A stretch of 64,000 nucleotides of DNA from Pseudacidovorax sp. (GTDB lineage Bacteria > Pseudomonadota > Gammaproteobacteria > Burkholderiales > Burkholderiaceae_C). The first letter of the stretch is position 1; each line of letters starts with the position of its first letter. The stretch covers positions 62,001-126,000 of the forward strand of contig NZ_JAGOPN010000010.1 in the NCBI RefSeq assembly GCF_017991995.1. The letters are read 5' to 3'. This document shows, one piece after another, positions 1-64,000 of the stretch. The notes beneath the pieces were generated by a model. The model was not told the DNA's origin, searched no databases, and saw only the letters and a program-made list of their open reading frames with translations. A program made the position numbers and the translations under genes.

Positions 1-265
1 TGCGGGCCGCGGTGCTCGGGTCCGATGCGTCGTCGAGCTGGATGACCTGCACCTTCTTGCCGTCGATCTCGCCCTTGAAGGCCTGCGCCGCGGCCATGCC
101 CTTCTGGTAGGGAATGCCCAGCGACGAGACGGGCCCCGACAGCGAGGTGATGAAGCCGACCTTGTAGTCGGCGGCCATGGCGGCGGGCGCCGCGGCGCCC
201 AGCAGCGTGGCGCAGGCCAGGGCAGCCAGGCTGCGCAGGGGACGTAGTGACTTCATCATCTTCAT
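1..265 (-). CDS. ABC transporter substrate-binding protein, N-terminal part (runs off left edge)
   Basis: Only the first 88 codons are inside the window. An N-terminal signal peptide (Lys-rich start, then a Leu/Ala core ending near AAMAADYK) is followed by VGFITSLSGPVSSLGIPYQK, typical of periplasmic leucine/branched-chain amino acid-type binding proteins (Peripla_BP_6), which deliver amino acids or aromatic acids to an ABC importer. The start at 265 is chosen over the ATG at 277 because GGAG lies 6 nt upstream of it. It lies 208 nt beyond the last gene of the iorA-to-SDR operon and probably has its own promoter. Substrate unknown; aromatic or indolic acid is inferred from context. Confidence 0.8.
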   Translation of the reverse strand, partial: MKMMKSLRPLRSLAALACATLLGAAAPAAMAADYKVGFITSLSGPVSSLGIPYQKGMAAAQAFKGEIDGKKVQVIQLDDASDPSTAAR

Positions 266-374
266 CGCGAACTCCATCTGATTCGGTGGCAACACGGTGG
301 AACAACGCCGGTGTCGACGGGCCGCCTCTTCCACGCTCCTGCGGCTGCCGCACTGGCACATGACTTATCAATTA

Positions 375-386
375 TTTAGTCTTAAA
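375..386. promoter_or_regulatory. Candidate MarR operator (TTTAGTCTTAAA) upstream of the binding-protein gene
   Basis: An AT-rich imperfect inverted repeat (ATTATTTA-GTCT-TAAACAAT around this core) stands out in GC-rich DNA between 266 and 473. A related sequence, TTTAGACCTGAA, lies at 12844-12855 between marR and iorA. Two similar sites at both ends of one catabolic locus suggest shared control by the MarR protein at 12922. Inference from sequence similarity only; the match is partial. Confidence 0.35.
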
Positions 387-473
387 CAATCCTAGCGAGC
401 ACATCCAGGCGTTGCAAGGGGACTGTCCTCATGGTGGAAAGCCGCGGCGCAGCATGGTGCGCCGATGCACGCC

Positions 474-1211
474 CTAGAGCGTCAGGCTCCCCACGCTGGT
501 GCCTCCGCACACGTAGAGCACCTGTCCGGTCACGAAACTGTTGGCCGGCTCCACGAAGAAACGCACGGCCCGTGCCACATCGGCGGCCTCGCCCAGGCGC
601 TTGACGGGCACGCTGGCAGCGAGCGCCCTTTCCTTCTCACTGCCGGCATCCACGACGTCGTAGAACATGTCGGTGCGGATGGGCCCGGGCGCCACCACGT
701 TGACGGTGATGCCCTCGCCGCCCAGCTCCAGCGCCCAGGTGCGGGCCATGCCCAGCATGCCGGCCTTGGTGGCCGAATAGCTGGTGCGCGTGGCCAGGCC
801 GAGGGCCGCGCGCGAAGAGAGCAGCACCACGCGGCCGAAGCCGGCGGCGCGCATGGCCGGCAGCGCGGCCTGCACCAGTTGCACGGCGCAGCCCAGGTGC
901 AGGTCCACCAGCGCGTCGAGGTCCGTCAGCTGCACCTGCGGCAGCAAGGCGGCGCGGATCACGCCAGCGTTGTGCACCACGGTCGTCACCTGCCAGCGCG
1001 ACGCGACCTCGGCCACTGCCTGGGCCGTGGCGGCGCGGTCGCTCAGGTCCACCTCGATGCTGTGCAGCCGCGCATGGGCGATGTCGGCGGGCCGTCGCGC
1101 GAGGCTGACCACCTCCCAGCCGCCCTCCAGCAGGTCCTGGCAGATCGCTTTGCCGATGCCCGCGCTGCCGCCGGTGACGACGGCGACGCCGCGGTCCTGC
1201 ACGGCGCTCAT
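474..1211 (-). CDS. Short-chain dehydrogenase/reductase (SDR)
   Basis: A 245-residue classical SDR, an NAD(P)-dependent oxidoreductase of the cytoplasm. The TGGSAGIGKA cofactor-binding motif lies near residues 13-22, NAG in the middle, and the catalytic Ser and YSATK (Tyr-x3-Lys) motif in the second half, with APGPIRTDM after it. It overlaps the upstream cyclase gene by 4 nt (ATGA), so it is co-translated with it, and it is the last gene of the operon that starts at iorA. Its substrate is not evident; oxidation or reduction of a hydroxy intermediate in indole or aryl-acid breakdown is inferred. Confidence 0.85.
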   Translation of the reverse strand: MSAVQDRGVAVVTGGSAGIGKAICQDLLEGGWEVVSLARRPADIAHARLHSIEVDLSDRAATAQAVAEVASRWQVTTVVHNAGVIRAALLPQVQLTDLDALVDLHLGCAVQLVQAALPAMRAAGFGRVVLLSSRAALGLATRTSYSATKAGMLGMARTWALELGGEGITVNVVAPGPIRTDMFYDVVDAGSEKERALAASVPVKRLGEAADVARAVRFFVEPANSFVTGQVLYVCGGTSVGSLTL

Positions 1212-2029
1212 GCCGACCCCACCAGCGCCAGCACGCGCAGCGGGCTGCCGCTGCCCTTCTCGATCTTCAGCGGCGGGCAGATCAGCACCGCGCCGGCCGG
1301 CGGCAGCAGGTCCAGGTTGCAGAGGCATTGCAGGCCGTAGCGCCCTGCCCCGTGCATGTAGTAGTGGCAGGGATACGGCGGGCGCAGGTGGTAGCCCTGG
1401 CCGGCGTCGGTGCCGATGGCCTCGGAGCCGAAGCCCAGCACGTCGCGCTCTTCCACCAGGAAGCGCACCGCGGCCGTGCTGGGGCCGGGCGTGTGCTGGC
1501 CGGTCTCGTCGAAGTTCTGGTACTCGGCCGGGTCGGTGCGCTTGGACCAGTCGGTGCGCATCAGCACCCAGGCGCCCTTCGGGATGCGGCCATGCGCGGC
1601 CTCCCATTCGGCAATGTCTTCCAGCGTGAGCAGGTAGTCCGGGTCGTCCTTGACCTGCGGCGAGCAGTCGATCACGCAGGCCGGCGCCACGAAGTTCTGC
1701 ACGGGGATGGTGTCCACCGCGTTGTTGGGCAGGTCGCGGCCCGAGATCCAGTGGATGGGCGCGTCGAAGTGCGTGCCCGTGTGCTCGCCGCAGGAGAAGT
1801 TGTTCCAGTACCAGCCCGGGCCGCGCTCGTCGTAGCGCGACACCTCCTCGATGCGGAAGGGCCAGCACTGGCCCATTTCGGGCGGCAGCGCGATCTGCGG
1901 GAACTCGGGCGTCAGCGTCTGCGTGAGGTCGACCACGCGGATGCGGCCGGTGGCCAGGGCGCTCACCAGGCCGGCCAGGGCGTCGAGGCCGGTGGGTGCC
2001 GGAGCGGGAGGCAGGGTTGCATTGCTCAT
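1208..2029 (-). CDS. Cyclase-family metal-dependent hydrolase (isatin hydrolase/kynurenine formamidase fold)
   Basis: A 273-residue member of the PF04199 cyclase family. The signature HTGTHFDAPIHW gives the metal-binding His/Asp set. Family members include kynurenine formamidase and isatin hydrolase, which open N-formyl or lactam bonds. Start at 2029 is supported by AAGGAGA spaced 5 nt upstream. The gene sits between the DUF35-SDR fusion and an SDR in the operon. If the locus degrades indole-3-acetate, isatin to isatinate hydrolysis is a natural role, but the sequence alone only proves the family. Confidence 0.8.
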   Translation of the reverse strand: MSNATLPPAPAPTGLDALAGLVSALATGRIRVVDLTQTLTPEFPQIALPPEMGQCWPFRIEEVSRYDERGPGWYWNNFSCGEHTGTHFDAPIHWISGRDLPNNAVDTIPVQNFVAPACVIDCSPQVKDDPDYLLTLEDIAEWEAAHGRIPKGAWVLMRTDWSKRTDPAEYQNFDETGQHTPGPSTAAVRFLVEERDVLGFGSEAIGTDAGQGYHLRPPYPCHYYMHGAGRYGLQCLCNLDLLPPAGAVLICPPLKIEKGSGSPLRVLALVGSA

Positions 2030-2051
2030 GGGTGTCTCCTTGCCAGTGACC

Positions 2052-3305
2052 TCATCCACCATTCGTCGCCAGCTCGCGTTCGAGCACCTTGGGGTTGTCA
2101 CGCCAGCGCTGCAGCCATTCCTGCGCCACGTCGCCGGGATAGACGTCCTCCACGCCGTCGCGCAGCGCCTTCACGATGGCATTGGCCAGCGCGTCGGGGC
2201 CCAGCTTGGGGGGCGGCATGTGCTGGTTCCATTCGTCGTCGATGGGGCCCGGAAAGACATTGATGACGCGGATGCCGGCCGGCCGCATCTCGGCCCGCAG
2301 GCACTGCGCCAGCGAATGGGCCGCGGCCTTGCTGGCGCTGAAGGTGCCGTGCGGCGGGAAGTTGGACAGCGCGTAGATCGACAGCAGATTGACCCAGGCG
2401 GTGGCCCCGATCGCGCCATCGGCCGAGCGGCCCTTGAGCGCCGGGCCGAACTCCTGTGCCAGCCGCAGCAGGCCGAAGTAGTTGATGTCCATCTCCAGCT
2501 TGGCCACGTCGGTGCCGCGCCGCGCGCCGATGCCGAAGGTGCGGTGCACCTCCGCATTGTTGATGACGATGTCCACCTTGCCGCCGATCGAGCCGGCCAG
2601 CTCGGTGATGGCGCGGCCATTGGTCAGATCCAGCGGCACCAGCGTCACCTGCGGCAGCGCGCTGATGTCCTCCAGGCCACCCAGCTGCTTCCAGGGTTCG
2701 GCATGGCCGACCCAGACGATGTCGGCGCCGGCCTTGACCAGGGCGCGCACCAGGGCCTGGCCGGCGGGCGTCTTGCCGTCCGTCACCAGCACCTTGCGGA
2801 ACTTGGGGTCGCTGGTCATCTCGCGCAGCATCGGGTCGTCGGCCATGTGTGTGCTTCCTTCAAAAGGGAATCCGATCAGTACCGCCTGTCCGGCGCGGTC
2901 GAGCCGGGCACCCACGCGCACGCGCTGCGGTGCCTCGCCCACCTCGCCATGCAGGTGGACCATGAGGGAGGGGCCGCTGTCCAGCTTGACCATGCCCAGG
3001 CGCCAGGGCAGGCGCTCGCGGAAGAACAGGTCGTTGCTGTGGTGCAGCGTGGTGGCGCTGAGCAGTTCGCCCTCGCCGGTCTGGAGTCGCCAGCGCAGTT
3101 CGGTCGAGAGGCACTGCTTGCAGGCGCCGCGCGGCGGGTATTGCACGGTGCCGCATTCCTCGCACACCTGCAGCTCGAAGCGGCCTTCTGCGGCGGCGGC
3201 GGTGATGCCCAGCGCCTCGCGCCCGCGCGCCCAGGGCGGCAGGTTCATCTGGCGGGTGCGCAGGACGGGGTTCTTGCGCTTGGGGCGCATCAGGGGCATG
3301 GTCAT
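2052..3305 (-). CDS. DUF35 (zinc-ribbon/OB-fold) protein fused to an SDR domain
   Basis: A 417-residue two-domain protein. Residues about 20-160 are a DUF35 acyl-CoA-associated module with a zinc ribbon (CEECG and CKQC), and residues about 170-417 are a short-chain dehydrogenase-like domain with a degenerate nucleotide motif (TDGKTPAGQAL) but a clear NNAEVHRTFG and a Ser/Lys catalytic region (TFSASKAAA, with Phe where the usual Tyr stands). DUF35 proteins usually pair with thiolase-fold partners, and the adjacent gene is exactly that. Start 3305 has GGGAGG in front. The fusion and the missing catalytic Tyr are unusual; the SDR part may act as a structural or altered-chemistry domain. Confidence 0.75.
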   Translation of the reverse strand: MTMPLMRPKRKNPVLRTRQMNLPPWARGREALGITAAAAEGRFELQVCEECGTVQYPPRGACKQCLSTELRWRLQTGEGELLSATTLHHSNDLFFRERLPWRLGMVKLDSGPSLMVHLHGEVGEAPQRVRVGARLDRAGQAVLIGFPFEGSTHMADDPMLREMTSDPKFRKVLVTDGKTPAGQALVRALVKAGADIVWVGHAEPWKQLGGLEDISALPQVTLVPLDLTNGRAITELAGSIGGKVDIVINNAEVHRTFGIGARRGTDVAKLEMDINYFGLLRLAQEFGPALKGRSADGAIGATAWVNLLSIYALSNFPPHGTFSASKAAAHSLAQCLRAEMRPAGIRVINVFPGPIDDEWNQHMPPPKLGPDALANAIVKALRDGVEDVYPGDVAQEWLQRWRDNPKVLERELATNGG

Positions 3306-3336
3306 GGCGCCTCCCTTCTCATGGCGGATGGGCGGT

Positions 3337-4512
3337 TCATTCCTGTCTCCCAAGGATCACGGCGCCCGTGCACAGGCAGCGGTCGTAGGTGACCATGCCG
3401 AAACCGGCCACCAGGCCCAGTTGCGCGTCGGGCACGGTGCGCGGTCCGGCCTGGCCGGTGAGCTGGCGCAGCGTCTCTGTCATGCCCAGGAAGCCGCCCG
3501 CGGCGCCCGCCTGGCCGGCCGAGAGCTGGCCACCGCTGGTGTTGTTGGGAAAGCTGCCGTCGTGCGTGAGCGTGTGCGACTGCACGAAGGCCGGACCTTC
3601 TCCCTTGTCGCAGAAGCCCAGGTCCTCGAAGTGCATCATCACGATGACCGGGTAGTCGTCGTAGGTCTGGATGAAGTCGATGTCCTTCGGCTGCACGCCG
3701 GCCTGCGCATACAGGTCGTCGCGGTCGCGCGCCCAGCCGCCGCGCACCATGATCGGGTCATCGGCGAAGGCGTTGTGGCGCTCGATGCTGCCGCGCACCG
3801 TGGCGTACGGCAGACCCAGGTCGCGGGCCCGCTCGGCCGTCATCACCAGGAAGGCCTCGGCGCCGGCACAGGGCATGACGCAGTCGAACAGGTGCAGCGG
3901 GTCGGAGATGGGCCGCGCCGCCATGTACTCATCGAGCGTCAGCGCCTTCTTGAACATCGCGTTGGGATTGCCCAGCGCGTTCTGCCGCTGCGCCACGCAG
4001 ATGCGGCCGAAGTCCTCCCGCCGCGCGCCGAACTGCCGCATGTAATGCGCGGTGATCATCGCGAAGATGGAGTTCGGTCCACCCGAGCCATAGGGGTAGG
4101 TCGCGTCGCGCGCGAAGTTGCTGAAGGCGCCCAACGTCTGGCGGAACGAGTCGACATGGTTGGTGTCGGCCGCCACGCAGGCCACCACGTCCGCATCGCC
4201 GCACTGCACCGCGCGCGCAGCGCGGCGCAGGCACATCACGCCCGAGGCGCCGCCGGTGGGCACATGGTCCAGCCAGCGCGGCGACAGGCCCAGGTGCTGC
4301 GTGACGCCGACGGCGGTGTCGGGGGCCAGCGAGAAGCTCGACAGGCACAGGCCGTCGATGTCGTCCTTGGCGATGCCGCTGGCCTCCACCAGCGCGCGCA
4401 CCGCCTTGCCCAGGAAGAAGTGCGCACCCTCGGTGGAATAGCGCTGGTAGGGCACCGTCACCGGCACGGCCACGGCCACACCGTCGTAGTTGCTGCGTTG
4501 TCGGCGGCCCAT
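3337..4512 (-). CDS. Thiolase-superfamily protein lacking standard catalytic residues
   Basis: A 391-residue thiolase-fold protein of the SCP-x/lipid-transfer-like group. The region where thiolases have their nucleophilic Cys reads VPTGGASGVM, without Cys, and the usual GHP motif reads AGQAGAAGG, without His; NNTSGGQLS and a C-terminal CLCTG are present. Such proteins together with a DUF35 partner act as retro-aldolases (Ltp2-type) or as thiolases (BbsAB-type). The neighbouring DUF35-SDR fusion is the likely partner. Start abuts the upstream ligase gene (1-nt overlap). Expected step: C-C bond cleavage of a CoA-bound side chain (inference). Confidence 0.75.
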   Translation of the reverse strand: MGRRQRSNYDGVAVAVPVTVPYQRYSTEGAHFFLGKAVRALVEASGIAKDDIDGLCLSSFSLAPDTAVGVTQHLGLSPRWLDHVPTGGASGVMCLRRAARAVQCGDADVVACVAADTNHVDSFRQTLGAFSNFARDATYPYGSGGPNSIFAMITAHYMRQFGARREDFGRICVAQRQNALGNPNAMFKKALTLDEYMAARPISDPLHLFDCVMPCAGAEAFLVMTAERARDLGLPYATVRGSIERHNAFADDPIMVRGGWARDRDDLYAQAGVQPKDIDFIQTYDDYPVIVMMHFEDLGFCDKGEGPAFVQSHTLTHDGSFPNNTSGGQLSAGQAGAAGGFLGMTETLRQLTGQAGPRTVPDAQLGLVAGFGMVTYDRCLCTGAVILGRQE

Positions 4513-6140
4513 CAGTCCTGCCTCTTCTTCATGGCGCGGGTGTCGAAGCAGGCCGCAGTGCCGGGCAGCGCCTGCGCCATTTGCCGCAGCTCGCCGCGCT
4601 GGATCTTCTGCGAGGCCGTGAGCGGCAGCGCATCGACGAAGGCCACGTGGCCCGGCGCCTTGTAGTAGGCCAGCTGGGCCAGGGCATGGCGCACGATGTC
4701 CGCGGCCAACGCCTCGCCCGGCTCAACCGCGGCGTCGGGGTCGATGACGATGCAGGCCAGCACCTCGTCGCCGCGCACCGCATCGGGCGTGGCGGCCACC
4801 GCCGACACCTTCACGGCCGGGTGCTGGTTGAGCACGCTCTCGACCTCCACCGCCGAGATGTTCTCGCCGCTGCGGCGGATGACGTTCTTCTTGCGGTCGA
4901 CGAAATAGAGGCTGCCTGACTCGTCGCGCCGGACCATGTCGCCGGTGTGGAACCAGCCGCCCTGCCAGGCTTCGTCGGTGGCCGTCTGGTCCTTCAAGTA
5001 GCCGCCGAAGAAGTGGCGGCGGGGATCGCTGCCGTTGGAACGCACCAGCAGTTCGCCGGGCGTGCCGGCGGGCACGTCCTGTCCCTCGTCGTCAACCAGG
5101 CGCACCTCGACGAAATCCTCAGCCCGGCCGAAGCAGCTGGTGCCCACGTGGCGCGGCTCGTGGTTGGCCATGATGCAGGCGGCCGCGCCAGTCTCGGTCA
5201 TGGCCCAGGCCTCTACCAGCGGAAAGCCGAAGCGGGCCTCGAAGGGCGCGTGGTTCTTGCGGTCCACGCCGGCCCCGAAGGCCCAGCGGATCGCATGGTC
5301 GCGGTCGGCCGGCGTCTCGGCGGCGGCCAGCAGCATGGCCGGCATCACGCCCAGGTAATGGACGATGGTGGCGCCGCTGTCGCGCGCGCTCTGCAGCCAG
5401 CTGCGGGGATGGAAGCGGTCCAGCTGCACCAGGCAGCCGCCGGCCACCAGCACCACCATGGTCGAGAAGGCCATGGCATTGACATGGTTCAGCGGCAGCG
5501 GCGTCATCAGCCGCTCCTGGTCGCGGCGGAAGGCGCACACGCCGTCCAGGCCTGCATACCACTCGCCCGCGCGCAGGAAGTAGGCGTTGCTCAGCATGCA
5601 GCCCTTGGGCCGGCCGGTGGTGCCCGAGGTGTAGAGCAGCGCGCATTCGGTGCCCAGGCCCACGACCTCGTTGGCGCGGGGCGCGGGCTCGGAGGGTGCG
5701 GGCACGTCCGCGGCGTCGGCCCCCATGGTGTGCAGCATTCGGCCGGCCTGGGCTGCAGCGGCTTCCAGGTCGCGGACACGCTGCGGCAGCGTGACGGCCA
5801 GGCCGATCTCGCTGTGGCCGATCAGGTAGGCCAGCTCGGCCGAGCGCATCTCGGCATTGATGGGCACCACGCTCACGCCCAGCGCATTGAGCGCGAACCA
5901 GTGATACAGGAAGGCCGGCCGGTTCTCCAGCAGCAGGCCGACCCGGTGCCCGTGGCCCCAGCCGGCATGCGCATAGGCCAGGCGCAGGCGGTCGACCTCG
6001 GCGGCGGCTGCGGCCCAGGCGATGGGGCCGGATGCGATGCCATAGACCTCGGCCGTGACCGGCTCGGTGTAGAGGAAGTCCGCCTGCGGCGTGCGCGCGG
6101 CGCTGGCCGCGAAGGCGTCGTGGATGGTGCGGTGGTCCAT
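4512..6140 (-). CDS. AMP-dependent acyl/aryl-CoA ligase
   Basis: A 542-residue acyl-adenylate-forming ligase (ANL superfamily) that would activate a carboxylic acid to its CoA thioester using ATP. The P-loop YTSGTTGRPKG, the AMTET core motif, the GDMVRRDESG hinge region and the C-terminal catalytic Lys near SQKIQRGEL are all visible. Start at 6140 is 13 nt beyond the stop of the upstream oxygenase beta subunit. The gene has normal family length. Its place between a ring oxygenase and a thiolase/DUF35 pair suggests activation of an aryl or indolyl acid. Confidence 0.85.
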   Translation of the reverse strand: MDHRTIHDAFAASAARTPQADFLYTEPVTAEVYGIASGPIAWAAAAAEVDRLRLAYAHAGWGHGHRVGLLLENRPAFLYHWFALNALGVSVVPINAEMRSAELAYLIGHSEIGLAVTLPQRVRDLEAAAAQAGRMLHTMGADAADVPAPSEPAPRANEVVGLGTECALLYTSGTTGRPKGCMLSNAYFLRAGEWYAGLDGVCAFRRDQERLMTPLPLNHVNAMAFSTMVVLVAGGCLVQLDRFHPRSWLQSARDSGATIVHYLGVMPAMLLAAAETPADRDHAIRWAFGAGVDRKNHAPFEARFGFPLVEAWAMTETGAAACIMANHEPRHVGTSCFGRAEDFVEVRLVDDEGQDVPAGTPGELLVRSNGSDPRRHFFGGYLKDQTATDEAWQGGWFHTGDMVRRDESGSLYFVDRKKNVIRRSGENISAVEVESVLNQHPAVKVSAVAATPDAVRGDEVLACIVIDPDAAVEPGEALAADIVRHALAQLAYYKAPGHVAFVDALPLTASQKIQRGELRQMAQALPGTAACFDTRAMKKRQD

Positions 6141-6153
6141 GCCGGGCTTCACT

Positions 6154-6651
6154 TCAGAGAAAGAGCTGAACCGCCGGCAGCGCGGCATCGCTGTTGATCA
6201 GGTCCACGCGCTTGAGCACCATGCGCAGGGCCCCATCATGCACGCACAGGTGGTGCCAGGCCACGCCGGTGAGGAAGAGCATCTCGTCCGCCTGCGCCTC
6301 GCTGTAGTGGAAGGGCGTGCGCAGCACGAAGCGGTTGGCGGCCTCGTCGCGCGACTCCAGGCCGGGCAGCTGCAGCACGTGCTGGCAGCGGCTGGGCGGC
6401 TGCTGCGAGAAGGCGCGCGGGCTCTTGAAGCGTTCGATGCGCAGGTCGCGCAGCAGCTTGTCCTCATAGAGGTGCGAGGTGTGGTTCAGGCCGTCGGGCT
6501 GGCCCGGCGTGAGCGGCACCCAGTAGATGGCGTCGTCGGTGAACAGCGCATTCCATTCGTCGAAGCGCTTCTCGTCGAGCAGACGGGCCTCGTGCATGAC
6601 GAAGTCGATCAGTTGGTCACGGGTGACGGTGGCGGGCGTGAGTTCGGCCAT
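6154..6651 (-). CDS. Ring-hydroxylating dioxygenase, small (beta) subunit
   Basis: A 165-residue non-catalytic beta subunit of the SnoaL-like ring-hydroxylating dioxygenase family (LLDEKRFDEWNALFTDDAIYW is diagnostic in spirit, with the later HHLCVHDG and LKRVDLINSD segments). It forms an alpha3beta3 hexamer with the product of the gene just upstream. Start at 6651 is preferred because GGGAG is 7 nt upstream; an ATG at 6657 overlaps the alpha-subunit stop. The spacing implies translational coupling. Confidence 0.85.
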   Translation of the reverse strand: MAELTPATVTRDQLIDFVMHEARLLDEKRFDEWNALFTDDAIYWVPLTPGQPDGLNHTSHLYEDKLLRDLRIERFKSPRAFSQQPPSRCQHVLQLPGLESRDEAANRFVLRTPFHYSEAQADEMLFLTGVAWHHLCVHDGALRMVLKRVDLINSDAALPAVQLFL

Positions 6652-6653
6652 GG

Positions 6654-7973
6654 TCATGCTCCCATCGTCATAGTCATGTGCTTGAGCCACGACCGGTACT
6701 GGTTGCGCATGGGCAGCTCGTTGGTGCCGTTGCTGGTCTCTTCGCGCTCGCGGCCTTCGTTCTCGTCGTAGTTGCGGTGCAGGCTGACCCAGTCGTTGCC
6801 GCTGGCATGCAGGCCGGCCTGGATGCCGCGGTAGGCCTGCAGGTCGTCATGGCCCACCACCGAGAAGGGCGAGTTGATGAGGCGGCTGTAGGTGGTGGTG
6901 CGCTGCAGCAGCTCCTCCGGAGCGCCCTTCAGGCGGAAGGTCCAGCTCTCGACCAGGGTGCGGTCCACCGCGATGGGCCGCGCCACGCGGATGGCCTGGA
7001 TCGCGCCCTTGATCGTGAGGTTGGGGTAGTACACGGTGTTGTGCCGCGCCATGCCCAGGATCTGGGCCGTGCGCGCCTCGCCGTAGCGGGCCTTCATCGC
7101 CTCCTCATAGCCCGGGATGCCCGAGTACTTGCTGTGGATGCTGAAGTGCACGCCCGAGAAGCTGTGGCCGTTGTCGTAGACCCGCACGCCCATGCCGTCG
7201 AAGAACTGGTAGTCGGACATGAAGGGCACGAACTGCTCGATGGCCATGGGCTTGGGCGCATCGGCCGGCTGGCCCGCCCACATGGCCTTGGCCGTGCCGG
7301 CCGAGGACTCGTGCGCCACCATCGGGTGCATGGTGTCGTTGAGGTTCTCGACGAACATCTTCCAGTTGCACTGGTGCATGAAGCGCAGGCAGCCGCCCGC
7401 CACCTCCAGCTCGCCCTCCGGCGAGCGGTCGGCCATGTTGTCGATGGAGGAGAGCGAATCGCCGAAGTACTCCTCGAAGTCCTGCCCCACGTCATTGAGC
7501 TTGACGAAGATGAAGCCGCGGTAGAGCCGCACATGCCGCACCGGCACCAGCCCCTTGGACGCATCGCAGTCCTTCAGCGCCGTGCCCTCGTAGCCGTTCT
7601 TGAGCGGAATGGCCAGCGGCGCGCCGTCGGTCTTGAAGGTCCAGGCGTGGTAGGGGCAGCGGAAGAACTTGCCCGTGTTGCCGCAGGCGCCGTTGACCAC
7701 GCGCGAGCCCTTGTGGGCGCAGCGGTTCATGAGCACCTTGACCGCGCCGTCGGTGTGGCGCACCACGATCAGCGGCCGACCGGCGATGTCCACGGTGATG
7801 TAGTCGCCGGGCTTGGGCACCTGGCTGTCGTGGCCGGCGTAGTTCCAGGTGTTGGCGAAGAAGTGTTCCTGCTCCAGCTCGAAGAGCTCGGGGCTGATGT
7901 AGAGGTCGCGGTGCACCTGCTGCGGCTGCACCAGCGCACGGATCGCATCGGGGTTGTCTCGGTAGCGTGTCAT
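6654..7973 (-). CDS. Ring-hydroxylating dioxygenase, large (alpha) subunit
   Basis: A 439-residue Rieske oxygenase alpha subunit that would add O2 across an aromatic ring. The Rieske centre ligands are Cys85, His87, Cys106 and His109 (CAHKG ... CPYHAW); the mononuclear iron ligands are in NDTMHPMVAH (Asp213, His216, His221). It follows its reductase gene by 32 nt and is directly followed by the beta subunit, so the three components are complete. The subfamily looks like benzoate/anthranilate/cinnamate-type dioxygenases; substrate not determined. An indolic acid or anthranilate-like compound is suggested by the neighbours. Confidence 0.87.
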   Translation of the reverse strand: MTRYRDNPDAIRALVQPQQVHRDLYISPELFELEQEHFFANTWNYAGHDSQVPKPGDYITVDIAGRPLIVVRHTDGAVKVLMNRCAHKGSRVVNGACGNTGKFFRCPYHAWTFKTDGAPLAIPLKNGYEGTALKDCDASKGLVPVRHVRLYRGFIFVKLNDVGQDFEEYFGDSLSSIDNMADRSPEGELEVAGGCLRFMHQCNWKMFVENLNDTMHPMVAHESSAGTAKAMWAGQPADAPKPMAIEQFVPFMSDYQFFDGMGVRVYDNGHSFSGVHFSIHSKYSGIPGYEEAMKARYGEARTAQILGMARHNTVYYPNLTIKGAIQAIRVARPIAVDRTLVESWTFRLKGAPEELLQRTTTYSRLINSPFSVVGHDDLQAYRGIQAGLHASGNDWVSLHRNYDENEGREREETSNGTNELPMRNQYRSWLKHMTMTMGA

Positions 7974-8005
7974 GGCAGGCCTTTCTCTTGGGGGTCGTGC
8001 AGTGC

Positions 8006-9010
8006 CTACAGGTCGATCACCAGGCGCGGGCCCCTGGCGCGGGAGATGCAGATTTGCATCACCTGGCCGCCGTCCTTCTCGGCCTGCGACAGCACATAGT
8101 CGCGGTGGTCGATCTCGCCCTCGATCACCGGCACGGCGCACACGCCGCATTCGCCCCGCTTGCAGTCGTACAACGGGTCGCAGCCGTGTTCGATCAGGCA
8201 GTCCAGCAGGGTCTGGTCAGCGGGCACGGTGAAGCGCTGGCCCGATTGCGCCAGCTCGACCTCAAAGGGCTGGTCGCCCGCTTCCACCACCGGCGCGCTG
8301 AACAGCTCGAAGTGCACGCGGCCCGGCGCCCAGCCGCGGGCTTGCGTGGCGGCCAGCACGGCGTCGAGCAGCGGCTTGGGGCCGCAGACGTAGAGCGGCT
8401 CGTCGGCGGCCATGCCGTCCAGCAGCGTGCCGATGTCGAAGGTCGCGCCGCCCGCCTCGTCGTCGGCATGCAGGCGCAGGCCCTCGCCCAGCAGCGTCTG
8501 AAGCTCGTCGGCGAAAGCCAGCAGCGTGCGGCTGCGGCCGGCGTAGTGCAGTGCGACGGGCCGGCCCTCGGCACGACAGCGTGCGGCCATGCTGGCCAGT
8601 GGCGTGATGCCGATGCCACCGGCCAGCAGCACGGCGCGGGCCGGGCTGTCATCCAGGGGAAAGTCGTTGCGCGGCGGCTGCACGTTGATCGCGTCGCCGG
8701 GCTGCAGCGCCTGGTGCATGAAGCGCGAGCCGCCACGGCCGCCCTCCTCCCGCCGCACGGCGATGGTGTAGGCCGCGGGCGCGAAGCCCGGCGTGCCGGC
8801 CACGCCTTCCAGGTCGATCAGCGAATAGTGGCGCCAGTCGGCCTGGCCGTCGGGCAAGCGCACCTGCACCTGGATGTGGGCGCCGGGCGTCCAGCCGGGC
8901 AAGGCGGCGCCCTCGGCATGTTCGAGGCGCAGCAGGCGGATCAGCGGGTTGAGCAGGCGGGCCTCAGTCACGCGCAGCGGCAGGGTCGCGATGGCGGGCG
9001 ATGCGGTCAT
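8006..9010 (-). CDS. Oxygenase reductase, phthalate dioxygenase reductase type (FMN, NAD, 2Fe-2S)
   Basis: A 334-residue iron-sulfur flavoprotein reductase that passes electrons from NADH to the Rieske oxygenase. The N-terminal flavin domain (HYSLI), the NAD domain (GGIGITPLASM; CGPKPLLDAV) and the C-terminal plant-type ferredoxin domain (CKRGECGVC with a final Cys in MQICISRA) are in the order of phthalate dioxygenase reductase, the reverse of TphA1. It lies between iorB and the alpha subunit in one operon. Confidence 0.88.
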   Translation of the reverse strand: MTASPAIATLPLRVTEARLLNPLIRLLRLEHAEGAALPGWTPGAHIQVQVRLPDGQADWRHYSLIDLEGVAGTPGFAPAAYTIAVRREEGGRGGSRFMHQALQPGDAINVQPPRNDFPLDDSPARAVLLAGGIGITPLASMAARCRAEGRPVALHYAGRSRTLLAFADELQTLLGEGLRLHADDEAGGATFDIGTLLDGMAADEPLYVCGPKPLLDAVLAATQARGWAPGRVHFELFSAPVVEAGDQPFEVELAQSGQRFTVPADQTLLDCLIEHGCDPLYDCKRGECGVCAVPVIEGEIDHRDYVLSQAEKDGGQVMQICISRARGPRLVIDL

Positions 9011-9022
9011 GCGCGCTCCGCG

Positions 9023-10588
9023 TCAGGCCGGCAGGGCCATGGCAGCGACCGGCGGCGTGGCCTGGCCGGTCGCCGTGCTCGTGGTCGCCGCATGCTGCGC
9101 CAACGCAGCGTTGAGCGCATGGCCATGCTCGTCGGCCAGCGCGGCCTCGCGCCATGCGCGCAGCGTGGCGGGCGCGAGCGTAGGACCGGCTTCGCGCCAG
9201 GCAGCGATCACGGTGTCGTAGTTGCGCACGCCACGCTCGTGGGTGTCGCTGTAGCCCTTCACCAGCTTCTGGCAGCGGGCCAGTTCCACCGCGAGTTCCG
9301 GCGAGGCGGCGGCCGCGTCGCGCAGGCCCTGCAGCCATTGCGCGATGCGGCCGTTCTCCTCCGCATAGCGGATGGTGCTGCGGCGCCAGCGGCGGGCGAA
9401 GGCCACGGCCGACAGCAGCAGGAAGCCATGCACCGAGCTGGTCTGCACGACGCGGCCCTTCTTCGTCATGCCCTCCACCAACCGGCGCGGCGCGCCCGAG
9501 CCCATGAGCCAGCGGCCGATGCCGCCGGGCAGGGTCTCGCAGATCTCGCGCAGGCCCGGGTGCATGTATTCGTTGATCGCGATCACCTGGTCGGCGTTGA
9601 CGCCGGTCTCCTGCTTCACGCGGGCGAAGCGGCTGGAGCGGGTCTTGAGCTGGGCGACGCGCGCCGTGTCTTCGTAGCTCATCCACAGGGCCAGGTGGCG
9701 CGCCGTCTCGCAGGCCAGCGTGCGGGCCGCGTCGTCGGGCAGTTGGCAGACCTCGGCCATGCGGTCGAGGTAGAGCGCGGCATAGGCCACGTCCTGGTAG
9801 TCGACGAGGCGACGCAGGCCTTCGAGCATCAGCGGCTGGGCCTGGACCGGAAACTCGCCATAGAGGCGCGTCAACAGCGCCTGGATGGCCGGATCGGAGG
9901 AGTCCGCGCGCGGCGTGGCCGGCGCTGCCGCCTCAGTCTGGGCAGGCATTTCGCCGGCCTGCGCCCGGGCGAAAGCCGCGCCGAAGGCCTTCAGACTGGG
10001 CTTCACGCCGACACCGCCCCGCTCGATGGTGGCCTCGAACTGTTCGCGGGCGAAGGGCAGCACGCCGGTGCCCGCCAGCGCGCCGAAGAGCACCGCGCTG
10101 ATCACGCTGCCGTTCTGCGCCGCGGCCTCGGCCATGTCGAAGCGCACGAAGCGCTGCGCGGCCTGCTCCGCGTGGGCCAGCAGCTGCGCGCTGTCCACCC
10201 GGCCGTCGCCCAAGGCGCTCTTCTCGGCGATCGAATAGACGCGGTGGGTGGACGCGACCAGGGTGGTGCGGTCGGGCGTGACCAGCCCGCGCTGCACGGC
10301 GCGGCCGGCTTCCATCAGCTCGGAGCACAGCACCACGTCGACGTCGCCCGGCAGCGGCATCAGCGCCAGCACGGGCTGGCCGCCGTCGGCATGGGCCTGC
10401 GCCTCGGGGTACATCTCCACGTAGTAGATGGTGGCGCCGGTGCGCTGCGCCACGCCCGGCACCGAGGTGGTCTGCGCGATCCAGCCGTTGGCCTCGCCCA
10501 GGTCCACCAGCCAGTCGGCCAGCACGCCGCCGCCCTCGCCGCCCATGGCGAGGATGGCGATCTTGATGGGTTGCTGCTGTTGCGTCAT
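9023..10588 (-). CDS. iorB: Indolepyruvate oxidoreductase subunit beta, long form
   Basis: A 521-residue protein. Residues about 1-200 form the 2-oxoacid:ferredoxin oxidoreductase gamma-type domain (AILAMGGEGGGVLADWLVDL; RTGATIYYVE), and the remaining 300 residues are the extra C-terminal domain found in proteobacterial long IorB proteins. With IorA it oxidatively decarboxylates arylpyruvates such as indolepyruvate to aryl-acetyl-CoA, reducing ferredoxin or another carrier. Start 10588 has GGAG at good spacing. It follows iorA by 19 nt. In an aerobic oxygenase locus it may act on a 2-oxo-acid intermediate. Confidence 0.8.
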   Translation of the reverse strand: MTQQQQPIKIAILAMGGEGGGVLADWLVDLGEANGWIAQTTSVPGVAQRTGATIYYVEMYPEAQAHADGGQPVLALMPLPGDVDVVLCSELMEAGRAVQRGLVTPDRTTLVASTHRVYSIAEKSALGDGRVDSAQLLAHAEQAAQRFVRFDMAEAAAQNGSVISAVLFGALAGTGVLPFAREQFEATIERGGVGVKPSLKAFGAAFARAQAGEMPAQTEAAAPATPRADSSDPAIQALLTRLYGEFPVQAQPLMLEGLRRLVDYQDVAYAALYLDRMAEVCQLPDDAARTLACETARHLALWMSYEDTARVAQLKTRSSRFARVKQETGVNADQVIAINEYMHPGLREICETLPGGIGRWLMGSGAPRRLVEGMTKKGRVVQTSSVHGFLLLSAVAFARRWRRSTIRYAEENGRIAQWLQGLRDAAAASPELAVELARCQKLVKGYSDTHERGVRNYDTVIAAWREAGPTLAPATLRAWREAALADEHGHALNAALAQHAATTSTATGQATPPVAAMALPA

Positions 10589-10607
10589 GTCGAACTCCTG
10601 CTTCGCA

Positions 10608-12779
10608 TCAGAACGCCAGGCGCGCCCGGCGCTCGGCGTCGCGGCGCTGCATCCAGCCGATGACGGCACCGCGCACGCGCTCGCGCAGCCGGTCCCAGCC
10701 GGTGGGGTTGCTCACCACCTGCGCCTTGTAGAAGGAGGGGCACAGCACCGCCGCATGCGACACCTCGCCGCACACGCCGCAGCCCACGCAGCTGTCCATC
10801 ACGGCGGCCACGGGCTCCTGGCGCAGCGGATCGGGGTTGGGCTTGATCGACAGCGACGGGCAGCCCGACAGGCGGATGCAGGAATGGTCGCCGGTGCAGG
10901 TGTCCGGGTCGACGCCGAACTTCTCGCGCACCATGCGCTTGCCGTCGGCGATGGCCTTGCGCACCAGCGGCTTTTCGCGCCGCTGGCGGTTGAGCATGCA
11001 CTCGGACTGGGCAATGATGACCTTCGGGCCCTTGTCCTTCGTGGTCAGCGCTTCCTTGAGCGTGTCGCGCATGCCGGCCACGTCGTAGGTGCGGCGCAGC
11101 GTCCTGACCCATTTGACGCCCACCCCGCGCACCGCCTGCTCGATCTCGTGGCCGGTGCTGCGCGTGGCGTTGACGGCCTTGGACGACAGGATGTCCTGCC
11201 CGCCAGTGGCCGAGGTGTAGTTGTTGTCGACCACCACCGTGAGGTTGTCGCTCTGGTTGAACACCGCATTGGCGATGCCGCTGGTCAGGCCGTTGTGCCA
11301 GAAGCCGCCGTCGCCCATCACCGCGATGGCGCGCTTGTCGGCCTGGGTGTTGAGCGCCGCCGCGCCGGCCGCCCCCAGGCCGTAGCCCATGGTGGTGTTG
11401 CCGATGTTGAACGGCGGCAGGATGGAGAACAGGTGGCAGCCGATATCGGCCGACACATGGTGCTGGCCCAGCTCGCGCTGCACCAGCTTCATGGCGCTGA
11501 AGATGGGCCGCTCGGGACAGCCGGTGCAGAAGCCCGGCGGTCGCGCATGCACGCTGCGCTCCAGCGGCATCAGCTGCGCCTCGCTGATGAGCGGGATGAT
11601 CTTGCGCGGCCTGGCGGGCACCACCTCGGCGGACGCGGCCTTGGGCGCGAGGCGGCCGTAGCGCTCGCAGAAGGCGCGCGTGCCGGCCATCACGGCCTGG
11701 GCCGTGTACTCGCCCGCCACGGGCAGCAGGTCCTTGCCATGCAGCGCGGTGCTGCTGCCGGCCTGGCGCAGGATGGTGGCGATGTTCTGCTCGACGAAGT
11801 TGGGCTGGCCTTCTTCGACCACCAGCACGGCGCGCTTGCCTTCGCAGAAGCGCCGCACCTCGCTGTCGATGACCGGGTAGGCCACGTTCATCACGTACAG
11901 CGGCACCCTGGAGCGGCCATACACGTCGGCCAGGCCCAGGCGCTCCAGCGCCCGTACCTGCGTGTTGTAGCAACCGCCCTGCACGATGATGCCGATGTCG
12001 TCGGCGCCCTCGGCGAAGAACTCGTTGAGGCCGCGCTCCTCGATGAATCGCACGGCCGCGGGCCAGCGCTTCTTGATCTTCTCCTGCTCGTGCAGGAAGC
12101 TCGCAGGAGGCAGCACGATGCGGTCGACGTCGCGCTGCGGGTTCTCCAGCGCCTCCTTCAGCGTGAAGCTGGCGCGGCGGTTGTCGGAGGCGGTGAACTG
12201 GCCGTGTACGTGGCAGGCACGGATGCGCAGTTGCAGCATCACCGGCGTGTTGCTGGCCTCGGAGAGTTCGAAGCCGGTCTTCACGGCCTGCACGATGCTG
12301 GGCAGGTTGGGCCGCGGATCGAGCATCCACATCTGCGACTTCATGGCGAAGGCATGGCTGCGCTCCTGCATGATGGAGGACCCTTCGCCGTAGTCCTCGC
12401 CCACGATGATGAGCGCGCCGCCGGTAACGCCACCGGAGGCCAGGTTGGCCAGCGCGTCCGACGCCACATTGGTGCCCACCGTGGCCTTGAAGGTCACGGC
12501 GCCGCGCAGCGGATAGTTGACCGAAGCGGCCAGCGTTGCTGCGGCCGTCGCCTCGCTGGCGCTGTTCTCGAAGCGGATGCCGTGGTCGGCGAGGATGTCC
12601 TGCGCATCGGCCAGCACGTCCATCAGGTGCGAGATGGGTGCGCCCTGGTAGCCGGCGACGTACGAAACGCCCGACTCCAGCAAGGCCTTGGTGACGGCCA
12701 GAATGCCCTCACCGCGAAAGGTCTCGCCTTCGGCAAGACGCAGCTTCTTCACTTCTTCGACGAACGAACGCTCGGCCAT
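10608..12779 (-). CDS. iorA: Indolepyruvate ferredoxin oxidoreductase subunit alpha
   Basis: A 723-residue thiamine-diphosphate enzyme. The N-terminal pyrimidine-binding region (GYQGAPISHLMD ... ENSASEATA), the ThDP motif GDGGFWHNG followed by NNYTSATGG, and C-terminal 4Fe-4S ligands (CTGDHSCIRLSGC; CVGCGVCGEV ... CPSF) are all visible. The length fits the alpha subunits. It is the first gene of the ten-gene minus-strand operon and is divergent from marR; the 142-nt gap between them carries the candidate operator at 12844-12855. Confidence 0.86.
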   Translation of the reverse strand: MAERSFVEEVKKLRLAEGETFRGEGILAVTKALLESGVSYVAGYQGAPISHLMDVLADAQDILADHGIRFENSASEATAAATLAASVNYPLRGAVTFKATVGTNVASDALANLASGGVTGGALIIVGEDYGEGSSIMQERSHAFAMKSQMWMLDPRPNLPSIVQAVKTGFELSEASNTPVMLQLRIRACHVHGQFTASDNRRASFTLKEALENPQRDVDRIVLPPASFLHEQEKIKKRWPAAVRFIEERGLNEFFAEGADDIGIIVQGGCYNTQVRALERLGLADVYGRSRVPLYVMNVAYPVIDSEVRRFCEGKRAVLVVEEGQPNFVEQNIATILRQAGSSTALHGKDLLPVAGEYTAQAVMAGTRAFCERYGRLAPKAASAEVVPARPRKIIPLISEAQLMPLERSVHARPPGFCTGCPERPIFSAMKLVQRELGQHHVSADIGCHLFSILPPFNIGNTTMGYGLGAAGAAALNTQADKRAIAVMGDGGFWHNGLTSGIANAVFNQSDNLTVVVDNNYTSATGGQDILSSKAVNATRSTGHEIEQAVRGVGVKWVRTLRRTYDVAGMRDTLKEALTTKDKGPKVIIAQSECMLNRQRREKPLVRKAIADGKRMVREKFGVDPDTCTGDHSCIRLSGCPSLSIKPNPDPLRQEPVAAVMDSCVGCGVCGEVSHAAVLCPSFYKAQVVSNPTGWDRLRERVRGAVIGWMQRRDAERRARLAF

Positions 12780-12843
12780 GGGACTGCTCTCCTGGGAAAC
12801 GCGTACGGCGCTTCCAATCGTGGGGTGGCAAGATCCAACTCTA

Positions 12844-12855
12844 TTTAGACCTGAA
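12844..12855. promoter_or_regulatory. Candidate MarR operator between iorA and marR
   Basis: TTTAGACCTGAA lies 65 nt before iorA and 67 nt before marR in an unusually AT-rich patch. It shares TTTAG-n-C-n-T-n-AA with the site at 375-386. Control of both divergent genes by the MarR protein is typical of the family. The exact operator needs footprinting; support here is only the repeat and its placement. Confidence 0.4.
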
Positions 12856-12921
12856 TCTATTCACAATCATGCATTACCCTAGCCAAGCAATCGGTATGCC
12901 AGGGAGAGGATCATTCCGGCC

Positions 12922-13398
12922 ATGACATTGCACGCCCCCGAATCGCGCCTGTTCGTCGACGACTACCTGCCCGCCCTGCTGGCGCAGGCGAGCCAGCTGA
13001 TCTCCGGCGAGTTCCACAAGGTCGCGCGGCAACACGGGTTTTCGGTGTCCGAATGGCGGGTGATGGCCTCGCTGGCGGATGGCGAGGCCATCAGCATCGG
13101 CGACCTGGCCCAGGTGACCGTGACCAAGCAGCCCACGGTGACGCGCCTGCTCGACCGCATGGAGGCCAAGGGCCAGGTGGAGCGCCTGCCCCATGAGAGT
13201 GACCGCCGCATCACGCTGGTGCGCATCACGCGTCAGGGCGCCGAGGCCGTGGCCCATCTCATGAAGCTCGCACGCGAGCATGAGCACCGCGTGCTGGAGC
13301 CCTTCGGCCTGCAACGGGCAGAGGAGCTGAAGAAGACATTGCGGCAGATGATCGCGCTGCACGCGGACCAGGCCGAGAACAGTGAAGAGGCAGAGTGA
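12922..13398 (+). CDS. MarR-family transcriptional regulator
   Basis: A 158-residue winged-helix repressor. The DNA-recognition region reads SIGDLAQVTVTKQPTVTRLLDRME (split here by family logic into helix, turn and recognition helix), followed by the wing segment ESDRRITLVRIT with the conserved Asp-Arg. It is transcribed away from iorA. MarR proteins of catabolic loci are usually released from DNA by a pathway substrate or CoA ester, so it probably controls the iorA-to-SDR operon. Confidence 0.85.
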   Translation: MTLHAPESRLFVDDYLPALLAQASQLISGEFHKVARQHGFSVSEWRVMASLADGEAISIGDLAQVTVTKQPTVTRLLDRMEAKGQVERLPHESDRRITLVRITRQGAEAVAHLMKLAREHEHRVLEPFGLQRAEELKKTLRQMIALHADQAENSEEAE

Positions 13399-13474
13399 AT
13401 GCCGCTGACGTGACGCCCCATCGCTGCCACTGCAGCGCAAGGTGCGCACCGATGCCGGCGCCGGTTCGTGGCTT

Positions 13475-14341
13475 TCAGTCGAAGGCCAGCACGGCCCGGC
13501 CGCGGTGCCCGCGCTGGCCGATCCAGGCCAGCGCCTGCGGTGCCTGCGCCAGCGCGAAGCGCTGCGTGGCCAGGCTCAGGCGGCCATCGCGCAGCAGTTC
13601 CAGCAGCTGCGGCGCCGCCGCCCGGCCCTGCGCCTCGCGGCGGTACATGTTGAGCGGCAGCAGCCGCACGTCCCGCTGCATCAAGAGCGGCAGCGACAGG
13701 CTCACCTGCTCGCCCGCGGTGTAGCCCACCAGCACGATGCGGCCACCCGGCGCGATGGCCGACAGCGCCTGCTCCAGCACCGGGCCGCCGACGGTGTCGA
13801 CCAGCAGGTCCACCGGCTCCGTGGCACTGGGCGCTTCGACGAGGTCGGCACCCCATGCGTGCGCCAGTTGCCGCGTGATGCTGCCGACGGCGCCGCTGGC
13901 GCCCATGACGCCCACGCGCTCGCCAGCCTGCATGTCCGCCACATGGCGCAGCGCCACCCAGGCCGAGGTGCAGGGCGAGAAGAAGGCGGAACCCAGCGCC
14001 ATGTCCATGCCTTCCGGCAGCAGGCCGATGGCCTCGTCCGGCGCGTCGATCAGTTCGCACCACGTCCCGTCGCGCCGCGTGCCAAGTCCGCCACCGCGCA
14101 GCCACACGCTCGCGCCGGGCGCAAAGTGTTCCGATTGCACGACCACACCCGCGGCCTCCACGCCCGGCGTGTAGGGCAGCGGCGGCGGCGACAGGAAGCC
14201 GCCGCCCATTACGGTGCGGTCCACATGGGCCACGGTCGCAGCCGCCGTCCGCACCAGCGTGTGGCCGGCGCGCGGCTGCGGATCGGCCACCTCTTCCAGC
14301 ACCGGCGGCTGGCCCCAGGCATGGACGCGCCAGGCCTTCAT
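13475..14341 (-). CDS. Zinc-independent alcohol dehydrogenase/quinone oxidoreductase family protein
   Basis: A 288-residue MDR-superfamily oxidoreductase. It has the GroES-like N-terminal part (PYTPGVEAAGVV) and a Rossmann motif (GVMGASGAVGSI), but no zinc-ligand Cys cluster, which points to NADPH:quinone or enoyl reductase activity. It is the last gene of a four-gene operon and overlaps the upstream hydrolase gene by 4 nt. It is somewhat shorter than the usual 320-340 residues. Substrate unknown. Confidence 0.8.
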   Translation of the reverse strand: MKAWRVHAWGQPPVLEEVADPQPRAGHTLVRTAAATVAHVDRTVMGGGFLSPPPLPYTPGVEAAGVVVQSEHFAPGASVWLRGGGLGTRRDGTWCELIDAPDEAIGLLPEGMDMALGSAFFSPCTSAWVALRHVADMQAGERVGVMGASGAVGSITRQLAHAWGADLVEAPSATEPVDLLVDTVGGPVLEQALSAIAPGGRIVLVGYTAGEQVSLSLPLLMQRDVRLLPLNMYRREAQGRAAAPQLLELLRDGRLSLATQRFALAQAPQALAWIGQRGHRGRAVLAFD

Positions 14342-15144
14342 GCCGGCAACCCGGAGAGGAAGCCATGGACCGCCGCCGCGAAGGCCTCGGGCATCTGATC
14401 GGGCAGCGGGACCATGCCGCCTTCGATCTCGAGCAGCGTGGCGCGGGGCAGGTGATGCATCCATTCCTGCGCATGCGGCGCAGCGAAGGGATCGGCCGTC
14501 GCACGCAGGATGCACACGGCCTGCGTGAGCAGGCCGATGCGGTCCTCCATGCGGTATGCGGCCACGGCGCGGTGCCCGGCCTCGGGGTCGGCCACGGCCA
14601 GCGCGTCGCGCACGAAGGCTTCGAGCAGCTCGGGTCGGCCTGGCGGATAGAAGCCCTGGCGCCGCTGCCACAGCGCCATCAGGTGGCTGCCGTCGGTGCT
14701 GGGCGCCACCTCGTCGATGGGCGGGCGCGCGGCGCGCGCCTGGCGAAAGGCCGCATCGGTGAATGGCGTGGACGACAGCACGAGCGACGCCACACGCGCA
14801 GGCGCCAGCGCTGCCAGCTCGATGGCGACCACACCGCCGGTGTGATGGCCGACCACATGCACACGCGGCAACTGCAGCGCGTCGATCAGCTCGCGCGCGA
14901 CGCGCGCGAAGTGTTCGATGGAGGCCGGCCCCTCGCCCGCCGCCGAGTCCCCGAACCCGGCCGTATCCATGGCGATCGCATGCCAGTGCCGGCCCAGCAG
15001 CGGCAGCACCCCCGCGTACTCGCGCCAGCTGCGCGGCGACTGGTGCAGCAGCAGCACCGCGGGTGCGGCCGGGTCGCCGCAGGCGGCATGGTGCACCTGG
15101 CCCACCGACAGGTCGGTGAAGGCGCGGCGGATCACAGGGCTCAT
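14338..15144 (-). CDS. Alpha/beta hydrolase
   Basis: A 268-residue soluble alpha/beta hydrolase. LLLHQSPRSW forms the oxyanion region. The nucleophile elbow position reads VVGHHTGGVVA, giving His in place of the usual Ser/Cys/Asp nucleophile (G-H-H-T-G), a notable substitution that could mean altered chemistry. A C-terminal Asp (RATADPFA) and a His region remain. The start overlaps the upstream dehydrogenase stop (ATGA). No export signal. Confidence 0.75.
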   Translation of the reverse strand: MSPVIRRAFTDLSVGQVHHAACGDPAAPAVLLLHQSPRSWREYAGVLPLLGRHWHAIAMDTAGFGDSAAGEGPASIEHFARVARELIDALQLPRVHVVGHHTGGVVAIELAALAPARVASLVLSSTPFTDAAFRQARAARPPIDEVAPSTDGSHLMALWQRRQGFYPPGRPELLEAFVRDALAVADPEAGHRAVAAYRMEDRIGLLTQAVCILRATADPFAAPHAQEWMHHLPRATLLEIEGGMVPLPDQMPEAFAAAVHGFLSGLPA

Positions 15145-16184
15145 GCCAGCGTCTCGTCCTGCGGCCCGCGCCACAGGCCGGCGCTGCGCAACTGGGCCAG
15201 CGTGCGGGCAAGCACGTCGGCACGGTAGGCGGCCAGGTCGCGGCCTTCATAGGCATAGAAGCCACTGCCGGTCTTCAGGCCCAGGCGCTGCTGGCGCACC
15301 ATGTCCTCGACGATGGCAGGCGCGGCATAGCGTGCCGGGTCGATGGTCTGCGACATCTCGCGGCTGGCGTGGTGCAGGATGTCGCAGCCGCCGAAGTCGA
15401 TGAACTCCACCACGCCCAGTGCTGCGAAGCGCAGGCCCAGGCCGAAGCGGGTGGCCTTGTCGATCTCCTCGGCGGTGGCGGCGCCCTCCTCCACCATGCG
15501 GGCCGCCTCGTTCATCACCAGCGCCTGCAGGCGCGGCACGATGTAGCCCGGTGTGGGGCCGCAGACCACGGGCAGCTTGCCGATGGCCTCCAGCAGTGCC
15601 TTGGTGCGGGCCAGCACTTCGGCGTCGGTGCCGTCGTGGCAGCTCAGCTCCACCACCGGGATCACATAGGCCGGATTGAGCCAGTGCATGTTGAGGAAGC
15701 GCTGCGGCCGACGCACCAGCGCCGCCAGCTGCGTCACCAGGATGCTGCTGGTGGTGGAGGTGAGTATGGCGTCGTCCCGGCAATGGCGGTTGAGCCAGTC
15801 AAAGGCCTCGCGTTTGGCCTCCATCGTCTCGGGCACGCCCTCGAAGACCAGCTCGGCGGCAGCAAGGGCGGCGGGCGCTTCGTCCACGCGCACCAGTTGC
15901 ACGCGGGCGGCGATGGGCGCGACCTGCGCTTCGCGCAACACGCCCTGGCGGGCCAGGCCGCGCAGGGCGCCCTCGATCTCGGCCGTGGCTTCGGCCGTCA
16001 GGCGCGCCCAGGCTTCGTCGCTGCGCGGGCGCAGGTCGACGAGGGCGATGCGGTGGCCGGCGTAGGCGAAGGCGATGGCGATGCCGCGGCCCATGCGGCC
16101 GGCGCCGACGGCGACGAAACGTGGCAGTGGCGCCGTCGCGGTGGACTCGCGGGCAGACGCGATGGGCGTCGGCTCATTCGCCAT
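15141..16184 (-). CDS. 3-hydroxyacyl-CoA dehydrogenase family protein
   Basis: A 347-residue NAD-dependent dehydrogenase. The Rossmann motif VGAGRMGRGIAIAFA, the STTSSI and HWLNPAYVIPVVEL motifs, and the C-terminal helical domain (FGLGLRFAALGVVEFID) match single-domain 3-hydroxyacyl-CoA or 3-hydroxyacid dehydrogenases. It overlaps the upstream octopine-dehydrogenase-type gene by 11 nt. It probably oxidises a beta-hydroxy acid or its CoA ester. Confidence 0.85.
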   Translation of the reverse strand: MANEPTPIASARESTATAPLPRFVAVGAGRMGRGIAIAFAYAGHRIALVDLRPRSDEAWARLTAEATAEIEGALRGLARQGVLREAQVAPIAARVQLVRVDEAPAALAAAELVFEGVPETMEAKREAFDWLNRHCRDDAILTSTTSSILVTQLAALVRRPQRFLNMHWLNPAYVIPVVELSCHDGTDAEVLARTKALLEAIGKLPVVCGPTPGYIVPRLQALVMNEAARMVEEGAATAEEIDKATRFGLGLRFAALGVVEFIDFGGCDILHHASREMSQTIDPARYAAPAIVEDMVRQQRLGLKTGSGFYAYEGRDLAAYRADVLARTLAQLRSAGLWRGPQDETLA

Positions 16185-17247
16185 CGTGCAGCCGCTGCGT
16201 CAGCGCCTTACGGGACAGCGACGCCAGACCCAGCGCCTCGAAGCTGCGCGGCCCCTGCCGCAGGTCGCGCCCCAGGAAGCCGCCGACGATGGCCAGCAGC
16301 CCATGCGCGATGGGTGCATCCACACCCGCATGCCGCGCAGCCGAGGCCAGGAAGGCCAGGCCGAGCTCGGTGTCCTCGGTGATGTAGCGGTGGCCGTAAA
16401 GGTCGATGTTCTCGCGCCAGTCGCCGGACTTCACCAGCTGCTTATGCGCATCGCCGTACATCCAGCGGTCGTTGTTGTAGTGGTCGGCCAACGGATAGTG
16501 CGGCGCGCCCTGGCCGAAGGCCTCGCGCACGGCGATGCGCTCCTGGTCCAGGCGATCGGTCACCTCGCGCACGGCGCGCTGCGTGCCTTCGTTGTGGATG
16601 TCCCACCGCTCGAAGTGCTGCAGAGGCGCGGCATTCATCACCATCAGCGGCGGGTGAATGATCGGCCCCGCGTTCATCAGCGCGCCCGAGAGCGCATCGC
16701 CGCAGCCGTGCACCGCGGGATAGGCGCCGCGGATCACGTCGATGGCCCGCTCGGCATGGCGCGCCGGATAGACGCCCGTCGGCAGGCGGATCGCGCGGAT
16801 GGTGACGTTGACCTCGCGCTCGCCATGCTTGCGCGCGAGGTAGGGCAGCGTGCCGGTCTCGGCCCAGGCCACATCCGCGCGGTTGCCGGCCTCGCGCACG
16901 ATACGCGCCATGACCACGCTGCCGAAGGTGCCCGGCGGCAGAAAGACCACCTGGCCATCGACCAGATGCGGCGCCATGGCGCGGGCGATGTCGGCCTGGG
17001 CGGTGGCCGGCACCGGCACCACGATCAGCTCGGCGTCGCGCAGGGCCTCGCCGATGTCGGCCGTGGCCAGGGCGATGGGCACGTCGCGTGCCCCGGCCGC
17101 GTCCTTCAGGCGGATGCTCCCCGCCTCGACCACCGGCTGCAGCGCCTGCGCGCCCCGGCGCCACAGCCGCACTTCGTGGCCGGCCTCCGACAGATCGGCG
17201 GCCGCGGCGTAGCAGCCGTGCCCTCCACCCAATACCGCAATCCTCAT
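16174..17247 (-). CDS. NAD/NADP octopine/nopaline dehydrogenase family protein
   Basis: A 357-residue dehydrogenase with an N-terminal MRIAVLGGGHGCYAAAADL nucleotide-binding motif and the C-terminal octopine/nopaline dehydrogenase domain (GPIIHPPLMVMNA is characteristic). These enzymes make or oxidise opine-like N-carboxyalkyl amino acids, or act as ketopantoate-like reductases. Start 17247 has AGGAG upstream. It is the first gene of the operon served by the promoter at 17297-17325. Confidence 0.8.
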   Translation of the reverse strand: MRIAVLGGGHGCYAAAADLSEAGHEVRLWRRGAQALQPVVEAGSIRLKDAAGARDVPIALATADIGEALRDAELIVVPVPATAQADIARAMAPHLVDGQVVFLPPGTFGSVVMARIVREAGNRADVAWAETGTLPYLARKHGEREVNVTIRAIRLPTGVYPARHAERAIDVIRGAYPAVHGCGDALSGALMNAGPIIHPPLMVMNAAPLQHFERWDIHNEGTQRAVREVTDRLDQERIAVREAFGQGAPHYPLADHYNNDRWMYGDAHKQLVKSGDWRENIDLYGHRYITEDTELGLAFLASAARHAGVDAPIAHGLLAIVGGFLGRDLRQGPRSFEALGLASLSRKALTQRLHDGE

Positions 17248-17296
17248 GTCTGCTCCTGGTGTGGCTGGCGGACGAGGGTCTGCCGAGGCCATATAA

Positions 17297-17325
17297 ACAT
17301 TACTTTTGATTGGTTTAGTTGTCAA
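17297..17325 (-). promoter_or_regulatory. Sigma70 promoter for the 17247-13475 operon with overlapping inverted repeat
   Basis: On the minus strand TTGACA (17325-17320), a 17-bp spacer and TAATGT (17302-17297) form a near-consensus sigma70 promoter about 50 nt before the first gene. A perfect AGTTG-A-CAACT inverted repeat (17317-17327) covers the -35 box, the right place for a repressor to block polymerase. No regulator gene is adjacent, so the controller is unknown. Confidence 0.65.
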
Positions 17326-17464
17326 CTTAATTGCCGCTCTCCCTTCGCTGGTGCCCGCCCGCGTCTGGAGCGCGGCTTCGCGCGTGTTTGGGGCTGCCTT
17401 GCCGGCCGCGACCGAGCCGGATCACGGGGCGACCGCACCCCGGCAAAAATTTTTGCGAGGGGTG

Positions 17465-17494
17465 TTGACCATGCCGAAAAAGCCTGCCTATAAT
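17465..17494 (+). promoter_or_regulatory. tRNA-Lys promoter
   Basis: TTGACC (17465-17470), an 18-bp spacer and a consensus TATAAT (17489-17494) end 39 nt before the tRNA. This is the strong promoter expected for a stable RNA gene. Confidence 0.75.
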
Positions 17495-17533
17495 CGCGTT
17501 CTTCGCTGAGTTGATCGACAGATCGATGCAAGC

Positions 17534-17609
17534 GGGCTCTTAGCTCAGTTGGTAGAGCAGCGGACTCTTAATCCGTAGGTCGAGTGTTCGAGTCACTCAG
17601 GGCCCACCA
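17534..17609 (+). tRNA. tRNA-Lys(CTT)
   Basis: A full 76-nt cloverleaf can be drawn: acceptor stem GGGCTCT/AGGGCCC, D arm GCTC/GAGC, anticodon stem GCGGA/TCCGT with loop CTCTTAA (anticodon CTT, lysine AAG codons), T arm GAGTG-TTCGAGT-CACTC, and encoded CCA end. Its 3' end is followed at once by foreign-looking, lower-GC DNA with an AlpA-like gene and a conjugation module, so it may be the insertion site of the element. Confidence 0.95.
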
Positions 17610-17626
17610 AAAACTCCTTATGAATC

Positions 17627-17660
17627 AAGCACTTAGATCGAGAGATCTGGGTGCTTTTTT
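17627..17660 (+). terminator. Rho-independent terminator after tRNA-Lys
   Basis: AAGCAC and AGATC pair with GATCT and GTGCTT around a GAGA loop, followed by six Ts. It lies 18 nt after the tRNA CCA end. The C-terminal codons of the AlpA-like gene on the other strand run into it. Confidence 0.8.
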
Positions 17661-18016
17661 CTTTTCGACGCGTCGTCATCCGTTGTGTCCGAGTCGTGTC
17701 CGAAATCTGAGTATGCATCGCTTGCAGTGCGCCCTGTGTTGCCAGAACCACACCGAACACTACATGGAGCACCGCACCTCGGGGCTGCGTATCCCTGTGG
17801 ATCGTCGATCCAAGCCTGCAGCGCTCCAGGACTCCAGCCGCATGCTCGCCCTCCCAGGTGCACGGGCGGAGGAAACCTCCCATCCGCGATGCGGCGGTAC
17901 AGCGTGGCACGACTCAGGGCCGTGATCCGCAGCAGGTCGGCCATGCGATAAAACGCTGGCTGAGGAATGCTTTCTCTGTGCGTGGATTGACGATCTGACC
18001 AGTCTCCAAACAGCAT
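17633..18016 (-). CDS. AlpA-like (MerR/excisionase-fold) regulator, possibly truncated or re-ended at the island border
   Basis: Up to 127 residues; the conserved part is MADLLRITALSRATLYRRIADGRF followed by PPPVHLGGRACGWSPGALQAW (described in two pieces), the AlpA/phage regulatory winged-helix pattern. AlpA proteins of genomic islands control the excisionase or integrase. The start is either 18016 or the ATG at 17944 just before the domain. The tail (Asp/Lys-rich) reads into the tRNA terminator, which suggests the 3' end was created at an integration junction. No integrase gene is next to it. Confidence 0.6.
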   Translation of the reverse strand: MLFGDWSDRQSTHRESIPQPAFYRMADLLRITALSRATLYRRIADGRFPPPVHLGGRACGWSPGALQAWIDDPQGYAAPRCGAPCSVRCGSGNTGRTASDAYSDFGHDSDTTDDDASKRKKHPDLSI

Positions 18017-18346
18017 GGCAAGCTCCTGATAGGCAGGCCTTCAGAGTGCCGCTGGGGCGCGGATTACCACACCCGTCCCGGCGTGATTGAGCAAGCTGCA
18101 GCGCAGCCGATGCGAATCACACGGTTTCGGATCGCTTCACAGGTTTTCTGAGCGGCTCCTCAATCTCTTGTTGCGTGTTAGCCGAGGCCGATTCCGGCGC
18201 CACGCTCAAGAGCCCTACTCATGCAGAGGCGGCTTTCATTTTCGACATCAGCGACAGTTAGCTGAAGGCGACTCGTCCAATGCTCGACCGCATGGTGGGA
18301 CTCGTCCCGCACAGGATCACGAGCACGAATCCTGCAGAATTCGGAC
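18017..18346. other. Non-coding spacer between AlpA-like and XRE-like genes
   Basis: About 330 bp of lower-GC DNA without a convincing reading frame, tRNA, or repeat. It probably carries the promoters of the two divergent regulator genes. I see no clear -35/-10 pair. Confidence 0.5.
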
Positions 18347-18796
18347 ATGCCTAACATCGCCTCCGTCCTTAAGAGGGAAATTTCGCGCGTCGCCCGCAAG
18401 GAAGTTCGCGCCGAACTTGAAGCCTTGAAGAAACTCACTGCCGTGCAGCGTAGCAAGATCGCCGAGTTGCGACGGCAGGTAAGTGCACTGGACAGAGAGT
18501 TCAAGCAGTTCTCGAAAGCCCTCTGCTCTCACGCCACGCCGGTCGGCCGACGGGCTTCAAACAACGCTGAAGATGGCGTGCGCCGACGCTTCAGCGCCAC
18601 GCGCCTGGCAAAGCACCGAGCCAAGTTGGAACTGTCCGCAGCTACGTACGGCCAGTTGGTCGGAGTGTCCGGTCAAACCATCTATCACTGGGAGCAAGGC
18701 AAAGCACGTCCTCGCACCGCGCAATTGCAGGCCCTTGCGGCAGTTCGCGGTATGGGCAAGAGGGAAGCAGAAAAGCGACTTACCGAGGTGAAGTGA
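18347..18796 (+). CDS. XRE-type helix-turn-helix protein with N-terminal coiled coil
   Basis: A 149-residue basic protein. Residues about 8-60 are charged and helical (RKEVRAELEALKKL), a likely coiled coil. Residues about 95-140 form a cro/C1-type HTH (TYGQLVGVSGQTIYHWEQGK) ending in a Lys/Glu-rich tail. Codon use and GC are lower than in the chromosomal genes. It is convergent with the DUF2274 gene at the distal end of the trb cluster. It probably regulates the mobile element; target unknown. Confidence 0.65.
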   Translation: MPNIASVLKREISRVARKEVRAELEALKKLTAVQRSKIAELRRQVSALDREFKQFSKALCSHATPVGRRASNNAEDGVRRRFSATRLAKHRAKLELSAATYGQLVGVSGQTIYHWEQGKARPRTAQLQALAAVRGMGKREAEKRLTEVK

Positions 18797-18826
18797 CAGC
18801 AACTCTGCCGCGACACTCCTGAACGG

Positions 18827-19051
18827 CTACCGCTTCTGAGACGACGCGCGAAAGCCCCGGTCCCGCGCCATGAAGGCATCCAGCATGTGCGGGATCAGCG
18901 TCATAGCGTCGACTGCCTCGCCGTACGTCTGCGTATACAGCGCGGCGTAGCGCTCAAGGTCCTCCTTCAGGCCTGCCGGGCAGACAAAGGTCAGCTTGAC
19001 GCTCTCGGTCTTGGGCAGCGGCCCGATCCGCAGCTTTCGTGTCGTGTTCAT
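18827..19051 (-). CDS. DUF2274 family protein, distal to trbI
   Basis: A 74-residue small protein (KLRIGPLPKTESVKLTFVCP; KEDLERYAALYTQTYGEAVD) of the family that commonly follows trbI in Tn4371-type elements and related plasmids. The start overlaps the trbI stop by 4 nt, so it is the last gene of the transfer operon. Its N-terminal beta strand plus helices resemble a ribbon-helix-helix DNA-binding protein, but the function is not known. Confidence 0.82.
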   Translation of the reverse strand: MNTTRKLRIGPLPKTESVKLTFVCPAGLKEDLERYAALYTQTYGEAVDAMTLIPHMLDAFMARDRGFRASSQKR

Positions 19052-20349
19052 CGTGATGCGCCCCGGCTGAAGAACAGCGGCTGGTACGGCCGCAGTACCA
19101 GGTCGCGGTTGACGATGACGCGCACCGGCAGCCCCGGCCGCGCGCTCAGCGTCGGCTGGAGGTTCATGTTGCGCCGAGTCATCTCCTGCCCCGCCTGGCT
19201 CACGCTGTCCTGCAGGCTGTCCCGCCCGGCAATGACGATGCGGTTGCCATCCTGCCGGTTCTCCGGCGCGGCCAGCTCGGCGCCGATGCCCAGCAGCGTC
19301 GTCAGGGCCGCGCCAGCGAAGACACGATCCCAGTGCCAGTCCACGCCGTCCTCCAGCCCGGCATGGCCTGCGGGGTCGGTGCCCACGAGGTTGTCCAGCG
19401 CCAAGGAGGACGTGTCGGGCAGCACGATGCGGTTCCACACCACCTGCACGCGGCTCTGCCCGTAGCTCACCTGGCTGTTGTACTTGCCCAGGATGCGCGA
19501 GCCCTGCGGGATCAGCAGGAACCGCCCCATGGCCGTGTCGTAGACCGGCTCCGTCACCGTGGCGATCACGTCGCCCGGCAGGTCGGACCGGATGCCCGTG
19601 ACCAGCGCGCCGGCGATCACCGTCCCGGCCATCACCTGGTAGGGCGAGGCCGGCGGCTTCAGGTCGCCGGCATTGCGGGTTTCCGTCGAGCCGGCTTTCA
19701 GGAACGCCTCCTTCTGGTCCTGCCGGTTCTGCACGGCGGTCGGATCGGCGGGCTGCGCCCCAGCTGAGCCCGGTCCACCTGCATGCGGATCGAAGGCCGT
19801 GCCGGAGTTCAGGCCTGACGCAGCAGCGGCCTGCAATGGCGCCGCAGCTGCGCCCTTCTGCCCGCCCGAGCGGAAGAACACCGGCGAGGCCGCCGCCGCG
19901 TCCGCCTCCTTGCGCAAAACATCCTCGGGACCGTGCCCTGGCGACACATCGCCCGGCACCAACGGCTGCTGCGAACGCACGACGGCCGGCCCCAGATCGC
20001 CCGGCAACGGCGGCCCCAGCTCGGGCACGCCGCTCGGCAAACGGGGCGGCAGCTTCGAGTAGTCCGCCGGAAGCTGGCTCAGCCCGTCCGAGCGTGGGAC
20101 GCGGTCGACGTTGTACAGCTCGGCCTGCTCGCCCGCGCGGCGCTGACGCGGCTGCAGCGACCACAGGGTGGCGCCCAGCACGGCCGCGGCGAGGCTGCCG
20201 GCCAGGACCGCCAGCATGCGCCGGTTCAGGCGCGTCACCGGCCGCGGGCGGGCCCGCAGCGCCACGCTCTCCGGCGCCACCTTCGGCGCCGTGCCGGGCG
20301 CAGGCGCGTCCGACATCTTCGGCGTCCGGAGCATGTCGTCCTGGCCCAC
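19048..20349 (-). CDS. trbI: TrbI (VirB10-type) conjugal transfer protein
   Basis: A 433-residue inner-to-outer membrane scaffold of the type IV secretion channel. A cytoplasmic N-terminus, one membrane helix (about residues 35-55, MLAVLAGSLAAAVLGATLW), a Pro-rich periplasmic linker and the VirB10 beta-barrel domain (VPRSDG... IPQGSRILGKYNSQV) are present. I choose the GTG at 20349 because GGAGG lies 8 nt before it and trbG ends at 20352; ATG codons at 20334 and 20316 are alternatives. Confidence 0.9.
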   Translation of the reverse strand: MGQDDMLRTPKMSDAPAPGTAPKVAPESVALRARPRPVTRLNRRMLAVLAGSLAAAVLGATLWSLQPRQRRAGEQAELYNVDRVPRSDGLSQLPADYSKLPPRLPSGVPELGPPLPGDLGPAVVRSQQPLVPGDVSPGHGPEDVLRKEADAAAASPVFFRSGGQKGAAAAPLQAAAASGLNSGTAFDPHAGGPGSAGAQPADPTAVQNRQDQKEAFLKAGSTETRNAGDLKPPASPYQVMAGTVIAGALVTGIRSDLPGDVIATVTEPVYDTAMGRFLLIPQGSRILGKYNSQVSYGQSRVQVVWNRIVLPDTSSLALDNLVGTDPAGHAGLEDGVDWHWDRVFAGAALTTLLGIGAELAAPENRQDGNRIVIAGRDSLQDSVSQAGQEMTRRNMNLQPTLSARPGLPVRVIVNRDLVLRPYQPLFFSRGASR

Positions 20350-20351
20350 GG

Positions 20352-21362
20352 TCAGTCCCTCCGCGCCACGCCGTCGGTCCGCTCGATGCGCACCACGTCC
20401 GCCTTGCCACCCCCCAGACGCAGCTCCGCTGCGCCGAAGAGGCGATCCACGATGTAGTACGGCGCTCGGAAGCGATGGTTCACCAACTGCGCCTCGCCCT
20501 GCGCGCCGATCAAGAACAGGGGTGGCAGCTCGCCCTGCGCGATGCCGGCGGGGAACTGGATATAGGCCTTGCGCCCGTCGTCGAAAGCCCGCAGCGGCCT
20601 CCACGGCGGGCTGTCGCCGCTGATCGCGTAGCGGAAGCGCAGGCTCTCCAGCGACAGGCCCGTGTCCACCGGCGCGGCCGCCTGGGCTTCCCGCGCCTGC
20701 TTCTGCAAGGCGAGTAAGCGGTCCTTCGGATAGTCCCAGGACACCGAGGCCATCCAGGCCTTCTCCGTCGAGGTCAGCTCGACCAGGTACGTTCGGCGAC
20801 TGGTCGTGATGACCAGGTTGGTCTTCAGACCCGTGCGCGTGGGCTTGACCATCACGTTGACCCGCCGCGCGTCACCGTCGCCGCTGGCCGTGTCGCCCAC
20901 GATCCAGCGCACCGTGTCGCCCGCGGCCACCGTCACCAGATCCTCGCCCGGCTGCAGCGAGATCACTGTCACGCGCCCCACCGCCGCATAGACCTGGTAC
21001 AGCGCCCCCTCGCTGAAGGGCCAGACCTGGATCGCGTTGACATAGCCCTCGCGCGTGGGTGCGACGCGCGCCTCCTCGTTGGCTTTCGACACCCGCACCT
21101 TCTCGTCGGCTGGCTCCGGCGGAAGCCGGGCTGCACCTGCATCCACATTCGGCAGTAGCTTCATCTGCGCCGGCATCGGCAGCACCGTCGGCACCTCCAC
21201 CACTTCCACCGGCTTCGGCGGCTCGGGCACAGGCTGAGTTGCCACGGGGGCGGGCTCGTCGAGCGAGACGGCCGGCGGCGGCTTGCCCCGCGAGGCACAG
21301 CCGGCCATAAGGGCCGCGGCCAGCAGCGCCGCGGGTACGGAAACACGGATACGTGCATTCAT
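20352..21362 (-). CDS. trbG: TrbG (VirB9-type) conjugal transfer protein
   Basis: A 336-residue periplasmic/outer-membrane component of the transfer channel. A lipoprotein signal (LLAAALMAGC, Cys near residue 22) and the two beta-sandwich VirB9 domain segments (NAIQVWPFSEGALYQVYAA; YAISGDSPPWRPLRAFDDG) are visible. It overlaps trbF by 4 nt and is 2 nt from trbI. Confidence 0.9.
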   Translation of the reverse strand: MNARIRVSVPAALLAAALMAGCASRGKPPPAVSLDEPAPVATQPVPEPPKPVEVVEVPTVLPMPAQMKLLPNVDAGAARLPPEPADEKVRVSKANEEARVAPTREGYVNAIQVWPFSEGALYQVYAAVGRVTVISLQPGEDLVTVAAGDTVRWIVGDTASGDGDARRVNVMVKPTRTGLKTNLVITTSRRTYLVELTSTEKAWMASVSWDYPKDRLLALQKQAREAQAAAPVDTGLSLESLRFRYAISGDSPPWRPLRAFDDGRKAYIQFPAGIAQGELPPLFLIGAQGEAQLVNHRFRAPYYIVDRLFGAAELRLGGGKADVVRIERTDGVARRD

Positions 21363-22063
21363 GGCTTGGCTCCTGGCGAGGCGTCGAGTTCACGGCTCCA
21401 CGACAGACCGTTGACGTAGATGCCCAGGGGGTTCTTGCGCAGCCGCTCCTCGGTGCGCGGGGGCTGCAGGACGATCGACAGTACGGCCGTCCAGTGCTCC
21501 AGACCGGCGGCCTCGCCGTTGCCGTAGCGCCGCTCGGTCCAGCGCACCTGGAAGGACGATTCGCTGGCGCGCACGATGCTGTTGACCTGCACCGTGACCG
21601 TTTCCTGCCCGATGCGCGAGAACGGGTCGTTGGCGCGGGCGTGGTCGTTCAGCACGGCCGCGCCCCGGTCGGTGGTGTAGTCGTAGGCGTCGAGCCAGTT
21701 CTGGCGCACCACGACCGGGTCGATAGACAAGGATCGCACCAGCGTGACGAAGCGCGCGAGGTGGTGCGCAATCTGCGCATCGCCGGGCTGGTAGGGCGTC
21801 GCGGCCTCGCCCACGGCCCGCACCTGTCCCGCCTGGTCCACCTCGACCACGTAGGGCGTCACGATGGACTGCGCCGAGCGCCAGACGAGGCCGCCAGCCA
21901 TCAGCAACGCGAGCGTGAGGCAACCGAAGGCCATCAACCGCCAGTTCCTGGCCTGCACGCGGGCCGAGCCGATGCGCTCGTCCCAAGCCTGCCTGGCGGC
22001 CTGGTAAGGAGTCACTGGCGCCGGCGTGTCTGAATACCGCACCAGGGGACGCTTGAATCGCAT
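21359..22063 (-). CDS. trbF: TrbF (VirB8-type) conjugal transfer protein
   Basis: A 234-residue bitopic inner-membrane protein. A short cytoplasmic N-terminus (NPYQAARQAWDER-like), one helix at about residues 42-62 (LMAFGCLTLALLMAGGLVW) and a periplasmic VirB8 domain (TPYVVEVDQAG; RNPLGIYVNGLSWSREL) match the family in order and length. It sits between trbL and trbG. Confidence 0.9.
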   Translation of the reverse strand: MRFKRPLVRYSDTPAPVTPYQAARQAWDERIGSARVQARNWRLMAFGCLTLALLMAGGLVWRSAQSIVTPYVVEVDQAGQVRAVGEAATPYQPGDAQIAHHLARFVTLVRSLSIDPVVVRQNWLDAYDYTTDRGAAVLNDHARANDPFSRIGQETVTVQVNSIVRASESSFQVRWTERRYGNGEAAGLEHWTAVLSIVLQPPRTEERLRKNPLGIYVNGLSWSRELDASPGAKP

Positions 22064-22074
22064 GAGGATTTCTT

Positions 22075-23451
22075 TCAGGAGCTGGACTCGTCGCGCAGGC
22101 TGGGCCCGGCCCCGCCGCCGCCGTGGTCGCCCGAGCGCAGCACGTGCGCGGCGGTCGTGGCCGCATGCGCCGCCTGCTGGCGCCGGCGCATACGTTGCGC
22201 CCAGGCCGGCTCCGAGGCGGCGGACGGCGCGCCGTCGGCCTCTGCCGAGATACCGGATGCCGCAGCGGCACCAGGCGCGGCCGCACCGGCCACGAAGCCC
22301 GCCACCCGGTCCTTGACTGCCTTGGCGCCAGCAGCCACGCGCTGCCCGGCCGCACTCGCCCCCGTCTTCGCGACATTGGCGAGGCCGGCGCCCGCGGCCC
22401 GGATCGGACCGCCGGTCGATGCTGCCGCGCCGGTCTGGTAGGCCGCCCTCGCGTCGCTGGCCAGCGATGAGGCCGCACGTCCTGCAGTAGCTGCGCCACC
22501 GATGGCCGTCCGCGTGGCACCCGGCGCCATGCGTGCGCCGGCGGCAACGGCGGAGCCCGCACCCGCCACGGCGGCCGTGCCAGCGACAGCCAGTCCCGCA
22601 GCGCCGATCGCCGTGCCCGCCGCCGCGCCGGCCCCGAGCTGCGGCGCCCCGGACACCAGCCCGGTGGCGATCCCCGGCCCGAAGATGCCCAGCCCCAGCA
22701 TGGCCAGAGATGCCAGCATGACCACCAGCGCATGGTCGATGTTCGGATCGGCGCCTGGCGCCGTGGTGAACTCGCTGAACAACGTCGAGCCGATCCCCAC
22801 GATCACCGCCAGCACCAGCACCTTGATGCCCGAGGACACCACGTTGCCCAGCACCTTCTCGGCCAGGAACGAGGTCTTGTTCCACAACGCAAAGGGCACC
22901 AGCACGAAGCCGGCGAGCGTGGTCAGCTTGAACTCGATCAGCGTGACAAAGAGCTGCACCGCCAGCACGAAGAAGGCCACGATCAGCACCAGCCACGCCA
23001 GGAACAGCACCGCGATCGTGTCCACGTGCGCGAACACCTCCGGGAAGCCCGTCATGGTCCCGATCTGCTCCATGATCGGCCGGCCGGCAGCGATGCCGAC
23101 CTTGGCCAGTTGCCCCGGCTGCAGCAACTGCGCCTTCGACAGGCCCGAGCCGGAGGCGGTCAGCCCCAGCCCGGCGAAGGAGTTGAAGACGATGCCCGCG
23201 AGTCGGTTGAAGTTGCCCAGGATGTAGGCGAAGGCACCGACGTAGAGCACCTTCCTGACCAAACGCGCCAACACCTCGTCGCCCTGTCCCGAGGCATGGC
23301 TCATGGCCCAGAAGAGGCCCGCCAGCGTCATGTCGATCGCCACCAGCGTGGCCGTGAGGAACGCCACCTCGCCGCGCAGCAGCCCGAAACCCGAGTCGAT
23401 GTAGCGCGAGTAGGTGTCGAGGAGACGATCGATCACCGCCACGTCGTCCAT
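22075..23451 (-). CDS. trbL: TrbL (VirB6-type) polytopic membrane protein
   Basis: A 458-residue integral membrane protein forming the inner-membrane pore of the transfer system. Several hydrophobic helices lie in the first 260 residues (FLTATLVAIDMTLAGLFW, VLFLAWLVLIVAFFVLAVQL, LVVMLASLAMLGLGIFG), followed by a long Ala/Gly-rich cytoplasmic tail. Start 23451 has GGAG 5 nt upstream and lies at the end of the lipoprotein gene. Confidence 0.9.
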   Translation of the reverse strand: MDDVAVIDRLLDTYSRYIDSGFGLLRGEVAFLTATLVAIDMTLAGLFWAMSHASGQGDEVLARLVRKVLYVGAFAYILGNFNRLAGIVFNSFAGLGLTASGSGLSKAQLLQPGQLAKVGIAAGRPIMEQIGTMTGFPEVFAHVDTIAVLFLAWLVLIVAFFVLAVQLFVTLIEFKLTTLAGFVLVPFALWNKTSFLAEKVLGNVVSSGIKVLVLAVIVGIGSTLFSEFTTAPGADPNIDHALVVMLASLAMLGLGIFGPGIATGLVSGAPQLGAGAAAGTAIGAAGLAVAGTAAVAGAGSAVAAGARMAPGATRTAIGGAATAGRAASSLASDARAAYQTGAAASTGGPIRAAGAGLANVAKTGASAAGQRVAAGAKAVKDRVAGFVAGAAAPGAAAASGISAEADGAPSAASEPAWAQRMRRRQQAAHAATTAAHVLRSGDHGGGGAGPSLRDESSS

Positions 23452-23453
23452 GG

Positions 23454-23807
23454 CTACTCCTTCGGTGCCGCCGGCGAAGATGGCGGGGAAGGCGAAGAAG
23501 GCGCAGGCGAAGCCGATCCGGCCGGCTTGGATGCCTCCTCCTGCCAGAAGCCGCCCGGCGACGATGCAGATGGCGTGTACTTCGGTCCGCCGGAGCCGAA
23601 GAAACGCCGCCGGGTCGCCTCGGCCACCGCATTGCACTGCGCATCGCCGATCCTGGCGTGGTCAGCCTTGCAAGCAGCGCGCAGCTCCTTCAGCCGCTCG
23701 GGGTTCGCCACCAGCGACTCGACCGATTCGATGCTACCCACCGGCGAGGACTGGCCACAGGCCGCCAGCGTCAGCGCTACAGCAATCACGACAAAGAGCT
23801 TCTTCAT
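23454..23807 (-). CDS. Small lipoprotein in the trbK/eexN position (likely entry exclusion)
   Basis: A 117-residue protein with a clear lipoprotein signal (MKKLFVVIAVALTLAACGQS; Cys17), two further Cys residues (ACKADH, QCNAV), and a Pro/Ser-rich tail. Its place between trbJ and trbL and the pattern of ERLKELRAACKAD followed by AQCNAVAEATRRRFF are those of EexN-family entry-exclusion lipoproteins, which stop uptake of a second copy of the same element. TrbK itself is the IncP equivalent. Confidence 0.78.
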   Translation of the reverse strand: MKKLFVVIAVALTLAACGQSSPVGSIESVESLVANPERLKELRAACKADHARIGDAQCNAVAEATRRRFFGSGGPKYTPSASSPGGFWQEEASKPAGSASPAPSSPSPPSSPAAPKE

Positions 23808-23816
23808 GTCATCTCC

Positions 23817-24599
23817 TCACGGGTTGCCGTAGAAGTTCACGGTGTAGGGCGTGTACGGCGTCCCAATGCCCATGAAGCGGCGGCGCACCTCGCGGGCGCG
23901 CTCCTGCACCGCCACCTGCCGTGCCTGCTCCAGCGCGACGGCGCGGTCCTGGGTGATCCGCAACTGCTGCGCCTGGATCGACTGCTTGGCCTGCAGGGCC
24001 AGCAGTTGGTTCGTCGCCTGCATGGCCTGCAAAGCACCCGTCGCGGACTGGCTCCTGTCCACCAGGTCGGCCAGCACGCCCTCGTCCACGCCCAGGTTTT
24101 TTGACACCTGCGCCTGCATCCGCAGAGCGGTCTGCAAGCCGTCGAGCGTGTGCTTCCACCGCTCGCGGGCGTCCTGGACCATCCGGTCGCCGCTCACCGT
24201 GGCGGCGTACTGCTCGGGATAGAGGCGCTGGAATTCCTTGTCCATGGCCGCCACGTCGTAGGCCAGCCCCTTAGCCTGGGCGATCAGCCGCTGCGTGGCC
24301 GCCAGGTTGCTGCGCAGGCGGCTGACCACGCTGAACGGCAGGCTGGCGAGGTTGCGCGCCTGGTTCATCAGCATCTGCGACTCGTTCTGCAGCTGCTGCA
24401 CCTGGTTGCTGATCTGCTCCAGCGTGTTGGCCGCCGTCATCATGTTCTGCATGAAGTTGGAGGCGTCGAACACGGTGTCGCCGATGCCGAAGATGGCGTG
24501 GGCCGGCTGCCCGGCGCCGAGAGCCAGCGCGCCAGCGGCGGCCAGCGCGACGACACGAGGCTTGAGCTTCAGGGGTTTGAGGAAAGGCTTGCAATTCAT
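23817..24599 (-). CDS. trbJ: TrbJ (VirB5-type) conjugal transfer protein
   Basis: A 260-residue exported protein. The signal peptide (VVALAAAGALALGAGQPAHA) is followed by a long, Gln-rich helical bundle (EQISNQVQQLQNESQMLMNQ), as in VirB5/TrbJ pilus-tip proteins. The ATG at 24599 overlaps the trbE stop (ATGA). Confidence 0.88.
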   Translation of the reverse strand: MNCKPFLKPLKLKPRVVALAAAGALALGAGQPAHAIFGIGDTVFDASNFMQNMMTAANTLEQISNQVQQLQNESQMLMNQARNLASLPFSVVSRLRSNLAATQRLIAQAKGLAYDVAAMDKEFQRLYPEQYAATVSGDRMVQDARERWKHTLDGLQTALRMQAQVSKNLGVDEGVLADLVDRSQSATGALQAMQATNQLLALQAKQSIQAQQLRITQDRAVALEQARQVAVQERAREVRRRFMGIGTPYTPYTVNFYGNP

Positions 24600-27043
24600 G
24601 GCGCTTTCTCCTGCAGGGTGGAAGGAACGAAGGGAGGTGTCGGAAACGACGGGATGAGGTCGGCGGCCCAGTCCAGGCCGCGATGGCGCAACCAGGCCGA
24701 GGCGAAGCTGGGACCACTGGAGGTGGCAAGCACCGCGTCCATGGCGCGCTGGTCCTCGGGCGAGGCCGCGGCCGCAAAGGCCAGCGCCACCGGACCCAGG
24801 CCCAGCTCGAAGACGCGGTTGCCCAGGCGCGACTGGTAGTAGTAGTCGCGCTTCGGGGTGGCCGTGGCCACGATCCCGATCTGCCGGCTGTTCAGGCCGA
24901 AGCCCTCGTAGATCGTGCGGATCTGCGGCTCGGCGGCCTGCGGGTTGGGCAGGAAGATGCGGCTGGCGCAGCTTTCGATGATGGCCGGCGCGATGGCCGA
25001 GTCCTTGATGTCCGCGAGCGACTGCGTGGCGAAGACGATCGACACGTTCTTCTTGCGCAGCGTCTTGAGCCATTGGCGGATGCGCGCAGCGAACACCGGG
25101 TCATCGAGGAACAGCCACGACTCGTCCAGAATCAACAAGGTCGGCGCCCCGTCCAGGCGCTCCTCGAAGCGCGCGAAGAGATAGCGCAGCACGGCCATCA
25201 CCGCCGCCTTGCTGGGCATCAGCTCCTCCATCTCGAAGGCCTGCACGTCGGCAGTGCCCAGCCGGTCGTGGTCGGCGTCCAGCAGCCGGCCGTGCGCGCC
25301 GCCCAGCACATAGGGCGCCAGCGCCTGGCGCAGCGCGTTGGACTGCAGCAGCACGGATAGCCCGGTCATGGTGCGCTGCTCCAGGGGAGCACCAGCCAAG
25401 CTGCCGAGGGCGGTCCAGACAGCTTCCCGCTCGGGCGGCCCCACCGCCACGCCCTCCTGCACGAGCCGGCCCTCGATCCACTCGGCGGCCCAGGCGCGCC
25501 AGCCCTCCCGGTCGATGCGGGCCAGCGGCTGGAACGCCATGGCACCGTCGGGGCCCAGATCGTAGTGCTCGCCACCGAGCCCCAGGACAGTGGCGCGGAT
25601 CGAGCGCCCCATGTCGAAGGCGAAGATGCGCGAGCCCGGATAGCGCCGGAACTGCAGGGCCATCGTCGCCAGCAGCACCGACTTGCCCATGCCGATCGGC
25701 CCCACCACCAGGGTGTTGCCCACGTCGCCGATGTGCGTGACCAGCCGGAAGGGCGTTGCGCCATCGGTGCGCGTGACAATCAGCGGCGGTCCATCCAGAT
25801 GCGCATTGCGCTCCTGGCCGGCCCACACCGCCGAGACCGGCATCAGGTGCGCCAGGTTCAGCGTCGAGACGATCGGCTGGCGCACGTTGGCATAGGCGTT
25901 GCCGGGGATGGACGAGAGCCACGCCTCCACGGCATTGAGCGTCTCGGGGATGGTGACGAAGCCCCGCCCCTGGATCGCCCGCTCGGCCTGGCGCAGCTTC
26001 TCATCGGCCGCGGCCGCATCGGCGTCCAGCACCGCCACCGTGGCGGTGACGTAGCCGAAGGCCACCTGGTCGCCGCCCAGTTCCTGCAAAGCGGCGTCGG
26101 CGTCCGAGGCCTTGTTGCTGGCGTCGGAATCCACCAAGGGGGATTCCTGCTGGAAGACCGTCTCGCGCAGCAGGGCCACGATGTTCTTGCGCTTGGCGAA
26201 CCACTGGCGGCGCAGGCGCACCAGTTCCTTCTCCGCCTCGGCCTTGTCCATGCACAGGAACCGCGTGCACCAGCGGTAGGCGAAGCCCAGGCGGTTCAGG
26301 TCGTCCAGGATCCCCGGCCAGGTCGAGGCCGGGAAGCCGCGCACGGTCAGCACCCGCAGGTGCATCTCTCCCAGCATCGGCGCCAAGCCACCGGTCAGCG
26401 GCCGGTCGGCCAGCAGCGCATCCAGGTGCATCGGCACCTCGGGCACGGCCACCGGATGCCGCGCCGTCGAGACGCAGCCGTGCAGGTAGGCGAGCGTCGC
26501 GGCGTCATCGAGCCAACCGATCTCCGGCATCACGCCCTCGAGCAGGTCCAGGAAACGCTCGGACTCGACGACGAAGGCGTCCAGGCGCTCGGGCCAGTCG
26601 ACACCCTCCACCGGGCGGTTCTCGTAGAGCAGCCGCCCCGCCCGCGCACGCGACTCCTCGGGCGGCAGGTACAGCAGGGTCAGGTGGTAGGCGCTCTCGA
26701 AGTGGCTGCCCGCCTCCTCGAAGGCGGCGCGGCGCTCCTCGTCGACCAGCCAGGACAGCGGCTCCGGGAAGGAGGATGGCGGATAGTCCGCGGCATCCCG
26801 CCGCTCGGCCTCGACGAAGAGGGCCCAGCCCGAGCCCAGCCGGCGCAGCGCGTTGTTCAGCCGCGCCGTGGTGGCGACCAGTTCGCCCTGCGTGGCGCTG
26901 TCCAGGTCCGGGCCGCGGAAGCGCGCCGTGCGCTGGAAGGCGCCGTCCTTGTTCAGCACCACGCCCGGCGCGACCAGCGCGGCCCAGGGCAGCCAGTCGG
27001 CCAGCAGCGCGGGGCGGCGACGGTACTCGGCGAGGTTCAGCAT
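24596..27043 (-). CDS. trbE: TrbE (VirB4-type) transfer ATPase
   Basis: An 815-residue cytoplasmic ATPase that powers pilus assembly and substrate transfer. The Walker A motif GPIGMGKS is at about residues 447-454, and the Walker B LLILDESWLFLDD about 180 residues later; NVSIVFATQSLADI follows. Full length for the family. The gene lies between trbD and trbJ. Confidence 0.92.
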   Translation of the reverse strand: MLNLAEYRRRPALLADWLPWAALVAPGVVLNKDGAFQRTARFRGPDLDSATQGELVATTARLNNALRRLGSGWALFVEAERRDAADYPPSSFPEPLSWLVDEERRAAFEEAGSHFESAYHLTLLYLPPEESRARAGRLLYENRPVEGVDWPERLDAFVVESERFLDLLEGVMPEIGWLDDAATLAYLHGCVSTARHPVAVPEVPMHLDALLADRPLTGGLAPMLGEMHLRVLTVRGFPASTWPGILDDLNRLGFAYRWCTRFLCMDKAEAEKELVRLRRQWFAKRKNIVALLRETVFQQESPLVDSDASNKASDADAALQELGGDQVAFGYVTATVAVLDADAAAADEKLRQAERAIQGRGFVTIPETLNAVEAWLSSIPGNAYANVRQPIVSTLNLAHLMPVSAVWAGQERNAHLDGPPLIVTRTDGATPFRLVTHIGDVGNTLVVGPIGMGKSVLLATMALQFRRYPGSRIFAFDMGRSIRATVLGLGGEHYDLGPDGAMAFQPLARIDREGWRAWAAEWIEGRLVQEGVAVGPPEREAVWTALGSLAGAPLEQRTMTGLSVLLQSNALRQALAPYVLGGAHGRLLDADHDRLGTADVQAFEMEELMPSKAAVMAVLRYLFARFEERLDGAPTLLILDESWLFLDDPVFAARIRQWLKTLRKKNVSIVFATQSLADIKDSAIAPAIIESCASRIFLPNPQAAEPQIRTIYEGFGLNSRQIGIVATATPKRDYYYQSRLGNRVFELGLGPVALAFAAAASPEDQRAMDAVLATSSGPSFASAWLRHRGLDWAADLIPSFPTPPFVPSTLQEKAP

Positions 27044-27061
27044 ATCGGCGTCTCCCCCGCC

Positions 27062-27331
27062 TCAGATGTCCAGCAGCGCGCGATGCTTGATGTGCCGCGC
27101 GAAGACCTGCATGAACTGCGCATCCATGCGCGCACCCCAGACCGCCAGCGCGTGGCCGGCGACCCAGAGCACCACGCCCGGGACCCACAGCTGCAGGCCC
27201 AGCCCCACGGCCGCGGCCAGCGTGCCGTTGGCGATCGCCACCGTGCGCGGCGCACCGCCCAGCAGGATGGGCTCGGCCAGGGACCGGTGCAGTGGGATCT
27301 CGAACCCCGGCACGACAGCGAGCGCGGTCAT
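27062..27331 (-). CDS. trbD: TrbD (VirB3-type) membrane protein
   Basis: An 89-residue inner-membrane protein with an N-terminal PLHRSLAEPILLGGAPR motif and two hydrophobic helices (about residues 32-66), the standard VirB3 layout. It overlaps trbC by 4 nt and precedes trbE. Confidence 0.88.
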   Translation of the reverse strand: MTALAVVPGFEIPLHRSLAEPILLGGAPRTVAIANGTLAAAVGLGLQLWVPGVVLWVAGHALAVWGARMDAQFMQVFARHIKHRALLDI

Positions 27332-27651
27332 ACCAGCACCGCCCCGCCCGAGAACGAGAAGAAGGACAGGAAGAAGCTCGAGGCGGCGAACGCGATCGAG
27401 AGGCCGAACACGATCTGGATCAGGCGCCGGAAACCCCCGGAGGTATCGCCGAAGGCGAGCGTCAGGCCCGTGGCGATGATGATGATCACCGCGATGATCT
27501 TGGCGACCGGCCCCTGGATCGAGTCCAGGATGGACTGCAGCGGCGCCTCCCAGGGCATGCTGGAGCCGGCGGCGTGCGCGGGTGCGGTCATCGCGAGCAG
27601 CAGGGCGCCCACCAGGGCCGCCGGCTGAACGGATTTACGGAAAGTCGTCAT
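27328..27651 (-). CDS. trbC: TrbC (VirB2-type) pilin
   Basis: A 107-residue prepilin: signal peptide ending near APAHA, then two hydrophobic segments (IIAVIIIIATGLTLAFG and FGLSIAFAASSFFLSFF) separated by a short loop, as in conjugative pilins that may be cyclised. It overlaps trbB and trbD genes by 4 nt on each side. Confidence 0.88.
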   Translation of the reverse strand: MTTFRKSVQPAALVGALLLAMTAPAHAAGSSMPWEAPLQSILDSIQGPVAKIIAVIIIIATGLTLAFGDTSGGFRRLIQIVFGLSIAFAASSFFLSFFSFSGGAVLV

Positions 27652-28664
27652 GTCGGGTTTCCTTCAGAGGAAGACGGTTCAGGCATCGAGGGAGACGCCG
27701 GCCCGATCGATGCCTCGAGCCGGTAGCCCTGGCTGTCGTGGCCGGCCACGCGCACGATCTCGCGCACCCGGCGGGCATGGCCCCGGCCGGCGATGAAGAC
27801 GATGACGTTCACCGCCTCGGCGATCAGCGCCCGCGGCACGGTGACGCTGACCTCCTGCACGAGCTGTTCGAGGCGCACGAGCGCGCCCTGGGCCGAGCCC
27901 GCATGCACGGTGGCGATGCCGCCCGGATGGCCCGTGCCCCAGGCCTTGAGCAGGTCCAGGGATTCCGCGCCGCGCACCTCGCCCACCACGATGCGATCCG
28001 GCCGCAGCCGCAGCGTGGCACGCACCAGGTCGGCCATGGAACTGACCCCCGGCTCGGTGCGCATGGCCACGTGGTCGTCGCTGCGGCACTGCAGCTCCAC
28101 CGTGTCCTCGAGGATCAGCACGCGATCGCCCGTGCCCGCGATCTCGTCCAGCAGTGCATTGGCGAGAGTGGTCTTGCCGGTGCTGGTGCCGCCGGCCACC
28201 ACGATGTTCAGGCGCTCGCGCACGGCTTGGCGCAGGAAGGCGGCCTGGGCCTCAGCCATGATCCCGTCGGCCACGTAGTCCGCCAGGGTCATGATGCGCA
28301 GCGCCCGCTTGCGAATGGCGAACGAGGGCGCGCGCACGATGGGCGGCATCGCCCCCATGAAGCGCTCGCCGGTCTCGGGCAGTTCCGCCGACAGCAGCGG
28401 CGCGCCCGGATGCACCTCGGCGTGCACGTGTGCGGCGACGACGCGGATGATGCGTTCGGCCACGGGCGGCGGCATCCTGTGGCCCGTGGGCACGCGGCCG
28501 CTTTGCAGCCGGTCCACCCAGAGCGACCCGTCCGGGTTCAGCAGCACCTCGACCACGTCCGGGTCCTCCAGCGCGGCGGCGATCTCCGGCCCCATCGCCG
28601 TGCGCAGCATGCGGATGCGGCGCCGGGCGGGCTCGCGGTCGGGCACATCCTCGGGGCGCGTCAT
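27648..28664 (-). CDS. trbB: TrbB (VirB11-type) secretion ATPase
   Basis: A 338-residue hexameric ATPase. Walker A (AGGTSTGKTTLA) is near residues 156-166, followed by the Asp box (LILEDTVELQC), Walker B (PDRIVVGEVRG) and the His box (GHPGGIATVHA). Start 28664 overlaps the copG stop, replacing longer upstream possibilities that run through copG. Confidence 0.92.
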   Translation of the reverse strand: MTRPEDVPDREPARRRIRMLRTAMGPEIAAALEDPDVVEVLLNPDGSLWVDRLQSGRVPTGHRMPPPVAERIIRVVAAHVHAEVHPGAPLLSAELPETGERFMGAMPPIVRAPSFAIRKRALRIMTLADYVADGIMAEAQAAFLRQAVRERLNIVVAGGTSTGKTTLANALLDEIAGTGDRVLILEDTVELQCRSDDHVAMRTEPGVSSMADLVRATLRLRPDRIVVGEVRGAESLDLLKAWGTGHPGGIATVHAGSAQGALVRLEQLVQEVSVTVPRALIAEAVNVIVFIAGRGHARRVREIVRVAGHDSQGYRLEASIGPASPSMPEPSSSEGNPT

Positions 28665-29092
28665 CCTGCATCCTCCGAGGCGTCCACCGGGCCGACCTCC
28701 TCGTGGACTTCCCGCACCAGGCTGCGCCCGCGCTGGATGTGCCGGGCCAACTGCTCGATGAACTGCGCGTAGCGCGCACGGCCCTGGGCGCGCACGGCCT
28801 CCTGCTGCTGCTCGGGCACCGGCAGGGCGAGTGTCAGGTAGTGCCGCACGAACAGGGCCACGGTCTCGATCAGGATGCCCTGGTCGCGCTCGAGCCGGTC
28901 GAACTGGCGCGACAGGCGGTCCAGGCGCCTGCCCATCGCCGCCTCGCGCTGGTCCATGGCATCGGGCGAGAGGAAGGAAGACAGCGCCGCCGCGATCACC
29001 GAGGACTTCGACACGCCCCGGTGCACGGCCACGTCCTCCAGCCGCCTTGCATGCTCGGGCTCGATGAAGATGTTCAGGCGCGCCCGGGTCAT
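28661..29092 (-). CDS. CopG/ribbon-helix-helix protein of the transfer operon
   Basis: A 143-residue protein. The first 45 residues (ARLNIFIEPEHARRLEDVAV; GVSKSSVIAAALSSFL) form a ribbon-helix-helix DNA-binding domain; the rest is a helical, charged extension. A CopG-type gene between traG and trbB is characteristic of Tn4371-family elements. It may autoregulate the transfer genes. Overlaps both neighbours by 4 nt. Confidence 0.85.
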   Translation of the reverse strand: MTRARLNIFIEPEHARRLEDVAVHRGVSKSSVIAAALSSFLSPDAMDQREAAMGRRLDRLSRQFDRLERDQGILIETVALFVRHYLTLALPVPEQQQEAVRAQGRARYAQFIEQLARHIQRGRSLVREVHEEVGPVDASEDAG

Positions 29093-31131
29093 AGGGCGAT
29101 CCCGTCATCCGGGTCCAGCGCGGCCAGCCGTGCGGCGCGCACCTGGCCGCGATCCAGTTGGCGGTCCAGCTCGTGTGGCAGCGGCGGTGCATCCCCCTCG
29201 TCGCGCTCGTCGTCCAGCAGGATCAGGTCGCCCGCCTCCGGCTCTTGGACCAGTTCACGGACATCTTCCAGCTCCGGCCTGAGCTGATGGCCACCCTCGT
29301 CCGCGAAGCCGCCTGCATCGCTGCCGCCAGCGACTTGCGGAGGCGGAGGAGTCGCGAGGCCGCTCCAGTCGTCGGTCCGGCCGGCGGGCTTGTCCGCATA
29401 GGTGCCGGCGACCAGCACGGGCGGCGCCAGCACCCGCCGCGTGAAGTTGCGGTCCTGGTAGTAGCGCAGCTTCCTCGCGCGGATCGGCGGATGGCCGGAA
29501 ACCATCACCACCGCCTCGTCCGGCGGCAACTGCATCACCTCGCCCGGCGTGAGCAGCGGCCGGGCCGTCTCCTGGCGCGAAACCATCAGGTGGCCCAGCC
29601 ACGGCGCGAGCCGGTGGCCGGCGTAGTTGCGCTGGGCGCGCAGTTCGGTGGCCGTGCCCAGCGAATCGGAGATGCGCTTGGCCGTGCGCTCGTCGTTGGT
29701 GGCGAAGGCGACGCGCACGTGGCAGTTGTCCAGGATCGAATGGTTCGGGCCGTACGCCTTGTCGATCTGGTTCAGGCTCTGCGCGATCAGGAAGGCCCGC
29801 AGGCCGTAGCCCGCCATGAAGGCCAGCGCCGACTCGAAGAAGTCCAGCCGGCCCAGGGCCGGAAACTCGTCGAGCATCAAGAGCAGCTTTTGGCGCCGCG
29901 CGATGCCGTCCGAACCATCGAGCGACTCGGTCAGGCGCCGGCCGACCTGGTTGAGGATCAGGCGGATCAGCGGCTTCGTGCGGCTGATGTCCGAGGGCGG
30001 CACCACCAAGTACAGCGATACCGGGTGTTCGGCGGAGATGAGGTCCGCGATGCGCCAGTCGCAGCGCGAGGTCACCTCAGCCACCGTCGGGTCGCGATAC
30101 AGGCCGAGGAAGGACATGGCCGTGGACAGCACGCCCGAGCGCTCGTTCTCGCTCTTGTTGAGCACTTCGCGTGCGGCCGATGCCACCACCGGATGTGGAC
30201 CATCGCCCAGGTGCGGCGTGGTCATCATCCGGTGCAGCGTCACCTCGAAGGGGCAGGCCGGGTCCGACAGGAAATTGGCGACGCCGCGCAGCGTCTTGTC
30301 CTCGCCCGCGTACAGCACGTGCAGGATGGCACCCACCAGCAGTGCGTGGCTGGTCTTCTCCCAGTGGTTGCGCCGCTCCAGCGCGCCTTCCGGATCCACC
30401 AGGATGTCCGCGATGTTCTGCACGTCGCGCACCTCGTGCACGCTGCGGCGAACTTCCAGCAGCGGGTTGTAGGCGGCCGAGCGCGGATCGGTCGGGTTGA
30501 ACAGCAGGCAGTGGCTGAAGCGGCTGCGCCAGCCGGCCGTGAGATGCCAGTTCTCGCCCTTGATGTCGTGGATCACGGCCGAGCCGGGCCAGGTGAGCAG
30601 CGTGGGCACCACCAGCCCGACGCCCTTGCCCGAACGCGTGGGCGCGAAGGCCAACACGTGCTCGGGGCCGTCATGGCGCAGGTACGTGCACAGCCCGCGG
30701 CGCAGCTTTCGGCCCACGCCTTCGATGCGGCCCAGGAAGACCCCGGCATCGCCGGCCAGGCCGGCCTTCTCCACCTCTTCGGCTTCGGCCCAGCAGGCCG
30801 AGCCGTAGGTGGTGACCCGCCCGGCGAGCCGTGCCCGCCACACCGCCATGGCGATGGCCGCGGCGGTGGCGGCCAGCCCGCTCGAAGCGGCCGCGATCCC
30901 GCCACGCTCGAAAACGCGGGGCGCATAGGCGCCATAGAGGTACCACCATTCGAACAACTTCCATGGCTCGTAGGCCGGCATTCCGAGCACATGGAACCAG
31001 GCTGGCCCGAGTCCGGCCTGGTAGCCCAAGGCCCGCGCCGTCCACTGTGTGGCAGCCCACGTGCCGCCCAGCGGCACGCACAGCACCACGATGATCTGTC
31101 CGAACAGGATGCCGGTCGCTGATGTCGGCAT
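29089..31131 (-). CDS. traG: TraG (VirD4-type) coupling protein
   Basis: A 680-residue hexameric ATPase that brings the relaxase-DNA complex to the channel. Two or three N-terminal membrane helices (GILFGQIIVVLCVPLGGTW; IAAASSGLAATAAAIAMAVW), Walker A APTRSGKGVGL at about residue 160, and Walker B LLLMLDEFPALGRLDFF near residue 415 are seen. The start at 31131 is favoured by GGAGG 8 nt upstream. Confidence 0.92.
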   Translation of the reverse strand: MPTSATGILFGQIIVVLCVPLGGTWAATQWTARALGYQAGLGPAWFHVLGMPAYEPWKLFEWWYLYGAYAPRVFERGGIAAASSGLAATAAAIAMAVWRARLAGRVTTYGSACWAEAEEVEKAGLAGDAGVFLGRIEGVGRKLRRGLCTYLRHDGPEHVLAFAPTRSGKGVGLVVPTLLTWPGSAVIHDIKGENWHLTAGWRSRFSHCLLFNPTDPRSAAYNPLLEVRRSVHEVRDVQNIADILVDPEGALERRNHWEKTSHALLVGAILHVLYAGEDKTLRGVANFLSDPACPFEVTLHRMMTTPHLGDGPHPVVASAAREVLNKSENERSGVLSTAMSFLGLYRDPTVAEVTSRCDWRIADLISAEHPVSLYLVVPPSDISRTKPLIRLILNQVGRRLTESLDGSDGIARRQKLLLMLDEFPALGRLDFFESALAFMAGYGLRAFLIAQSLNQIDKAYGPNHSILDNCHVRVAFATNDERTAKRISDSLGTATELRAQRNYAGHRLAPWLGHLMVSRQETARPLLTPGEVMQLPPDEAVVMVSGHPPIRARKLRYYQDRNFTRRVLAPPVLVAGTYADKPAGRTDDWSGLATPPPPQVAGGSDAGGFADEGGHQLRPELEDVRELVQEPEAGDLILLDDERDEGDAPPLPHELDRQLDRGQVRAARLAALDPDDGIAL

Positions 31132-31395
31132 GAGGCCACCTCCCGAGGCACGTGATTTCCAATGCGCGTGCCACCACGACACGCAGGCACGAGTCTGAAA
31201 TCAGGCGCCCGCGAGGCACACCCGTCGGGGCGTGGCCTGGCGTACGCCGGCGGGCGCGTCGCTGTTTTGCTTCTTCTCGTGGAGGCGGTGCGCGTGGGAG
31301 CGCGGCCAAGTCAGACGGCGGTCAGCATGCCAGCCGACGCGCATCGCGTCCAAGGCTTCTGACGCGAGCCGACATCGCGCCACGGCGATGTGCTG

Positions 31396-32289
31396 TTACG
31401 GCTGATGCAAGGTTCGGGCGTACGCGAGGAATCGCTGGAGCACCTCCGGCAGGGCGGGGTGCCGGTGTTTGTGCAGCACGTAGGTCTTGATGCGTATGTC
31501 TTCAGCCAACGGCACGACGACGACATCGGCGCGACGCAGAGTCGTCATGTGGCCGGCATCGGCCACGCCGACACCCAGGCCCGCAGCCACGCGGATGACG
31601 TAGCCCACCAGGGTCCGGGCTTCGGCTGCGATAACGGGCCTAGCAGCGTAGTGTCGACGCACAGCGTCCATCTGCTGACGCAGCCCTGGCAGACGGTCGA
31701 GGCGGCAGGCGATCATGGGGAAGGCCAGGAGTTCGGAGATCTGCACGACCTCGCGGGTGGCCAGTTCGTGGTCGGGTGGAACCAACGCCACCAAGGGGTA
31801 GTCCCAGACCATCTCCTGGGCAATGGCGTCATCTTCCGCAATGCCGAAGGAGAAGCCGACATCGACCTCCTCGCGCCGCAGCGCGGCCAACAGCTCGGAC
31901 GCAGGCATCTCGGTGATCTCCAGCGGGATGTCGGGCGCCAGTGCGCGCCAGCCGAGAAAGCAATCGGAGAGCCTGGGCTGGGCCATGCCGTCCGCCACGC
32001 CGACGCGAAGCGGTGCGCGGTAGCGGGCGTCGGTTTCGCAGACCACCCGTTTGATGCGCTCGAACCGCGTAAAGAGCATGCGGGCATGCTCGAGCAGCTT
32101 AGATCCGGCGGGGGTCAGTTTCAGCCTGCGTGGCGCGCGGACGAGGAGCGTGACACCCAGTTGCTCCTCCAGATCGCGCACGGTGCGCGACAGAGGCGTC
32201 TGGTCGACGTGCACGCGTTCGGCAGCACGGCGGAAATTCAGCTCCTCCGCGACCGCGATGAAGTAGCGCAGATGTCTTAACTCAATCAT
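31396..32289 (-). CDS. traR: LysR-type regulator (TraR of Tn4371-family elements)
   Basis: A 297-residue LTTR: HTH residues about 3-60 (LRHLRYFIAVAEELNFRRAA; RTVRDLEEQLGVTLLVR) and a periplasmic-binding-like effector domain. It is the next gene upstream of traG, in the same direction, where Tn4371-type elements carry their LysR gene traR, so it probably controls transfer. Alternatively it could regulate the tph cargo on its other side. The 264-nt gap to traG shows no gene. Confidence 0.75.
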   Translation of the reverse strand: MIELRHLRYFIAVAEELNFRRAAERVHVDQTPLSRTVRDLEEQLGVTLLVRAPRRLKLTPAGSKLLEHARMLFTRFERIKRVVCETDARYRAPLRVGVADGMAQPRLSDCFLGWRALAPDIPLEITEMPASELLAALRREEVDVGFSFGIAEDDAIAQEMVWDYPLVALVPPDHELATREVVQISELLAFPMIACRLDRLPGLRQQMDAVRRHYAARPVIAAEARTLVGYVIRVAAGLGVGVADAGHMTTLRRADVVVVPLAEDIRIKTYVLHKHRHPALPEVLQRFLAYARTLHQP

Positions 32290-32459
32290 CGATGCCGCGA
32301 GTCGAATGGACTAGTACGCCAGGAATCGATTCACATATTGCAAAAAGGGCTCAAGCCTTCTTGAAGGAATTCGCTGTATGCCATTTGTCCTCGTAGCCGA
32401 ATGAGACCGAAGACACCATGAAACGCTCCTGCGGCATCTCTCTATGGAGCCGGCCACCT
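32290..32459. other. Junction between transfer module and tph operon
   Basis: 170 bp without an intact gene. On the minus strand a short reading frame ends VSSVSFGYEDKWHTANSFKKA, which may be the 3' remnant of a lost gene. This is the seam between the Tn4371-like backbone and the catabolic cargo. Confidence 0.35.
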
Positions 32460-33476
32460 TCAGGCCGGCACGGTGCCCGCCGCAGGCCCGCTGACGAACA
32501 CGTCGGCATGGAAGCGCGCGGCCGGCAGGCCCAGCGCCTGCACCGCCGCCTCGCGCACCGACTGCACCATCGCCGGCGAGCCGCAGCAGTACAGCTCGTG
32601 CCCCGACAGGTCGGGGCAGTGCGCGCGTAGCGCCGCATCGACCCGGCCGGCGAAGGCGCCCTCGCGCGTCTCTCCGCTGAGCGCCTCGATGAAGCGGAAG
32701 TCCTGCGGCCACTGGCGCTGCCACTTCGCGACCGCCGGGCGCAGGTAGATGCCCTCGGCACGGCGGGCGCCCCAGATCAGCGTGATCGGCCGCGCCACGC
32801 GCCGGCGCGCCATGTCGTCCAGGATGGATTTGGCTGGCGCGAAGCCGGTGCCACCCACGACGAAGACGATCGGCCGGTCCGCGTCCGCCTCCAGCGTGAC
32901 GGCGCCGAAGGGCAGCTCGACCTCGATCGCGTCGCCCGGCGCCAGGCTGGGCACGCGCGCGCTGAAGGCGCCGTCGGCCACGTGGCGCACGTGCAGGGTC
33001 AGCGTGTCGTTCTCGTGCGGCGGGTTCGCCATCGAATAGCAGCGGGTGCTGCCGTCGGGCAGCGCGAGTTGCAGGTACTGGCCGGCCTGGAAGCGGGCCC
33101 GCTGCCCGGCCGGCAGGCGCAGCTGCAACACCGAGACGTCGGGCGCCGCCAGCTGGTTGCGGAACACCTTCGCCGTGAAGCGCTTGCGGGCGGCCGGGTC
33201 GACGCGGTGCCAGGCGGCGGGGCGGATGCGCAGGTCGCTGCGCGGCGCGCACATGCACAAGAGCACTTGATCGGGCCCGCAGCTCTCGTTGCGCAGCGGG
33301 CCGCCCAGGTTGGCGACCTCGCCCCCGGCCACCGCGCCGGCGCAGTTGCCGCACACGCCCTTGCGGCAGGAGTAGGGCAGCTCGATGCCGGCGCGCAGCG
33401 CGGCGTCGAGCACGCTCTGCGCCGGGCCGCAGTCGAAAGCGGCGTCGCTGCCCTCGATGGTGATGCGATGGTTCAT
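32460..33476 (-). CDS. tphA1: Terephthalate 1,2-dioxygenase reductase component
   Basis: A 338-residue NAD(P)H oxidoreductase that feeds electrons to TphA2A3. The N-terminal plant-type 2Fe-2S domain has Cys37, Cys42, Cys45 and a fourth Cys near 74 ([11 protein letters not shown]); then FAD-binding (RCYSMANPP) and NAD-binding ([22 protein letters not shown]) domains. This ferredoxin-first order and length fit TphA1. The start overlaps the tphB stop (ATGA). Last gene of the tph operon. Confidence 0.92.
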
Positions 33477-34444
33477 GCCGTTCCTTCCTCCACGCCGGCG
33501 CTCGTCAGCAGCGCGATGGTGCGCAGCACAGCGCCGGGGTCCGCGATGCCGAGGCCGGCGATGTCCATCGCGCTGCCGTGGCCGACGCTGGACAGCAGCG
33601 CCTGCGCGCCGATGGACAGCGCGCTGGCCGCGTTCGGCGCCAGCAGCTTGACGGGGATGTGGCCCTGGTCGTGCAGCATCGCGACGTACAGGTCGTGCCG
33701 CCGCTGCGCCAGCAGCAGGTCGGCGCCCAGCGGGCCGTCCACGCGCAGGCCCTCGGCGCGCAGCGCCTGCACGGCCGGCTCGACGTGCTGCGCGTCCTCG
33801 GGGCCGAACAGCCCGCCTTCCGAGGCGTGCGGGTTGATGCCGAAGACGCCGATGCGCGGATCGGCGACGCCCAGCCGCGCGCAGGCCCGCACGCCTGCGC
33901 GCGCCGCCGCCGCGACCAGCGCGGGCCGCAGGCGGCCCAGCGCATGCGCCACGCTCTCGTGCAGCGTGGCGTGCACGATGCGCAGGCCGCCGCCGACGAG
34001 CATCAGGAACACGCTGTCCTCCGGCTGGCCGCACACGCGCGCGACCAGCGAGGGGTAGCCGCTGAAGGCGATGCCGGCCTGATGGATCGCCGTCTCGTGG
34101 TGCGGGCAGGCGACCACGGCGTCGGCCTCGCCGCGCCGGCAGGCCTCGATGGCGGCGCTGGCTGAGGCGACGGCCGAGGCGCCCGCCGCCGGGTCGATGC
34201 GGCCGGGCCGGGCTGCCTGCGCGGGCAGCGTGCCGGCGTCCACCGCGGGCTGCCCGCGCAGTAGCGCCTCCAGCCCGAGCTGCGATGCCATGCGCTCCAG
34301 CACGGCCGCGGGGCCGTACAGCGTGATGCGCTCGCGTGCATCGGACGGCAGCGCCGCCAGGGCCTTGAGGGCGATCTCCGGCCCGATGCCGTTGGGGTCG
34401 CCCACGGCCAGCGCCAGCCGGGGCGGCGCGACGGTCGCAGCCAT
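33473..34444 (-). CDS. tphB: 1,2-dihydroxy-3,5-cyclohexadiene-1,4-dicarboxylate dehydrogenase (PdxA-like)
   Basis: A 323-residue PdxA-family dehydrogenase that oxidises and decarboxylates the cis-dihydrodiol made from terephthalate to protocatechuate. The [17 protein letters not shown] start, HETAIHQAG and HDQGHIPVK motifs hold the divalent-metal and substrate residues. By sequence alone it could be read as 4-hydroxythreonine-4-phosphate dehydrogenase; the operon makes TphB the right name. Start 34444 is 5 nt after tphA3. Confidence 0.9.
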
Positions 34445-34449
34445 GGCGT

Positions 34450-34914
34450 TCACAGCGGCAGGGCCAGCAGCGTGTCCGTCACCGTGCTGTCGCACACCGC
34501 GACGCGCGAGCGCAGGCGCAGCCGGCCATCCTGCCGCACCACGCGATCGCGGTAGACGCCGCTGGCGAACAGGTGGGTCTCTCCGGTCGCCATGATGCGC
34601 GCCACCATGAAGGGCGTGCGAGCCTCGGCGCCCGTGTCGTCCTGCGCGCCCAGCACCGGGATGCCCAGCAGATGGCGGTAGCGCTGGCGCTCGTAGATGT
34701 TGGCCTCGCGCAGCGCGGCGATGCGGTCCTCCAGCATGGCGCGCGAATCGGCGTAGACGATGCCGGCCGGCAGGCCCTCGCGCTCATTCTCCGTGTGCGT
34801 GATGCGGTAGTGGCAGTCGTCGGTGAAGAAATCGGCCCACCGCTCCAGCGCATCGCTGTCGATGGTTTCGGCATAGGCCGCGTTGAAGGCGCACAGCGCC
34901 AGAAGGTCGATCAT
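34450..34914 (-). CDS. tphA3: Terephthalate 1,2-dioxygenase small (beta) subunit
   Basis: A 154-residue SnoaL-like beta subunit ([29 protein letters not shown]) matching TphA3 in length and place. It assembles with TphA2 into alpha3beta3. Start 34914 lies 28 nt after tphA2. Confidence 0.92.
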
Positions 34915-34942
34915 GGTGTGCTCTCTCGATGGGCAGGCGCGC

Positions 34943-36187
34943 TCAGGCGCCCATGTGCTGCCGGTAGGCCTTCCAGAAGCCGCGCACCGAGGCCTCGGTG
35001 GCGCGGCCCTCGCTCGACGCGGTGCCGTCGCCGCCCATCTCCACCACCGCCTCCAGCGTGCCCGCGCCGGCGATGCCGCGCTGCACGAAGCCGCCGACGG
35101 CGCCGTCCTCCATCGAGATGAAGCCGGCCGGCCCGATCAGGTTGGACTGCTTGAGCCGCACGCGGCGCTGCTCGGGCGTGTCGTCGGCGTAGCCGAGGTA
35201 GGTCCAGTTCAGCTCGGTGCGCTCCACGCCCCTGGGCAGCACCTGGCGCACCGCCAGGCAGTTTTGGATCTGCTGCAGCACGAAGCCGGGGAAGACCGAG
35301 AGGATCTGCAGCGTCACGCCGTCCCCGTATTCCTGGAAGCCGGCCAGCAGGCTAGGGTCCTTCAGGCGGTAGTTCGCATCGTCCGAGCGCAGGCCCTGGT
35401 CGCGGTACGAGGCGTCCTTCTCCGCCTGCGCGTCGATCATGGAGTAGCTCACATGGTTGCCGCCGCTCTCGTCGACGATGACGCCGCCCTTTTGCGACAG
35501 GCGATTGAGCTCGAAGGTGGTGAAGAACAGGTGCAGCAGGCTCGCGTGGTAGCTGTCGCGCACGTTCTCCACGTACAGCTTCCAGTTGTTGGGCAGCGCC
35601 TGCGTGAAGCGCCCGATCACCTCCACCGGCTTGTGCAGCACGCGCTCGATGCGTTCGCAGATCTCCTCGCCCAGGTACTCCTCGATGCCGGGCACCTCGT
35701 CGCTGAAGCTGCCGAAAACCAGCCCGCAGAAGGCCGCCACGCGCAGCTTGCGCGGGCCGTGCGCCTCCTTGCAGAAGCCGGGCGGCATGCCGCCCTGGCC
35801 CTTGACGCCTTTCTCGAAGGCCACGCCGGTCAGGTCGCCCTGCCGGTTGTAGCTCCAGGCGTGGTAGACGCACTGGAAGTTCTCGGCGCGGCCCGACTTC
35901 TCCAGCGCGATCAGCGCGCCGCGGTGGGCGCAGCGGTTCTCGAAGGCGTAGACCTCGCCGTCCGCGTCGCGCACCACCACCACCGGCGTCTCGCCGACGA
36001 AGGTGGTGCGGTAGCTGCCGGCCTCGGGCAGCTCGGCCTCCAGGCACAGGTAGTTCCAGGTCTCGCCCTGGAAGATGCGCGCCTGCTCCTCGGCGGCGAG
36101 CTGCGCGTCGCGGTAGACGCCGTAGGGGATGCGCGTGAGCCCGGGGCCGGACCAGCGGACGGGTTGAAGGGTGGACGTGTCTTGCAT
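34943..36187 (-). CDS. tphA2: Terephthalate 1,2-dioxygenase large (alpha) subunit
   Basis: A 414-residue Rieske oxygenase that inserts O2 at carbons 1 and 2 of terephthalate. Rieske ligands are Cys86, His88, Cys106 and His109 (CAHRG; CVYHAW); mononuclear iron ligands lie in [11 protein letters not shown] (Asp211, His214, His219). Length equals known TphA2 proteins to within a residue or two. It follows tphC by 7 nt. The gene order tphC-A2-A3-B-A1 is that of Comamonas sp. E6 and Ideonella. Confidence 0.93.
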
Positions 36188-36194
36188 GGGTTGC

Positions 36195-37163
36195 TCAGTC
36201 GAGGCGGACGTTGGCGCTGCGGATGACCCGGTCCCACTTGGCGGACTCGGCGCGGATGAACTGGCCGGTGCGGGCCGGGTCCCAGCCGCGCGGCTCGGCG
36301 CCCTGCTCGGCGAACTTCTGCCGCACCTCGGGCTGGGTCAGTGCGCCGGCAAAGCTCTTCTGGAGCGCGGCCACCTTGGCCGCGGGGGTGCCCGGCGGCG
36401 CCACCACCGCGAACCAGGTCACGGCGTTCATCGACGGCAGCCCCTGCTCGGCGAAGGTGGGCACCTCGGGCAGTGCTGCGGAGCGCTGCTCGTCGGCCAC
36501 GCCCAGGATGCGCAGCTTGCCCGCCTGGTGGAAGGGCAGCGACGAGCTGATGTTGTCGAAGAACACGTCGATCTGCCCGCCCACCAGGTCCACCAGCGCC
36601 GGCGCCGTGCCCTTGTAGGGGACGTGGACCATCTCCGTGCCCGTGAGCTGCATGAACAGGCTGGCCGTCAGGTGCGAGGTGGTGCCGTTGCCCTGCGAGC
36701 CGTAGGTCACCTTGCCCGGGTTGGCCTTGGCGTAGGCGATGAACTCCTGCACGGTCTTCACCGGCAGCCGCGGGTTGACCACCAGCACGTTGGGCACCGT
36801 CGCCAGCACCGTGACCGGCTCCCACTTCGACGGGTCGAAGGCCATCTTCCGGTACAGGTGGTGGTTGATGGCGATCGGCCCGGGCGGCGAGGCCAGCAGG
36901 GTGTTGCCGTCGGGTTCGGCGCGGAATACCGCCTCGGCGCCGATGTTGCCGCCGGCGCCGGTGCGGTTGTCGATCAGCACGCCGGCGGGGAACTGCGCGC
37001 GCAGCTTCTCGGCCACCACGCGCGGCAGGATGTCGGCCGTGCCGCCGGCGGGGTAGGGCACGATGATCTTGAGGGCTTGCGGGGTCTGTGCCGTGGCGCT
37101 GCCGAGCAGGCAGGCCGCAGTCAGGCAGGCGGCGCCGAGGCGCCGCGCGAGGGCGGTTGTCAT
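36195..37163 (-). CDS. tphC: Terephthalate-binding TTT receptor
   Basis: A 322-residue periplasmic Bug-family receptor of the tripartite tricarboxylate transporter type. Signal peptide ([16 protein letters not shown]), the family hallmark [20 protein letters not shown] and later [18 protein letters not shown] are visible. As first gene of the tph operon it matches TphC, which captures terephthalate for TctAB-type membrane partners encoded elsewhere. Start 37163 has GGAG upstream. Confidence 0.9.
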
Positions 37164-37248
37164 CCTGTTGTGTCTCCGTGTCTGACGTTCATCGGGGGTG
37201 ATCCAGTGTCCGGGCCGCATGCCTTTCGCCACAAGCCGGATGTGCGGC

Positions 37249-37260
37249 ATGCGCAAAAAT
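37249..37260. promoter_or_regulatory. Candidate IclR (TphR) site in the tphC/tphR gap
   Basis: ATGCGCAAAAAT lies in the 129-nt gap between tphC and the tphR-like pseudogene; ATGCGCAAATAT is found 85 nt before the MHETase start. GGCATGCG also occurs twice in this gap. A shared motif before both terephthalate operon and MHETase gene would fit control by one IclR regulator. Inference from two sites only. Confidence 0.35.
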
Positions 37261-37282
37261 GGACGCCCCGGCATGCGAAGGA

Positions 37283-37520
37283 TCAAGATGCGATGGCAGA
37301 CAAGAACTTCGTGAGCTCGCTCGATAAGGGCCTGCAGGTGCTGGGCTGCTTCGGCCGGCAGCACGCGCGGCTCACCGTCTCGGAGGCGGCGCGCCTGACC
37401 GGCAGCACGCCGGCCTCGGCGCGGCGCTCGCTGCTCACGCTGCAGGCGCTCGGCTACCTCGACAGCGACGGCAAGCGCTTCTGGATGCTGCCCAAGGCGC
37501 TGCTGATCGCGCACGCCTAT
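37283..37520 (+). repeat. 238-bp direct repeat, copy 1 (5' part of tphR-type genes)
   Basis: Nearly identical (about 94% by eye) to 40160-40397. Both copies start about 10 nt before an IclR start codon and end at the codon for Tyr in HAY. Beyond the right edge, the identity between the two genes falls to roughly 70%. The repeats enclose the MHETase gene, so recombination between them would delete it. Confidence 0.85.
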
Positions 37521-38048
37521 CAGTTCCCGCCCGATGCCGCAGCTTGCGCAGCCGCTGCTGGTCGCTCTCTCCGAGCGCACCCGTGAGTCGGCCAGCCTGG
37601 GCATGCTTCTGGGCGACGATGTGGTGATCGTCGCTCGCGCAATTGCCCGGCGCAGCCTTTCGACGGGGCTGGCCATCGGATCGCGGCTTCCGAGCTATTG
37701 CTCGGCGCTCGGCGGGGTGTTGCTCGCCGCGTTCGAGCCCCTGGAGGCACGCAGACGTGTCGACCAGATGCAGCGCGCTGCACTGACACCGCGCACCCTC
37801 TGGCGTAGCAACGACGTCGTGGCCGAGGTGGCCCGCTGCCGCGAGCAGGGCTGGTCGGAGAGCGATGAGGAACTGGAACTCGGCGTGCGGTCGATGGCCA
37901 TCCCGGTGTTCGACCGTGCGGGCGATACCGTCGGCGCCATGAGCATCGCGGTCCAGGCCGACCGTATGACGATGGCGGATTCCGTTCGACCATGCTGCCG
38001 GCGCTGCGTCGTGCGCGCGATGCGCTGGCGACCCGCTTGCCGGCGGAT
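37293..38048 (+). pseudogene. Chimeric, frameshifted IclR-type regulator (tphR-like)
   Basis: The first 76 codons match the intact regulator at 40170 almost exactly. Compared with it, 2 nt are missing at about 37520-37545, where the frame moves to LAQPLLVALSERTRE, and 1 nt is missing at about 37979, after MTMA, where FRSTMLPAL continues in a third frame. All IclR domain parts (winged HTH, effector domain) are present but split over three frames, so no full product is made; a short HTH-only peptide of about 100 residues could still be translated and might bind DNA. It starts 129 nt from tphC, the normal place of tphR. Confidence 0.85.
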
Positions 38049-38154
38049 TGTGCGCACCCGGGCCGGGCGCAGTGGAGCCGCTGCGGCGGGCATCTCGGTA
38101 CTTCGATGCAAAGCGTCGTAGGGGAAACCCTGGAACGACCAAGTTTCTTTCGCG

Positions 38155-38166
38155 ATGCGCAAATAT
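38155..38166. promoter_or_regulatory. Candidate IclR site upstream of the MHETase gene
   Basis: ATGCGCAAATAT, 85 nt before the MHETase start codon, matches the motif at 37249-37260 in 11 of 12 positions. It is placed where a regulator of MHETase transcription could act. No clear sigma70 promoter boxes are seen next to it. Confidence 0.35.
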
Positions 38167-38250
38167 CCTGACGCTACATCAAGCCTTCGGTCACACCATC
38201 GCGCCCGCGGCTGCAAATCAATGCCGCGAACCAGTCGAAGGAGACATAAG

Positions 38251-40068
38251 ATGCAGACAACAGTCATCACGATGCTGCTGGCGTCGGTGGCCCTAGCCGC
38301 GTGCGTTGGCGGCGGATCCACGCCGCTGCCGCTGCCGCTGCCGCAGCAGCAGCCGCCGCAGCAGGAGCCTCCGCCGCCCCCGGTGCCCTTGGCTTCGCGC
38401 GCCGCATGCGAGGCTCTGAAGGACGGAAATGGCGACATGGTGTGGCCAAATGCCGCGACGGTCGTGGAAGTCGCTGCCTGGCGTGACGCCGCGCCCGCCA
38501 CCGCATCTGCGGCGGCGCTGCCCGAACACTGCGAGGTGTCCGGCACCATCGCGAAGCGCACCGGGATCGACGGCTATCCCTACGAAATCAAATTCCGCCT
38601 CCGGATGCCCGCAGAATGGAACGGTCGTTTCTTCATGGAAGGCGGCGGCGGAACCAACGGCTCGCTGTCCGCGGCTACCGGCAGCATTGGTGGGGGACAG
38701 ATCGCAAGCGCGCTGTCTCGCAATTTCGCCACCATCGCAACGGATGGAGGTCACGACAACGCAGTGAACGACAATCCCGACGCGCTCGGCACCGTTGCCT
38801 TCGGATTGGATCCGCAGGCCCGTCTCGACATGGGCTACAACTCGTACGATCAGGTCACGCAGGCAGGCAAGGCCGCGGTGGCCAGGTTCTACGGACGCGC
38901 TGCCGACAAGTCCTATTTCATCGGCTGTTCGGAGGGCGGCCGCGAGGGCATGATGCTCTCGCAGCGCTTCCCTTCCCACTACGACGGCATCGTTGCCGGT
39001 GCACCAGGCTACCAGTTGCCGAAGGCCGGGATCAGCGGTGCGTGGACCACACAGTCCCTTGCGCCCGCCGCTGTCGGCTTGGATGCACAAGGCGTGCCGC
39101 TTATCAATAAGTCTTTCTCTGACGCCGACCTGCACCTTCTTTCACAGGCAATCCTGGGCACATGTGACGCCCTCGACGGCCTTGCGGATGGCATCGTTGA
39201 CAATTACCGGGCATGCCAGGCAGCCTTTGACCCCGCCACGGCAGCCAATCCTGCAAACGGCCAGGCGCTCCAGTGCGTTGGCGCCAAGACTGCGGATTGC
39301 CTGAGCCCCGTCCAGGTCACTGCGATCAAGCGCGCGATGGCGGGGCCCGTGAATTCGGCGGGAACGCCGTTGTACAACAGATGGGCTTGGGACGCTGGCA
39401 TGAGCGGACTGAGTGGCACGACCTATAACCAGGGGTGGCGCTCGTGGTGGCTCGGTAGCTTCAACAGCAGTGCCAACAACGCCCAGCGCGTGAGCGGCTT
39501 CTCGGCGCGCTCCTGGCTGGTCGATTTCGCCACACCGCCCGAACCGATGCCCTTGACGCAGGTTGCCGCGCGGATGATGAAATTCGATTTCGACATCGAT
39601 CCGTTGAAGATTTGGGCGACCAGCGGACAGTTCACCCAATCCAGCATGGACTGGCACGGTGCAACTTCTACTGACCTTGCTGCCTTCCGCGATCGCGGCG
39701 GCAAGATGATCCTGTACCACGGCATGTCCGACGCCGCGTTCTCAGCCCTGGACACGGCCGACTATTACGAGAGACTTGGCGCAGCGATGCCAGGTGCTGC
39801 TGGATTCGCGCGCCTTTTTCTGGTGCCGGGTATGAATCATTGCAGCGGCGGTCCCGGGACCGACCGGTTCGACATGCTGACGCCCTTGGTCGCCTGGGTC
39901 GAGCGCGGCGAGGCGCCGGATCAGATCTCCGCCTGGTCGGGCACGCCAGGGTACTTCGGGGTGGCGGCACGCACGCGGCCACTTTGCCCGTATCCCCAAA
40001 TCGCCCGCTACAAGGGTAGTGGAGACATCAACACCGAAGCGAACTTCGCCTGCGCGGCGCCGCCCTGA
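38251..40068 (+). CDS. MHETase: MHETase: mono(2-hydroxyethyl) terephthalate hydrolase (tannase family lipoprotein)
   Basis: A 605-residue exported esterase that splits MHET into terephthalate and ethylene glycol. Signal with lipobox LAAC (Cys18), then a Pro/Gln-rich linker and the tannase alpha/beta-hydrolase with a lid. Relative to the Ideonella sakaiensis enzyme as I remember it (603 residues), all positions shift by +2: nucleophile Ser227 in GCSEGG, Glu228, Asp494, His530; substrate residues Trp399, Arg413, Phe417, Ser418, Phe497; calcium ligands Asp306, Asp309, Leu311, Asp313, Ile315; and all ten disulfide Cys. Differences noted: one extra Pro-Leu unit, and Gly133 where the reference has Ser131. 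GGAGA lies 6 nt before the ATG. GC looks lower than in the tph genes, suggesting separate origin. Confidence 0.95.
   Translation: MQTTVITMLLASVALAACVGGGSTPLPLPLPQQQPPQQEPPPPPVPLASRAACEALKDGNGDMVWPNAATVVEVAAWRDAAPATASAAALPEHCEVSGTIAKRTGIDGYPYEIKFRLRMPAEWNGRFFMEGGGGTNGSLSAATGSIGGGQIASALSRNFATIATDGGHDNAVNDNPDALGTVAFGLDPQARLDMGYNSYDQVTQAGKAAVARFYGRAADKSYFIGCSEGGREGMMLSQRFPSHYDGIVAGAPGYQLPKAGISGAWTTQSLAPAAVGLDAQGVPLINKSFSDADLHLLSQAILGTCDALDGLADGIVDNYRACQAAFDPATAANPANGQALQCVGAKTADCLSPVQVTAIKRAMAGPVNSAGTPLYNRWAWDAGMSGLSGTTYNQGWRSWWLGSFNSSANNAQRVSGFSARSWLVDFATPPEPMPLTQVAARMMKFDFDIDPLKIWATSGQFTQSSMDWHGATSTDLAAFRDRGGKMILYHGMSDAAFSALDTADYYERLGAAMPGAAGFARLFLVPGMNHCSGGPGTDRFDMLTPLVAWVERGEAPDQISAWSGTPGYFGVAARTRPLCPYPQIARYKGSGDINTEANFACAAPP
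38323..38340 (+). repeat. CCGCTG hexanucleotide repeat in the MHETase linker
   Basis: Three tandem CCGCTG units code for Pro-Leu in the linker after the lipobox. Slippage here explains the two-residue length difference from the 603-residue reference enzyme. Confidence 0.8.
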
Positions 40069-40073
40069 AAGGG

Positions 40074-40088
40074 GCCACGTAGCGTGGC
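40074..40088 (+). terminator. GC hairpin after MHETase stop (weak terminator candidate)
   Basis: GCCACG-TAG-CGTGGC forms a perfect 6-bp stem starting 6 nt after the stop codon. There is no T tract, so it may be an mRNA-stabilising hairpin and not a terminator. Confidence 0.35.
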
Positions 40089-40159
40089 GCCTTGCACGAT
40101 TGCTCCGGCAAGGTGAAGTTTTCATGCTGCGTACTTGACGATCGGGTCCTGGAAGCAGG

Positions 40160-40397
40160 TCAAGACGCGATGACAGACAAAAACTTCGTGACTTCGCTCG
40201 ACAAGGGTCTGCAGGTGCTGAGCTGCTTCGGCCGGCAGCACGCGCGACTGACAGTCTCGGAGGCGGCGCGCCTGACCGGCAGCACGCCGGCCTCGGCGCG
40301 GCGCTCGCTGCTCACGCTGCAGGCTCTTGGCTACCTCGACAGCGACGGCAAGCGCTTCTGGATGCTGCCCAAGGCGCTGCTGATCGCGCACGCCTAC
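40160..40397 (+). repeat. 238-bp direct repeat, copy 2 (5' part of intact tphR)
   Basis: Partner of 37283-37520; same orientation, 2.88 kb apart. It contains the start and winged-helix coding part of the intact IclR gene. Confidence 0.85.
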
Positions 40398-40931
40398 CTC
40401 GCCTCGCGCGCGACGCCCACGCTGGCGCAGCCGCTGCTGGATGCGCTGTCGGAGCGCACCCGCGAGTCGGCCTCGCTGGGCAAGCTGCTGGACGACGACG
40501 CGATCATCATCGCTCGCTCCACGGCGCGGCGCAGCCTGAGCATCGGGCTGGGCATCGGCTCGCGCCTGCCGGCCTACTGCTCGGCCATCGGCCGCGTGCT
40601 GCTGGCCAGCCTGCCGCCGGGCGAGGCCGAGCGCCGCGTGCGCGCCATGCCGCGCCAGCCGCTGACGCCGCGCACGGTGTACGAGGTGCGCCCCGTGCTG
40701 GAGCTGATCGCGCGCTGCCGCGAGCAGGGCTTCGCCGGCAGCGACGGCGAGCTGGAACTGGGCGTGCGCTCCATGGCCGTGCCGGTGCACGACCGCAGCG
40801 GCTCGCTGGTGGGTGCCATGAGCATCGCGGTGCGCGCCGAGCGCATGAGCTTCGCCGAGTTCCGCGAGGCCTTCCTGGCCGCCCTGCGCAAGGCCGGCAC
40901 TACGTTGGGCGAGCGGCTTTATCCCGAGTGA
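40170..40931 (+). CDS. tphR: IclR-family regulator, intact TphR-type
   Basis: A 253-residue IclR protein. Winged HTH in residues about 8-70 (TSLDKGLQVLSCFGRQHARL; SARRSLLTLQALGYL) and an effector-binding domain (SIGLGIGSRLPAYCSAIGRV; ELELGVRSMAVPV). In Comamonas, TphR activates the tph operon with terephthalate as effector. Here it stands downstream of MHETase, in the same direction, while the copy in the usual place next to tphC is broken; it is the likely functional controller of both. Confidence 0.85.
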   Translation: MTDKNFVTSLDKGLQVLSCFGRQHARLTVSEAARLTGSTPASARRSLLTLQALGYLDSDGKRFWMLPKALLIAHAYLASRATPTLAQPLLDALSERTRESASLGKLLDDDAIIIARSTARRSLSIGLGIGSRLPAYCSAIGRVLLASLPPGEAERRVRAMPRQPLTPRTVYEVRPVLELIARCREQGFAGSDGELELGVRSMAVPVHDRSGSLVGAMSIAVRAERMSFAEFREAFLAALRKAGTTLGERLYPE

Positions 40932-41288
40932 AGGGGAACGGCCTGCTACACCCTGTGCACTACGCCCGCGCTCAACTCAGAGACACTGGCTGTACGCGAA
41001 GACTACCGGGGTTGGACTGCTTCAAGCTCCTTCAGAAACCACGAAAATCCAACCCCGTCCAGCCCTCAAACTGACATGGGATGATGTCGAGGACCACGTG
41101 CGGAGTCTGGTCAGTCTCCTTGGGTTCATCCTTCAGGCACGTCCTTGGGCAGCAACGACTGCGTCATGGCAACCCACTCTTCTGCTAAGACAAACCCCGG
41201 CGTCGCCGACAGTGCGTCGCCTCGATTTCCAGCCAGGGCTGTACGCGAATCCCTCGGCGCCATCTTGCGTCCAGTCGCACTCTCGGCG
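40932..41288. other. 357-bp spacer after tphR with an inverted repeat
   Basis: No convincing gene. GGGGTTGGA (41008-41016) and TCCAACCCC (41048-41056) form a perfect 9-bp inverted repeat with a 31-nt loop, which may act as a bidirectional transcription stop between the convergent tphR and esterase genes, or be a scar. Possible right border of the tph/MHETase block. Confidence 0.4.
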
Positions 41289-42149
41289 TCAAGGCTTGTC
41301 GGGCCTCTCGAGGAAGGCGAAAACGCCAAGCATGCTTCTGTCGATGACCGTGCGGTGATCCGCGTCCTGAATCTCCTCGTAGCGAAAGATCATCTTTCGC
41401 TCTTCCATGGCATCAATCCACGTCCTAGTCATGTCGACGGGAACCGCTTGATCGACCACGCCCTGCGTGATCATCACAGGCACGGTGATCTTGGAGAGAA
41501 CTTCCTGCATCCGGGGGACCATTCGTCGGGTCGCCGGCGCGATGGCCGCAACGGCGTTCCACTGCTTGGGATATTTGGATGCGAGGTAGAGCGCGCCGGC
41601 GCCTCCCATGGAATGACCGACTAGGAACGTGCGCGCCGGGTCCGTCCGGAACTCCTGCTTCGCCAGGGCCAGCACGTTCATGACGTCCTGCTCACTCAAC
41701 GCCCTCAGGTTCGGGGGATCGTGGGCCGCTGCAGGATCGGGGGTGCGGCCAAGGCCTGCGCGGGGGCTGTACTCGCCGGGGATGCCATACCAGCCCCGCG
41801 GGTTGTATCCCATGGGCGCAACCACGACATAGCCGCCCTTCTCGGCCAGGTCGAGCAGCGCGCCGCGCATGAGGGTGTTGTGGTTCCCGTTCAGTCCATG
41901 CAGCGCGATGATCAAAGGCGCCGGCTTGTCTTTCCTGACCTTGCTGGAAACGAACACCGCGTAGGGCAAGTCCTCCCCGGTGGGACCGAAACGGTAGGTC
42001 CGCTGCCCGACCCGCGGATCGGGGGGCAAAGGCTGCGGCCGCGGCGATGCAGGCGGGGCGACGGGCTGAGCCGCCACGACCCCGGACAACGCCGACAAGC
42101 CAACGCCGATCGCCCATGCCCGAAGCATGTTTCTTCTGTCGAGTTCCAT
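41289..42149 (-). CDS. Exported alpha/beta hydrolase (PHB-depolymerase/LpqC-like esterase) with Tat-type signal
   Basis: A 286-residue hydrolase. The N-terminus LDRRNMLRAWAIGVG has twin Arg, followed by a hydrophobic stretch and an Ala-x-Ala-type cleavage site, suggesting Tat export. The nucleophile elbow is VGHSMGGAG, the oxyanion region LIIALHGLNGN, with a C-terminal Asp/His (DQAVP; DADHRT). Acts outside the cytoplasm on an ester, perhaps of an aromatic acid. It lacks PETase features (WSMGG, the GYTARQ loop). Last gene of the six-gene minus-strand operon. Confidence 0.78.
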   Translation of the reverse strand: MELDRRNMLRAWAIGVGLSALSGVVAAQPVAPPASPRPQPLPPDPRVGQRTYRFGPTGEDLPYAVFVSSKVRKDKPAPLIIALHGLNGNHNTLMRGALLDLAEKGGYVVVAPMGYNPRGWYGIPGEYSPRAGLGRTPDPAAAHDPPNLRALSEQDVMNVLALAKQEFRTDPARTFLVGHSMGGAGALYLASKYPKQWNAVAAIAPATRRMVPRMQEVLSKITVPVMITQGVVDQAVPVDMTRTWIDAMEERKMIFRYEEIQDADHRTVIDRSMLGVFAFLERPDKP

Positions 42150-42190
42150 AGCCTTTCCTTTCCACGCCGAAATGCCGGCGGCTTCTCCGC

Positions 42191-43153
42191 CTATTCCCGC
42201 CCGGACCTTGCGTGCAGCGCGAACGCCATGAGGCGCAGGTCGCGCCAGTGAGACCTTTCCCGCAGTTGCGCCTGGGGCAGCAGCTTCCGGCGCTGTGCCT
42301 CGACCTCGGCGATCAATTCGGCATCCCAGCTGTCCGAATGGTCCCTCGACGCGGCGATGCGCTGGTAGAGCGGCCCCAATCGCCGGGCATAGTCGGCGAC
42401 GCCGCCCACCGCATTGAGGTCGATGGTCTCGAACGGTCCCATGAAGGACCAGCGCCATCCCAACCCGTCGCGTACGGTCTTGTCGATGTCCTCCACCGAG
42501 GCGATCCCATCCTTGACCAGTGCCCAGGCCTCCCTGAGCAGCACGGCCTGGAGGCGATTGAGGACGAAGCCATCGATCTCGCGTCTCACCGTGATCGGAC
42601 TCTGGTCGCATGCCAGCATCAGCTCGCGGGCGAAATTCAGAGCATCCGCACCGGTATCGGGCGAGGGAACCAGCTCGACCAGCGGGATCAACGACGGCGG
42701 ATTGACCGGGTGCACCACGAGGACGCGGTCGCTGATGCGCAGCCCAGATGCAAACGCGGAGGCCGGGATTCCCGAGGTAGAACTACCGATGATCCGCCTG
42801 CCGTCGTCCAACGGCTCGAGTTGCTCAAGCAAAGCGCGCTTCAGATCCGCCTTCTCCAGAATTGACTCCTGGACGTAGACGGCATTGCGCACCGCCTCCT
42901 CCAGCGAGGCCACAACCCGGACTCTTCCGGCGACGACGGACGGGGGTTCGTCGACCAGCCCCTGGTCGGACAGCGCGTCCAACTGCAGCCGTATCCGGCC
43001 TGGCGCTGCCTCCAGGACGGCGGCATCGGCGTCATGGATGTTGACAGCGAATCCGGCCCGGGCGAAAACCACGGCCCACGCGCAACCGACCAGGCCCACA
43101 CCGATGCAGGCAACGGTTCCGAAGTTCTTGGGATCTATCATGGGCATATTCAT
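42191..43153 (-). CDS. 3-hydroxyacyl-CoA/L-gulonate 3-dehydrogenase (lambda-crystallin) family protein
   Basis: A 320-residue NAD-dependent dehydrogenase. Rossmann motif CIGVGLVGCAWAVVFARAG, GSSTSGIPAS, HPVNPPSLIPLVEL, and the C-terminal GWRWSFMGPFETIDLN typical of CRYL1-like proteins. The ATG at 43153 is taken as the start; ATGs at 43147 and 43141 are equally possible and none has a good ribosome-binding site. Probably oxidises a 3-hydroxy acid. Confidence 0.8.
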   Translation of the reverse strand: MNMPMIDPKNFGTVACIGVGLVGCAWAVVFARAGFAVNIHDADAAVLEAAPGRIRLQLDALSDQGLVDEPPSVVAGRVRVVASLEEAVRNAVYVQESILEKADLKRALLEQLEPLDDGRRIIGSSTSGIPASAFASGLRISDRVLVVHPVNPPSLIPLVELVPSPDTGADALNFARELMLACDQSPITVRREIDGFVLNRLQAVLLREAWALVKDGIASVEDIDKTVRDGLGWRWSFMGPFETIDLNAVGGVADYARRLGPLYQRIAASRDHSDSWDAELIAEVEAQRRKLLPQAQLRERSHWRDLRLMAFALHARSGRE

Positions 43154-43190
43154 CACAAGGTTCAAAGAATTTCGCGCTCCCTGCCCCAGT

Positions 43191-43697
43191 TCATGCGTAG
43201 CCCTGAATTGGGGCGCCTGCACGCAGTCCGAGCTTCGAGATGAGGACCGGCGCCCCGCCCCAGCGCTGTCGGGCAAGCCAAGTGGCAAGCCCTTGGTCCA
43301 TCACGCGCGTGTGGCCTGGAAACCAGTCGGCCAGCGCAATCGCGAAGGCACGAACCACATCGGCGCGCCCCTGGCCAAACGCAATCTTGACTTCGCGCAG
43401 GCTTTCCAACACGGCAGCATGCTCTTCGACGTGGCAGCGTGCCGAGTCGTACCGCGAGACGCGCATCGTCTCTTCCTCCTCAGCAAAGTGCGAGCGCACA
43501 TGGCGCTCGAAAGCGGCCAGGGCGGCATCCAGCGCCCCAGTGTCCGACGACAGCAGCGCATCGACGCACCGAACGAACTCGCGATGCATCAAGTCCATGC
43601 TCTCTTCTCCGAGCACGAACCTTTCATCCCAGGCGAGCGAACTCGGGATTGGTCGTTGAACAGCCAGCGCCGCAACCGAAAGGGCTTCCTTGCTCAC
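43191..43697 (-). CDS. Hemerythrin-like domain protein
   Basis: A 168-residue protein with the bacteriohemerythrin pattern of iron ligands (LMHREFVRCVDALL; FERHVRSHFAEEEETMR; CHVEEHAAVLESL), a non-haem di-iron O2-binding four-helix bundle. The 5' end overlaps the TTT receptor stop by 4 nt, so it belongs to the operon. A role in supplying or sensing O2 for the Rieske oxygenases is inferred; the family is also used in signalling. Confidence 0.82.
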   Translation of the reverse strand: MSKEALSVAALAVQRPIPSSLAWDERFVLGEESMDLMHREFVRCVDALLSSDTGALDAALAAFERHVRSHFAEEEETMRVSRYDSARCHVEEHAAVLESLREVKIAFGQGRADVVRAFAIALADWFPGHTRVMDQGLATWLARQRWGGAPVLISKLGLRAGAPIQGYA

Positions 43698-44758
43698 GGG
43701 TTGGTCCCAAGGCCTGCCTCCCGCATCACGCCGCTGAGCTTCTTCACATCACCTTCAAGCCACTTGCGCGCTTCGACCGAGCCGACGAACCTGGGCTGCA
43801 CCTCCAGATCGTTGAGACTCTTCATGATGGCCGGATCGTTCATCGCATCCCGGAAGGCGGCTTCGAGGCGCTGCAATACGGGTGCGGGAGTTCCTGCCGG
43901 CGCGGAGATCGTCACCAGCTGTTCGTTTCCGTCGAGCTCCGGGTAACCCTGCTCGCCCGTCGTTCCAGCGCTGGGCAAGAGCGGCAGCCGCGTGGGCCGC
44001 TGCACGGCGATCACCCGCAGCCCTGCACCATCCATCTGCTTGACCAGCGAGCTGTAGGGCAAGACGCAGGCGTCGACATCGCCGGCCTTGATCGCGGTCA
44101 GCGCCGGTGCCACTCCGTTGTAGGGAACATGCGTGATGTTCAGCTTCTGGCCGGGATGGTTCTTCTGGAAGGCGAACCTGAACATCTCCAGTTGAAGGTG
44201 GTTGATGCCGTTGGCGCCCGTGGAGCAGATGCTCAGTCCTCCAGGCCTGCTGTTCGCCAATGCCACGAGTTCGGGCAATGTCTTGGCCGGGGTCTTGTCG
44301 CTGACGGCGAACAGGGAGGTGTAGATGCCCAGGCCCGCGATGGGCGCGTAGTCCTTCAGGCTGAACTCGTGGTTACGAACGAGCAGATGGACGAAGCCGA
44401 ACGCCGAGCCGGAGGCGATGAACAGCGTGTAGCCGTCCGGCTTGGCCGTGGCTGCGGCGCGCGCTCCGACGGCGCTGCCGGCACCCGGGCGGTTGACGAT
44501 CACCACCGGCTGCCCCAGGAGCTCATTGACCTTCTTGCCCAGCACGCGGGCGGTCGCATCGAGGCTGCCACCGGCGGCGAAGGGAACGATGATGCTGATC
44601 GGTCCCTGAGGAAACGCCGGTTCGGCCGCCGCGGCGCGCTGCGCAGCCGCAGCCAGAAGCGCTGATGCCAGCAGCGCGGGTAGGACCTGGCTGCCGAACT
44701 TCGGCAGTTGGAGGGCGAAGCGGGCGCGGCGCGCCAGCCCGGCGATGGTCGGGATCAT
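43694..44758 (-). CDS. TTT-family (Bug) periplasmic receptor
   Basis: A 354-residue receptor with an Ala-rich signal region, the hallmark SIIVPFAAGGSLDATARVLG, ATAKPDGYTLFIAS and HVPYNGVAPALTAIKAGDVD. Start 44758 follows AAGGAGA. It is the second receptor of this operon. Ligand unknown, expected to be a carboxylate such as an aromatic acid. Confidence 0.88.
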   Translation of the reverse strand: MIPTIAGLARRARFALQLPKFGSQVLPALLASALLAAAAQRAAAAEPAFPQGPISIIVPFAAGGSLDATARVLGKKVNELLGQPVVIVNRPGAGSAVGARAAATAKPDGYTLFIASGSAFGFVHLLVRNHEFSLKDYAPIAGLGIYTSLFAVSDKTPAKTLPELVALANSRPGGLSICSTGANGINHLQLEMFRFAFQKNHPGQKLNITHVPYNGVAPALTAIKAGDVDACVLPYSSLVKQMDGAGLRVIAVQRPTRLPLLPSAGTTGEQGYPELDGNEQLVTISAPAGTPAPVLQRLEAAFRDAMNDPAIMKSLNDLEVQPRFVGSVEARKWLEGDVKKLSGVMREAGLGTNP

Positions 44759-44802
44759 ACGGTGTCTCCTTGACGGACGTTGGTCTGGGATCGGACAGGC
44801 CC

Positions 44803-46086
44803 TTACGCCTGAACGGCAGGGGCTTCCATGGGGCGGGCCGTGCTCATGAGCGCCTCGGCCTTGTCGGGATCGAGATCCTCCGGCAGGACGGTCTGCGTGG
44901 CCCGAACGCGATAGAGATGCGGCATGAGCGAGGCCTCCGGCCGCGTGCCGCGGTCTTCGCATGCGAGGGCCGCATCGATCAGCGTCCTGCGCATGGCGAC
45001 CACGGCGCGGTCGCTGCTGCCGAGGTTCTCACGCGTGCGATCCACGATCGCACCTGCCGTCTCGCACACCATCGCGTCCTGGGCGCGCACCCCTGCGATG
45101 CCCGTGAACGACACGGTCTTCTGCAACTGGCGATCGATCAGGTAGTTGTTGTCCAGGCGTTCCGTCGGGCGCGTGGTGCCTGGCACGACCTTGCGGTGCG
45201 CGACGTCGCCGTTGCACCATGCCGCCAGTTCCTTATCGCCCAGCCTGCGGTCCGGGCGAAACGTCACGCAGATCACCCAGCAGCGCTCGTCCGTCATGGG
45301 CACCCACATGCGCACCAGATGGGCGTCGTCCGGATGCGGGGGGATCATGGTGTAGAACGGCATCAGGAACTGGTTCAGGCGCCAGTAACGCTGCCCCTCG
45401 GCGGTCCTGCGTCCGTTGCAGGCCATGAAGCCGGCCGGCGTCGGCAGGATCTTCCAGACCGGTGCCTTGTCGTCGTGGAAGTATTGCCCGGTCAACGCTT
45501 GGGCATCACCTTCGGTCTTGTTGACGAGGCTGTGCAGGAAGCCCACGTGCGCGCTGTCCAGTTCGCCCTCCATCGCCTGGGCATAGTTGCAGTCCTGCTC
45601 CCAACGCGAGGCATAGATGTGATCGTCCGGCAGGCCCAGCCACTCGAAGTCGGGCAGCGGCGGCGCGTCGCCCTCGCCCATGTACACCCACAGCACGCCG
45701 CCGGCCAAGCGCGCTGGGTAGGCCGTCGCCCGGACTTTCGAGCACATCGGACTGCCTGCGGGCTCGGTGGGCATGTCGAGGCACTTGCCCTCCACCGAGA
45801 ACTTCCAGCCGTGATAGACGCAGCGTACGCCCCCCGCCTCGTTGCGGCCGAAGAAGAGGCTGGCGCCTCGGTGCGGGCAATGCTCGTCCAGCACGCCGAT
45901 GCGGCCCTCGGTGTCGCGGAACACCACCAGCGACTCGCCCAGAAGGGCGAGGCGAACCGGCGGTTCGTCCGCGGCGGGGATCTCGCGCTCGAGCATGGCC
46001 GGCGTCCAGAAGGAGCGCATCAGCTTGCCCATCGGTGTCCCCTGGCCGGTGCGGGTCAGGACGTCATTGTTTTCTTTGCTCAGCAT
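44803..46086 (-). CDS. Rieske oxygenase, phthalate dioxygenase family (alpha only)
   Basis: A 427-residue oxygenase of the PDO/phenoxybenzoate-dioxygenase type. Rieske ligands Cys70, His72, Cys89 and His92 (CPHRG; CVYHGW); mononuclear iron ligands in GELDSAHVGFLH (Asp177, His180, His185). Enzymes of this group hydroxylate phthalates or O-demethylate aryl ethers with a separate PDR-type reductase. No reductase is in this operon; the one at 49167 is the likely partner. Confidence 0.87.
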   Translation of the reverse strand: MLSKENNDVLTRTGQGTPMGKLMRSFWTPAMLEREIPAADEPPVRLALLGESLVVFRDTEGRIGVLDEHCPHRGASLFFGRNEAGGVRCVYHGWKFSVEGKCLDMPTEPAGSPMCSKVRATAYPARLAGGVLWVYMGEGDAPPLPDFEWLGLPDDHIYASRWEQDCNYAQAMEGELDSAHVGFLHSLVNKTEGDAQALTGQYFHDDKAPVWKILPTPAGFMACNGRRTAEGQRYWRLNQFLMPFYTMIPPHPDDAHLVRMWVPMTDERCWVICVTFRPDRRLGDKELAAWCNGDVAHRKVVPGTTRPTERLDNNYLIDRQLQKTVSFTGIAGVRAQDAMVCETAGAIVDRTRENLGSSDRAVVAMRRTLIDAALACEDRGTRPEASLMPHLYRVRATQTVLPEDLDPDKAEALMSTARPMEAPAVQA

Positions 46087-46152
46087 GGCGGTATGAAGTA
46101 GCTATTGGGTTTCGCGAAGATGGATCTGAAGAAGCCGGACGCACCACAGACA

Positions 46153-47118
46153 TCAGTCGGCCTTGGCCCCAGACGCCTGGATGACAGGGGCCCACTTCAA
46201 GATGTCGGCACGGATGCGCTGGTCGTATTCCTGGGGGCTGGAGCCGACGGGATCCAATCCCATTTCGAGCAGCTTGTGCGCAAATTCCGGCGTGTGCGCC
46301 GCGCGTGCGATGTCCGCACTGATCTTCTGCACGATGGCCGCCGGCGTGCCCGCCGGCGCAATCACGCCGACGCTGCTCTGGGCCGACACGCCAGGAACAG
46401 TCTCGGCGACCACCGGGATGTCGGGCACGCTGGCCGGGCGCGAGGGACTGAACAGGGCGATGGGCTTGAGCTTCCCAGCCTTGATGAGGCCGGCGCTGGC
46501 GTAGTAGGTGTCCATCAGCAGCGGCACCTGCCCGCCCATCACGTCCTGTTGTGCCGGCGCGCCCCCGCGGTACGGCACGTGGACGATGTTCACGCCCGCC
46601 TTGACCTTCAGAAGCTCCATCACCAGGTGGTGCGCGGTGCCGCTTCCCGGGCTCGCATAGCTCAGACGCCCGGGCTGCCGCCGGGCGAGCTCCAGCAACT
46701 CCGCGAGATTGCCCGCCGGCAGCGACGGGTTGGCATCCAGGATGATGTGCTGCACACCCACCTCCGACACCGGCTGGAGATCCTTCAGCGTGTCGTAGGG
46801 CAGGTTCGACCTCAGCGTCGGATTGATCGCATGGGACGACACGGCGATGCCTAGCGTGTAGCCATCCGGCGGGGCCTTGGCGACCACGTTGGTCGCCAGC
46901 ACGGCGCCGGCACCCGGCCGGTTGTCGACGACCACCGGCTGGCCCCATACCTCGGAAAGCTTTTGCGCCAACAGCCGCCCCTGCGCATCGGTCGAGCCAC
47001 CCGGCGGGAACGGGATGACGAGCCGGACCGGCCGGCTGGGCCAGTCGTCCTGCGCGTGGACCGGCGAGGTCATGGCCAGCGGAAGCAGCGGCAGCGCCAA
47101 GCGCATCCTGTTTTTCAT
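46153..47118 (-). CDS. TTT-family (Bug) periplasmic receptor
   Basis: A 321-residue receptor with signal peptide ending at SPVHA, then RLVIPFPPGGSTDAQGRLLA and HVPYRGGAPAQQDVMGGQ. It is the first gene of the six-gene minus-strand operon and lies 81 nt from the MarR operator at 47199. Ligand unknown. Confidence 0.88.
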   Translation of the reverse strand: MKNRMRLALPLLPLAMTSPVHAQDDWPSRPVRLVIPFPPGGSTDAQGRLLAQKLSEVWGQPVVVDNRPGAGAVLATNVVAKAPPDGYTLGIAVSSHAINPTLRSNLPYDTLKDLQPVSEVGVQHIILDANPSLPAGNLAELLELARRQPGRLSYASPGSGTAHHLVMELLKVKAGVNIVHVPYRGGAPAQQDVMGGQVPLLMDTYYASAGLIKAGKLKPIALFSPSRPASVPDIPVVAETVPGVSAQSSVGVIAPAGTPAAIVQKISADIARAAHTPEFAHKLLEMGLDPVGSSPQEYDQRIRADILKWAPVIQASGAKAD

Positions 47119-47198
47119 CGTGTGTCTCCTTGGCCCGTGGCGGCCAGTGCGTTCTCATCTGCACGTACATCCAGACCCATGGATCGACGATGTAACGA

Positions 47199-47211
47199 TT
47201 GCATTATGCAA
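47199..47211. promoter_or_regulatory. MarR operator, copy 1 (TTGCAT-T-ATGCAA)
   Basis: A perfect 6+1+6 palindrome in the 245-nt gap between the TTT receptor gene and marR. Read toward the receptor gene it gives ACTTGCATAATGCAAT, identical over 16 nt to the copy at 47878-47893 read toward the oxygenase gene. Flanking a MarR gene on both sides, the two sites are very likely its binding sites. Confidence 0.7.
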
Positions 47212-47363
47212 GTATTTATTTCGCCTCACAAGGGCCACCGACAAAGGGAGACCTCCTTCGGCTAGGCGATTTCCCTAGGATCGAAAGGTTGCAAATCAAG
47301 GAGAAGTGGGCATGACGGCTATGCTCGGGACGCAGCAGCCCCTGCCGCAGACCTCTCGCATCC

Positions 47364-47843
47364 ATGGCCACCAAGAAGAAGTTCGCCCTCGAACACTGGA
47401 TCTCCTACCGATTCGGTCTGATTGCGTCCCGCATCGGCACCGTGATGGCCGCCCGCTACGTGGCCGCCCATGACCTGCCCATGCCTGCATGGCGTTCGCT
47501 GGCCGTCATCGCGCGCTTCGGCCCTCTTTCGGCGGGCGAATTGGGGGAGCGGACATCGTCCGACCCGTTCCGCGTCGTCCGCGCCATCGACCTGCTGGTC
47601 AAGCGCGGCCTAATCACGCGTACACCCGACCCTTCGGACAGACGGCGCGCCCGCCTGGAATTGACCAGCGCCGGGCGCGCGCTCTACGAGGAAATCGAGC
47701 AAGGCGCAATCGCCAACGAGAAATTCGTCCGCGCAGGCCTCACTGCGCAGGAGATCCGGCTGCTCGAGAGCATGCTGGACCGCATCGATGCGCAAGTGCA
47801 GGCGCTGAGCGCGGGCGTGTCCGAGCCCACCCGCGCCGAGTAG
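47364..47843 (+). CDS. MarR-family transcriptional regulator
   Basis: A 159-residue winged-helix regulator. The HTH spans LSAGELGERTSSDPFRVVRA with recognition helix and the wing reads PDPSDRRRARLELT, with the conserved Asp-Arg pair. It lies between two operons, each preceded by a TTGCAT-N-ATGCAA site, so it probably represses both until an aromatic acid or intermediate binds. Confidence 0.87.
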   Translation: MATKKKFALEHWISYRFGLIASRIGTVMAARYVAAHDLPMPAWRSLAVIARFGPLSAGELGERTSSDPFRVVRAIDLLVKRGLITRTPDPSDRRRARLELTSAGRALYEEIEQGAIANEKFVRAGLTAQEIRLLESMLDRIDAQVQALSAGVSEPTRAE

Positions 47844-47869
47844 ACCGGCCGGCAGCGTCTTGCGACGGG

Positions 47870-47898
47870 TTGATATTACTTGCATAATGCAATTAATA
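47870..47898 (+). promoter_or_regulatory. Promoter with MarR operator (copy 2) in its spacer
   Basis: TTGATA (47870-47875), a 17-bp spacer, and TTAATA (47893-47898) form a sigma70 promoter for the oxygenase/tetronate operon. The palindrome TTGCAT-A-ATGCAA (47880-47892) fills the spacer, so bound regulator would exclude RNA polymerase. Confidence 0.68.
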
Positions 47899-47940
47899 GG
47901 GCTCACGTTCGAGCCTTGCCAACTCCCGCGAGACAACCCG

Positions 47941-49170
47941 ATGAACGAGCAAGATACTTCCACCACGCAGCCCATCCGCTTTGTCGGCAAACGCCAGCAG
48001 GGCGGCGGCTACGGCAAGCCGCCTGGCCGGTCCGATGACTTCCTGACACAGGTCGAGCCCGGCACGCCCTGCGGCGAGTTCATGCGGCGCTATTGGCATC
48101 CCGTGGGCGTTTCGTCCAAGGTCACGACGGACCCCGCGCGGGTGCGCATCCTGGGCGAGAACCTGATCTTGTTCAGGGACGGCCAGGGGAAAGCTGGCCT
48201 GCTGCACGAGCACTGCGCTCATCGCGGCACCTCGCTGTACTACGGCAAGGTCGAGAACGAAGGCATCCGCTGCTGCTACCACGGCTGGCTCTTTGCGGTC
48301 GACGGCAGTTGCGTGGAGCAGCCCTGCGAGCCCGGCGGGGGGCAGCACCGCGACAAGTGCCGCCAGCCTTGGTATCCGGTGCAGGAACGCTATGGCCTCG
48401 TCTTCGCCTATATGGGGCCGCTTGACGCGATGCCCCCCCTGCCGCAGTACGACGTGCTCGAGGACCTGGGGGCGGACGAGGAACTGCAGCAGGAGGACAA
48501 GAGCTTCTACATCGGCGGAGGCGTCTCCCAGGACAAGCCTGTGGCCCCGTACAGCTGGCTCCAGAACTTCGAGAATGTGATGGATCCCTTCCACGTGGTC
48601 ATCCTGCATTCGCGCTTCAGCGGCGTGCAGTTCCGCGAGCAGATGGCGGCCATGCCCGCCGTGGAATGGGAGCAGTGCGACCACGGTGTCATGTACCGGT
48701 CAGTGCGCCAGACCAAGGAAGGCACCCTGACGCGGATCACGCAGACACTGCTTCCCAACGTGCGCATCGTCCCGTCCATCGAGCTGGCGCCCGGCCAGGG
48801 CCGCGAGGTGGCCTGGCTGGTGCCGGTGGACAGCCATCACCACCGCACCTTCGGTGTGGCGCGGGTGCTCAAGAGCGAAGACCCACTCTATTCACGGCGC
48901 TCGCGCATGGCGGTCTTCGAAGGCAAGACCTGGTGGGAGATGACGGAAGACGAGCACAAGCGCTTCCCGGGCGACTACGAGGCGCAATCCACCCAGGGGA
49001 GCATCCCCGCACACAGCGACGAGCATCTCGCCACCAGCGACAAGGGCCTGGTGATGCTGCGCCGGATGCTGGCCCGCCAGATCCGCGTGGTCCAGGAGGG
49101 TGGCACCCCCGAGGGCGCGGGCCAGGACGGCGCAATGGTCTCGGTCAAGGCGGGAAACTTCTTCGAATGA
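47941..49170 (+). CDS. Rieske oxygenase, phthalate dioxygenase family (alpha only)
   Basis: A 409-residue oxygenase. Rieske ligands Cys92, His94, Cys111 and His114 (CAHRG; CCYHGW); the mononuclear iron site is in NVMDPFHVVILH. Start 47941 is taken downstream of the promoter; longer upstream reading would include the operator. It overlaps the reductase start by 4 nt. The presence of two alpha-only oxygenases in the two MarR-controlled operons suggests two related oxidations in one pathway. Confidence 0.87.
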   Translation: MNEQDTSTTQPIRFVGKRQQGGGYGKPPGRSDDFLTQVEPGTPCGEFMRRYWHPVGVSSKVTTDPARVRILGENLILFRDGQGKAGLLHEHCAHRGTSLYYGKVENEGIRCCYHGWLFAVDGSCVEQPCEPGGGQHRDKCRQPWYPVQERYGLVFAYMGPLDAMPPLPQYDVLEDLGADEELQQEDKSFYIGGGVSQDKPVAPYSWLQNFENVMDPFHVVILHSRFSGVQFREQMAAMPAVEWEQCDHGVMYRSVRQTKEGTLTRITQTLLPNVRIVPSIELAPGQGREVAWLVPVDSHHHRTFGVARVLKSEDPLYSRRSRMAVFEGKTWWEMTEDEHKRFPGDYEAQSTQGSIPAHSDEHLATSDKGLVMLRRMLARQIRVVQEGGTPEGAGQDGAMVSVKAGNFFE

Positions 49171-50105
49171 GCGGCGAGCGCTTGTTCGACGTAAGGGTCG
49201 TGGCGCTGCGCGAGGAGGCGCCTGGCGTGGTTTCCTGCGAGCTGCAATCGACTTCGGGCGAACTGCCCTCTTGCCCGCCCGGCGCGCATGTGGACGTGCA
49301 TCTTCCCAACGGGCTCGTGCGCCAGTATTCGGTCGCGTCAGCCACGGCAGACAGCTATCAGGTCGCCGTCAAGCGCAAGCCGGCCAGCCGAGGCGGGTCC
49401 GCGTTCATGACCGACTCGTTGCGCATCGGCAGCCTGCTGCGCATCGGCGCTCCGCGGGACAACTTTCCGCTCGTCGCGGCCAACGGCCGTACTGTGCTGA
49501 TCGCGGGCGGTATCGGCATCACAGCGCTGCTTCCCATGGCGCGCCTCCTGGCGGCCCGCGGACTCGACTGGACGCTGCACTATGCGGTGCGGGCCCCCGA
49601 GGATGCCGCCTTCAAGCGCGCACTGCAGGACCTGGGCGACCGGATCCGCCTCCACGCCTCCTCGACGGCGGGATGCCGGCTTTCCATCGAGGACATCGTC
49701 ATGCAGCAACCGGCCGGCACCCACTTCTACTGCTGCGGGCCGGCGTCGATGCTCGATGCCTTCCTGGCGGCCACCACATCGCTGCCGCCCGAGCAGGTGC
49801 ACTTCGAGAGGTTCGGGGCCGAACCCACCGCCGGAGGGCAGGAGTTCGTCGTTCGACTGGCGCGCAGCGGCCAGGTGCTGCCGGTGGCCGCAGACCAGAC
49901 GATCGTCGACGCGCTGCTGGCCGCCGGAGTCGATGCGCCCTACTCCTGCCAACAGGGCATCTGCGGCTCGTGCGAAGTCAAGGTCCTGCAGGGCAGCCCC
50001 GACCACCGGGACGACGTACTGACGGAGGCGGAGAAAGCCTCCAACAAGACCATGATGATCTGCTGCTCGCGCGCCTGCTCCCCCGAGCTGGTGCTCGACC
50101 TGTAG
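49167..50105 (+). CDS. Oxygenase reductase, phthalate dioxygenase reductase type
   Basis: A 312-residue FMN/NAD/2Fe-2S protein. Flavin motif RQYSVASAT, NAD motif AGGIGITALLPMARLL and CCGPASMLDAF, then C-terminal ferredoxin YSCQQGICGSCEV with a fourth Cys in MMICCSRA. It passes electrons from NADH to the oxygenase encoded just upstream, and probably to the one at 44803. Confidence 0.9.
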   Translation: MSGERLFDVRVVALREEAPGVVSCELQSTSGELPSCPPGAHVDVHLPNGLVRQYSVASATADSYQVAVKRKPASRGGSAFMTDSLRIGSLLRIGAPRDNFPLVAANGRTVLIAGGIGITALLPMARLLAARGLDWTLHYAVRAPEDAAFKRALQDLGDRIRLHASSTAGCRLSIEDIVMQQPAGTHFYCCGPASMLDAFLAATTSLPPEQVHFERFGAEPTAGGQEFVVRLARSGQVLPVAADQTIVDALLAAGVDAPYSCQQGICGSCEVKVLQGSPDHRDDVLTEAEKASNKTMMICCSRACSPELVLDL

Positions 50106-50191
50106 CAAAGCAGCCGGCCGTTGCGGGCTTGAAGGGCGCCGTGCTCCTTCGGCATCGTGCGGCGCCTTGCGTCAACCACCGGAGACATCCC

Positions 50192-51109
50192 ATGCTTCAA
50201 CCCACCATCGGCCTGATCGGACTTGGCGCCATGGGCGCCGGTATCGCCACCACATTGCGCAGGCAGGGCCACGAATTGCGCGTGTGCGACGCGCAGCCGG
50301 GGCGCGCGCAGGACTTCGCCGCCGAAGGCGGCCTCGCCTGCGCCACACCGGCCGAAACGGCGGCCGGCTGCGACGTGCTGGTCTCGGTGGTGGTCAATGC
50401 CGAGCAGACGGAAGCCGTGTTGTTCGGCAAGCACGGCGCTGCCGCAGCGATGTCGCCCGGCAGCGTGTTCGTGATGTGCTCAACGGTCGATCCTTCCTGG
50501 TCGACGGCTCTGGAAGCGAGGCTGGCCGAGCACGGCATCCTCTACCTCGACGCACCCATCTCGGGCGGTGCGGCCAGGGCGGCCAGTGGTCAGATGACGA
50601 TGATGACGGCCGGCGCGCCGGCCGCTTACGAGAAAGCCGGCGGTGTGCTCGACGCCATGGCCGCCAAGGTGTACCGTCTGGGCGACCGGGCCGGCGCCGG
50701 CAGCAAGGTCAAGATCATCAATCAGCTCCTGGCCGGCGTGCACATCGCCGCGGCGGCCGAGGCCATGGCACTGGGCTTGCGCGAGGGCGTCGATGCGGCC
50801 GCGCTGTACGAGGTCATCACCCACAGCGCCGGCAACAGCTGGATGTTCGAGAACCGCATGGCCCACGTGCTCGCCGGCGACTACACGCCGCTGTCGGCGG
50901 TGGACATCTTCGTCAAGGACCTGGGGCTGGTGCTCGACATGGCGCGGGCCAGCAAGTTCCCGCTGCCCCTGTCGTCGACGGCGCACCAGATGTTCATGCA
51001 GGCCTCCAGCGCCGGCTTCGCCCGCGAGGACGACAGCGCCGTGATCAAGATCTTCCCCGGCATCGACCTGCCGGCTGCCCGCCCTACCCTCACCGACGCC
51101 TCGTCATGA
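50192..51109 (+). CDS. ltnD: L-threonate dehydrogenase (beta-hydroxyacid dehydrogenase family)
   Basis: A 305-residue NAD-dependent enzyme that makes 2-oxo-tetronate from L-threonate. Rossmann start IGLIGLGAMGAGIATTL, DAPISGGAARA substrate motif, and catalytic Lys in KVKIINQLLAGVHIA. The next four genes complete the tetronate pathway, which supports LtnD over other members of the family. 86 nt separate it from the reductase gene. Confidence 0.82.
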   Translation: MLQPTIGLIGLGAMGAGIATTLRRQGHELRVCDAQPGRAQDFAAEGGLACATPAETAAGCDVLVSVVVNAEQTEAVLFGKHGAAAAMSPGSVFVMCSTVDPSWSTALEARLAEHGILYLDAPISGGAARAASGQMTMMTAGAPAAYEKAGGVLDAMAAKVYRLGDRAGAGSKVKIINQLLAGVHIAAAAEAMALGLREGVDAAALYEVITHSAGNSWMFENRMAHVLAGDYTPLSAVDIFVKDLGLVLDMARASKFPLPLSSTAHQMFMQASSAGFAREDDSAVIKIFPGIDLPAARPTLTDASS

Positions 51110-52119
51110 ACGTCCTCATCACCGGCGGCTGCGGCTTCCTGGGCGCCCGCCTCGCACGGACCCTCCTGCAACAGGCCAGCCTGCCGCTGGCCGGCGCACC
51201 TGCACAGCCCGTCGAACACATCCTGCTGGCCGACCGCGCGCCACCGCCGGCCGACCTGCAGGCCGACGCGCGCATCCGCGTCCTCCAGGGCGATCTGCTC
51301 GACCAGGCCGCGTCCGGCGCGCTGCCGCTGGCCGAGGTCCAGCTCGTGTTCCACCTCGCGGCCGCCGTCAGCGGCGAATGCGAGGCCGACTTCGATCTCG
51401 GCATGCGCAGCAACCTCGACACCACGCGCGCCCTGCTCGAAGGCTGCCGCCGCGCCGGCCATGCACCCGTGTTCGTCTTCTCCAGTTCGGTGGCCGTGTT
51501 CGGCGATTCGCCGGAACAGCCACTGCCCGCAGTGGTGGACGACCGCACGCTACCGACGCCGCAGAACAGCTACGGCATCCAGAAGTTCGTCGGCGAGCAG
51601 CTGGTGGCCGACTACACGCGCAAGGGCTTCGTGCAGGGCCGCAGCGTGCGGCTGATGACGGTGAGCGTACGGCCCGGCCGGCCCAACGGGGCGGCTTCCA
51701 GCTTCCTGTCCGGCATGCTGCGCGAGCCGCTGGCCGGTGAGCGGGCGCGCTGCCCGGTGCCTCCCGACACGGCCGTCGCGCTGGCATCGCCCGGCAACAC
51801 GGTGGCAGGCATCCTGCGCGCGGCCACTGCCGGCGCGGCCGAGTGGGGCGCGCGCACGGCGGTCAACCTGCCGGCGTTGACCACCACGGTGCGGGAGATG
51901 GCCCAGGCGCTGGAGCGCATCGCCGGAGCGCAGGCGACCGCGTTGATCGACTGGTCGCCCGACCCCGGCGTGGCAAGGATCGTCACGGGCTGGCCCAGCC
52001 GCATCCACGCCCGGCGTGCCGCGAGCCTGGGACTGGCCGCCGACCCGGACTTCGACACCGTCCTGCGCCAGTACGTGCAGGAGAATCCGCAAGCGGTGAA
52101 GCTGCCGCTGAAAGGCTGA
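51106..52119 (+). CDS. denD: D-erythronate dehydrogenase (NAD-dependent epimerase family)
   Basis: A 337-residue extended-SDR protein. NAD motif ITGGCGFLGARLA, FHLAAAVSGECEADFD, and catalytic Tyr-x3-Lys in SYGIQKFVGEQ. DenD oxidises D-erythronate to 3-oxo-tetronate. The start overlaps the ltnD stop by 4 nt. The VRPGRPNGAASSFLSG segment is typical of DenD proteins. Confidence 0.85.
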   Translation: MNVLITGGCGFLGARLARTLLQQASLPLAGAPAQPVEHILLADRAPPPADLQADARIRVLQGDLLDQAASGALPLAEVQLVFHLAAAVSGECEADFDLGMRSNLDTTRALLEGCRRAGHAPVFVFSSSVAVFGDSPEQPLPAVVDDRTLPTPQNSYGIQKFVGEQLVADYTRKGFVQGRSVRLMTVSVRPGRPNGAASSFLSGMLREPLAGERARCPVPPDTAVALASPGNTVAGILRAATAGAAEWGARTAVNLPALTTTVREMAQALERIAGAQATALIDWSPDPGVARIVTGWPSRIHARRAASLGLAADPDFDTVLRQYVQENPQAVKLPLKG

Positions 52120-52129
52120 CGACAAGACC

Positions 52130-53413
52130 ATGGCCAACCTGCTTCTCGGCTGCATTGCCGACGATTTCACCGGGGCGACCGACCTGGCCAACAATCTGGT
52201 GCGCGCCGGCATGCGCGTGGTGCAGACGATCGGCGTGCCGGAAGCCCCGCTGGACGCCGAGGTGGATGCCGTCGTGGTGGCACTCAAGTCGCGCACCATC
52301 CCGGCACCCGAGGCCGTCGCGCAGTCGCTCGCTGCGCTGCGCTGGCTGCAGGGCCAGGGTCGCGGCGGGGTCGCGCCGCGGATCTACTTCAAGTACTGCT
52401 CCACCTTCGACAGCACGCCGCACGGCAACATCGGCCCCGTCGCCGAGGCGCTGATGGATGCGCTGGACTGTGGCTTCACGGTCGCCACGCCGGCCTTCCC
52501 GGACAACGGGCGCACGATTTTCAAGGGCTACCTGTTCGTCGGGGACGTGCTGCTCAACGAGAGCGGAATGCAGAACCATCCGCTCACGCCGATGACCGAT
52601 TCCAGCCTGGTGCGCGTGCTGCAGGCCCAATGCACACGCAAGGTCGGTCTGATCGACCACGCGGTGGTGGCGCGCGGCGCCGATGCGGTCGCGGCGCGCA
52701 TCGCGCAGCTGCAGTCGGAGGGCGTGGGCATCGCCATCGTCGACGCGCTGTCGAATGATGATCTGCTGCGCACCGGCCCCGCGCTGGCTGCGCTGCCGCT
52801 GGTGACGGCGGGCTCGGGGCTGGCCATCGCCCTGCCGGCCAACTTCGGTCTTGCGCCTTCGGCCCGCGCCAGTGCGCTGCCACCGGCCGGCGGACTGCGC
52901 GCGGTGGTCTCGGGCAGCTGCTCGCTGGCCACCAACCGGCAGGTGGCGGACTTCGTGCGCCGCGGCGGCGCGGCGCTGCCGATCGACCCGCTTCGCATCG
53001 CCGCCGGCGTGGACGTGGCGGCCGAGGCGCTCGCATGGGCCGCGTCGCGCATGGCACAAGGGCCCGTGCTGGTCTATTCCACGGCCGAAGCGAACGTCAC
53101 GAAGGCGGTGCAGGAACGGCTCGGCGTGGAAGAGGCCGGCGCCATGGTGGAGCGCACGATCGCGGCGGTCGCACGCGGCCTGGTCGAGCGCGGCGTGCGC
53201 CAACTGGTGGTGGCCGGCGGCGAAACGGCGGGCGCCTGCGTGCAGGCGCTGGGCATCGCCCAGCTGCAGATCGGTCCGCAGATCGATCCCGGCGTGCCCT
53301 GGTGCCATGCCCGCAGCGGGGCCGCCGCGGACGGCGGCCTGCATGTCGCCCTGAAGTCCGGCAACTTCGGCGGCGATGACTTCTTCACCCGCGCCTTCGA
53401 GGCACTGCCATGA
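52130..53413 (+). CDS. otnK: 3-oxo-tetronate kinase
   Basis: A 427-residue DUF1537-type four-carbon acid sugar kinase. N-terminal sugar-binding motif GCIADDFTGATDLANNLV, KYCSTFDSTPHGNIGP, and C-terminal ATP-binding VVAGGETAGACVQALG. It phosphorylates 3-oxo-tetronate at carbon 4. 10 nt after denD. Confidence 0.9.
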   Translation: MANLLLGCIADDFTGATDLANNLVRAGMRVVQTIGVPEAPLDAEVDAVVVALKSRTIPAPEAVAQSLAALRWLQGQGRGGVAPRIYFKYCSTFDSTPHGNIGPVAEALMDALDCGFTVATPAFPDNGRTIFKGYLFVGDVLLNESGMQNHPLTPMTDSSLVRVLQAQCTRKVGLIDHAVVARGADAVAARIAQLQSEGVGIAIVDALSNDDLLRTGPALAALPLVTAGSGLAIALPANFGLAPSARASALPPAGGLRAVVSGSCSLATNRQVADFVRRGGAALPIDPLRIAAGVDVAAEALAWAASRMAQGPVLVYSTAEANVTKAVQERLGVEEAGAMVERTIAAVARGLVERGVRQLVVAGGETAGACVQALGIAQLQIGPQIDPGVPWCHARSGAAADGGLHVALKSGNFGGDDFFTRAFEALP

Positions 53414-54078
53414 ACGAGGCACACGCGCGCGAGGAGATCTGCCGCATCGGCGCGAGCCTGTTCCAGCGCGGCTACGCGCATGCCAGCGCGGGCAACATCA
53501 GCGTGCGCCTGCCCGGCGACGCCGGCTTCCTCATCACCCCCACCGATGCCTGCCTGGGCTTCCTGGACCCGGCGCGCCTGGCGCGACTGGACGCACAGGG
53601 CCGGCAACTCGACGGCGACCGCGCGAGCAAGACCATCGCGCTGCACACGCGCATCTATGCCGCCGCGCGCGCCTACGAAGCCAACATCGCCTGCGTCATC
53701 CATACTCACAGCACACACTGCGTGGCGTTGAGCCTGCAGCCCGAAGGCAACGAGCTGCTGCCGCCAATCACGCCCTACTTCGTGATGAAGGTCGGGCACG
53801 TACCGCTAATTCCCTATCGTCGCCCCGGCGCACCCGATGCGGCCGAGGCGGTGGCACAAGCCATCGAGCGCTACGGCGCGGCAGGTGCGCCGCTGAGGGC
53901 GGTGATGCTGGAGCGCCTGGGCCCCAACGTGTGGCATGACACGCCTGCCGCGGCCATGACCGTACTGGAGGAGCTGGAAGAGACCGCCAAGCTGTGGCTG
54001 CTCTCCGGCCGCCGCTGCGCGGTGCTCGACGAAGCCAGGATCGCCGAGCTGCGCACGGTCTTCGGGGCGCGCTGGTAG
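53410..54078 (+). CDS. otnC: 3-oxo-tetronate 4-phosphate decarboxylase (class II aldolase family)
   Basis: A 222-residue class II aldolase/adducin protein. [23 protein letters not shown], and the zinc-binding [10 protein letters not shown] motif are visible. OtnC yields dihydroxyacetone phosphate and CO2. It overlaps otnK by 4 nt. Confidence 0.9.
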
Positions 54079-54113
54079 CGCCCTTTGCTCTTTTCTTCCC
54101 GCGACACGCCGCC

Positions 54114-54917
54114 ATGCCCCGCTTCGCCGCCAACCTCTCGATGCTCTACACCGAGCTGCCCTTCCTCGACCGCTTCGCCGCCGCCGCGGCCGACGGCTTC
54201 GAGGCGGTGGAGTACCTCTTCCCCTACGAGCATGCGCCCGCCGACCTCGCCGCGCGGCTGCGCGACCACGGCCTCGAGCAGGTGCTCTTCAACACCCCGC
54301 CCGGCGACTGGGCCGCCGGCGAGCGCGGCCTGGCCTGCCTGCCGGGCCGCGAAACCGATTTCCGCGACGCGGTGGCCAAGGCGCTGGACTATGCCCAGGC
54401 GCTCGATTGCCCGCGCATCCACCTGATGGCCGGCCTGGTGCCCGAGGGCCGCACGCGCGACGAACTGCGCCCGCTGTACATCGACAACCTACGCCGCGCC
54501 GCCGAGATGGCCGCGCAGGCCGGCCGCGAGGTGCTGATCGAGCCGATCAACACGCGCGACATCCCCGGCTTCTTCCTCAACCGCCAGGACGAGGCGCACG
54601 CCATCGTGCAGGCCGTCGGCGCGCCCAACCTGAAGGTCCAGATGGACCTGTACCACTGCCAGATCGTCGAGGGCGACGTGGCGACCAAGATCCGGCAGTA
54701 CCTGACGACGGGTCGCGTCGGCCACTTCCAGATCGCCGGCGTGCCGGGGCGGCACGAGCCCGACGTGGGCGAGCTGCACTACCCCTATCTGTTCGACGTG
54801 ATCGACGAGGTGGCCGCGCAGTGCGGCTGGCAGGGCTGGGTCGGCTGCGAGTACCGGCCGGCGCGCGGCGCGGTGCCCGGCGGCACCAGCGACGGGCTGG
54901 GCTGGATGCGGCGCTGA
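54114..54917 (+). CDS. otnI: 2-oxo-tetronate isomerase (hydroxypyruvate isomerase family)
   Basis: A 267-residue TIM-barrel isomerase. [43 protein letters not shown] and [14 protein letters not shown] hold the metal and substrate residues. OtnI links the threonate branch (2-oxo-tetronate) with the erythronate branch (3-oxo-tetronate). Last gene of the plus-strand operon. Confidence 0.88.
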
Positions 54918-55006
54918 TCCTGGGGATCGCGCCGCCTGAGCATCCCGAGTGACCGGCACAGCTCAGGAAGAGTGGCTGGCGCCTTCGTCAGGCCGCAGCG
55001 CGGGCC

Positions 55007-56671
55007 TCACCCCGGCGTAGCGCATGAGTAGCTTTGTGCGTCATCGACATTCCCCTGCCCGTCGTAGGCGGCCTCCTGCGGATAGGGACAATGCGGCCGC
55101 GTGCTTTGCGTGCCCGGCTTGGAACCGACGATGGCCTGCGGCTCCTTGCCATGCTCCACCCAATCCTTGAGCGGCGCCACCCAGTCGACGCTGCCATGGC
55201 CCGGTCCGCCGCTGCAGTGGCCCATGCCGGGAACCATGTACAGCTTCATGAACCGCTCTACCGCGGCGGGGCTGCCGAACACCGACTCGACGTTCGCCCT
55301 GTATTCCAGCGTGCCCATGGGATTGACGCCTGGATCGGTCCATCCGTGATACATGATGATCTTCTTGCCCGCTTCCGCAAACCTGCGCAAGTCCGGATTG
55401 GTGGCGTTGTACGTCTGCTTGGCCGTTTCCATCCGATGGGGATCCGCGCTCCAGTCGAACTGCGTCAGGTAGTCGAAGTCCGGCCGATCCGGTTCAAACA
55501 GGAGGTATTGGAAGGCATCCGCCATGACCGTGTGCAGTTGCGGGGTTCTTGTGCCGTTGGTGATGAGCCAGTCGGGCCACCCCCCTTGCGTGTTCTCGGA
55601 ACCCACCGGCAGCGCCAGCACGCTCACGTCCGGCCGCCCCTTGTACACCCCGACCAGCGCCGCCTGCTCTTCCGCGGTGAGGCAGTCCGCCCCGCCCGAG
55701 GGACCGCACATCGGTACGTGCACGAGTGGGTCGAAGTTGCAACGCAGAGGATTTCTGATCTGGCCATCCTTCACGCCGTCCAGCGCGTCGCACCCTGGGT
55801 AGTTCCCTCCGTTGCCGTTGTAGACGATGTTCCCGATCAGGTCCCGTTTGGCCGGCGAGATGACGGAGCCGCCCGCAATCCCGCTCTTGTACAGGTGCTG
55901 CAGCAGCGCCGGCGCCGACATCTGTTGGCGCGTGTAGTTGTAGACCGGCGCGCCCACGGCATAGCCGTCGAAGTCCTCCGGGAATCGCTGCGCCTCCATG
56001 AGCCCTTGGCGCCCGCCGGTCGAACACCCGTTCCAGTACGAATACTGGATCTTCTCGGGATAGTGGGCGTTGACGATCTCCTTCGAGACAAGCGCCGTGA
56101 GGTGCACGGCCCGGTAGCCAAAGTCGATCTCCATGTCTCGGCCGAACTCCGCGTCGTAGCCAAACCGTGCGCCGGATTGCGAGCGGATGGATGCATCGTG
56201 TCCGGTATCGGTCGACGAGGTGGCGTATCCCTGGCGCAATGCCGATTCCATCGCGCTGAACGAGATCGAGCCCGCCTTGCCACCGTTGCCGACCATCTGG
56301 AATCGTCCATTCCATTCTTTTGGCATGAACACGGCAAACTTGATATTGCCCCGGATGGTTCCCCGAACGTCGCAGTGCGCCGGCAAGTCCTGCGCCTGCG
56401 CAACGTCGGTGGCCGAGACGATGACCACGGCGTCCTGTTCCGATTCGAACCGAGACGCGAGGTCGGCGCAGGCCAGCGGCTCGGGAGGAGGCGTGTTGCC
56501 GCCCGTGGCGCCGTCGCCGCCCTCTCCATTGCCTCCTTCATTGCCACCGCCGGCCACGGGTGGAATCGGGAGCACGCTCGGGCCTCCCCCTCCTCCGCCG
56601 CATCCTGCGGCAAGGCCGGCGCCCAGTGCAATGGCGAGCAGTCGCCCTCTCGCTGTAAATCGAACCCTCAT
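55007..56671 (-). CDS. Second tannase/feruloyl esterase family lipoprotein (MHETase fold)
   Basis: A 554-residue exported esterase. Lipobox LAAGC (Cys24), Gly-rich linker, then tannase fold: nucleophile Ser217 in GCSTGGRQG, acid Asp446 (HGWTDPG), His485 (GMGHCSGG), and a calcium-loop CDALDGVKDGQ like that of MHETase. Its lid differs and the MHETase substrate residues (Trp-Arg-Phe of the lid) are not conserved, so an aromatic ester such as a phthalate, ferulate or gallate ester is likely. GGAGA precedes the ATG at 56671. The TTT receptor gene upstream is probably co-transcribed. Confidence 0.85.
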   Translation of the reverse strand: MRVRFTARGRLLAIALGAGLAAGCGGGGGGPSVLPIPPVAGGGNEGGNGEGGDGATGGNTPPPEPLACADLASRFESEQDAVVIVSATDVAQAQDLPAHCDVRGTIRGNIKFAVFMPKEWNGRFQMVGNGGKAGSISFSAMESALRQGYATSSTDTGHDASIRSQSGARFGYDAEFGRDMEIDFGYRAVHLTALVSKEIVNAHYPEKIQYSYWNGCSTGGRQGLMEAQRFPEDFDGYAVGAPVYNYTRQQMSAPALLQHLYKSGIAGGSVISPAKRDLIGNIVYNGNGGNYPGCDALDGVKDGQIRNPLRCNFDPLVHVPMCGPSGGADCLTAEEQAALVGVYKGRPDVSVLALPVGSENTQGGWPDWLITNGTRTPQLHTVMADAFQYLLFEPDRPDFDYLTQFDWSADPHRMETAKQTYNATNPDLRRFAEAGKKIIMYHGWTDPGVNPMGTLEYRANVESVFGSPAAVERFMKLYMVPGMGHCSGGPGHGSVDWVAPLKDWVEHGKEPQAIVGSKPGTQSTRPHCPYPQEAAYDGQGNVDDAQSYSCATPG

Positions 56672-56779
56672 GGATGTCTCCTTCATTTGGTCTTCGTCGA
56701 AAGTCCACGCGCGCACGCACCCCTGAACCGAACGGGATCGGTCCTCGCTGATTCCCAACGTGCTTGCGCCCAGTCAGCC

Positions 56780-57748
56780 CTAGTCGGCCGTGATGCCGCC
56801 CTTCTTCACCACCTCGGCCCAGCGCGCGGCGTCCTTGGCCACCAGGCGGGCGAAGTCGCCGGGGCTGGAGACGGCGGGCACCATGCCCTGCGTCTCGAAG
56901 GCGGCCGCCACGTCCGGCTGGCGCAGGATGCCGGCGATCGCGCCGTTCAGGCGCTCGACGATCGCCGGCGGCGTGCCCTTGGGCGCGAGCACGCCGTACC
57001 ACATGTCGACGCTGCCGGTGTCGATGCCGGCCTCGGCCAGCGTCGGCACGTCGGGCAGCTGCGGCACGCGCTGGTCGCTGCCCGCGGCCAGCGCCTGCAG
57101 CTTGCCCGCCCTGATGTGCGGCAGCGCCACGTGGACGGGCAGGAACATGAAGTCCAGGCGGCCGCCCAGCAGGTCGGTGACGGCGCCGGCCGTGCCCTTG
57201 AAGGGCACGTGCAGCATCTCGATGCCGGCCTTCTGCGTCAGCAGCGCCATCGCCAGGTGGTGCGGCGTGCCGACGCCGGGCGTGCCGTAGGTCAGCGCGC
57301 CGGGGCGGGCCTTGGCCTCGGCGACCAGCGCCGGGACGGTGGCGGCCTTCTGCGCCGATGGGTTGCGCACCAGCAGCAGCGTGCCCCAGGAGGTCTGCGC
57401 CACCGGCGCGAAGTCGTTGACCGGGTCGTAGGGCAGCGACTTGTACAGGCTCTTGTTCATCACCAGCGTGCTGACCTGTACCAGCAGCGTGTAGCCGTCG
57501 GGCGCGGCGCGCGCCACGCGCTCGCTGCCGATGTTGCCGCTGGCGCCCGGCACGTTGTCGACGACCACCGGCTGGCCCAGCACCTGCGGCAGGCGCGCCG
57601 ACAGCTGGCGCGCCACCAGGTCGATGCCCGTGCCCGGCGTGTAGGGCACGACCAGCGTGATCGGCCGGTCCGGCCAGGCCCAGGCGGACGCGGCCATGGC
57701 GCAGCCGGCCGCGAAGATGGACATCCAACGAAGCATTCCGAATCTCAC
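56780..57748 (-). CDS. TTT-family (Bug) periplasmic receptor
   Basis: A 322-residue receptor: signal peptide around FAAGCAMAASAWAWP, then ITLVVPYTPGTGIDLVARQL and HVPFKGTAGAVTDLLGG. I choose the GTG at 57748 because GGAG lies 7 nt before it; ATG at 57736 is possible. It stands between a tannase-type esterase and a LysR gene, suggesting uptake of the acid released by the esterase. Confidence 0.87.
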   Translation of the reverse strand: MRFGMLRWMSIFAAGCAMAASAWAWPDRPITLVVPYTPGTGIDLVARQLSARLPQVLGQPVVVDNVPGASGNIGSERVARAAPDGYTLLVQVSTLVMNKSLYKSLPYDPVNDFAPVAQTSWGTLLLVRNPSAQKAATVPALVAEAKARPGALTYGTPGVGTPHHLAMALLTQKAGIEMLHVPFKGTAGAVTDLLGGRLDFMFLPVHVALPHIRAGKLQALAAGSDQRVPQLPDVPTLAEAGIDTGSVDMWYGVLAPKGTPPAIVERLNGAIAGILRQPDVAAAFETQGMVPAVSSPGDFARLVAKDAARWAEVVKKGGITAD

Positions 57749-57868
57749 CTCTTGTCTCCTTCCGCCGGCCCGTCCGGCTGCAGGTGGTCTGCGCTGTGTC
57801 AAGGCATGGCGCCTCGAACGGTGGCATTAGGCCATCGACGCAGGGACAAAGAGAAATTCAGGAGTCAC

Positions 57869-57878
57869 ATGAATTCAT
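57869..57878. promoter_or_regulatory. Palindrome cluster upstream of the TTT receptor
   Basis: ATGAATTCAT here is a perfect 10-bp palindrome and is followed by two CATATG units (57876-57893) in an AT-rich patch between the LysR gene and the TTT receptor. It may be the receptor's promoter/operator region. Weak evidence. Confidence 0.3.
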
Positions 57879-57909
57879 ATGAGTTCCATATGGGATGCGC
57901 AGGACGGCG

Positions 57910-58809
57910 TCAGCGCGACATCCGCGGCAGGTCTTCCGACAGCACCTCGTCGAAGTCCTTCATCGCCTGGGTCTGGGCCGCGCCGCGGCGCGCGATCCGG
58001 TAGAAGCCCAGCTTCATCTGCGGGCTGCCCAGCAGGTCGATCTGCACGCTGTGGCGCCGGCAGGCGGCCACGGCGAAGGTCGGCATGACGGCCACGCCGA
58101 AGCCCGCCTCCACCATCGAGATCATGGTGGCGATGAAGCTCACCGGCTGGCTGCTTTCCTGCGCCACGCCGAGCTTGTGCAGGTGCAGGTCGACGGCGCG
58201 CTGGATCGGGTTGTCCGCGGGCAGCGTGATCAGGCGCGCCGAGCGCAGCGAGGCCCAACTGGCGCGCCCCAGCGCCGTGGGCGGCGCACCGGCGGGCGAG
58301 ACCCGCATCAGCGGGAACTGCGCGATCTGGCGGCGCACCAGCCCGGCGCTGACCTTGAAGAAGAAGCCCAGGCCGATGTCGGCCGCGCCCGACTCCACCG
58401 CCTCCTGCACGCCGCCCAGGTTGTCGTCCAGCAGCTGGATCCGGATGCCGGGATGGTCGTCGCGGAAACGCGCCAGCATGTGCGGCAGCAGATGGGACGA
58501 CACCAGCGGCGTGGCCGCGATGCGCAGTTGCTGGCGCGTGCGCTTGCCCATGGCGTCCATCTCGGCCGTGGCGTCGTCCAGCTGCGCCAGGACGGACTCG
58601 GCGACGACGGCGAAGCGCCGGCCCGCCTCGGTCAGCACCACTGCGCGCGTGGTGCGGTCGAACAGGCGCGCGCCCAGCTGCCGCTCCACCTCGCGCACGA
58701 GGATGCTCAGGCCCGCCTGCGTCATGTGCACCCGCTCGGCCGCGCGCGTGAAGCTGCCGGCGCGGGCGACGTGCAGGAAGGCCCGGATCTGGCGCGTCGA
58801 GAGATTCAT
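57910..58809 (-). CDS. LysR-family transcriptional regulator
   Basis: A 299-residue LTTR with N-terminal HTH (LSTRQIRAFLHVARAGSFTR; MTQAGLSILVREVERQLGARL) and an effector-binding domain. It is divergent from the flavin hydroxylase gene (97-nt gap) and upstream of the TTT receptor and tannase genes, so it probably activates one or both in response to an aromatic acid. Confidence 0.87.
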   Translation of the reverse strand: MNLSTRQIRAFLHVARAGSFTRAAERVHMTQAGLSILVREVERQLGARLFDRTTRAVVLTEAGRRFAVVAESVLAQLDDATAEMDAMGKRTRQQLRIAATPLVSSHLLPHMLARFRDDHPGIRIQLLDDNLGGVQEAVESGAADIGLGFFFKVSAGLVRRQIAQFPLMRVSPAGAPPTALGRASWASLRSARLITLPADNPIQRAVDLHLHKLGVAQESSQPVSFIATMISMVEAGFGVAVMPTFAVAACRRHSVQIDLLGSPQMKLGFYRIARRGAAQTQAMKDFDEVLSEDLPRMSR

Positions 58810-58819
58810 ATGGCGCCAT
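58810..58819. promoter_or_regulatory. 10-bp palindrome in the LysR/hydroxylase gap
   Basis: ATGGCGCCAT sits right at the LysR start codon, in the divergent promoter region. Autoregulation by the LysR protein is possible; TTCATGTCATAGCTAA further right also has LTTR-like spacing. No footprint evidence. Confidence 0.25.
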
Positions 58820-58905
58820 TATCAGTTCATGTCATAGCTAAATTTGCCTGATGCATCGGCCTGGTGCCTAATTTCCGGATCCACGGAAAAGAGAGAGCAC
58901 GCAGC

Positions 58906-60540
58906 ATGTCGAAGCAGGAGATTTCGAGGGACCAGGACTGCCAGGTCGCCATCGTCGGCGGCGGGCCGGTGGGCATGGGGCTGGCCATCGAGCTGGGGCA
59001 GCGCGGCATCCGCTGCACGCTGGTCGAGCGGTACCCCCAGCCGCAGCCCATCCCCAAGGGTCAGAACCTGACGCAGCGGACCATGGAGCACTTCCATTTC
59101 TGGGGCGCGGAGCAGGCGCTGCGCGCGGCGCGCACCATTCCGCCGGAGTACGGCATCGGCGGCCTGACCGCCTACGGCTCGCTGCTCGGCCCCTACCACT
59201 ACGACTGGCTGCAGCGCGACCTGGTGCGCCCGTACTACTTCACCGCCAACGAGCGGCTGCCGCAGTACGCCACCGAGGCGGTGCTGCGGGCGCGCGTGGC
59301 CGAGCTGCCCTCGGTGCGGGTGCTCTATGGTTGGGAGGCGACGGCGGTGGCGCCCGCGGGCGACCACGTGACGCTGACCGTGGCCGAGCGCGGCGGCGGG
59401 GCCGCGCGGACGCTGCGCGCGGACTGGCTGGTGGGCTGCGACGGCAGCCGCTCGCTGGTGCGCACGCAGGCCGGCATCACGCAGACGCTGTCGGACCATG
59501 ACCGGATGATGGTGCTGCTGGTGTTCCGCTCGCGCGGGCTGCACGAGCTGCTGGCGCGCTACCCCGGCAAGTCCTACTACAACGTGCTGCAGCCGCAACT
59601 GGACGGCTACTGGAAGTTCTTCGGGCGCGTGGACCTGGGCAGCACCTGGTTCTTCCATGCGCCCGTCCCGCCGGGCACCACGCGCGACAACTTCGACTTC
59701 CGCCGCTACCTGCACGAGGCCGTGGGCGCGGAGTTCGAGGTCGAGTTCGAGCACATCGGCTTCTGGGACCTGCGCTTCGCCGTCGCCGACACCTACCGGG
59801 CGGGGCGCGTGTTCGTCGCCGGCGACGCGGCGCACAGCCACCCGCCCTACGGCGGCTATGGCGTCAACACCGGCTTCGAGGACGCGCGCAACCTGGGCTG
59901 GAAGCTCGCCGCGGTGCTGCAGGGCTGGGGCGGCGAGGCGCTGCTGGATTCGTACGACAGCGAGCGCAGGCCGGTCTTCGAATCGACCGCGCGCGACTTC
60001 ATCGCCCGGTCGATCGAGACCGACCGGCAGTTCCTGCATGCGTTCGACCCCGGGCGCGACCGTCCCGCCTTCGAGCAAGCGTGGCGCGTGCGCAGCGAAA
60101 GCGCCGTGGGCGAGGTGCATGCCTTCGAGCCGAACTACGAAGGCTCGCCGGTGGTGGCGCCGTGCCCCGACGGCCGAGGGACGGGCGGCAGCGCGGTCGG
60201 CTCGCACGCCTTCCAGGCCCGCCCCGGGCATCACCTGGCGCCGGCGAGGCTGTCTTCGGGCGCCAACGTCTACCAGCGGCTCCAGGGTCGCTTCACCCTG
60301 CTGGCCTTCGGCGCGGAGCAGGAGAAGGTGGATGCCCTGCGGGAGGCCGCGCGGTCGGCCGGCGTGCCGCTGGATGTGGTCGAGGACACGGCCGAAGACG
60401 AGCGGGCACGCTACGACGCCCGCCTGATCCTGGTGCGGCCCGACGAGTTCGTCGCCTGGACCGACGCGGCCGATACCGGGCCGTTCGACGCGGACCAAGT
60501 CCTTGCCATGGCAGTTGGCGCCATGCAGAAGATATCCTGA
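58906..60540 (+). CDS. FAD-dependent aromatic hydroxylase (class A flavoprotein monooxygenase)
   Basis: A 544-residue PheA/MhpA/TfdB-like monooxygenase. FAD motif VAIVGGGPVGMGLAIELG near residue 14-31, the second motif WLVGCDGSRS, and GDAAHSHPPYGGYGVNTGFEDARNLGWKL split across the FAD-binding region. The C-terminal 150 residues resemble the thioredoxin-like phenol-hydroxylase dimerisation domain. It inserts one O atom into a phenolic or hydroxy-aromatic acid. Start 58906 is preferred to 58864 for its GAGAG upstream. Confidence 0.87.
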   Translation: MSKQEISRDQDCQVAIVGGGPVGMGLAIELGQRGIRCTLVERYPQPQPIPKGQNLTQRTMEHFHFWGAEQALRAARTIPPEYGIGGLTAYGSLLGPYHYDWLQRDLVRPYYFTANERLPQYATEAVLRARVAELPSVRVLYGWEATAVAPAGDHVTLTVAERGGGAARTLRADWLVGCDGSRSLVRTQAGITQTLSDHDRMMVLLVFRSRGLHELLARYPGKSYYNVLQPQLDGYWKFFGRVDLGSTWFFHAPVPPGTTRDNFDFRRYLHEAVGAEFEVEFEHIGFWDLRFAVADTYRAGRVFVAGDAAHSHPPYGGYGVNTGFEDARNLGWKLAAVLQGWGGEALLDSYDSERRPVFESTARDFIARSIETDRQFLHAFDPGRDRPAFEQAWRVRSESAVGEVHAFEPNYEGSPVVAPCPDGRGTGGSAVGSHAFQARPGHHLAPARLSSGANVYQRLQGRFTLLAFGAEQEKVDALREAARSAGVPLDVVEDTAEDERARYDARLILVRPDEFVAWTDAADTGPFDADQVLAMAVGAMQKIS

Positions 60541-61060
60541 TAGTGCACCAGGTCCTTGGCCCCATCAAGAAGTCGAGCGAAACCTGTCCGCGTCAGACCT
60601 CGGGATCAACAGTTACCACTCGGGCAAAGTCGCGCCGATTGGCATTGGCGGCAATTGCCAATGGGCCGGAGTCTTTTCGTAACCCACAATGGGGCGAGGA
60701 TGCCATAGCACGCCAAATGCCGAGGCCGCTTTCTGCATCCACGCGGGGGCGACCTCGGGCAAGACTTTGACGCCGTGCCCTACCCTCGGGCCAATAAGCC
60801 TCCTCGAGTCGGCCAAGCTCCTGAGCCCACATGGATGTGCGCGTGAGGTAGTCAGGCCGCGCGCAAGTGCGAAGGTATCTCATCGGTGGAGAAGCGCCGC
60901 GGCAAGCGGCGTTCGTCAGTTTGAAAAATAGAAAGGTCGCTGCATGACGTATTTGTAATTTCGGCGTGCGCCTTTTCGCGAGCTGGTCTTCGTAGAGTCT
61001 GGACGTGGCATCAGAAACGTTGATGCCATTCGATTCACACTCAACCGAAAGGACCCTTTC
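60541..61060. other. 520-bp spacer without a recognisable gene
   Basis: Both strands have only short or low-quality frames. A minus-strand stretch (about 60600-60880) has coding-like composition split over frames and may be a decayed gene that I cannot identify. The last 120 bp hold the promoter region of the DUF4148 gene. No tRNA or repeat seen. Confidence 0.4.
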
Positions 61061-61456
61061 ATGCGAATTGCCCGCACCCCCTTCGCCCTGATCGCCCTTG
61101 CCATGGCTGCCGTTTCTTCCCCCGCTTTGGCCGGCAACTACGCCGAAGGCGATCCCCGACCGGCTGCGACGGCCTCGCAGCTGTCGCGCGCCGATGTGGC
61201 TCACGAAACGCGCGACTGGATGGCAACCGCGCCGGCCACCGGCTATCCGGAAGGCGAGGCTCGCGCGACCGTGACGGTGAGCCGGAAGACGCGTGCCCAG
61301 GTCCAGGCCGAAGCCGAGGCGTGGGTCGCTTCCGGCATGTCGCAGATGGCCTACGGCGAAGTGCCTTTCGACACCGCCGGGCCAGCCTACCGGCGGGCCC
61401 AGCAAGCCTTCAACAGCCTGCGCGCGAACTCCACGGCCGCGGCCAGCGGCCAGTGA
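61061..61456 (+). CDS. DUF4148 domain periplasmic protein
   Basis: A 131-residue exported small protein: signal peptide ending at SPALAG, then repeats of the DUF4148 theme (SRADVAHETRDWMA; SRKTRAQVQAEAEAWVASG). Common in Burkholderiales, often next to metal-responsive two-component genes, with no known function. GAAAGG lies upstream of the ATG. Confidence 0.82.
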   Translation: MRIARTPFALIALAMAAVSSPALAGNYAEGDPRPAATASQLSRADVAHETRDWMATAPATGYPEGEARATVTVSRKTRAQVQAEAEAWVASGMSQMAYGEVPFDTAGPAYRRAQQAFNSLRANSTAAASGQ

Positions 61457-61543
61457 CGGCTGCCACTCGCGGCGACGGGGCGGCTGCCGTGATGACAGGA
61501 ATGTAATCAGGGCCCATCGGCGCGCGGGCTACCATTCCTTCCC

Positions 61544-62224
61544 ATGCACCTGCTAGTGGTCGAAGACGAGGAAAAGCTGGGCGACTATTTGCGCAAGGGC
61601 TTGGTGGAAAGCGGCTTCAACGTGGACCTGGCCCGCGATGGCAACCAAGGCTTGGCGCTGGCGCAGACCGGCAACTACGATGCCGTCGTCCTGGACATCA
61701 TGCTGCCGGGATTGGACGGCTTCAAGGTCCTGCAGGAGCTGCGCAAGTCCAGCCCCGTCCCGGTGCTGATGCTCACCGCACGCGATGATGTCGAGGACCG
61801 CGTGCGGGGCCTGGAGGGCGGTGCCGACGACTACCTGTCCAAGCCCTTCGCCTTCACGGAACTGTTGGCCCGCGTGCGTGCGCTGCTGCGAAGAAGCCCC
61901 ATGCAGGACGCCACGCGCTATGCCCTGGCCGATCTACAGCTGGATCTCACCACGCGCCGGGCCACACGCTCTGGCAAGCGCCTGGACCTGACGGCCAAGG
62001 AGTTCGCCCTGCTTTCGTTGCTCCTTCGCAGACAGGGCCAGATCCTGTCCCGGGCGGTGCTGGCCGACCAGGTCTGGGGCATGAACTTCGATAGCGAGAC
62101 GAACGTGGTGGAAGTGGCCGTGCGGCGCCTTCGCAGCAAGATCGACGATCCGTTCGAGGACAAGCTCCTGCACACCGTCCGCGGCATGGGGTACGTCATG
62201 GAGCACCGCGGCGCCGCGCGCTGA
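61544..62224 (+). CDS. OmpR-type response regulator, heavy-metal (CopR/CusR/CzcR) group
   Basis: A 226-residue two-domain regulator. Receiver: [16 protein letters not shown], phospho-acceptor Asp51 (VVLDIMLPG), Lys100 (DYLSKPF). Effector: winged helix with [14 protein letters not shown] and [18 protein letters not shown]. Motif choice and the partner kinase fit copper/heavy-metal systems; targets may be the DUF4148 genes or an efflux system outside the window. Confidence 0.88.
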
Positions 62225-62232
62225 GCCGGCAC

Positions 62233-63645
62233 ATGTCGATCCAGACCTCGCTCTCGCGCTGGTTCGCCATCCAGACGCTGGTGGGACTGAGCCTGGTGTG
62301 CGCCGGCGTCTACGCCACCACCCGATGGAGCTTCCAGCTCAAGCAGGAGGAGGAGTTCGCACGACACGCCGACATCGTGCGGCGGGTGGTGACGGAAACC
62401 ATCCAGCCCCTGAACGCGAACGCCCTGCGCCATAAGCTGGACGACTATTTCCAGTCCCACACCGATGCGGCGGTGTCCCTCTGGGCGGCGGGGCAGCCGC
62501 TGTACGAATCCAGCATGCGCCCCGCAGGCGACACCTGGCAGACCCGCAAGCTGACGCTGTGGGACGCACGGATCGACGGCCAACCCGTCGAAGGGCGCAT
62601 GAGCCTCGACATCGGCAGCGACAAGGTGCTCTTGGAGCGACTCGCCTGGACGCTGGTGGGCGCCGCCGTCCTGGGCACGCTGCTCGTGTCGCTGACCGGC
62701 ACGCTGCTCGTGCGGCGTGGCCTGAGCCCCTTGAAAAAGCTGGCCGACGAAACCGGCGCCGCAGGCCCTGACCAACCTGGCCATCGCATCGACCCTGCGG
62801 GCTACGCGAGCGAGCTGCACCCCTGGATCGCCCAGTTCAACGGATTGCTCGGCCGTGTGGAGGCCGCCTATGCCCAGCTCGAAGCCTTCAACGCCGACGT
62901 CGCCCATGAGTTGCGTACGCCCCTGTCGAACCTGATCGCGCAGGCGGAGGTGGAACTGCGCCACGATCGCTCGGAGGCAGAACTCAAGGAGACCTTGGGA
63001 TCACAACTGGAGGAAGCCCGACGGTTGACCGCCATCGTCACCGACATGCTCTTTCTGTCGAAGGCCGATCGCGGCGCGCAGGCCCGCCGGGGCGCGCCCG
63101 AGAGCCTGGCCGAGCAGGTCCGGGCCGTCGCGGAGTTTCAGGAAGCTTCCCTGGAGGATGCGCGCGTGAGCCTGACGGTGCGTGGCGAGGCCGTGCTGCC
63201 GATGGACACGGGGCTGCTCAGGCGGGCGATCTCCAACCTGGTGAGCAACGCCAAGCGCTACGCGGCCCCCGGCTCGCAGATCCTGGTGAGCATCGAGCGG
63301 CACGAAGGCGAGGTTCGCCTGACCGTGGAGAATCACGGCCCCCCCATCGCCCCCGATGCCCTGCCACGGCTATTCGAGCGGTTCTACCGCGCAGATCCGT
63401 CACGCGCCGGCTCGGCGAGCCATCACGGTCTGGGCCTGGCCATCGTGGCGGCGATCGCGCGGATGCACGGCGGCACCACCTTCGCGAGCAGCAAGGACGG
63501 CATCACGCGGGTCGGCCTGAGCTTGCGCGAGGCCCATTCCCCCGCGAGGCCGATGGCCTCGACATCTCCCCCTCCAGCCGGGACCATGAGCGCGCCGGAG
63601 AACGCGCCCCAGGCGCGCGGTCGATCGCCCGCTCGGATTATTTGA
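62233..63645 (+). CDS. Heavy-metal-type sensor histidine kinase (CusS/CopS-like)
   Basis: A 470-residue membrane sensor: TM1 about residues 11-29, periplasmic domain, TM2 about 138-160, HAMP, then dimerisation His225 in FNADVAHELRTPL, N box LVSNAKRYA and G box HHGLGLAIV. It starts 8 nt after the regulator stop. The C-terminal 40 residues are Pro/Ala-rich and overlap the end of the next, convergent gene by 8 nt. Confidence 0.88.
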   Translation: MSIQTSLSRWFAIQTLVGLSLVCAGVYATTRWSFQLKQEEEFARHADIVRRVVTETIQPLNANALRHKLDDYFQSHTDAAVSLWAAGQPLYESSMRPAGDTWQTRKLTLWDARIDGQPVEGRMSLDIGSDKVLLERLAWTLVGAAVLGTLLVSLTGTLLVRRGLSPLKKLADETGAAGPDQPGHRIDPAGYASELHPWIAQFNGLLGRVEAAYAQLEAFNADVAHELRTPLSNLIAQAEVELRHDRSEAELKETLGSQLEEARRLTAIVTDMLFLSKADRGAQARRGAPESLAEQVRAVAEFQEASLEDARVSLTVRGEAVLPMDTGLLRRAISNLVSNAKRYAAPGSQILVSIERHEGEVRLTVENHGPPIAPDALPRLFERFYRADPSRAGSASHHGLGLAIVAAIARMHGGTTFASSKDGITRVGLSLREAHSPARPMASTSPPPAGTMSAPENAPQARGRSPARII

Positions 63646-64000
63646 CGGCCGACGTGGACGGGGCCGGGCGCTGCACGGGCCACGGTGCGCCGCGGCTGAC
63701 GCTGTTCCAGGCGGGATGCTTCATGGCGGCGTCGAGGTCCGCGTTGACCTGTTCGCGGGTCAGCCCGGCCCCAGTCTTGGTGACCGGCCAGGGCGCTCCA
63801 CGGCTGATGGCTGTCTGCCACGCGGGGTGCTGCATGGCGCTGGCCAGTTCGGCGTTGACCTGCTCGCGCGACTTCACGCTGACATGGTCGGGAAAGAAGA
63901 CGGCGCCCGCTTCGCTGGTGTCGGGATGGAAGGCGCCGGCGGCCTTGGCGGCAGGCGCCAGGAACATCAGAGCCGCTCCCGCGGCTGCGACGAAGGAACG
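63638..64000 (-). CDS. DUF4148 domain protein, N-terminus beyond the right edge
   Basis: Partial gene; the visible signal-like part (AAAGAALMFLAPAAKA) continues past 64000. Two tandem DUF4148 units are seen, SREQVNAELASAMQHPAW and TREQVNADLDAAMKHPAW, each followed by SRGAPWPV. It is convergent with the kinase gene. With the gene at 61061 it forms a pair around the two-component system. Confidence 0.8.
   Translation of the reverse strand, partial: RSFVAAAGAALMFLAPAAKAAGAFHPDTSEAGAVFFPDHVSVKSREQVNAELASAMQHPAWQTAISRGAPWPVTKTGAGLTREQVNADLDAAMKHPAWNSVSRGAPWPVQRPAPSTSAVK

Follow-up and report, generated by a model that had tools for sequence, protein, structure and literature searches.

A near-identical counterpart of the Ideonella sakaiensis MHETase on a putative tRNA-Lys island in a different host species

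The MHETase of Ideonella (Piscinibacter) sakaiensis 201-F6 (PDB 6qz2, 6qg9), the second enzyme in that species' digestion of PET, is the closest described relative of the enzyme considered here, and we take its activity on mono(2-hydroxyethyl) terephthalate (MHET) to be EC 3.1.1.102. Two homologues that are much farther from it, those of Comamonas thiooxydans (81% identity; GenBank entry later removed) and Hydrogenophaga sp. PML113 (73%), are reported to be active on MHET and to be accompanied by terephthalate genes, and neither organism is reported to have a putative PETase gene (PMC7568301). Residue 131 lines the substrate pocket of MHETase; it is Gly in 91% of 6,671 members of the tannase/feruloyl-esterase family and in both homologues, and the C. 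thiooxydans protein, whose pocket is otherwise identical, shows a turnover number of 9.5 per second with MHET (PMC7568301). In an engineered S131G mutant of MHETase, Km is raised eightfold and efficiency falls to about 3% of that of the wild type, and the Discussion of the same paper proposes that Ser131 evolved for MHET (PMC7568301). Six MHETase homologues of more than 60% were chosen from NCBI in January 2025, and an earlier database entry near the protein described below may exist, for example the 'uncultured bacterium' row of that report (PMC11902034). PMC13040137 describes phthalate clusters as often surrounded by transposases or integrases, and mobility of tph operons as such is therefore to be expected. 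In the literature covered (MHETase with mobile elements, horizontal transfer, or Piscinibacter, with preprints and many subscription papers outside its scope), no title or abstract opening placed MHETase on an integrative conjugation-type island.

Here, we describe a MHETase gene within a 64,000-nucleotide stretch of DNA, called the window, which lies on contig C31 of a 6.24 Mb genome. The gene occupies 38251..40068 on the forward strand (ATG 38251, stop 40068; 605 aa, no internal stops), is preceded by the purine-rich stretch AAGGAGACATAAG, and has a third-position GC of 0.75, lower than that of most genes called in the window. Its product matches PF07519 (tannase family) with 412 bits and aligns end to end with PDB 6qz2 (E = 0, far beyond chance), with a two-residue gap in the proline-rich linker; the window protein has the two extra residues, and its numbering is shifted by +2 because of them. 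Compared with the 201-F6 gene (contig NZ_BBYR01000104.1 of P. sakaiensis, 11,068 bases; locus tag ISF6_0224 in the first-pass annotation), the protein is 99.2% identical (598/603 aligned residues), and the 603 aligned codons, 99.3% identical as DNA, hold seven synonymous and five non-synonymous changes (dS 0.016). The first-pass annotation, which had placed the gene at these positions and claimed near-identity to the I. sakaiensis enzyme with a handful of substitutions, was correct on each count, and the identity lies above the 95% that it had set as its own threshold. From 201-F6 to the window and in I. sakaiensis numbering, the substitutions are T6I, A19V, A97T, S131G and M433L (window residues 6, 19, 99, 133 and 435), the first two falling in the signal region. 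The further claim of the annotation, that every functional position is kept, stands in part. With the functional-site numbers that we assume for the I. sakaiensis enzyme, the triad (S225, D492, H528), the oxyanion residues (G132 and E226), the substrate-binding lid residues (W397, R411, F415), the calcium-loop residues (304, 307, 309, 311, 313) and the ten cysteines of the five disulfide pairs are all conserved; the exception is residue 131 in the lining of the substrate pocket. The gene would encode a MHETase orthologue, a serine hydrolase of the tannase family that has a lid, binds calcium and cleaves MHET to terephthalate, and the protein is counted as such despite having no Ser131, given that Gly homologues are reported to be active (PMC7568301).

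A scan of 84,980 species (one genome each; a close-relative search that may leave out the window's own genome) returned 12 loci, of which only that of 201-F6 is near-identical, the next being 76% and 73% identical. In a tree of 29 proteins, comprising the window protein, the 12 scan loci, seven paralogues from its own genome and nine congener loci picked from a longer list, the window enzyme and that of 201-F6 form one pair with support 100/99, and the window enzyme has a branch length of zero; the lid columns of the alignment are unreliable in distant members. Among 15 genomes of the genus searched, the window's own included, none of the other 14 holds a MHETase homologue above 47% identity, and no match was found in viral contigs. 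A plasmid home for the gene was rejected, all 165 matching plasmid records being below 60% identity. The 76%-identical homologue lies on a 3.3-kb contig of a Caldilineaceae (Chloroflexota) MAG and pairs in the tree with a Hydrogenophaga homologue; its assignment to that phylum could stem from faulty binning or from a further transfer.

At residue 131 the window enzyme has Gly in place of the Ser of 201-F6. Gly is found in 26 of the 29 aligned proteins, with Ser confined to 201-F6 and two distant tannases, and this distribution suggests that Gly is the older form, that Ser131 arose late in the lineage of 201-F6, and that the window enzyme probably binds MHET less tightly than does the 201-F6 enzyme. 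Barring the four other substitutions and the linker, it would represent a natural counterpart of the S131G mutant, and the remaining substitutions could offset the effect of Gly131. At one of these, residue 433, the Leu of the window enzyme is shared with the Hydrogenophaga MAG and Caldilineaceae MAG homologues, and 201-F6 has Met. The proposal that Ser131 serves MHET can in this way be tested directly on a natural pair of enzymes, set apart by the five substitutions and the short gap in the linker.

A query with the I. sakaiensis PETase gave no match in the host genome at E 0.001 or better; the identical search in 201-F6 gave a match at 100%. An alpha/beta-hydrolase esterase with an N-terminus that we read as signal-like is encoded at 41289..42155 on the reverse strand (start putative). 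Its last 52 codons are protein-identical to the end of the 201-F6 contig, and it scores 26.3 bits against the Pfam PETase model, below the cut-off of 28. As no PETase was recognised, we speculate that the host cell probably draws on MHET, or on other monoesters of terephthalate, released by different organisms or different esterases. A different reading grants the horizontal move and holds that the Gly131 enzyme serves another aromatic monoester, for example one derived from other polyesters, from plasticisers or from plants. This we consider unlikely, though worth weighing: the missing PETase match, the prevalence of Gly131 among tannases and feruloyl esterases, the poor performance of the S131G mutant on MHET (PMC7568301), and the presence on the island of another tannase and other aromatic genes would all accord with it, but the MHETase gene adjoins a terephthalate operon, F415 and the other compared pocket residues are the same as in MHETase, and the Gly131 enzyme of C. 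thiooxydans does turn over MHET (PMC7568301).

The operon in question lies on the reverse strand. It comprises tphC (36195..37160; PF03401), encoding a TctC-type binding protein presumed to be for terephthalate; tphA2 (34943..36187), encoding the large, Rieske-type oxygenase subunit; tphA3 (34450..34914), encoding the small oxygenase subunit; tphB (33473..34420; PF04166), encoding a dihydrodiol dehydrogenase of the PdxA family; and tphA1 (32460..33461, scanned as the frame 32460-34034), encoding the terephthalate dioxygenase reductase with Fer2, FAD and NAD domains. A LysR regulator gene follows at 31396..32289 on the same strand; it and the two oxygenase subunits were assigned by family match. 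A reductase frame at 32311-33354 was rejected, matching no Pfam family. In view of its 99.2% identity to the 201-F6 enzyme, MHETase would convert MHET to terephthalate; as judged from family matches, the adjacent TphC would bind the terephthalate, and TphA1A2A3 and TphB would carry it on to protocatechuate. The MHETase gene is flanked by two IclR-type regulator genes on the forward strand, a frameshifted copy 1 (37290..37970) and an intact copy 2 (40170..40931; family match). Copy 1 carries a frame-breaking 2-bp gap relative to copy 2, the gap is the same in the window and in 201-F6, and the two first copies are 99.5% identical. The tph operon of Variovorax paradoxus VAI-C is 80% identical over 5.5 kb, its tphC adjoins one regulator, and no MHETase is present in the 29.6 kb shown. 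The shared gap and the MHETase-less V. paradoxus operon argue that MHETase and the second regulator copy probably entered a tph operon in a single event that predates the split between the two clusters.

Further catabolic cargo extends over 42191..54917 and encodes 3HCDH and TctC proteins, two Rieske oxygenases and a Fer2 reductase, as well as epimerase, sugar-acid kinase-like, aldolase and TIM barrel families. A second tannase-family esterase (55007..56758, reverse strand; PF07519), 37% identical to MHETase, is located on the same island with a TctC-type binding protein gene and a LysR gene adjacent. A Hydrogenophaga MAG contig encodes a MHETase 75% identical to the window enzyme, and its positions 12108-13300 and 178-652 are 68-70% identical in DNA to island genes at 53.5-54.7 kb and to the TctC gene at about 57 kb; the neighbourhood of these cargo genes may in part predate the island.

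By alignment and sliding identity, the likeness to 201-F6 reaches well beyond the MHETase gene. Window positions 30427..41447 are 96.2% identical to bases 20-11045 of the 201-F6 MHETase contig over 11,035 aligned columns, and both ends of the match coincide with the ends of that contig. Synonymous divergence is uneven along the segment: dS is lowest in MHETase and rises through tphC (0.036), tphA2 (0.065), IclR copy 2 (0.080), tphB (0.101), tphA1 (0.135) and residues 1-252 of traG (0.144) to tphA3 (0.283) and LysR (0.329), compared with 0.40 for rpoB. As dS spans 0.016-0.33 and the LysR and tphA3 genes approach rpoB, the shared segment is a mosaic rather than the product of a single clean, recent transfer, with the MHETase-tphC core its most recently shared part. 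The 201-F6 contig ends inside traG, and its TraG has a counterpart to residues 1-252 only, at the contig end, and no further TraG match was found in the 201-F6 assembly. 201-F6 appears to hold a cut-down relative of the same cargo.

The whole cluster is the cargo of an integrated conjugation-type island seated in a tRNA-Lys gene. The 3' 46 bp (17564-17609) of the tRNA-Lys (CTT) gene at 17534..17609 on the forward strand (ARAGORN) recur as an exact direct repeat at C31:146780-146825, which is window coordinate 84780-84825, past the end of the window. Measured from the first base beyond the tRNA through the second repeat, the island spans C31:79610-146825, or 67,216 bases (67.2 kb). Its first gene encodes an AlpA-type, excisionase-like regulator (17633..18016, reverse strand; PF05930), followed by a helix-turn-helix regulator gene (18347..18796, forward strand; PF13560), and just inside its right end an integrase with Arm-DNA-bind_3 and phage-integrase domains is encoded on the reverse strand (C31:145273-146694). 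End repeats, an adjoining integrase and absence at this site in the five relatives examined, as expected of an integrative element in a tRNA gene, were all found. A response regulator and a histidine kinase form a two-component system at 61544..64000 on the forward strand (genes to 63645); past the window lie genes for a P-type ATPase, RND efflux, IS21-like functions and the integrase. Beside the two-component system, at C31:126144-135367, the P-type ATPase, RND pump, HlyD and outer-membrane efflux genes are probably metal-efflux cargo of the island.

Between the regulators and the catabolic genes, on the reverse strand, lies a conjugation module. It begins with a DUF2274 gene (18827..19036), which also ends two other traG/trb modules, and continues with trbI (19048..20604; PF03743; open frame, start undefined), trbG (20352..21362; PF03524), trbF with a VirB8 domain (21359..22060; PF04335; start putative), trbL (22075..23637; PF04610; open frame, start undefined), a probable trbJ (23817..24599; no Pfam families), trbE for the conjugation ATPase (24596..27043; NF010447, 1444 bits, cut-off 1020), VirB3-like trbD (27062..27331; PF05101), trbC for the pilin (27328..27651; PF04956), trbB for an ATPase (27648..29192; PF00437; open frame, true start probably near 28660), a CopG-like regulator gene assigned by position, with no Pfam match (28661..29092), and traG for the coupling protein (29089..31182; NF010450, 1143 bits, cut-off 674).

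Elements with such traG/trb genes go, as we understand it, under the Tn4371 label. A Tn4371-family ICE is defined by a traG/trb module, a relaxase, traF, parA/repA, a Tn4371-type integrase and a short target site. The island has the traG and trbB-C-D-E-J-L-F-G-I module, trbJ by position only, and in the subset of island ORFs scanned we recognised neither a relaxase nor traF, parA or repA; the island may therefore be unable to move by itself at present. Its tph and MHETase cargo further sets it apart from Tn4371-like elements, as may its tRNA-Lys site with the 46-bp repeat and its Arm-DNA-bind_3 integrase. Of 1,258 plasmid records matched by the trb/traG DNA, 114 have at least 80% query coverage, and identity is 78.0% in plasmid paaa of Pandoraea sp. 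XJJ-1 and 77.1% in Variovorax boronicumulans EBFNA2. The order DUF2274-trbI-G-F-L-J-E-D-C-B-CopG-traG is the same in V. boronicumulans, where all of these genes are listed and a DUF3363 protein, presumably of a relaxase type, is encoded near traG. The order is also the same in Pandoraea, whose incomplete gene table does not list trbB. Beyond traG the Pandoraea plasmid has TrbK, LysR, oxidoreductase, outer-membrane protein and bph genes, and the tph/MHETase cluster of the window sits on the traG side that these biphenyl genes take.

The island might instead be only a resting place, with MHETase carried into an older island on a smaller transposon or through recombination and never moved by the trb module. 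The mosaic dS values would fit such an origin, as would a 201-F6 cluster with a TraG fragment and no trb DNA match, and the want of a recognised relaxase in the ORFs scanned. We nevertheless think it rather doubtful, as a single alignment to 201-F6 extends from the catabolic genes into traG, so that the traG-cargo junction is shared, and in plasmid paaa LysR and catabolic genes likewise come after traG. That MHETase spread recently by horizontal transfer on the island, and that the 201-F6 lineage acquired S131 afterwards, is in our judgement very probably the correct account. We give even odds to a more specific proposal, in which the I. sakaiensis MHETase came from a relative of this tRNA-Lys island carrying tph and a Gly131 MHETase, and Ser131 then arose and sharpened MHET binding where a PETase was present. 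If so, the window enzyme would stand as a living near-ancestor, set apart from that of 201-F6 by five substitutions and two linker residues.

The joined flanks of the island were sought in the 15 genomes of the genus, the other 14 serving as the comparison set. The left flank through the tRNA and terminator was found in one piece in 5/14 (G005, G006, G012, G013 and G014), the other nine having parts only. The island is absent after the tRNA-Lys in all five of these congeners, whose regions were fetched; in three of the five, including G013 and G005, there are island-like pieces of at most 677 bases at 65-71% identity, which look like paralogues. The right flank follows the tRNA after about 0.9 kb in G014 (C31:150803 on) and about 13 kb in G006; the 20 kb retrieved from G012 does not show it. 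In G013 and G005 the tRNA is followed by about 18 kb of other DNA, and similarity returns, at 94% identity, from C31:147043. This suggests an integration hotspot, and several inserts may have made use of the tRNA-Lys. In none of the five congeners examined did we see the two flanks cleanly joined with nothing in between, and the exact pre-insertion site is therefore one that we infer. These flanks also bear on whether the contig is a contaminant or a chimeric assembly, an idea that would account for how far the segment exceeds the rest of the compared genome in likeness to 201-F6. The left flank on the same contig matches the five relatives at 86-93%, and the right flank matches four of the five at 77-94%, with none seen in G012. 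In addition, the island is bounded by exact attachment repeats of 46 bp, one of which adjoins an integrase gene, and the genome is given as 100% complete with 0.63% contamination. We reject contamination on the strength of the syntenic flanks and regard it as highly improbable.

The host is a species other than I. sakaiensis. Over the 1382 aligned codons of its longest open frame, rpoB shares 85.1% of its bases and 85.4% of its residues with the 201-F6 gene. Identity is 81-86% along rpoB-rpoC and 64-74% in other stretches of at least 700 bases from sampled regions of both genomes, a small sample that may include paralogues. No 16S match for such a comparison was found in the host assembly. In the 201-F6 assembly, window 16001-30426 is matched by the tRNA sequence and short weak pieces only, window 41448-44500 by pieces of at most 88 bases at 72-77%, and window 44000-56000, the tRNA sequence apart, has no close counterpart (best 71% over about 770 bases). 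That the genome is merely another I. sakaiensis strain with the gene by descent, as the 96.2% identity over 11 kb taken alone might suggest, is almost inconceivable, being ruled out by the rpoB and rpoB-rpoC divergence and the missing flanking regions (16001-30426 and 44000-56000), with a PETase, moreover, in 201-F6 and not in the host genome. The first-pass annotation had argued that the gene would be evidence of recent spread if the genome were not I. sakaiensis; set against 99.2% identity of the MHETase protein, this housekeeping divergence supports that claim. As the cargo of an integrated tRNA-Lys island, the gene would have reached its host species recently by horizontal transfer. To the earlier claim are now added the island, a host species with no recognised PETase, and the Gly131 state. 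A near-identical, island-borne MHETase in another species with no PETase match would represent a concrete route for the spread of PET-product catabolism.

In 201-F6 itself, the ends of the PETase contig C74, of C62 and of the MHETase contig C104 share 21-23 bases, and a 16-mer from these ends occurs in only those three places in the assembly. A shared insertion-sequence end linking the PETase and MHETase contigs was considered and set aside: other 201-F6 contig ends share 23-26 bases (C18-C2, C18-C7 and C11-C12), and the sharing is therefore possibly an assembly effect.
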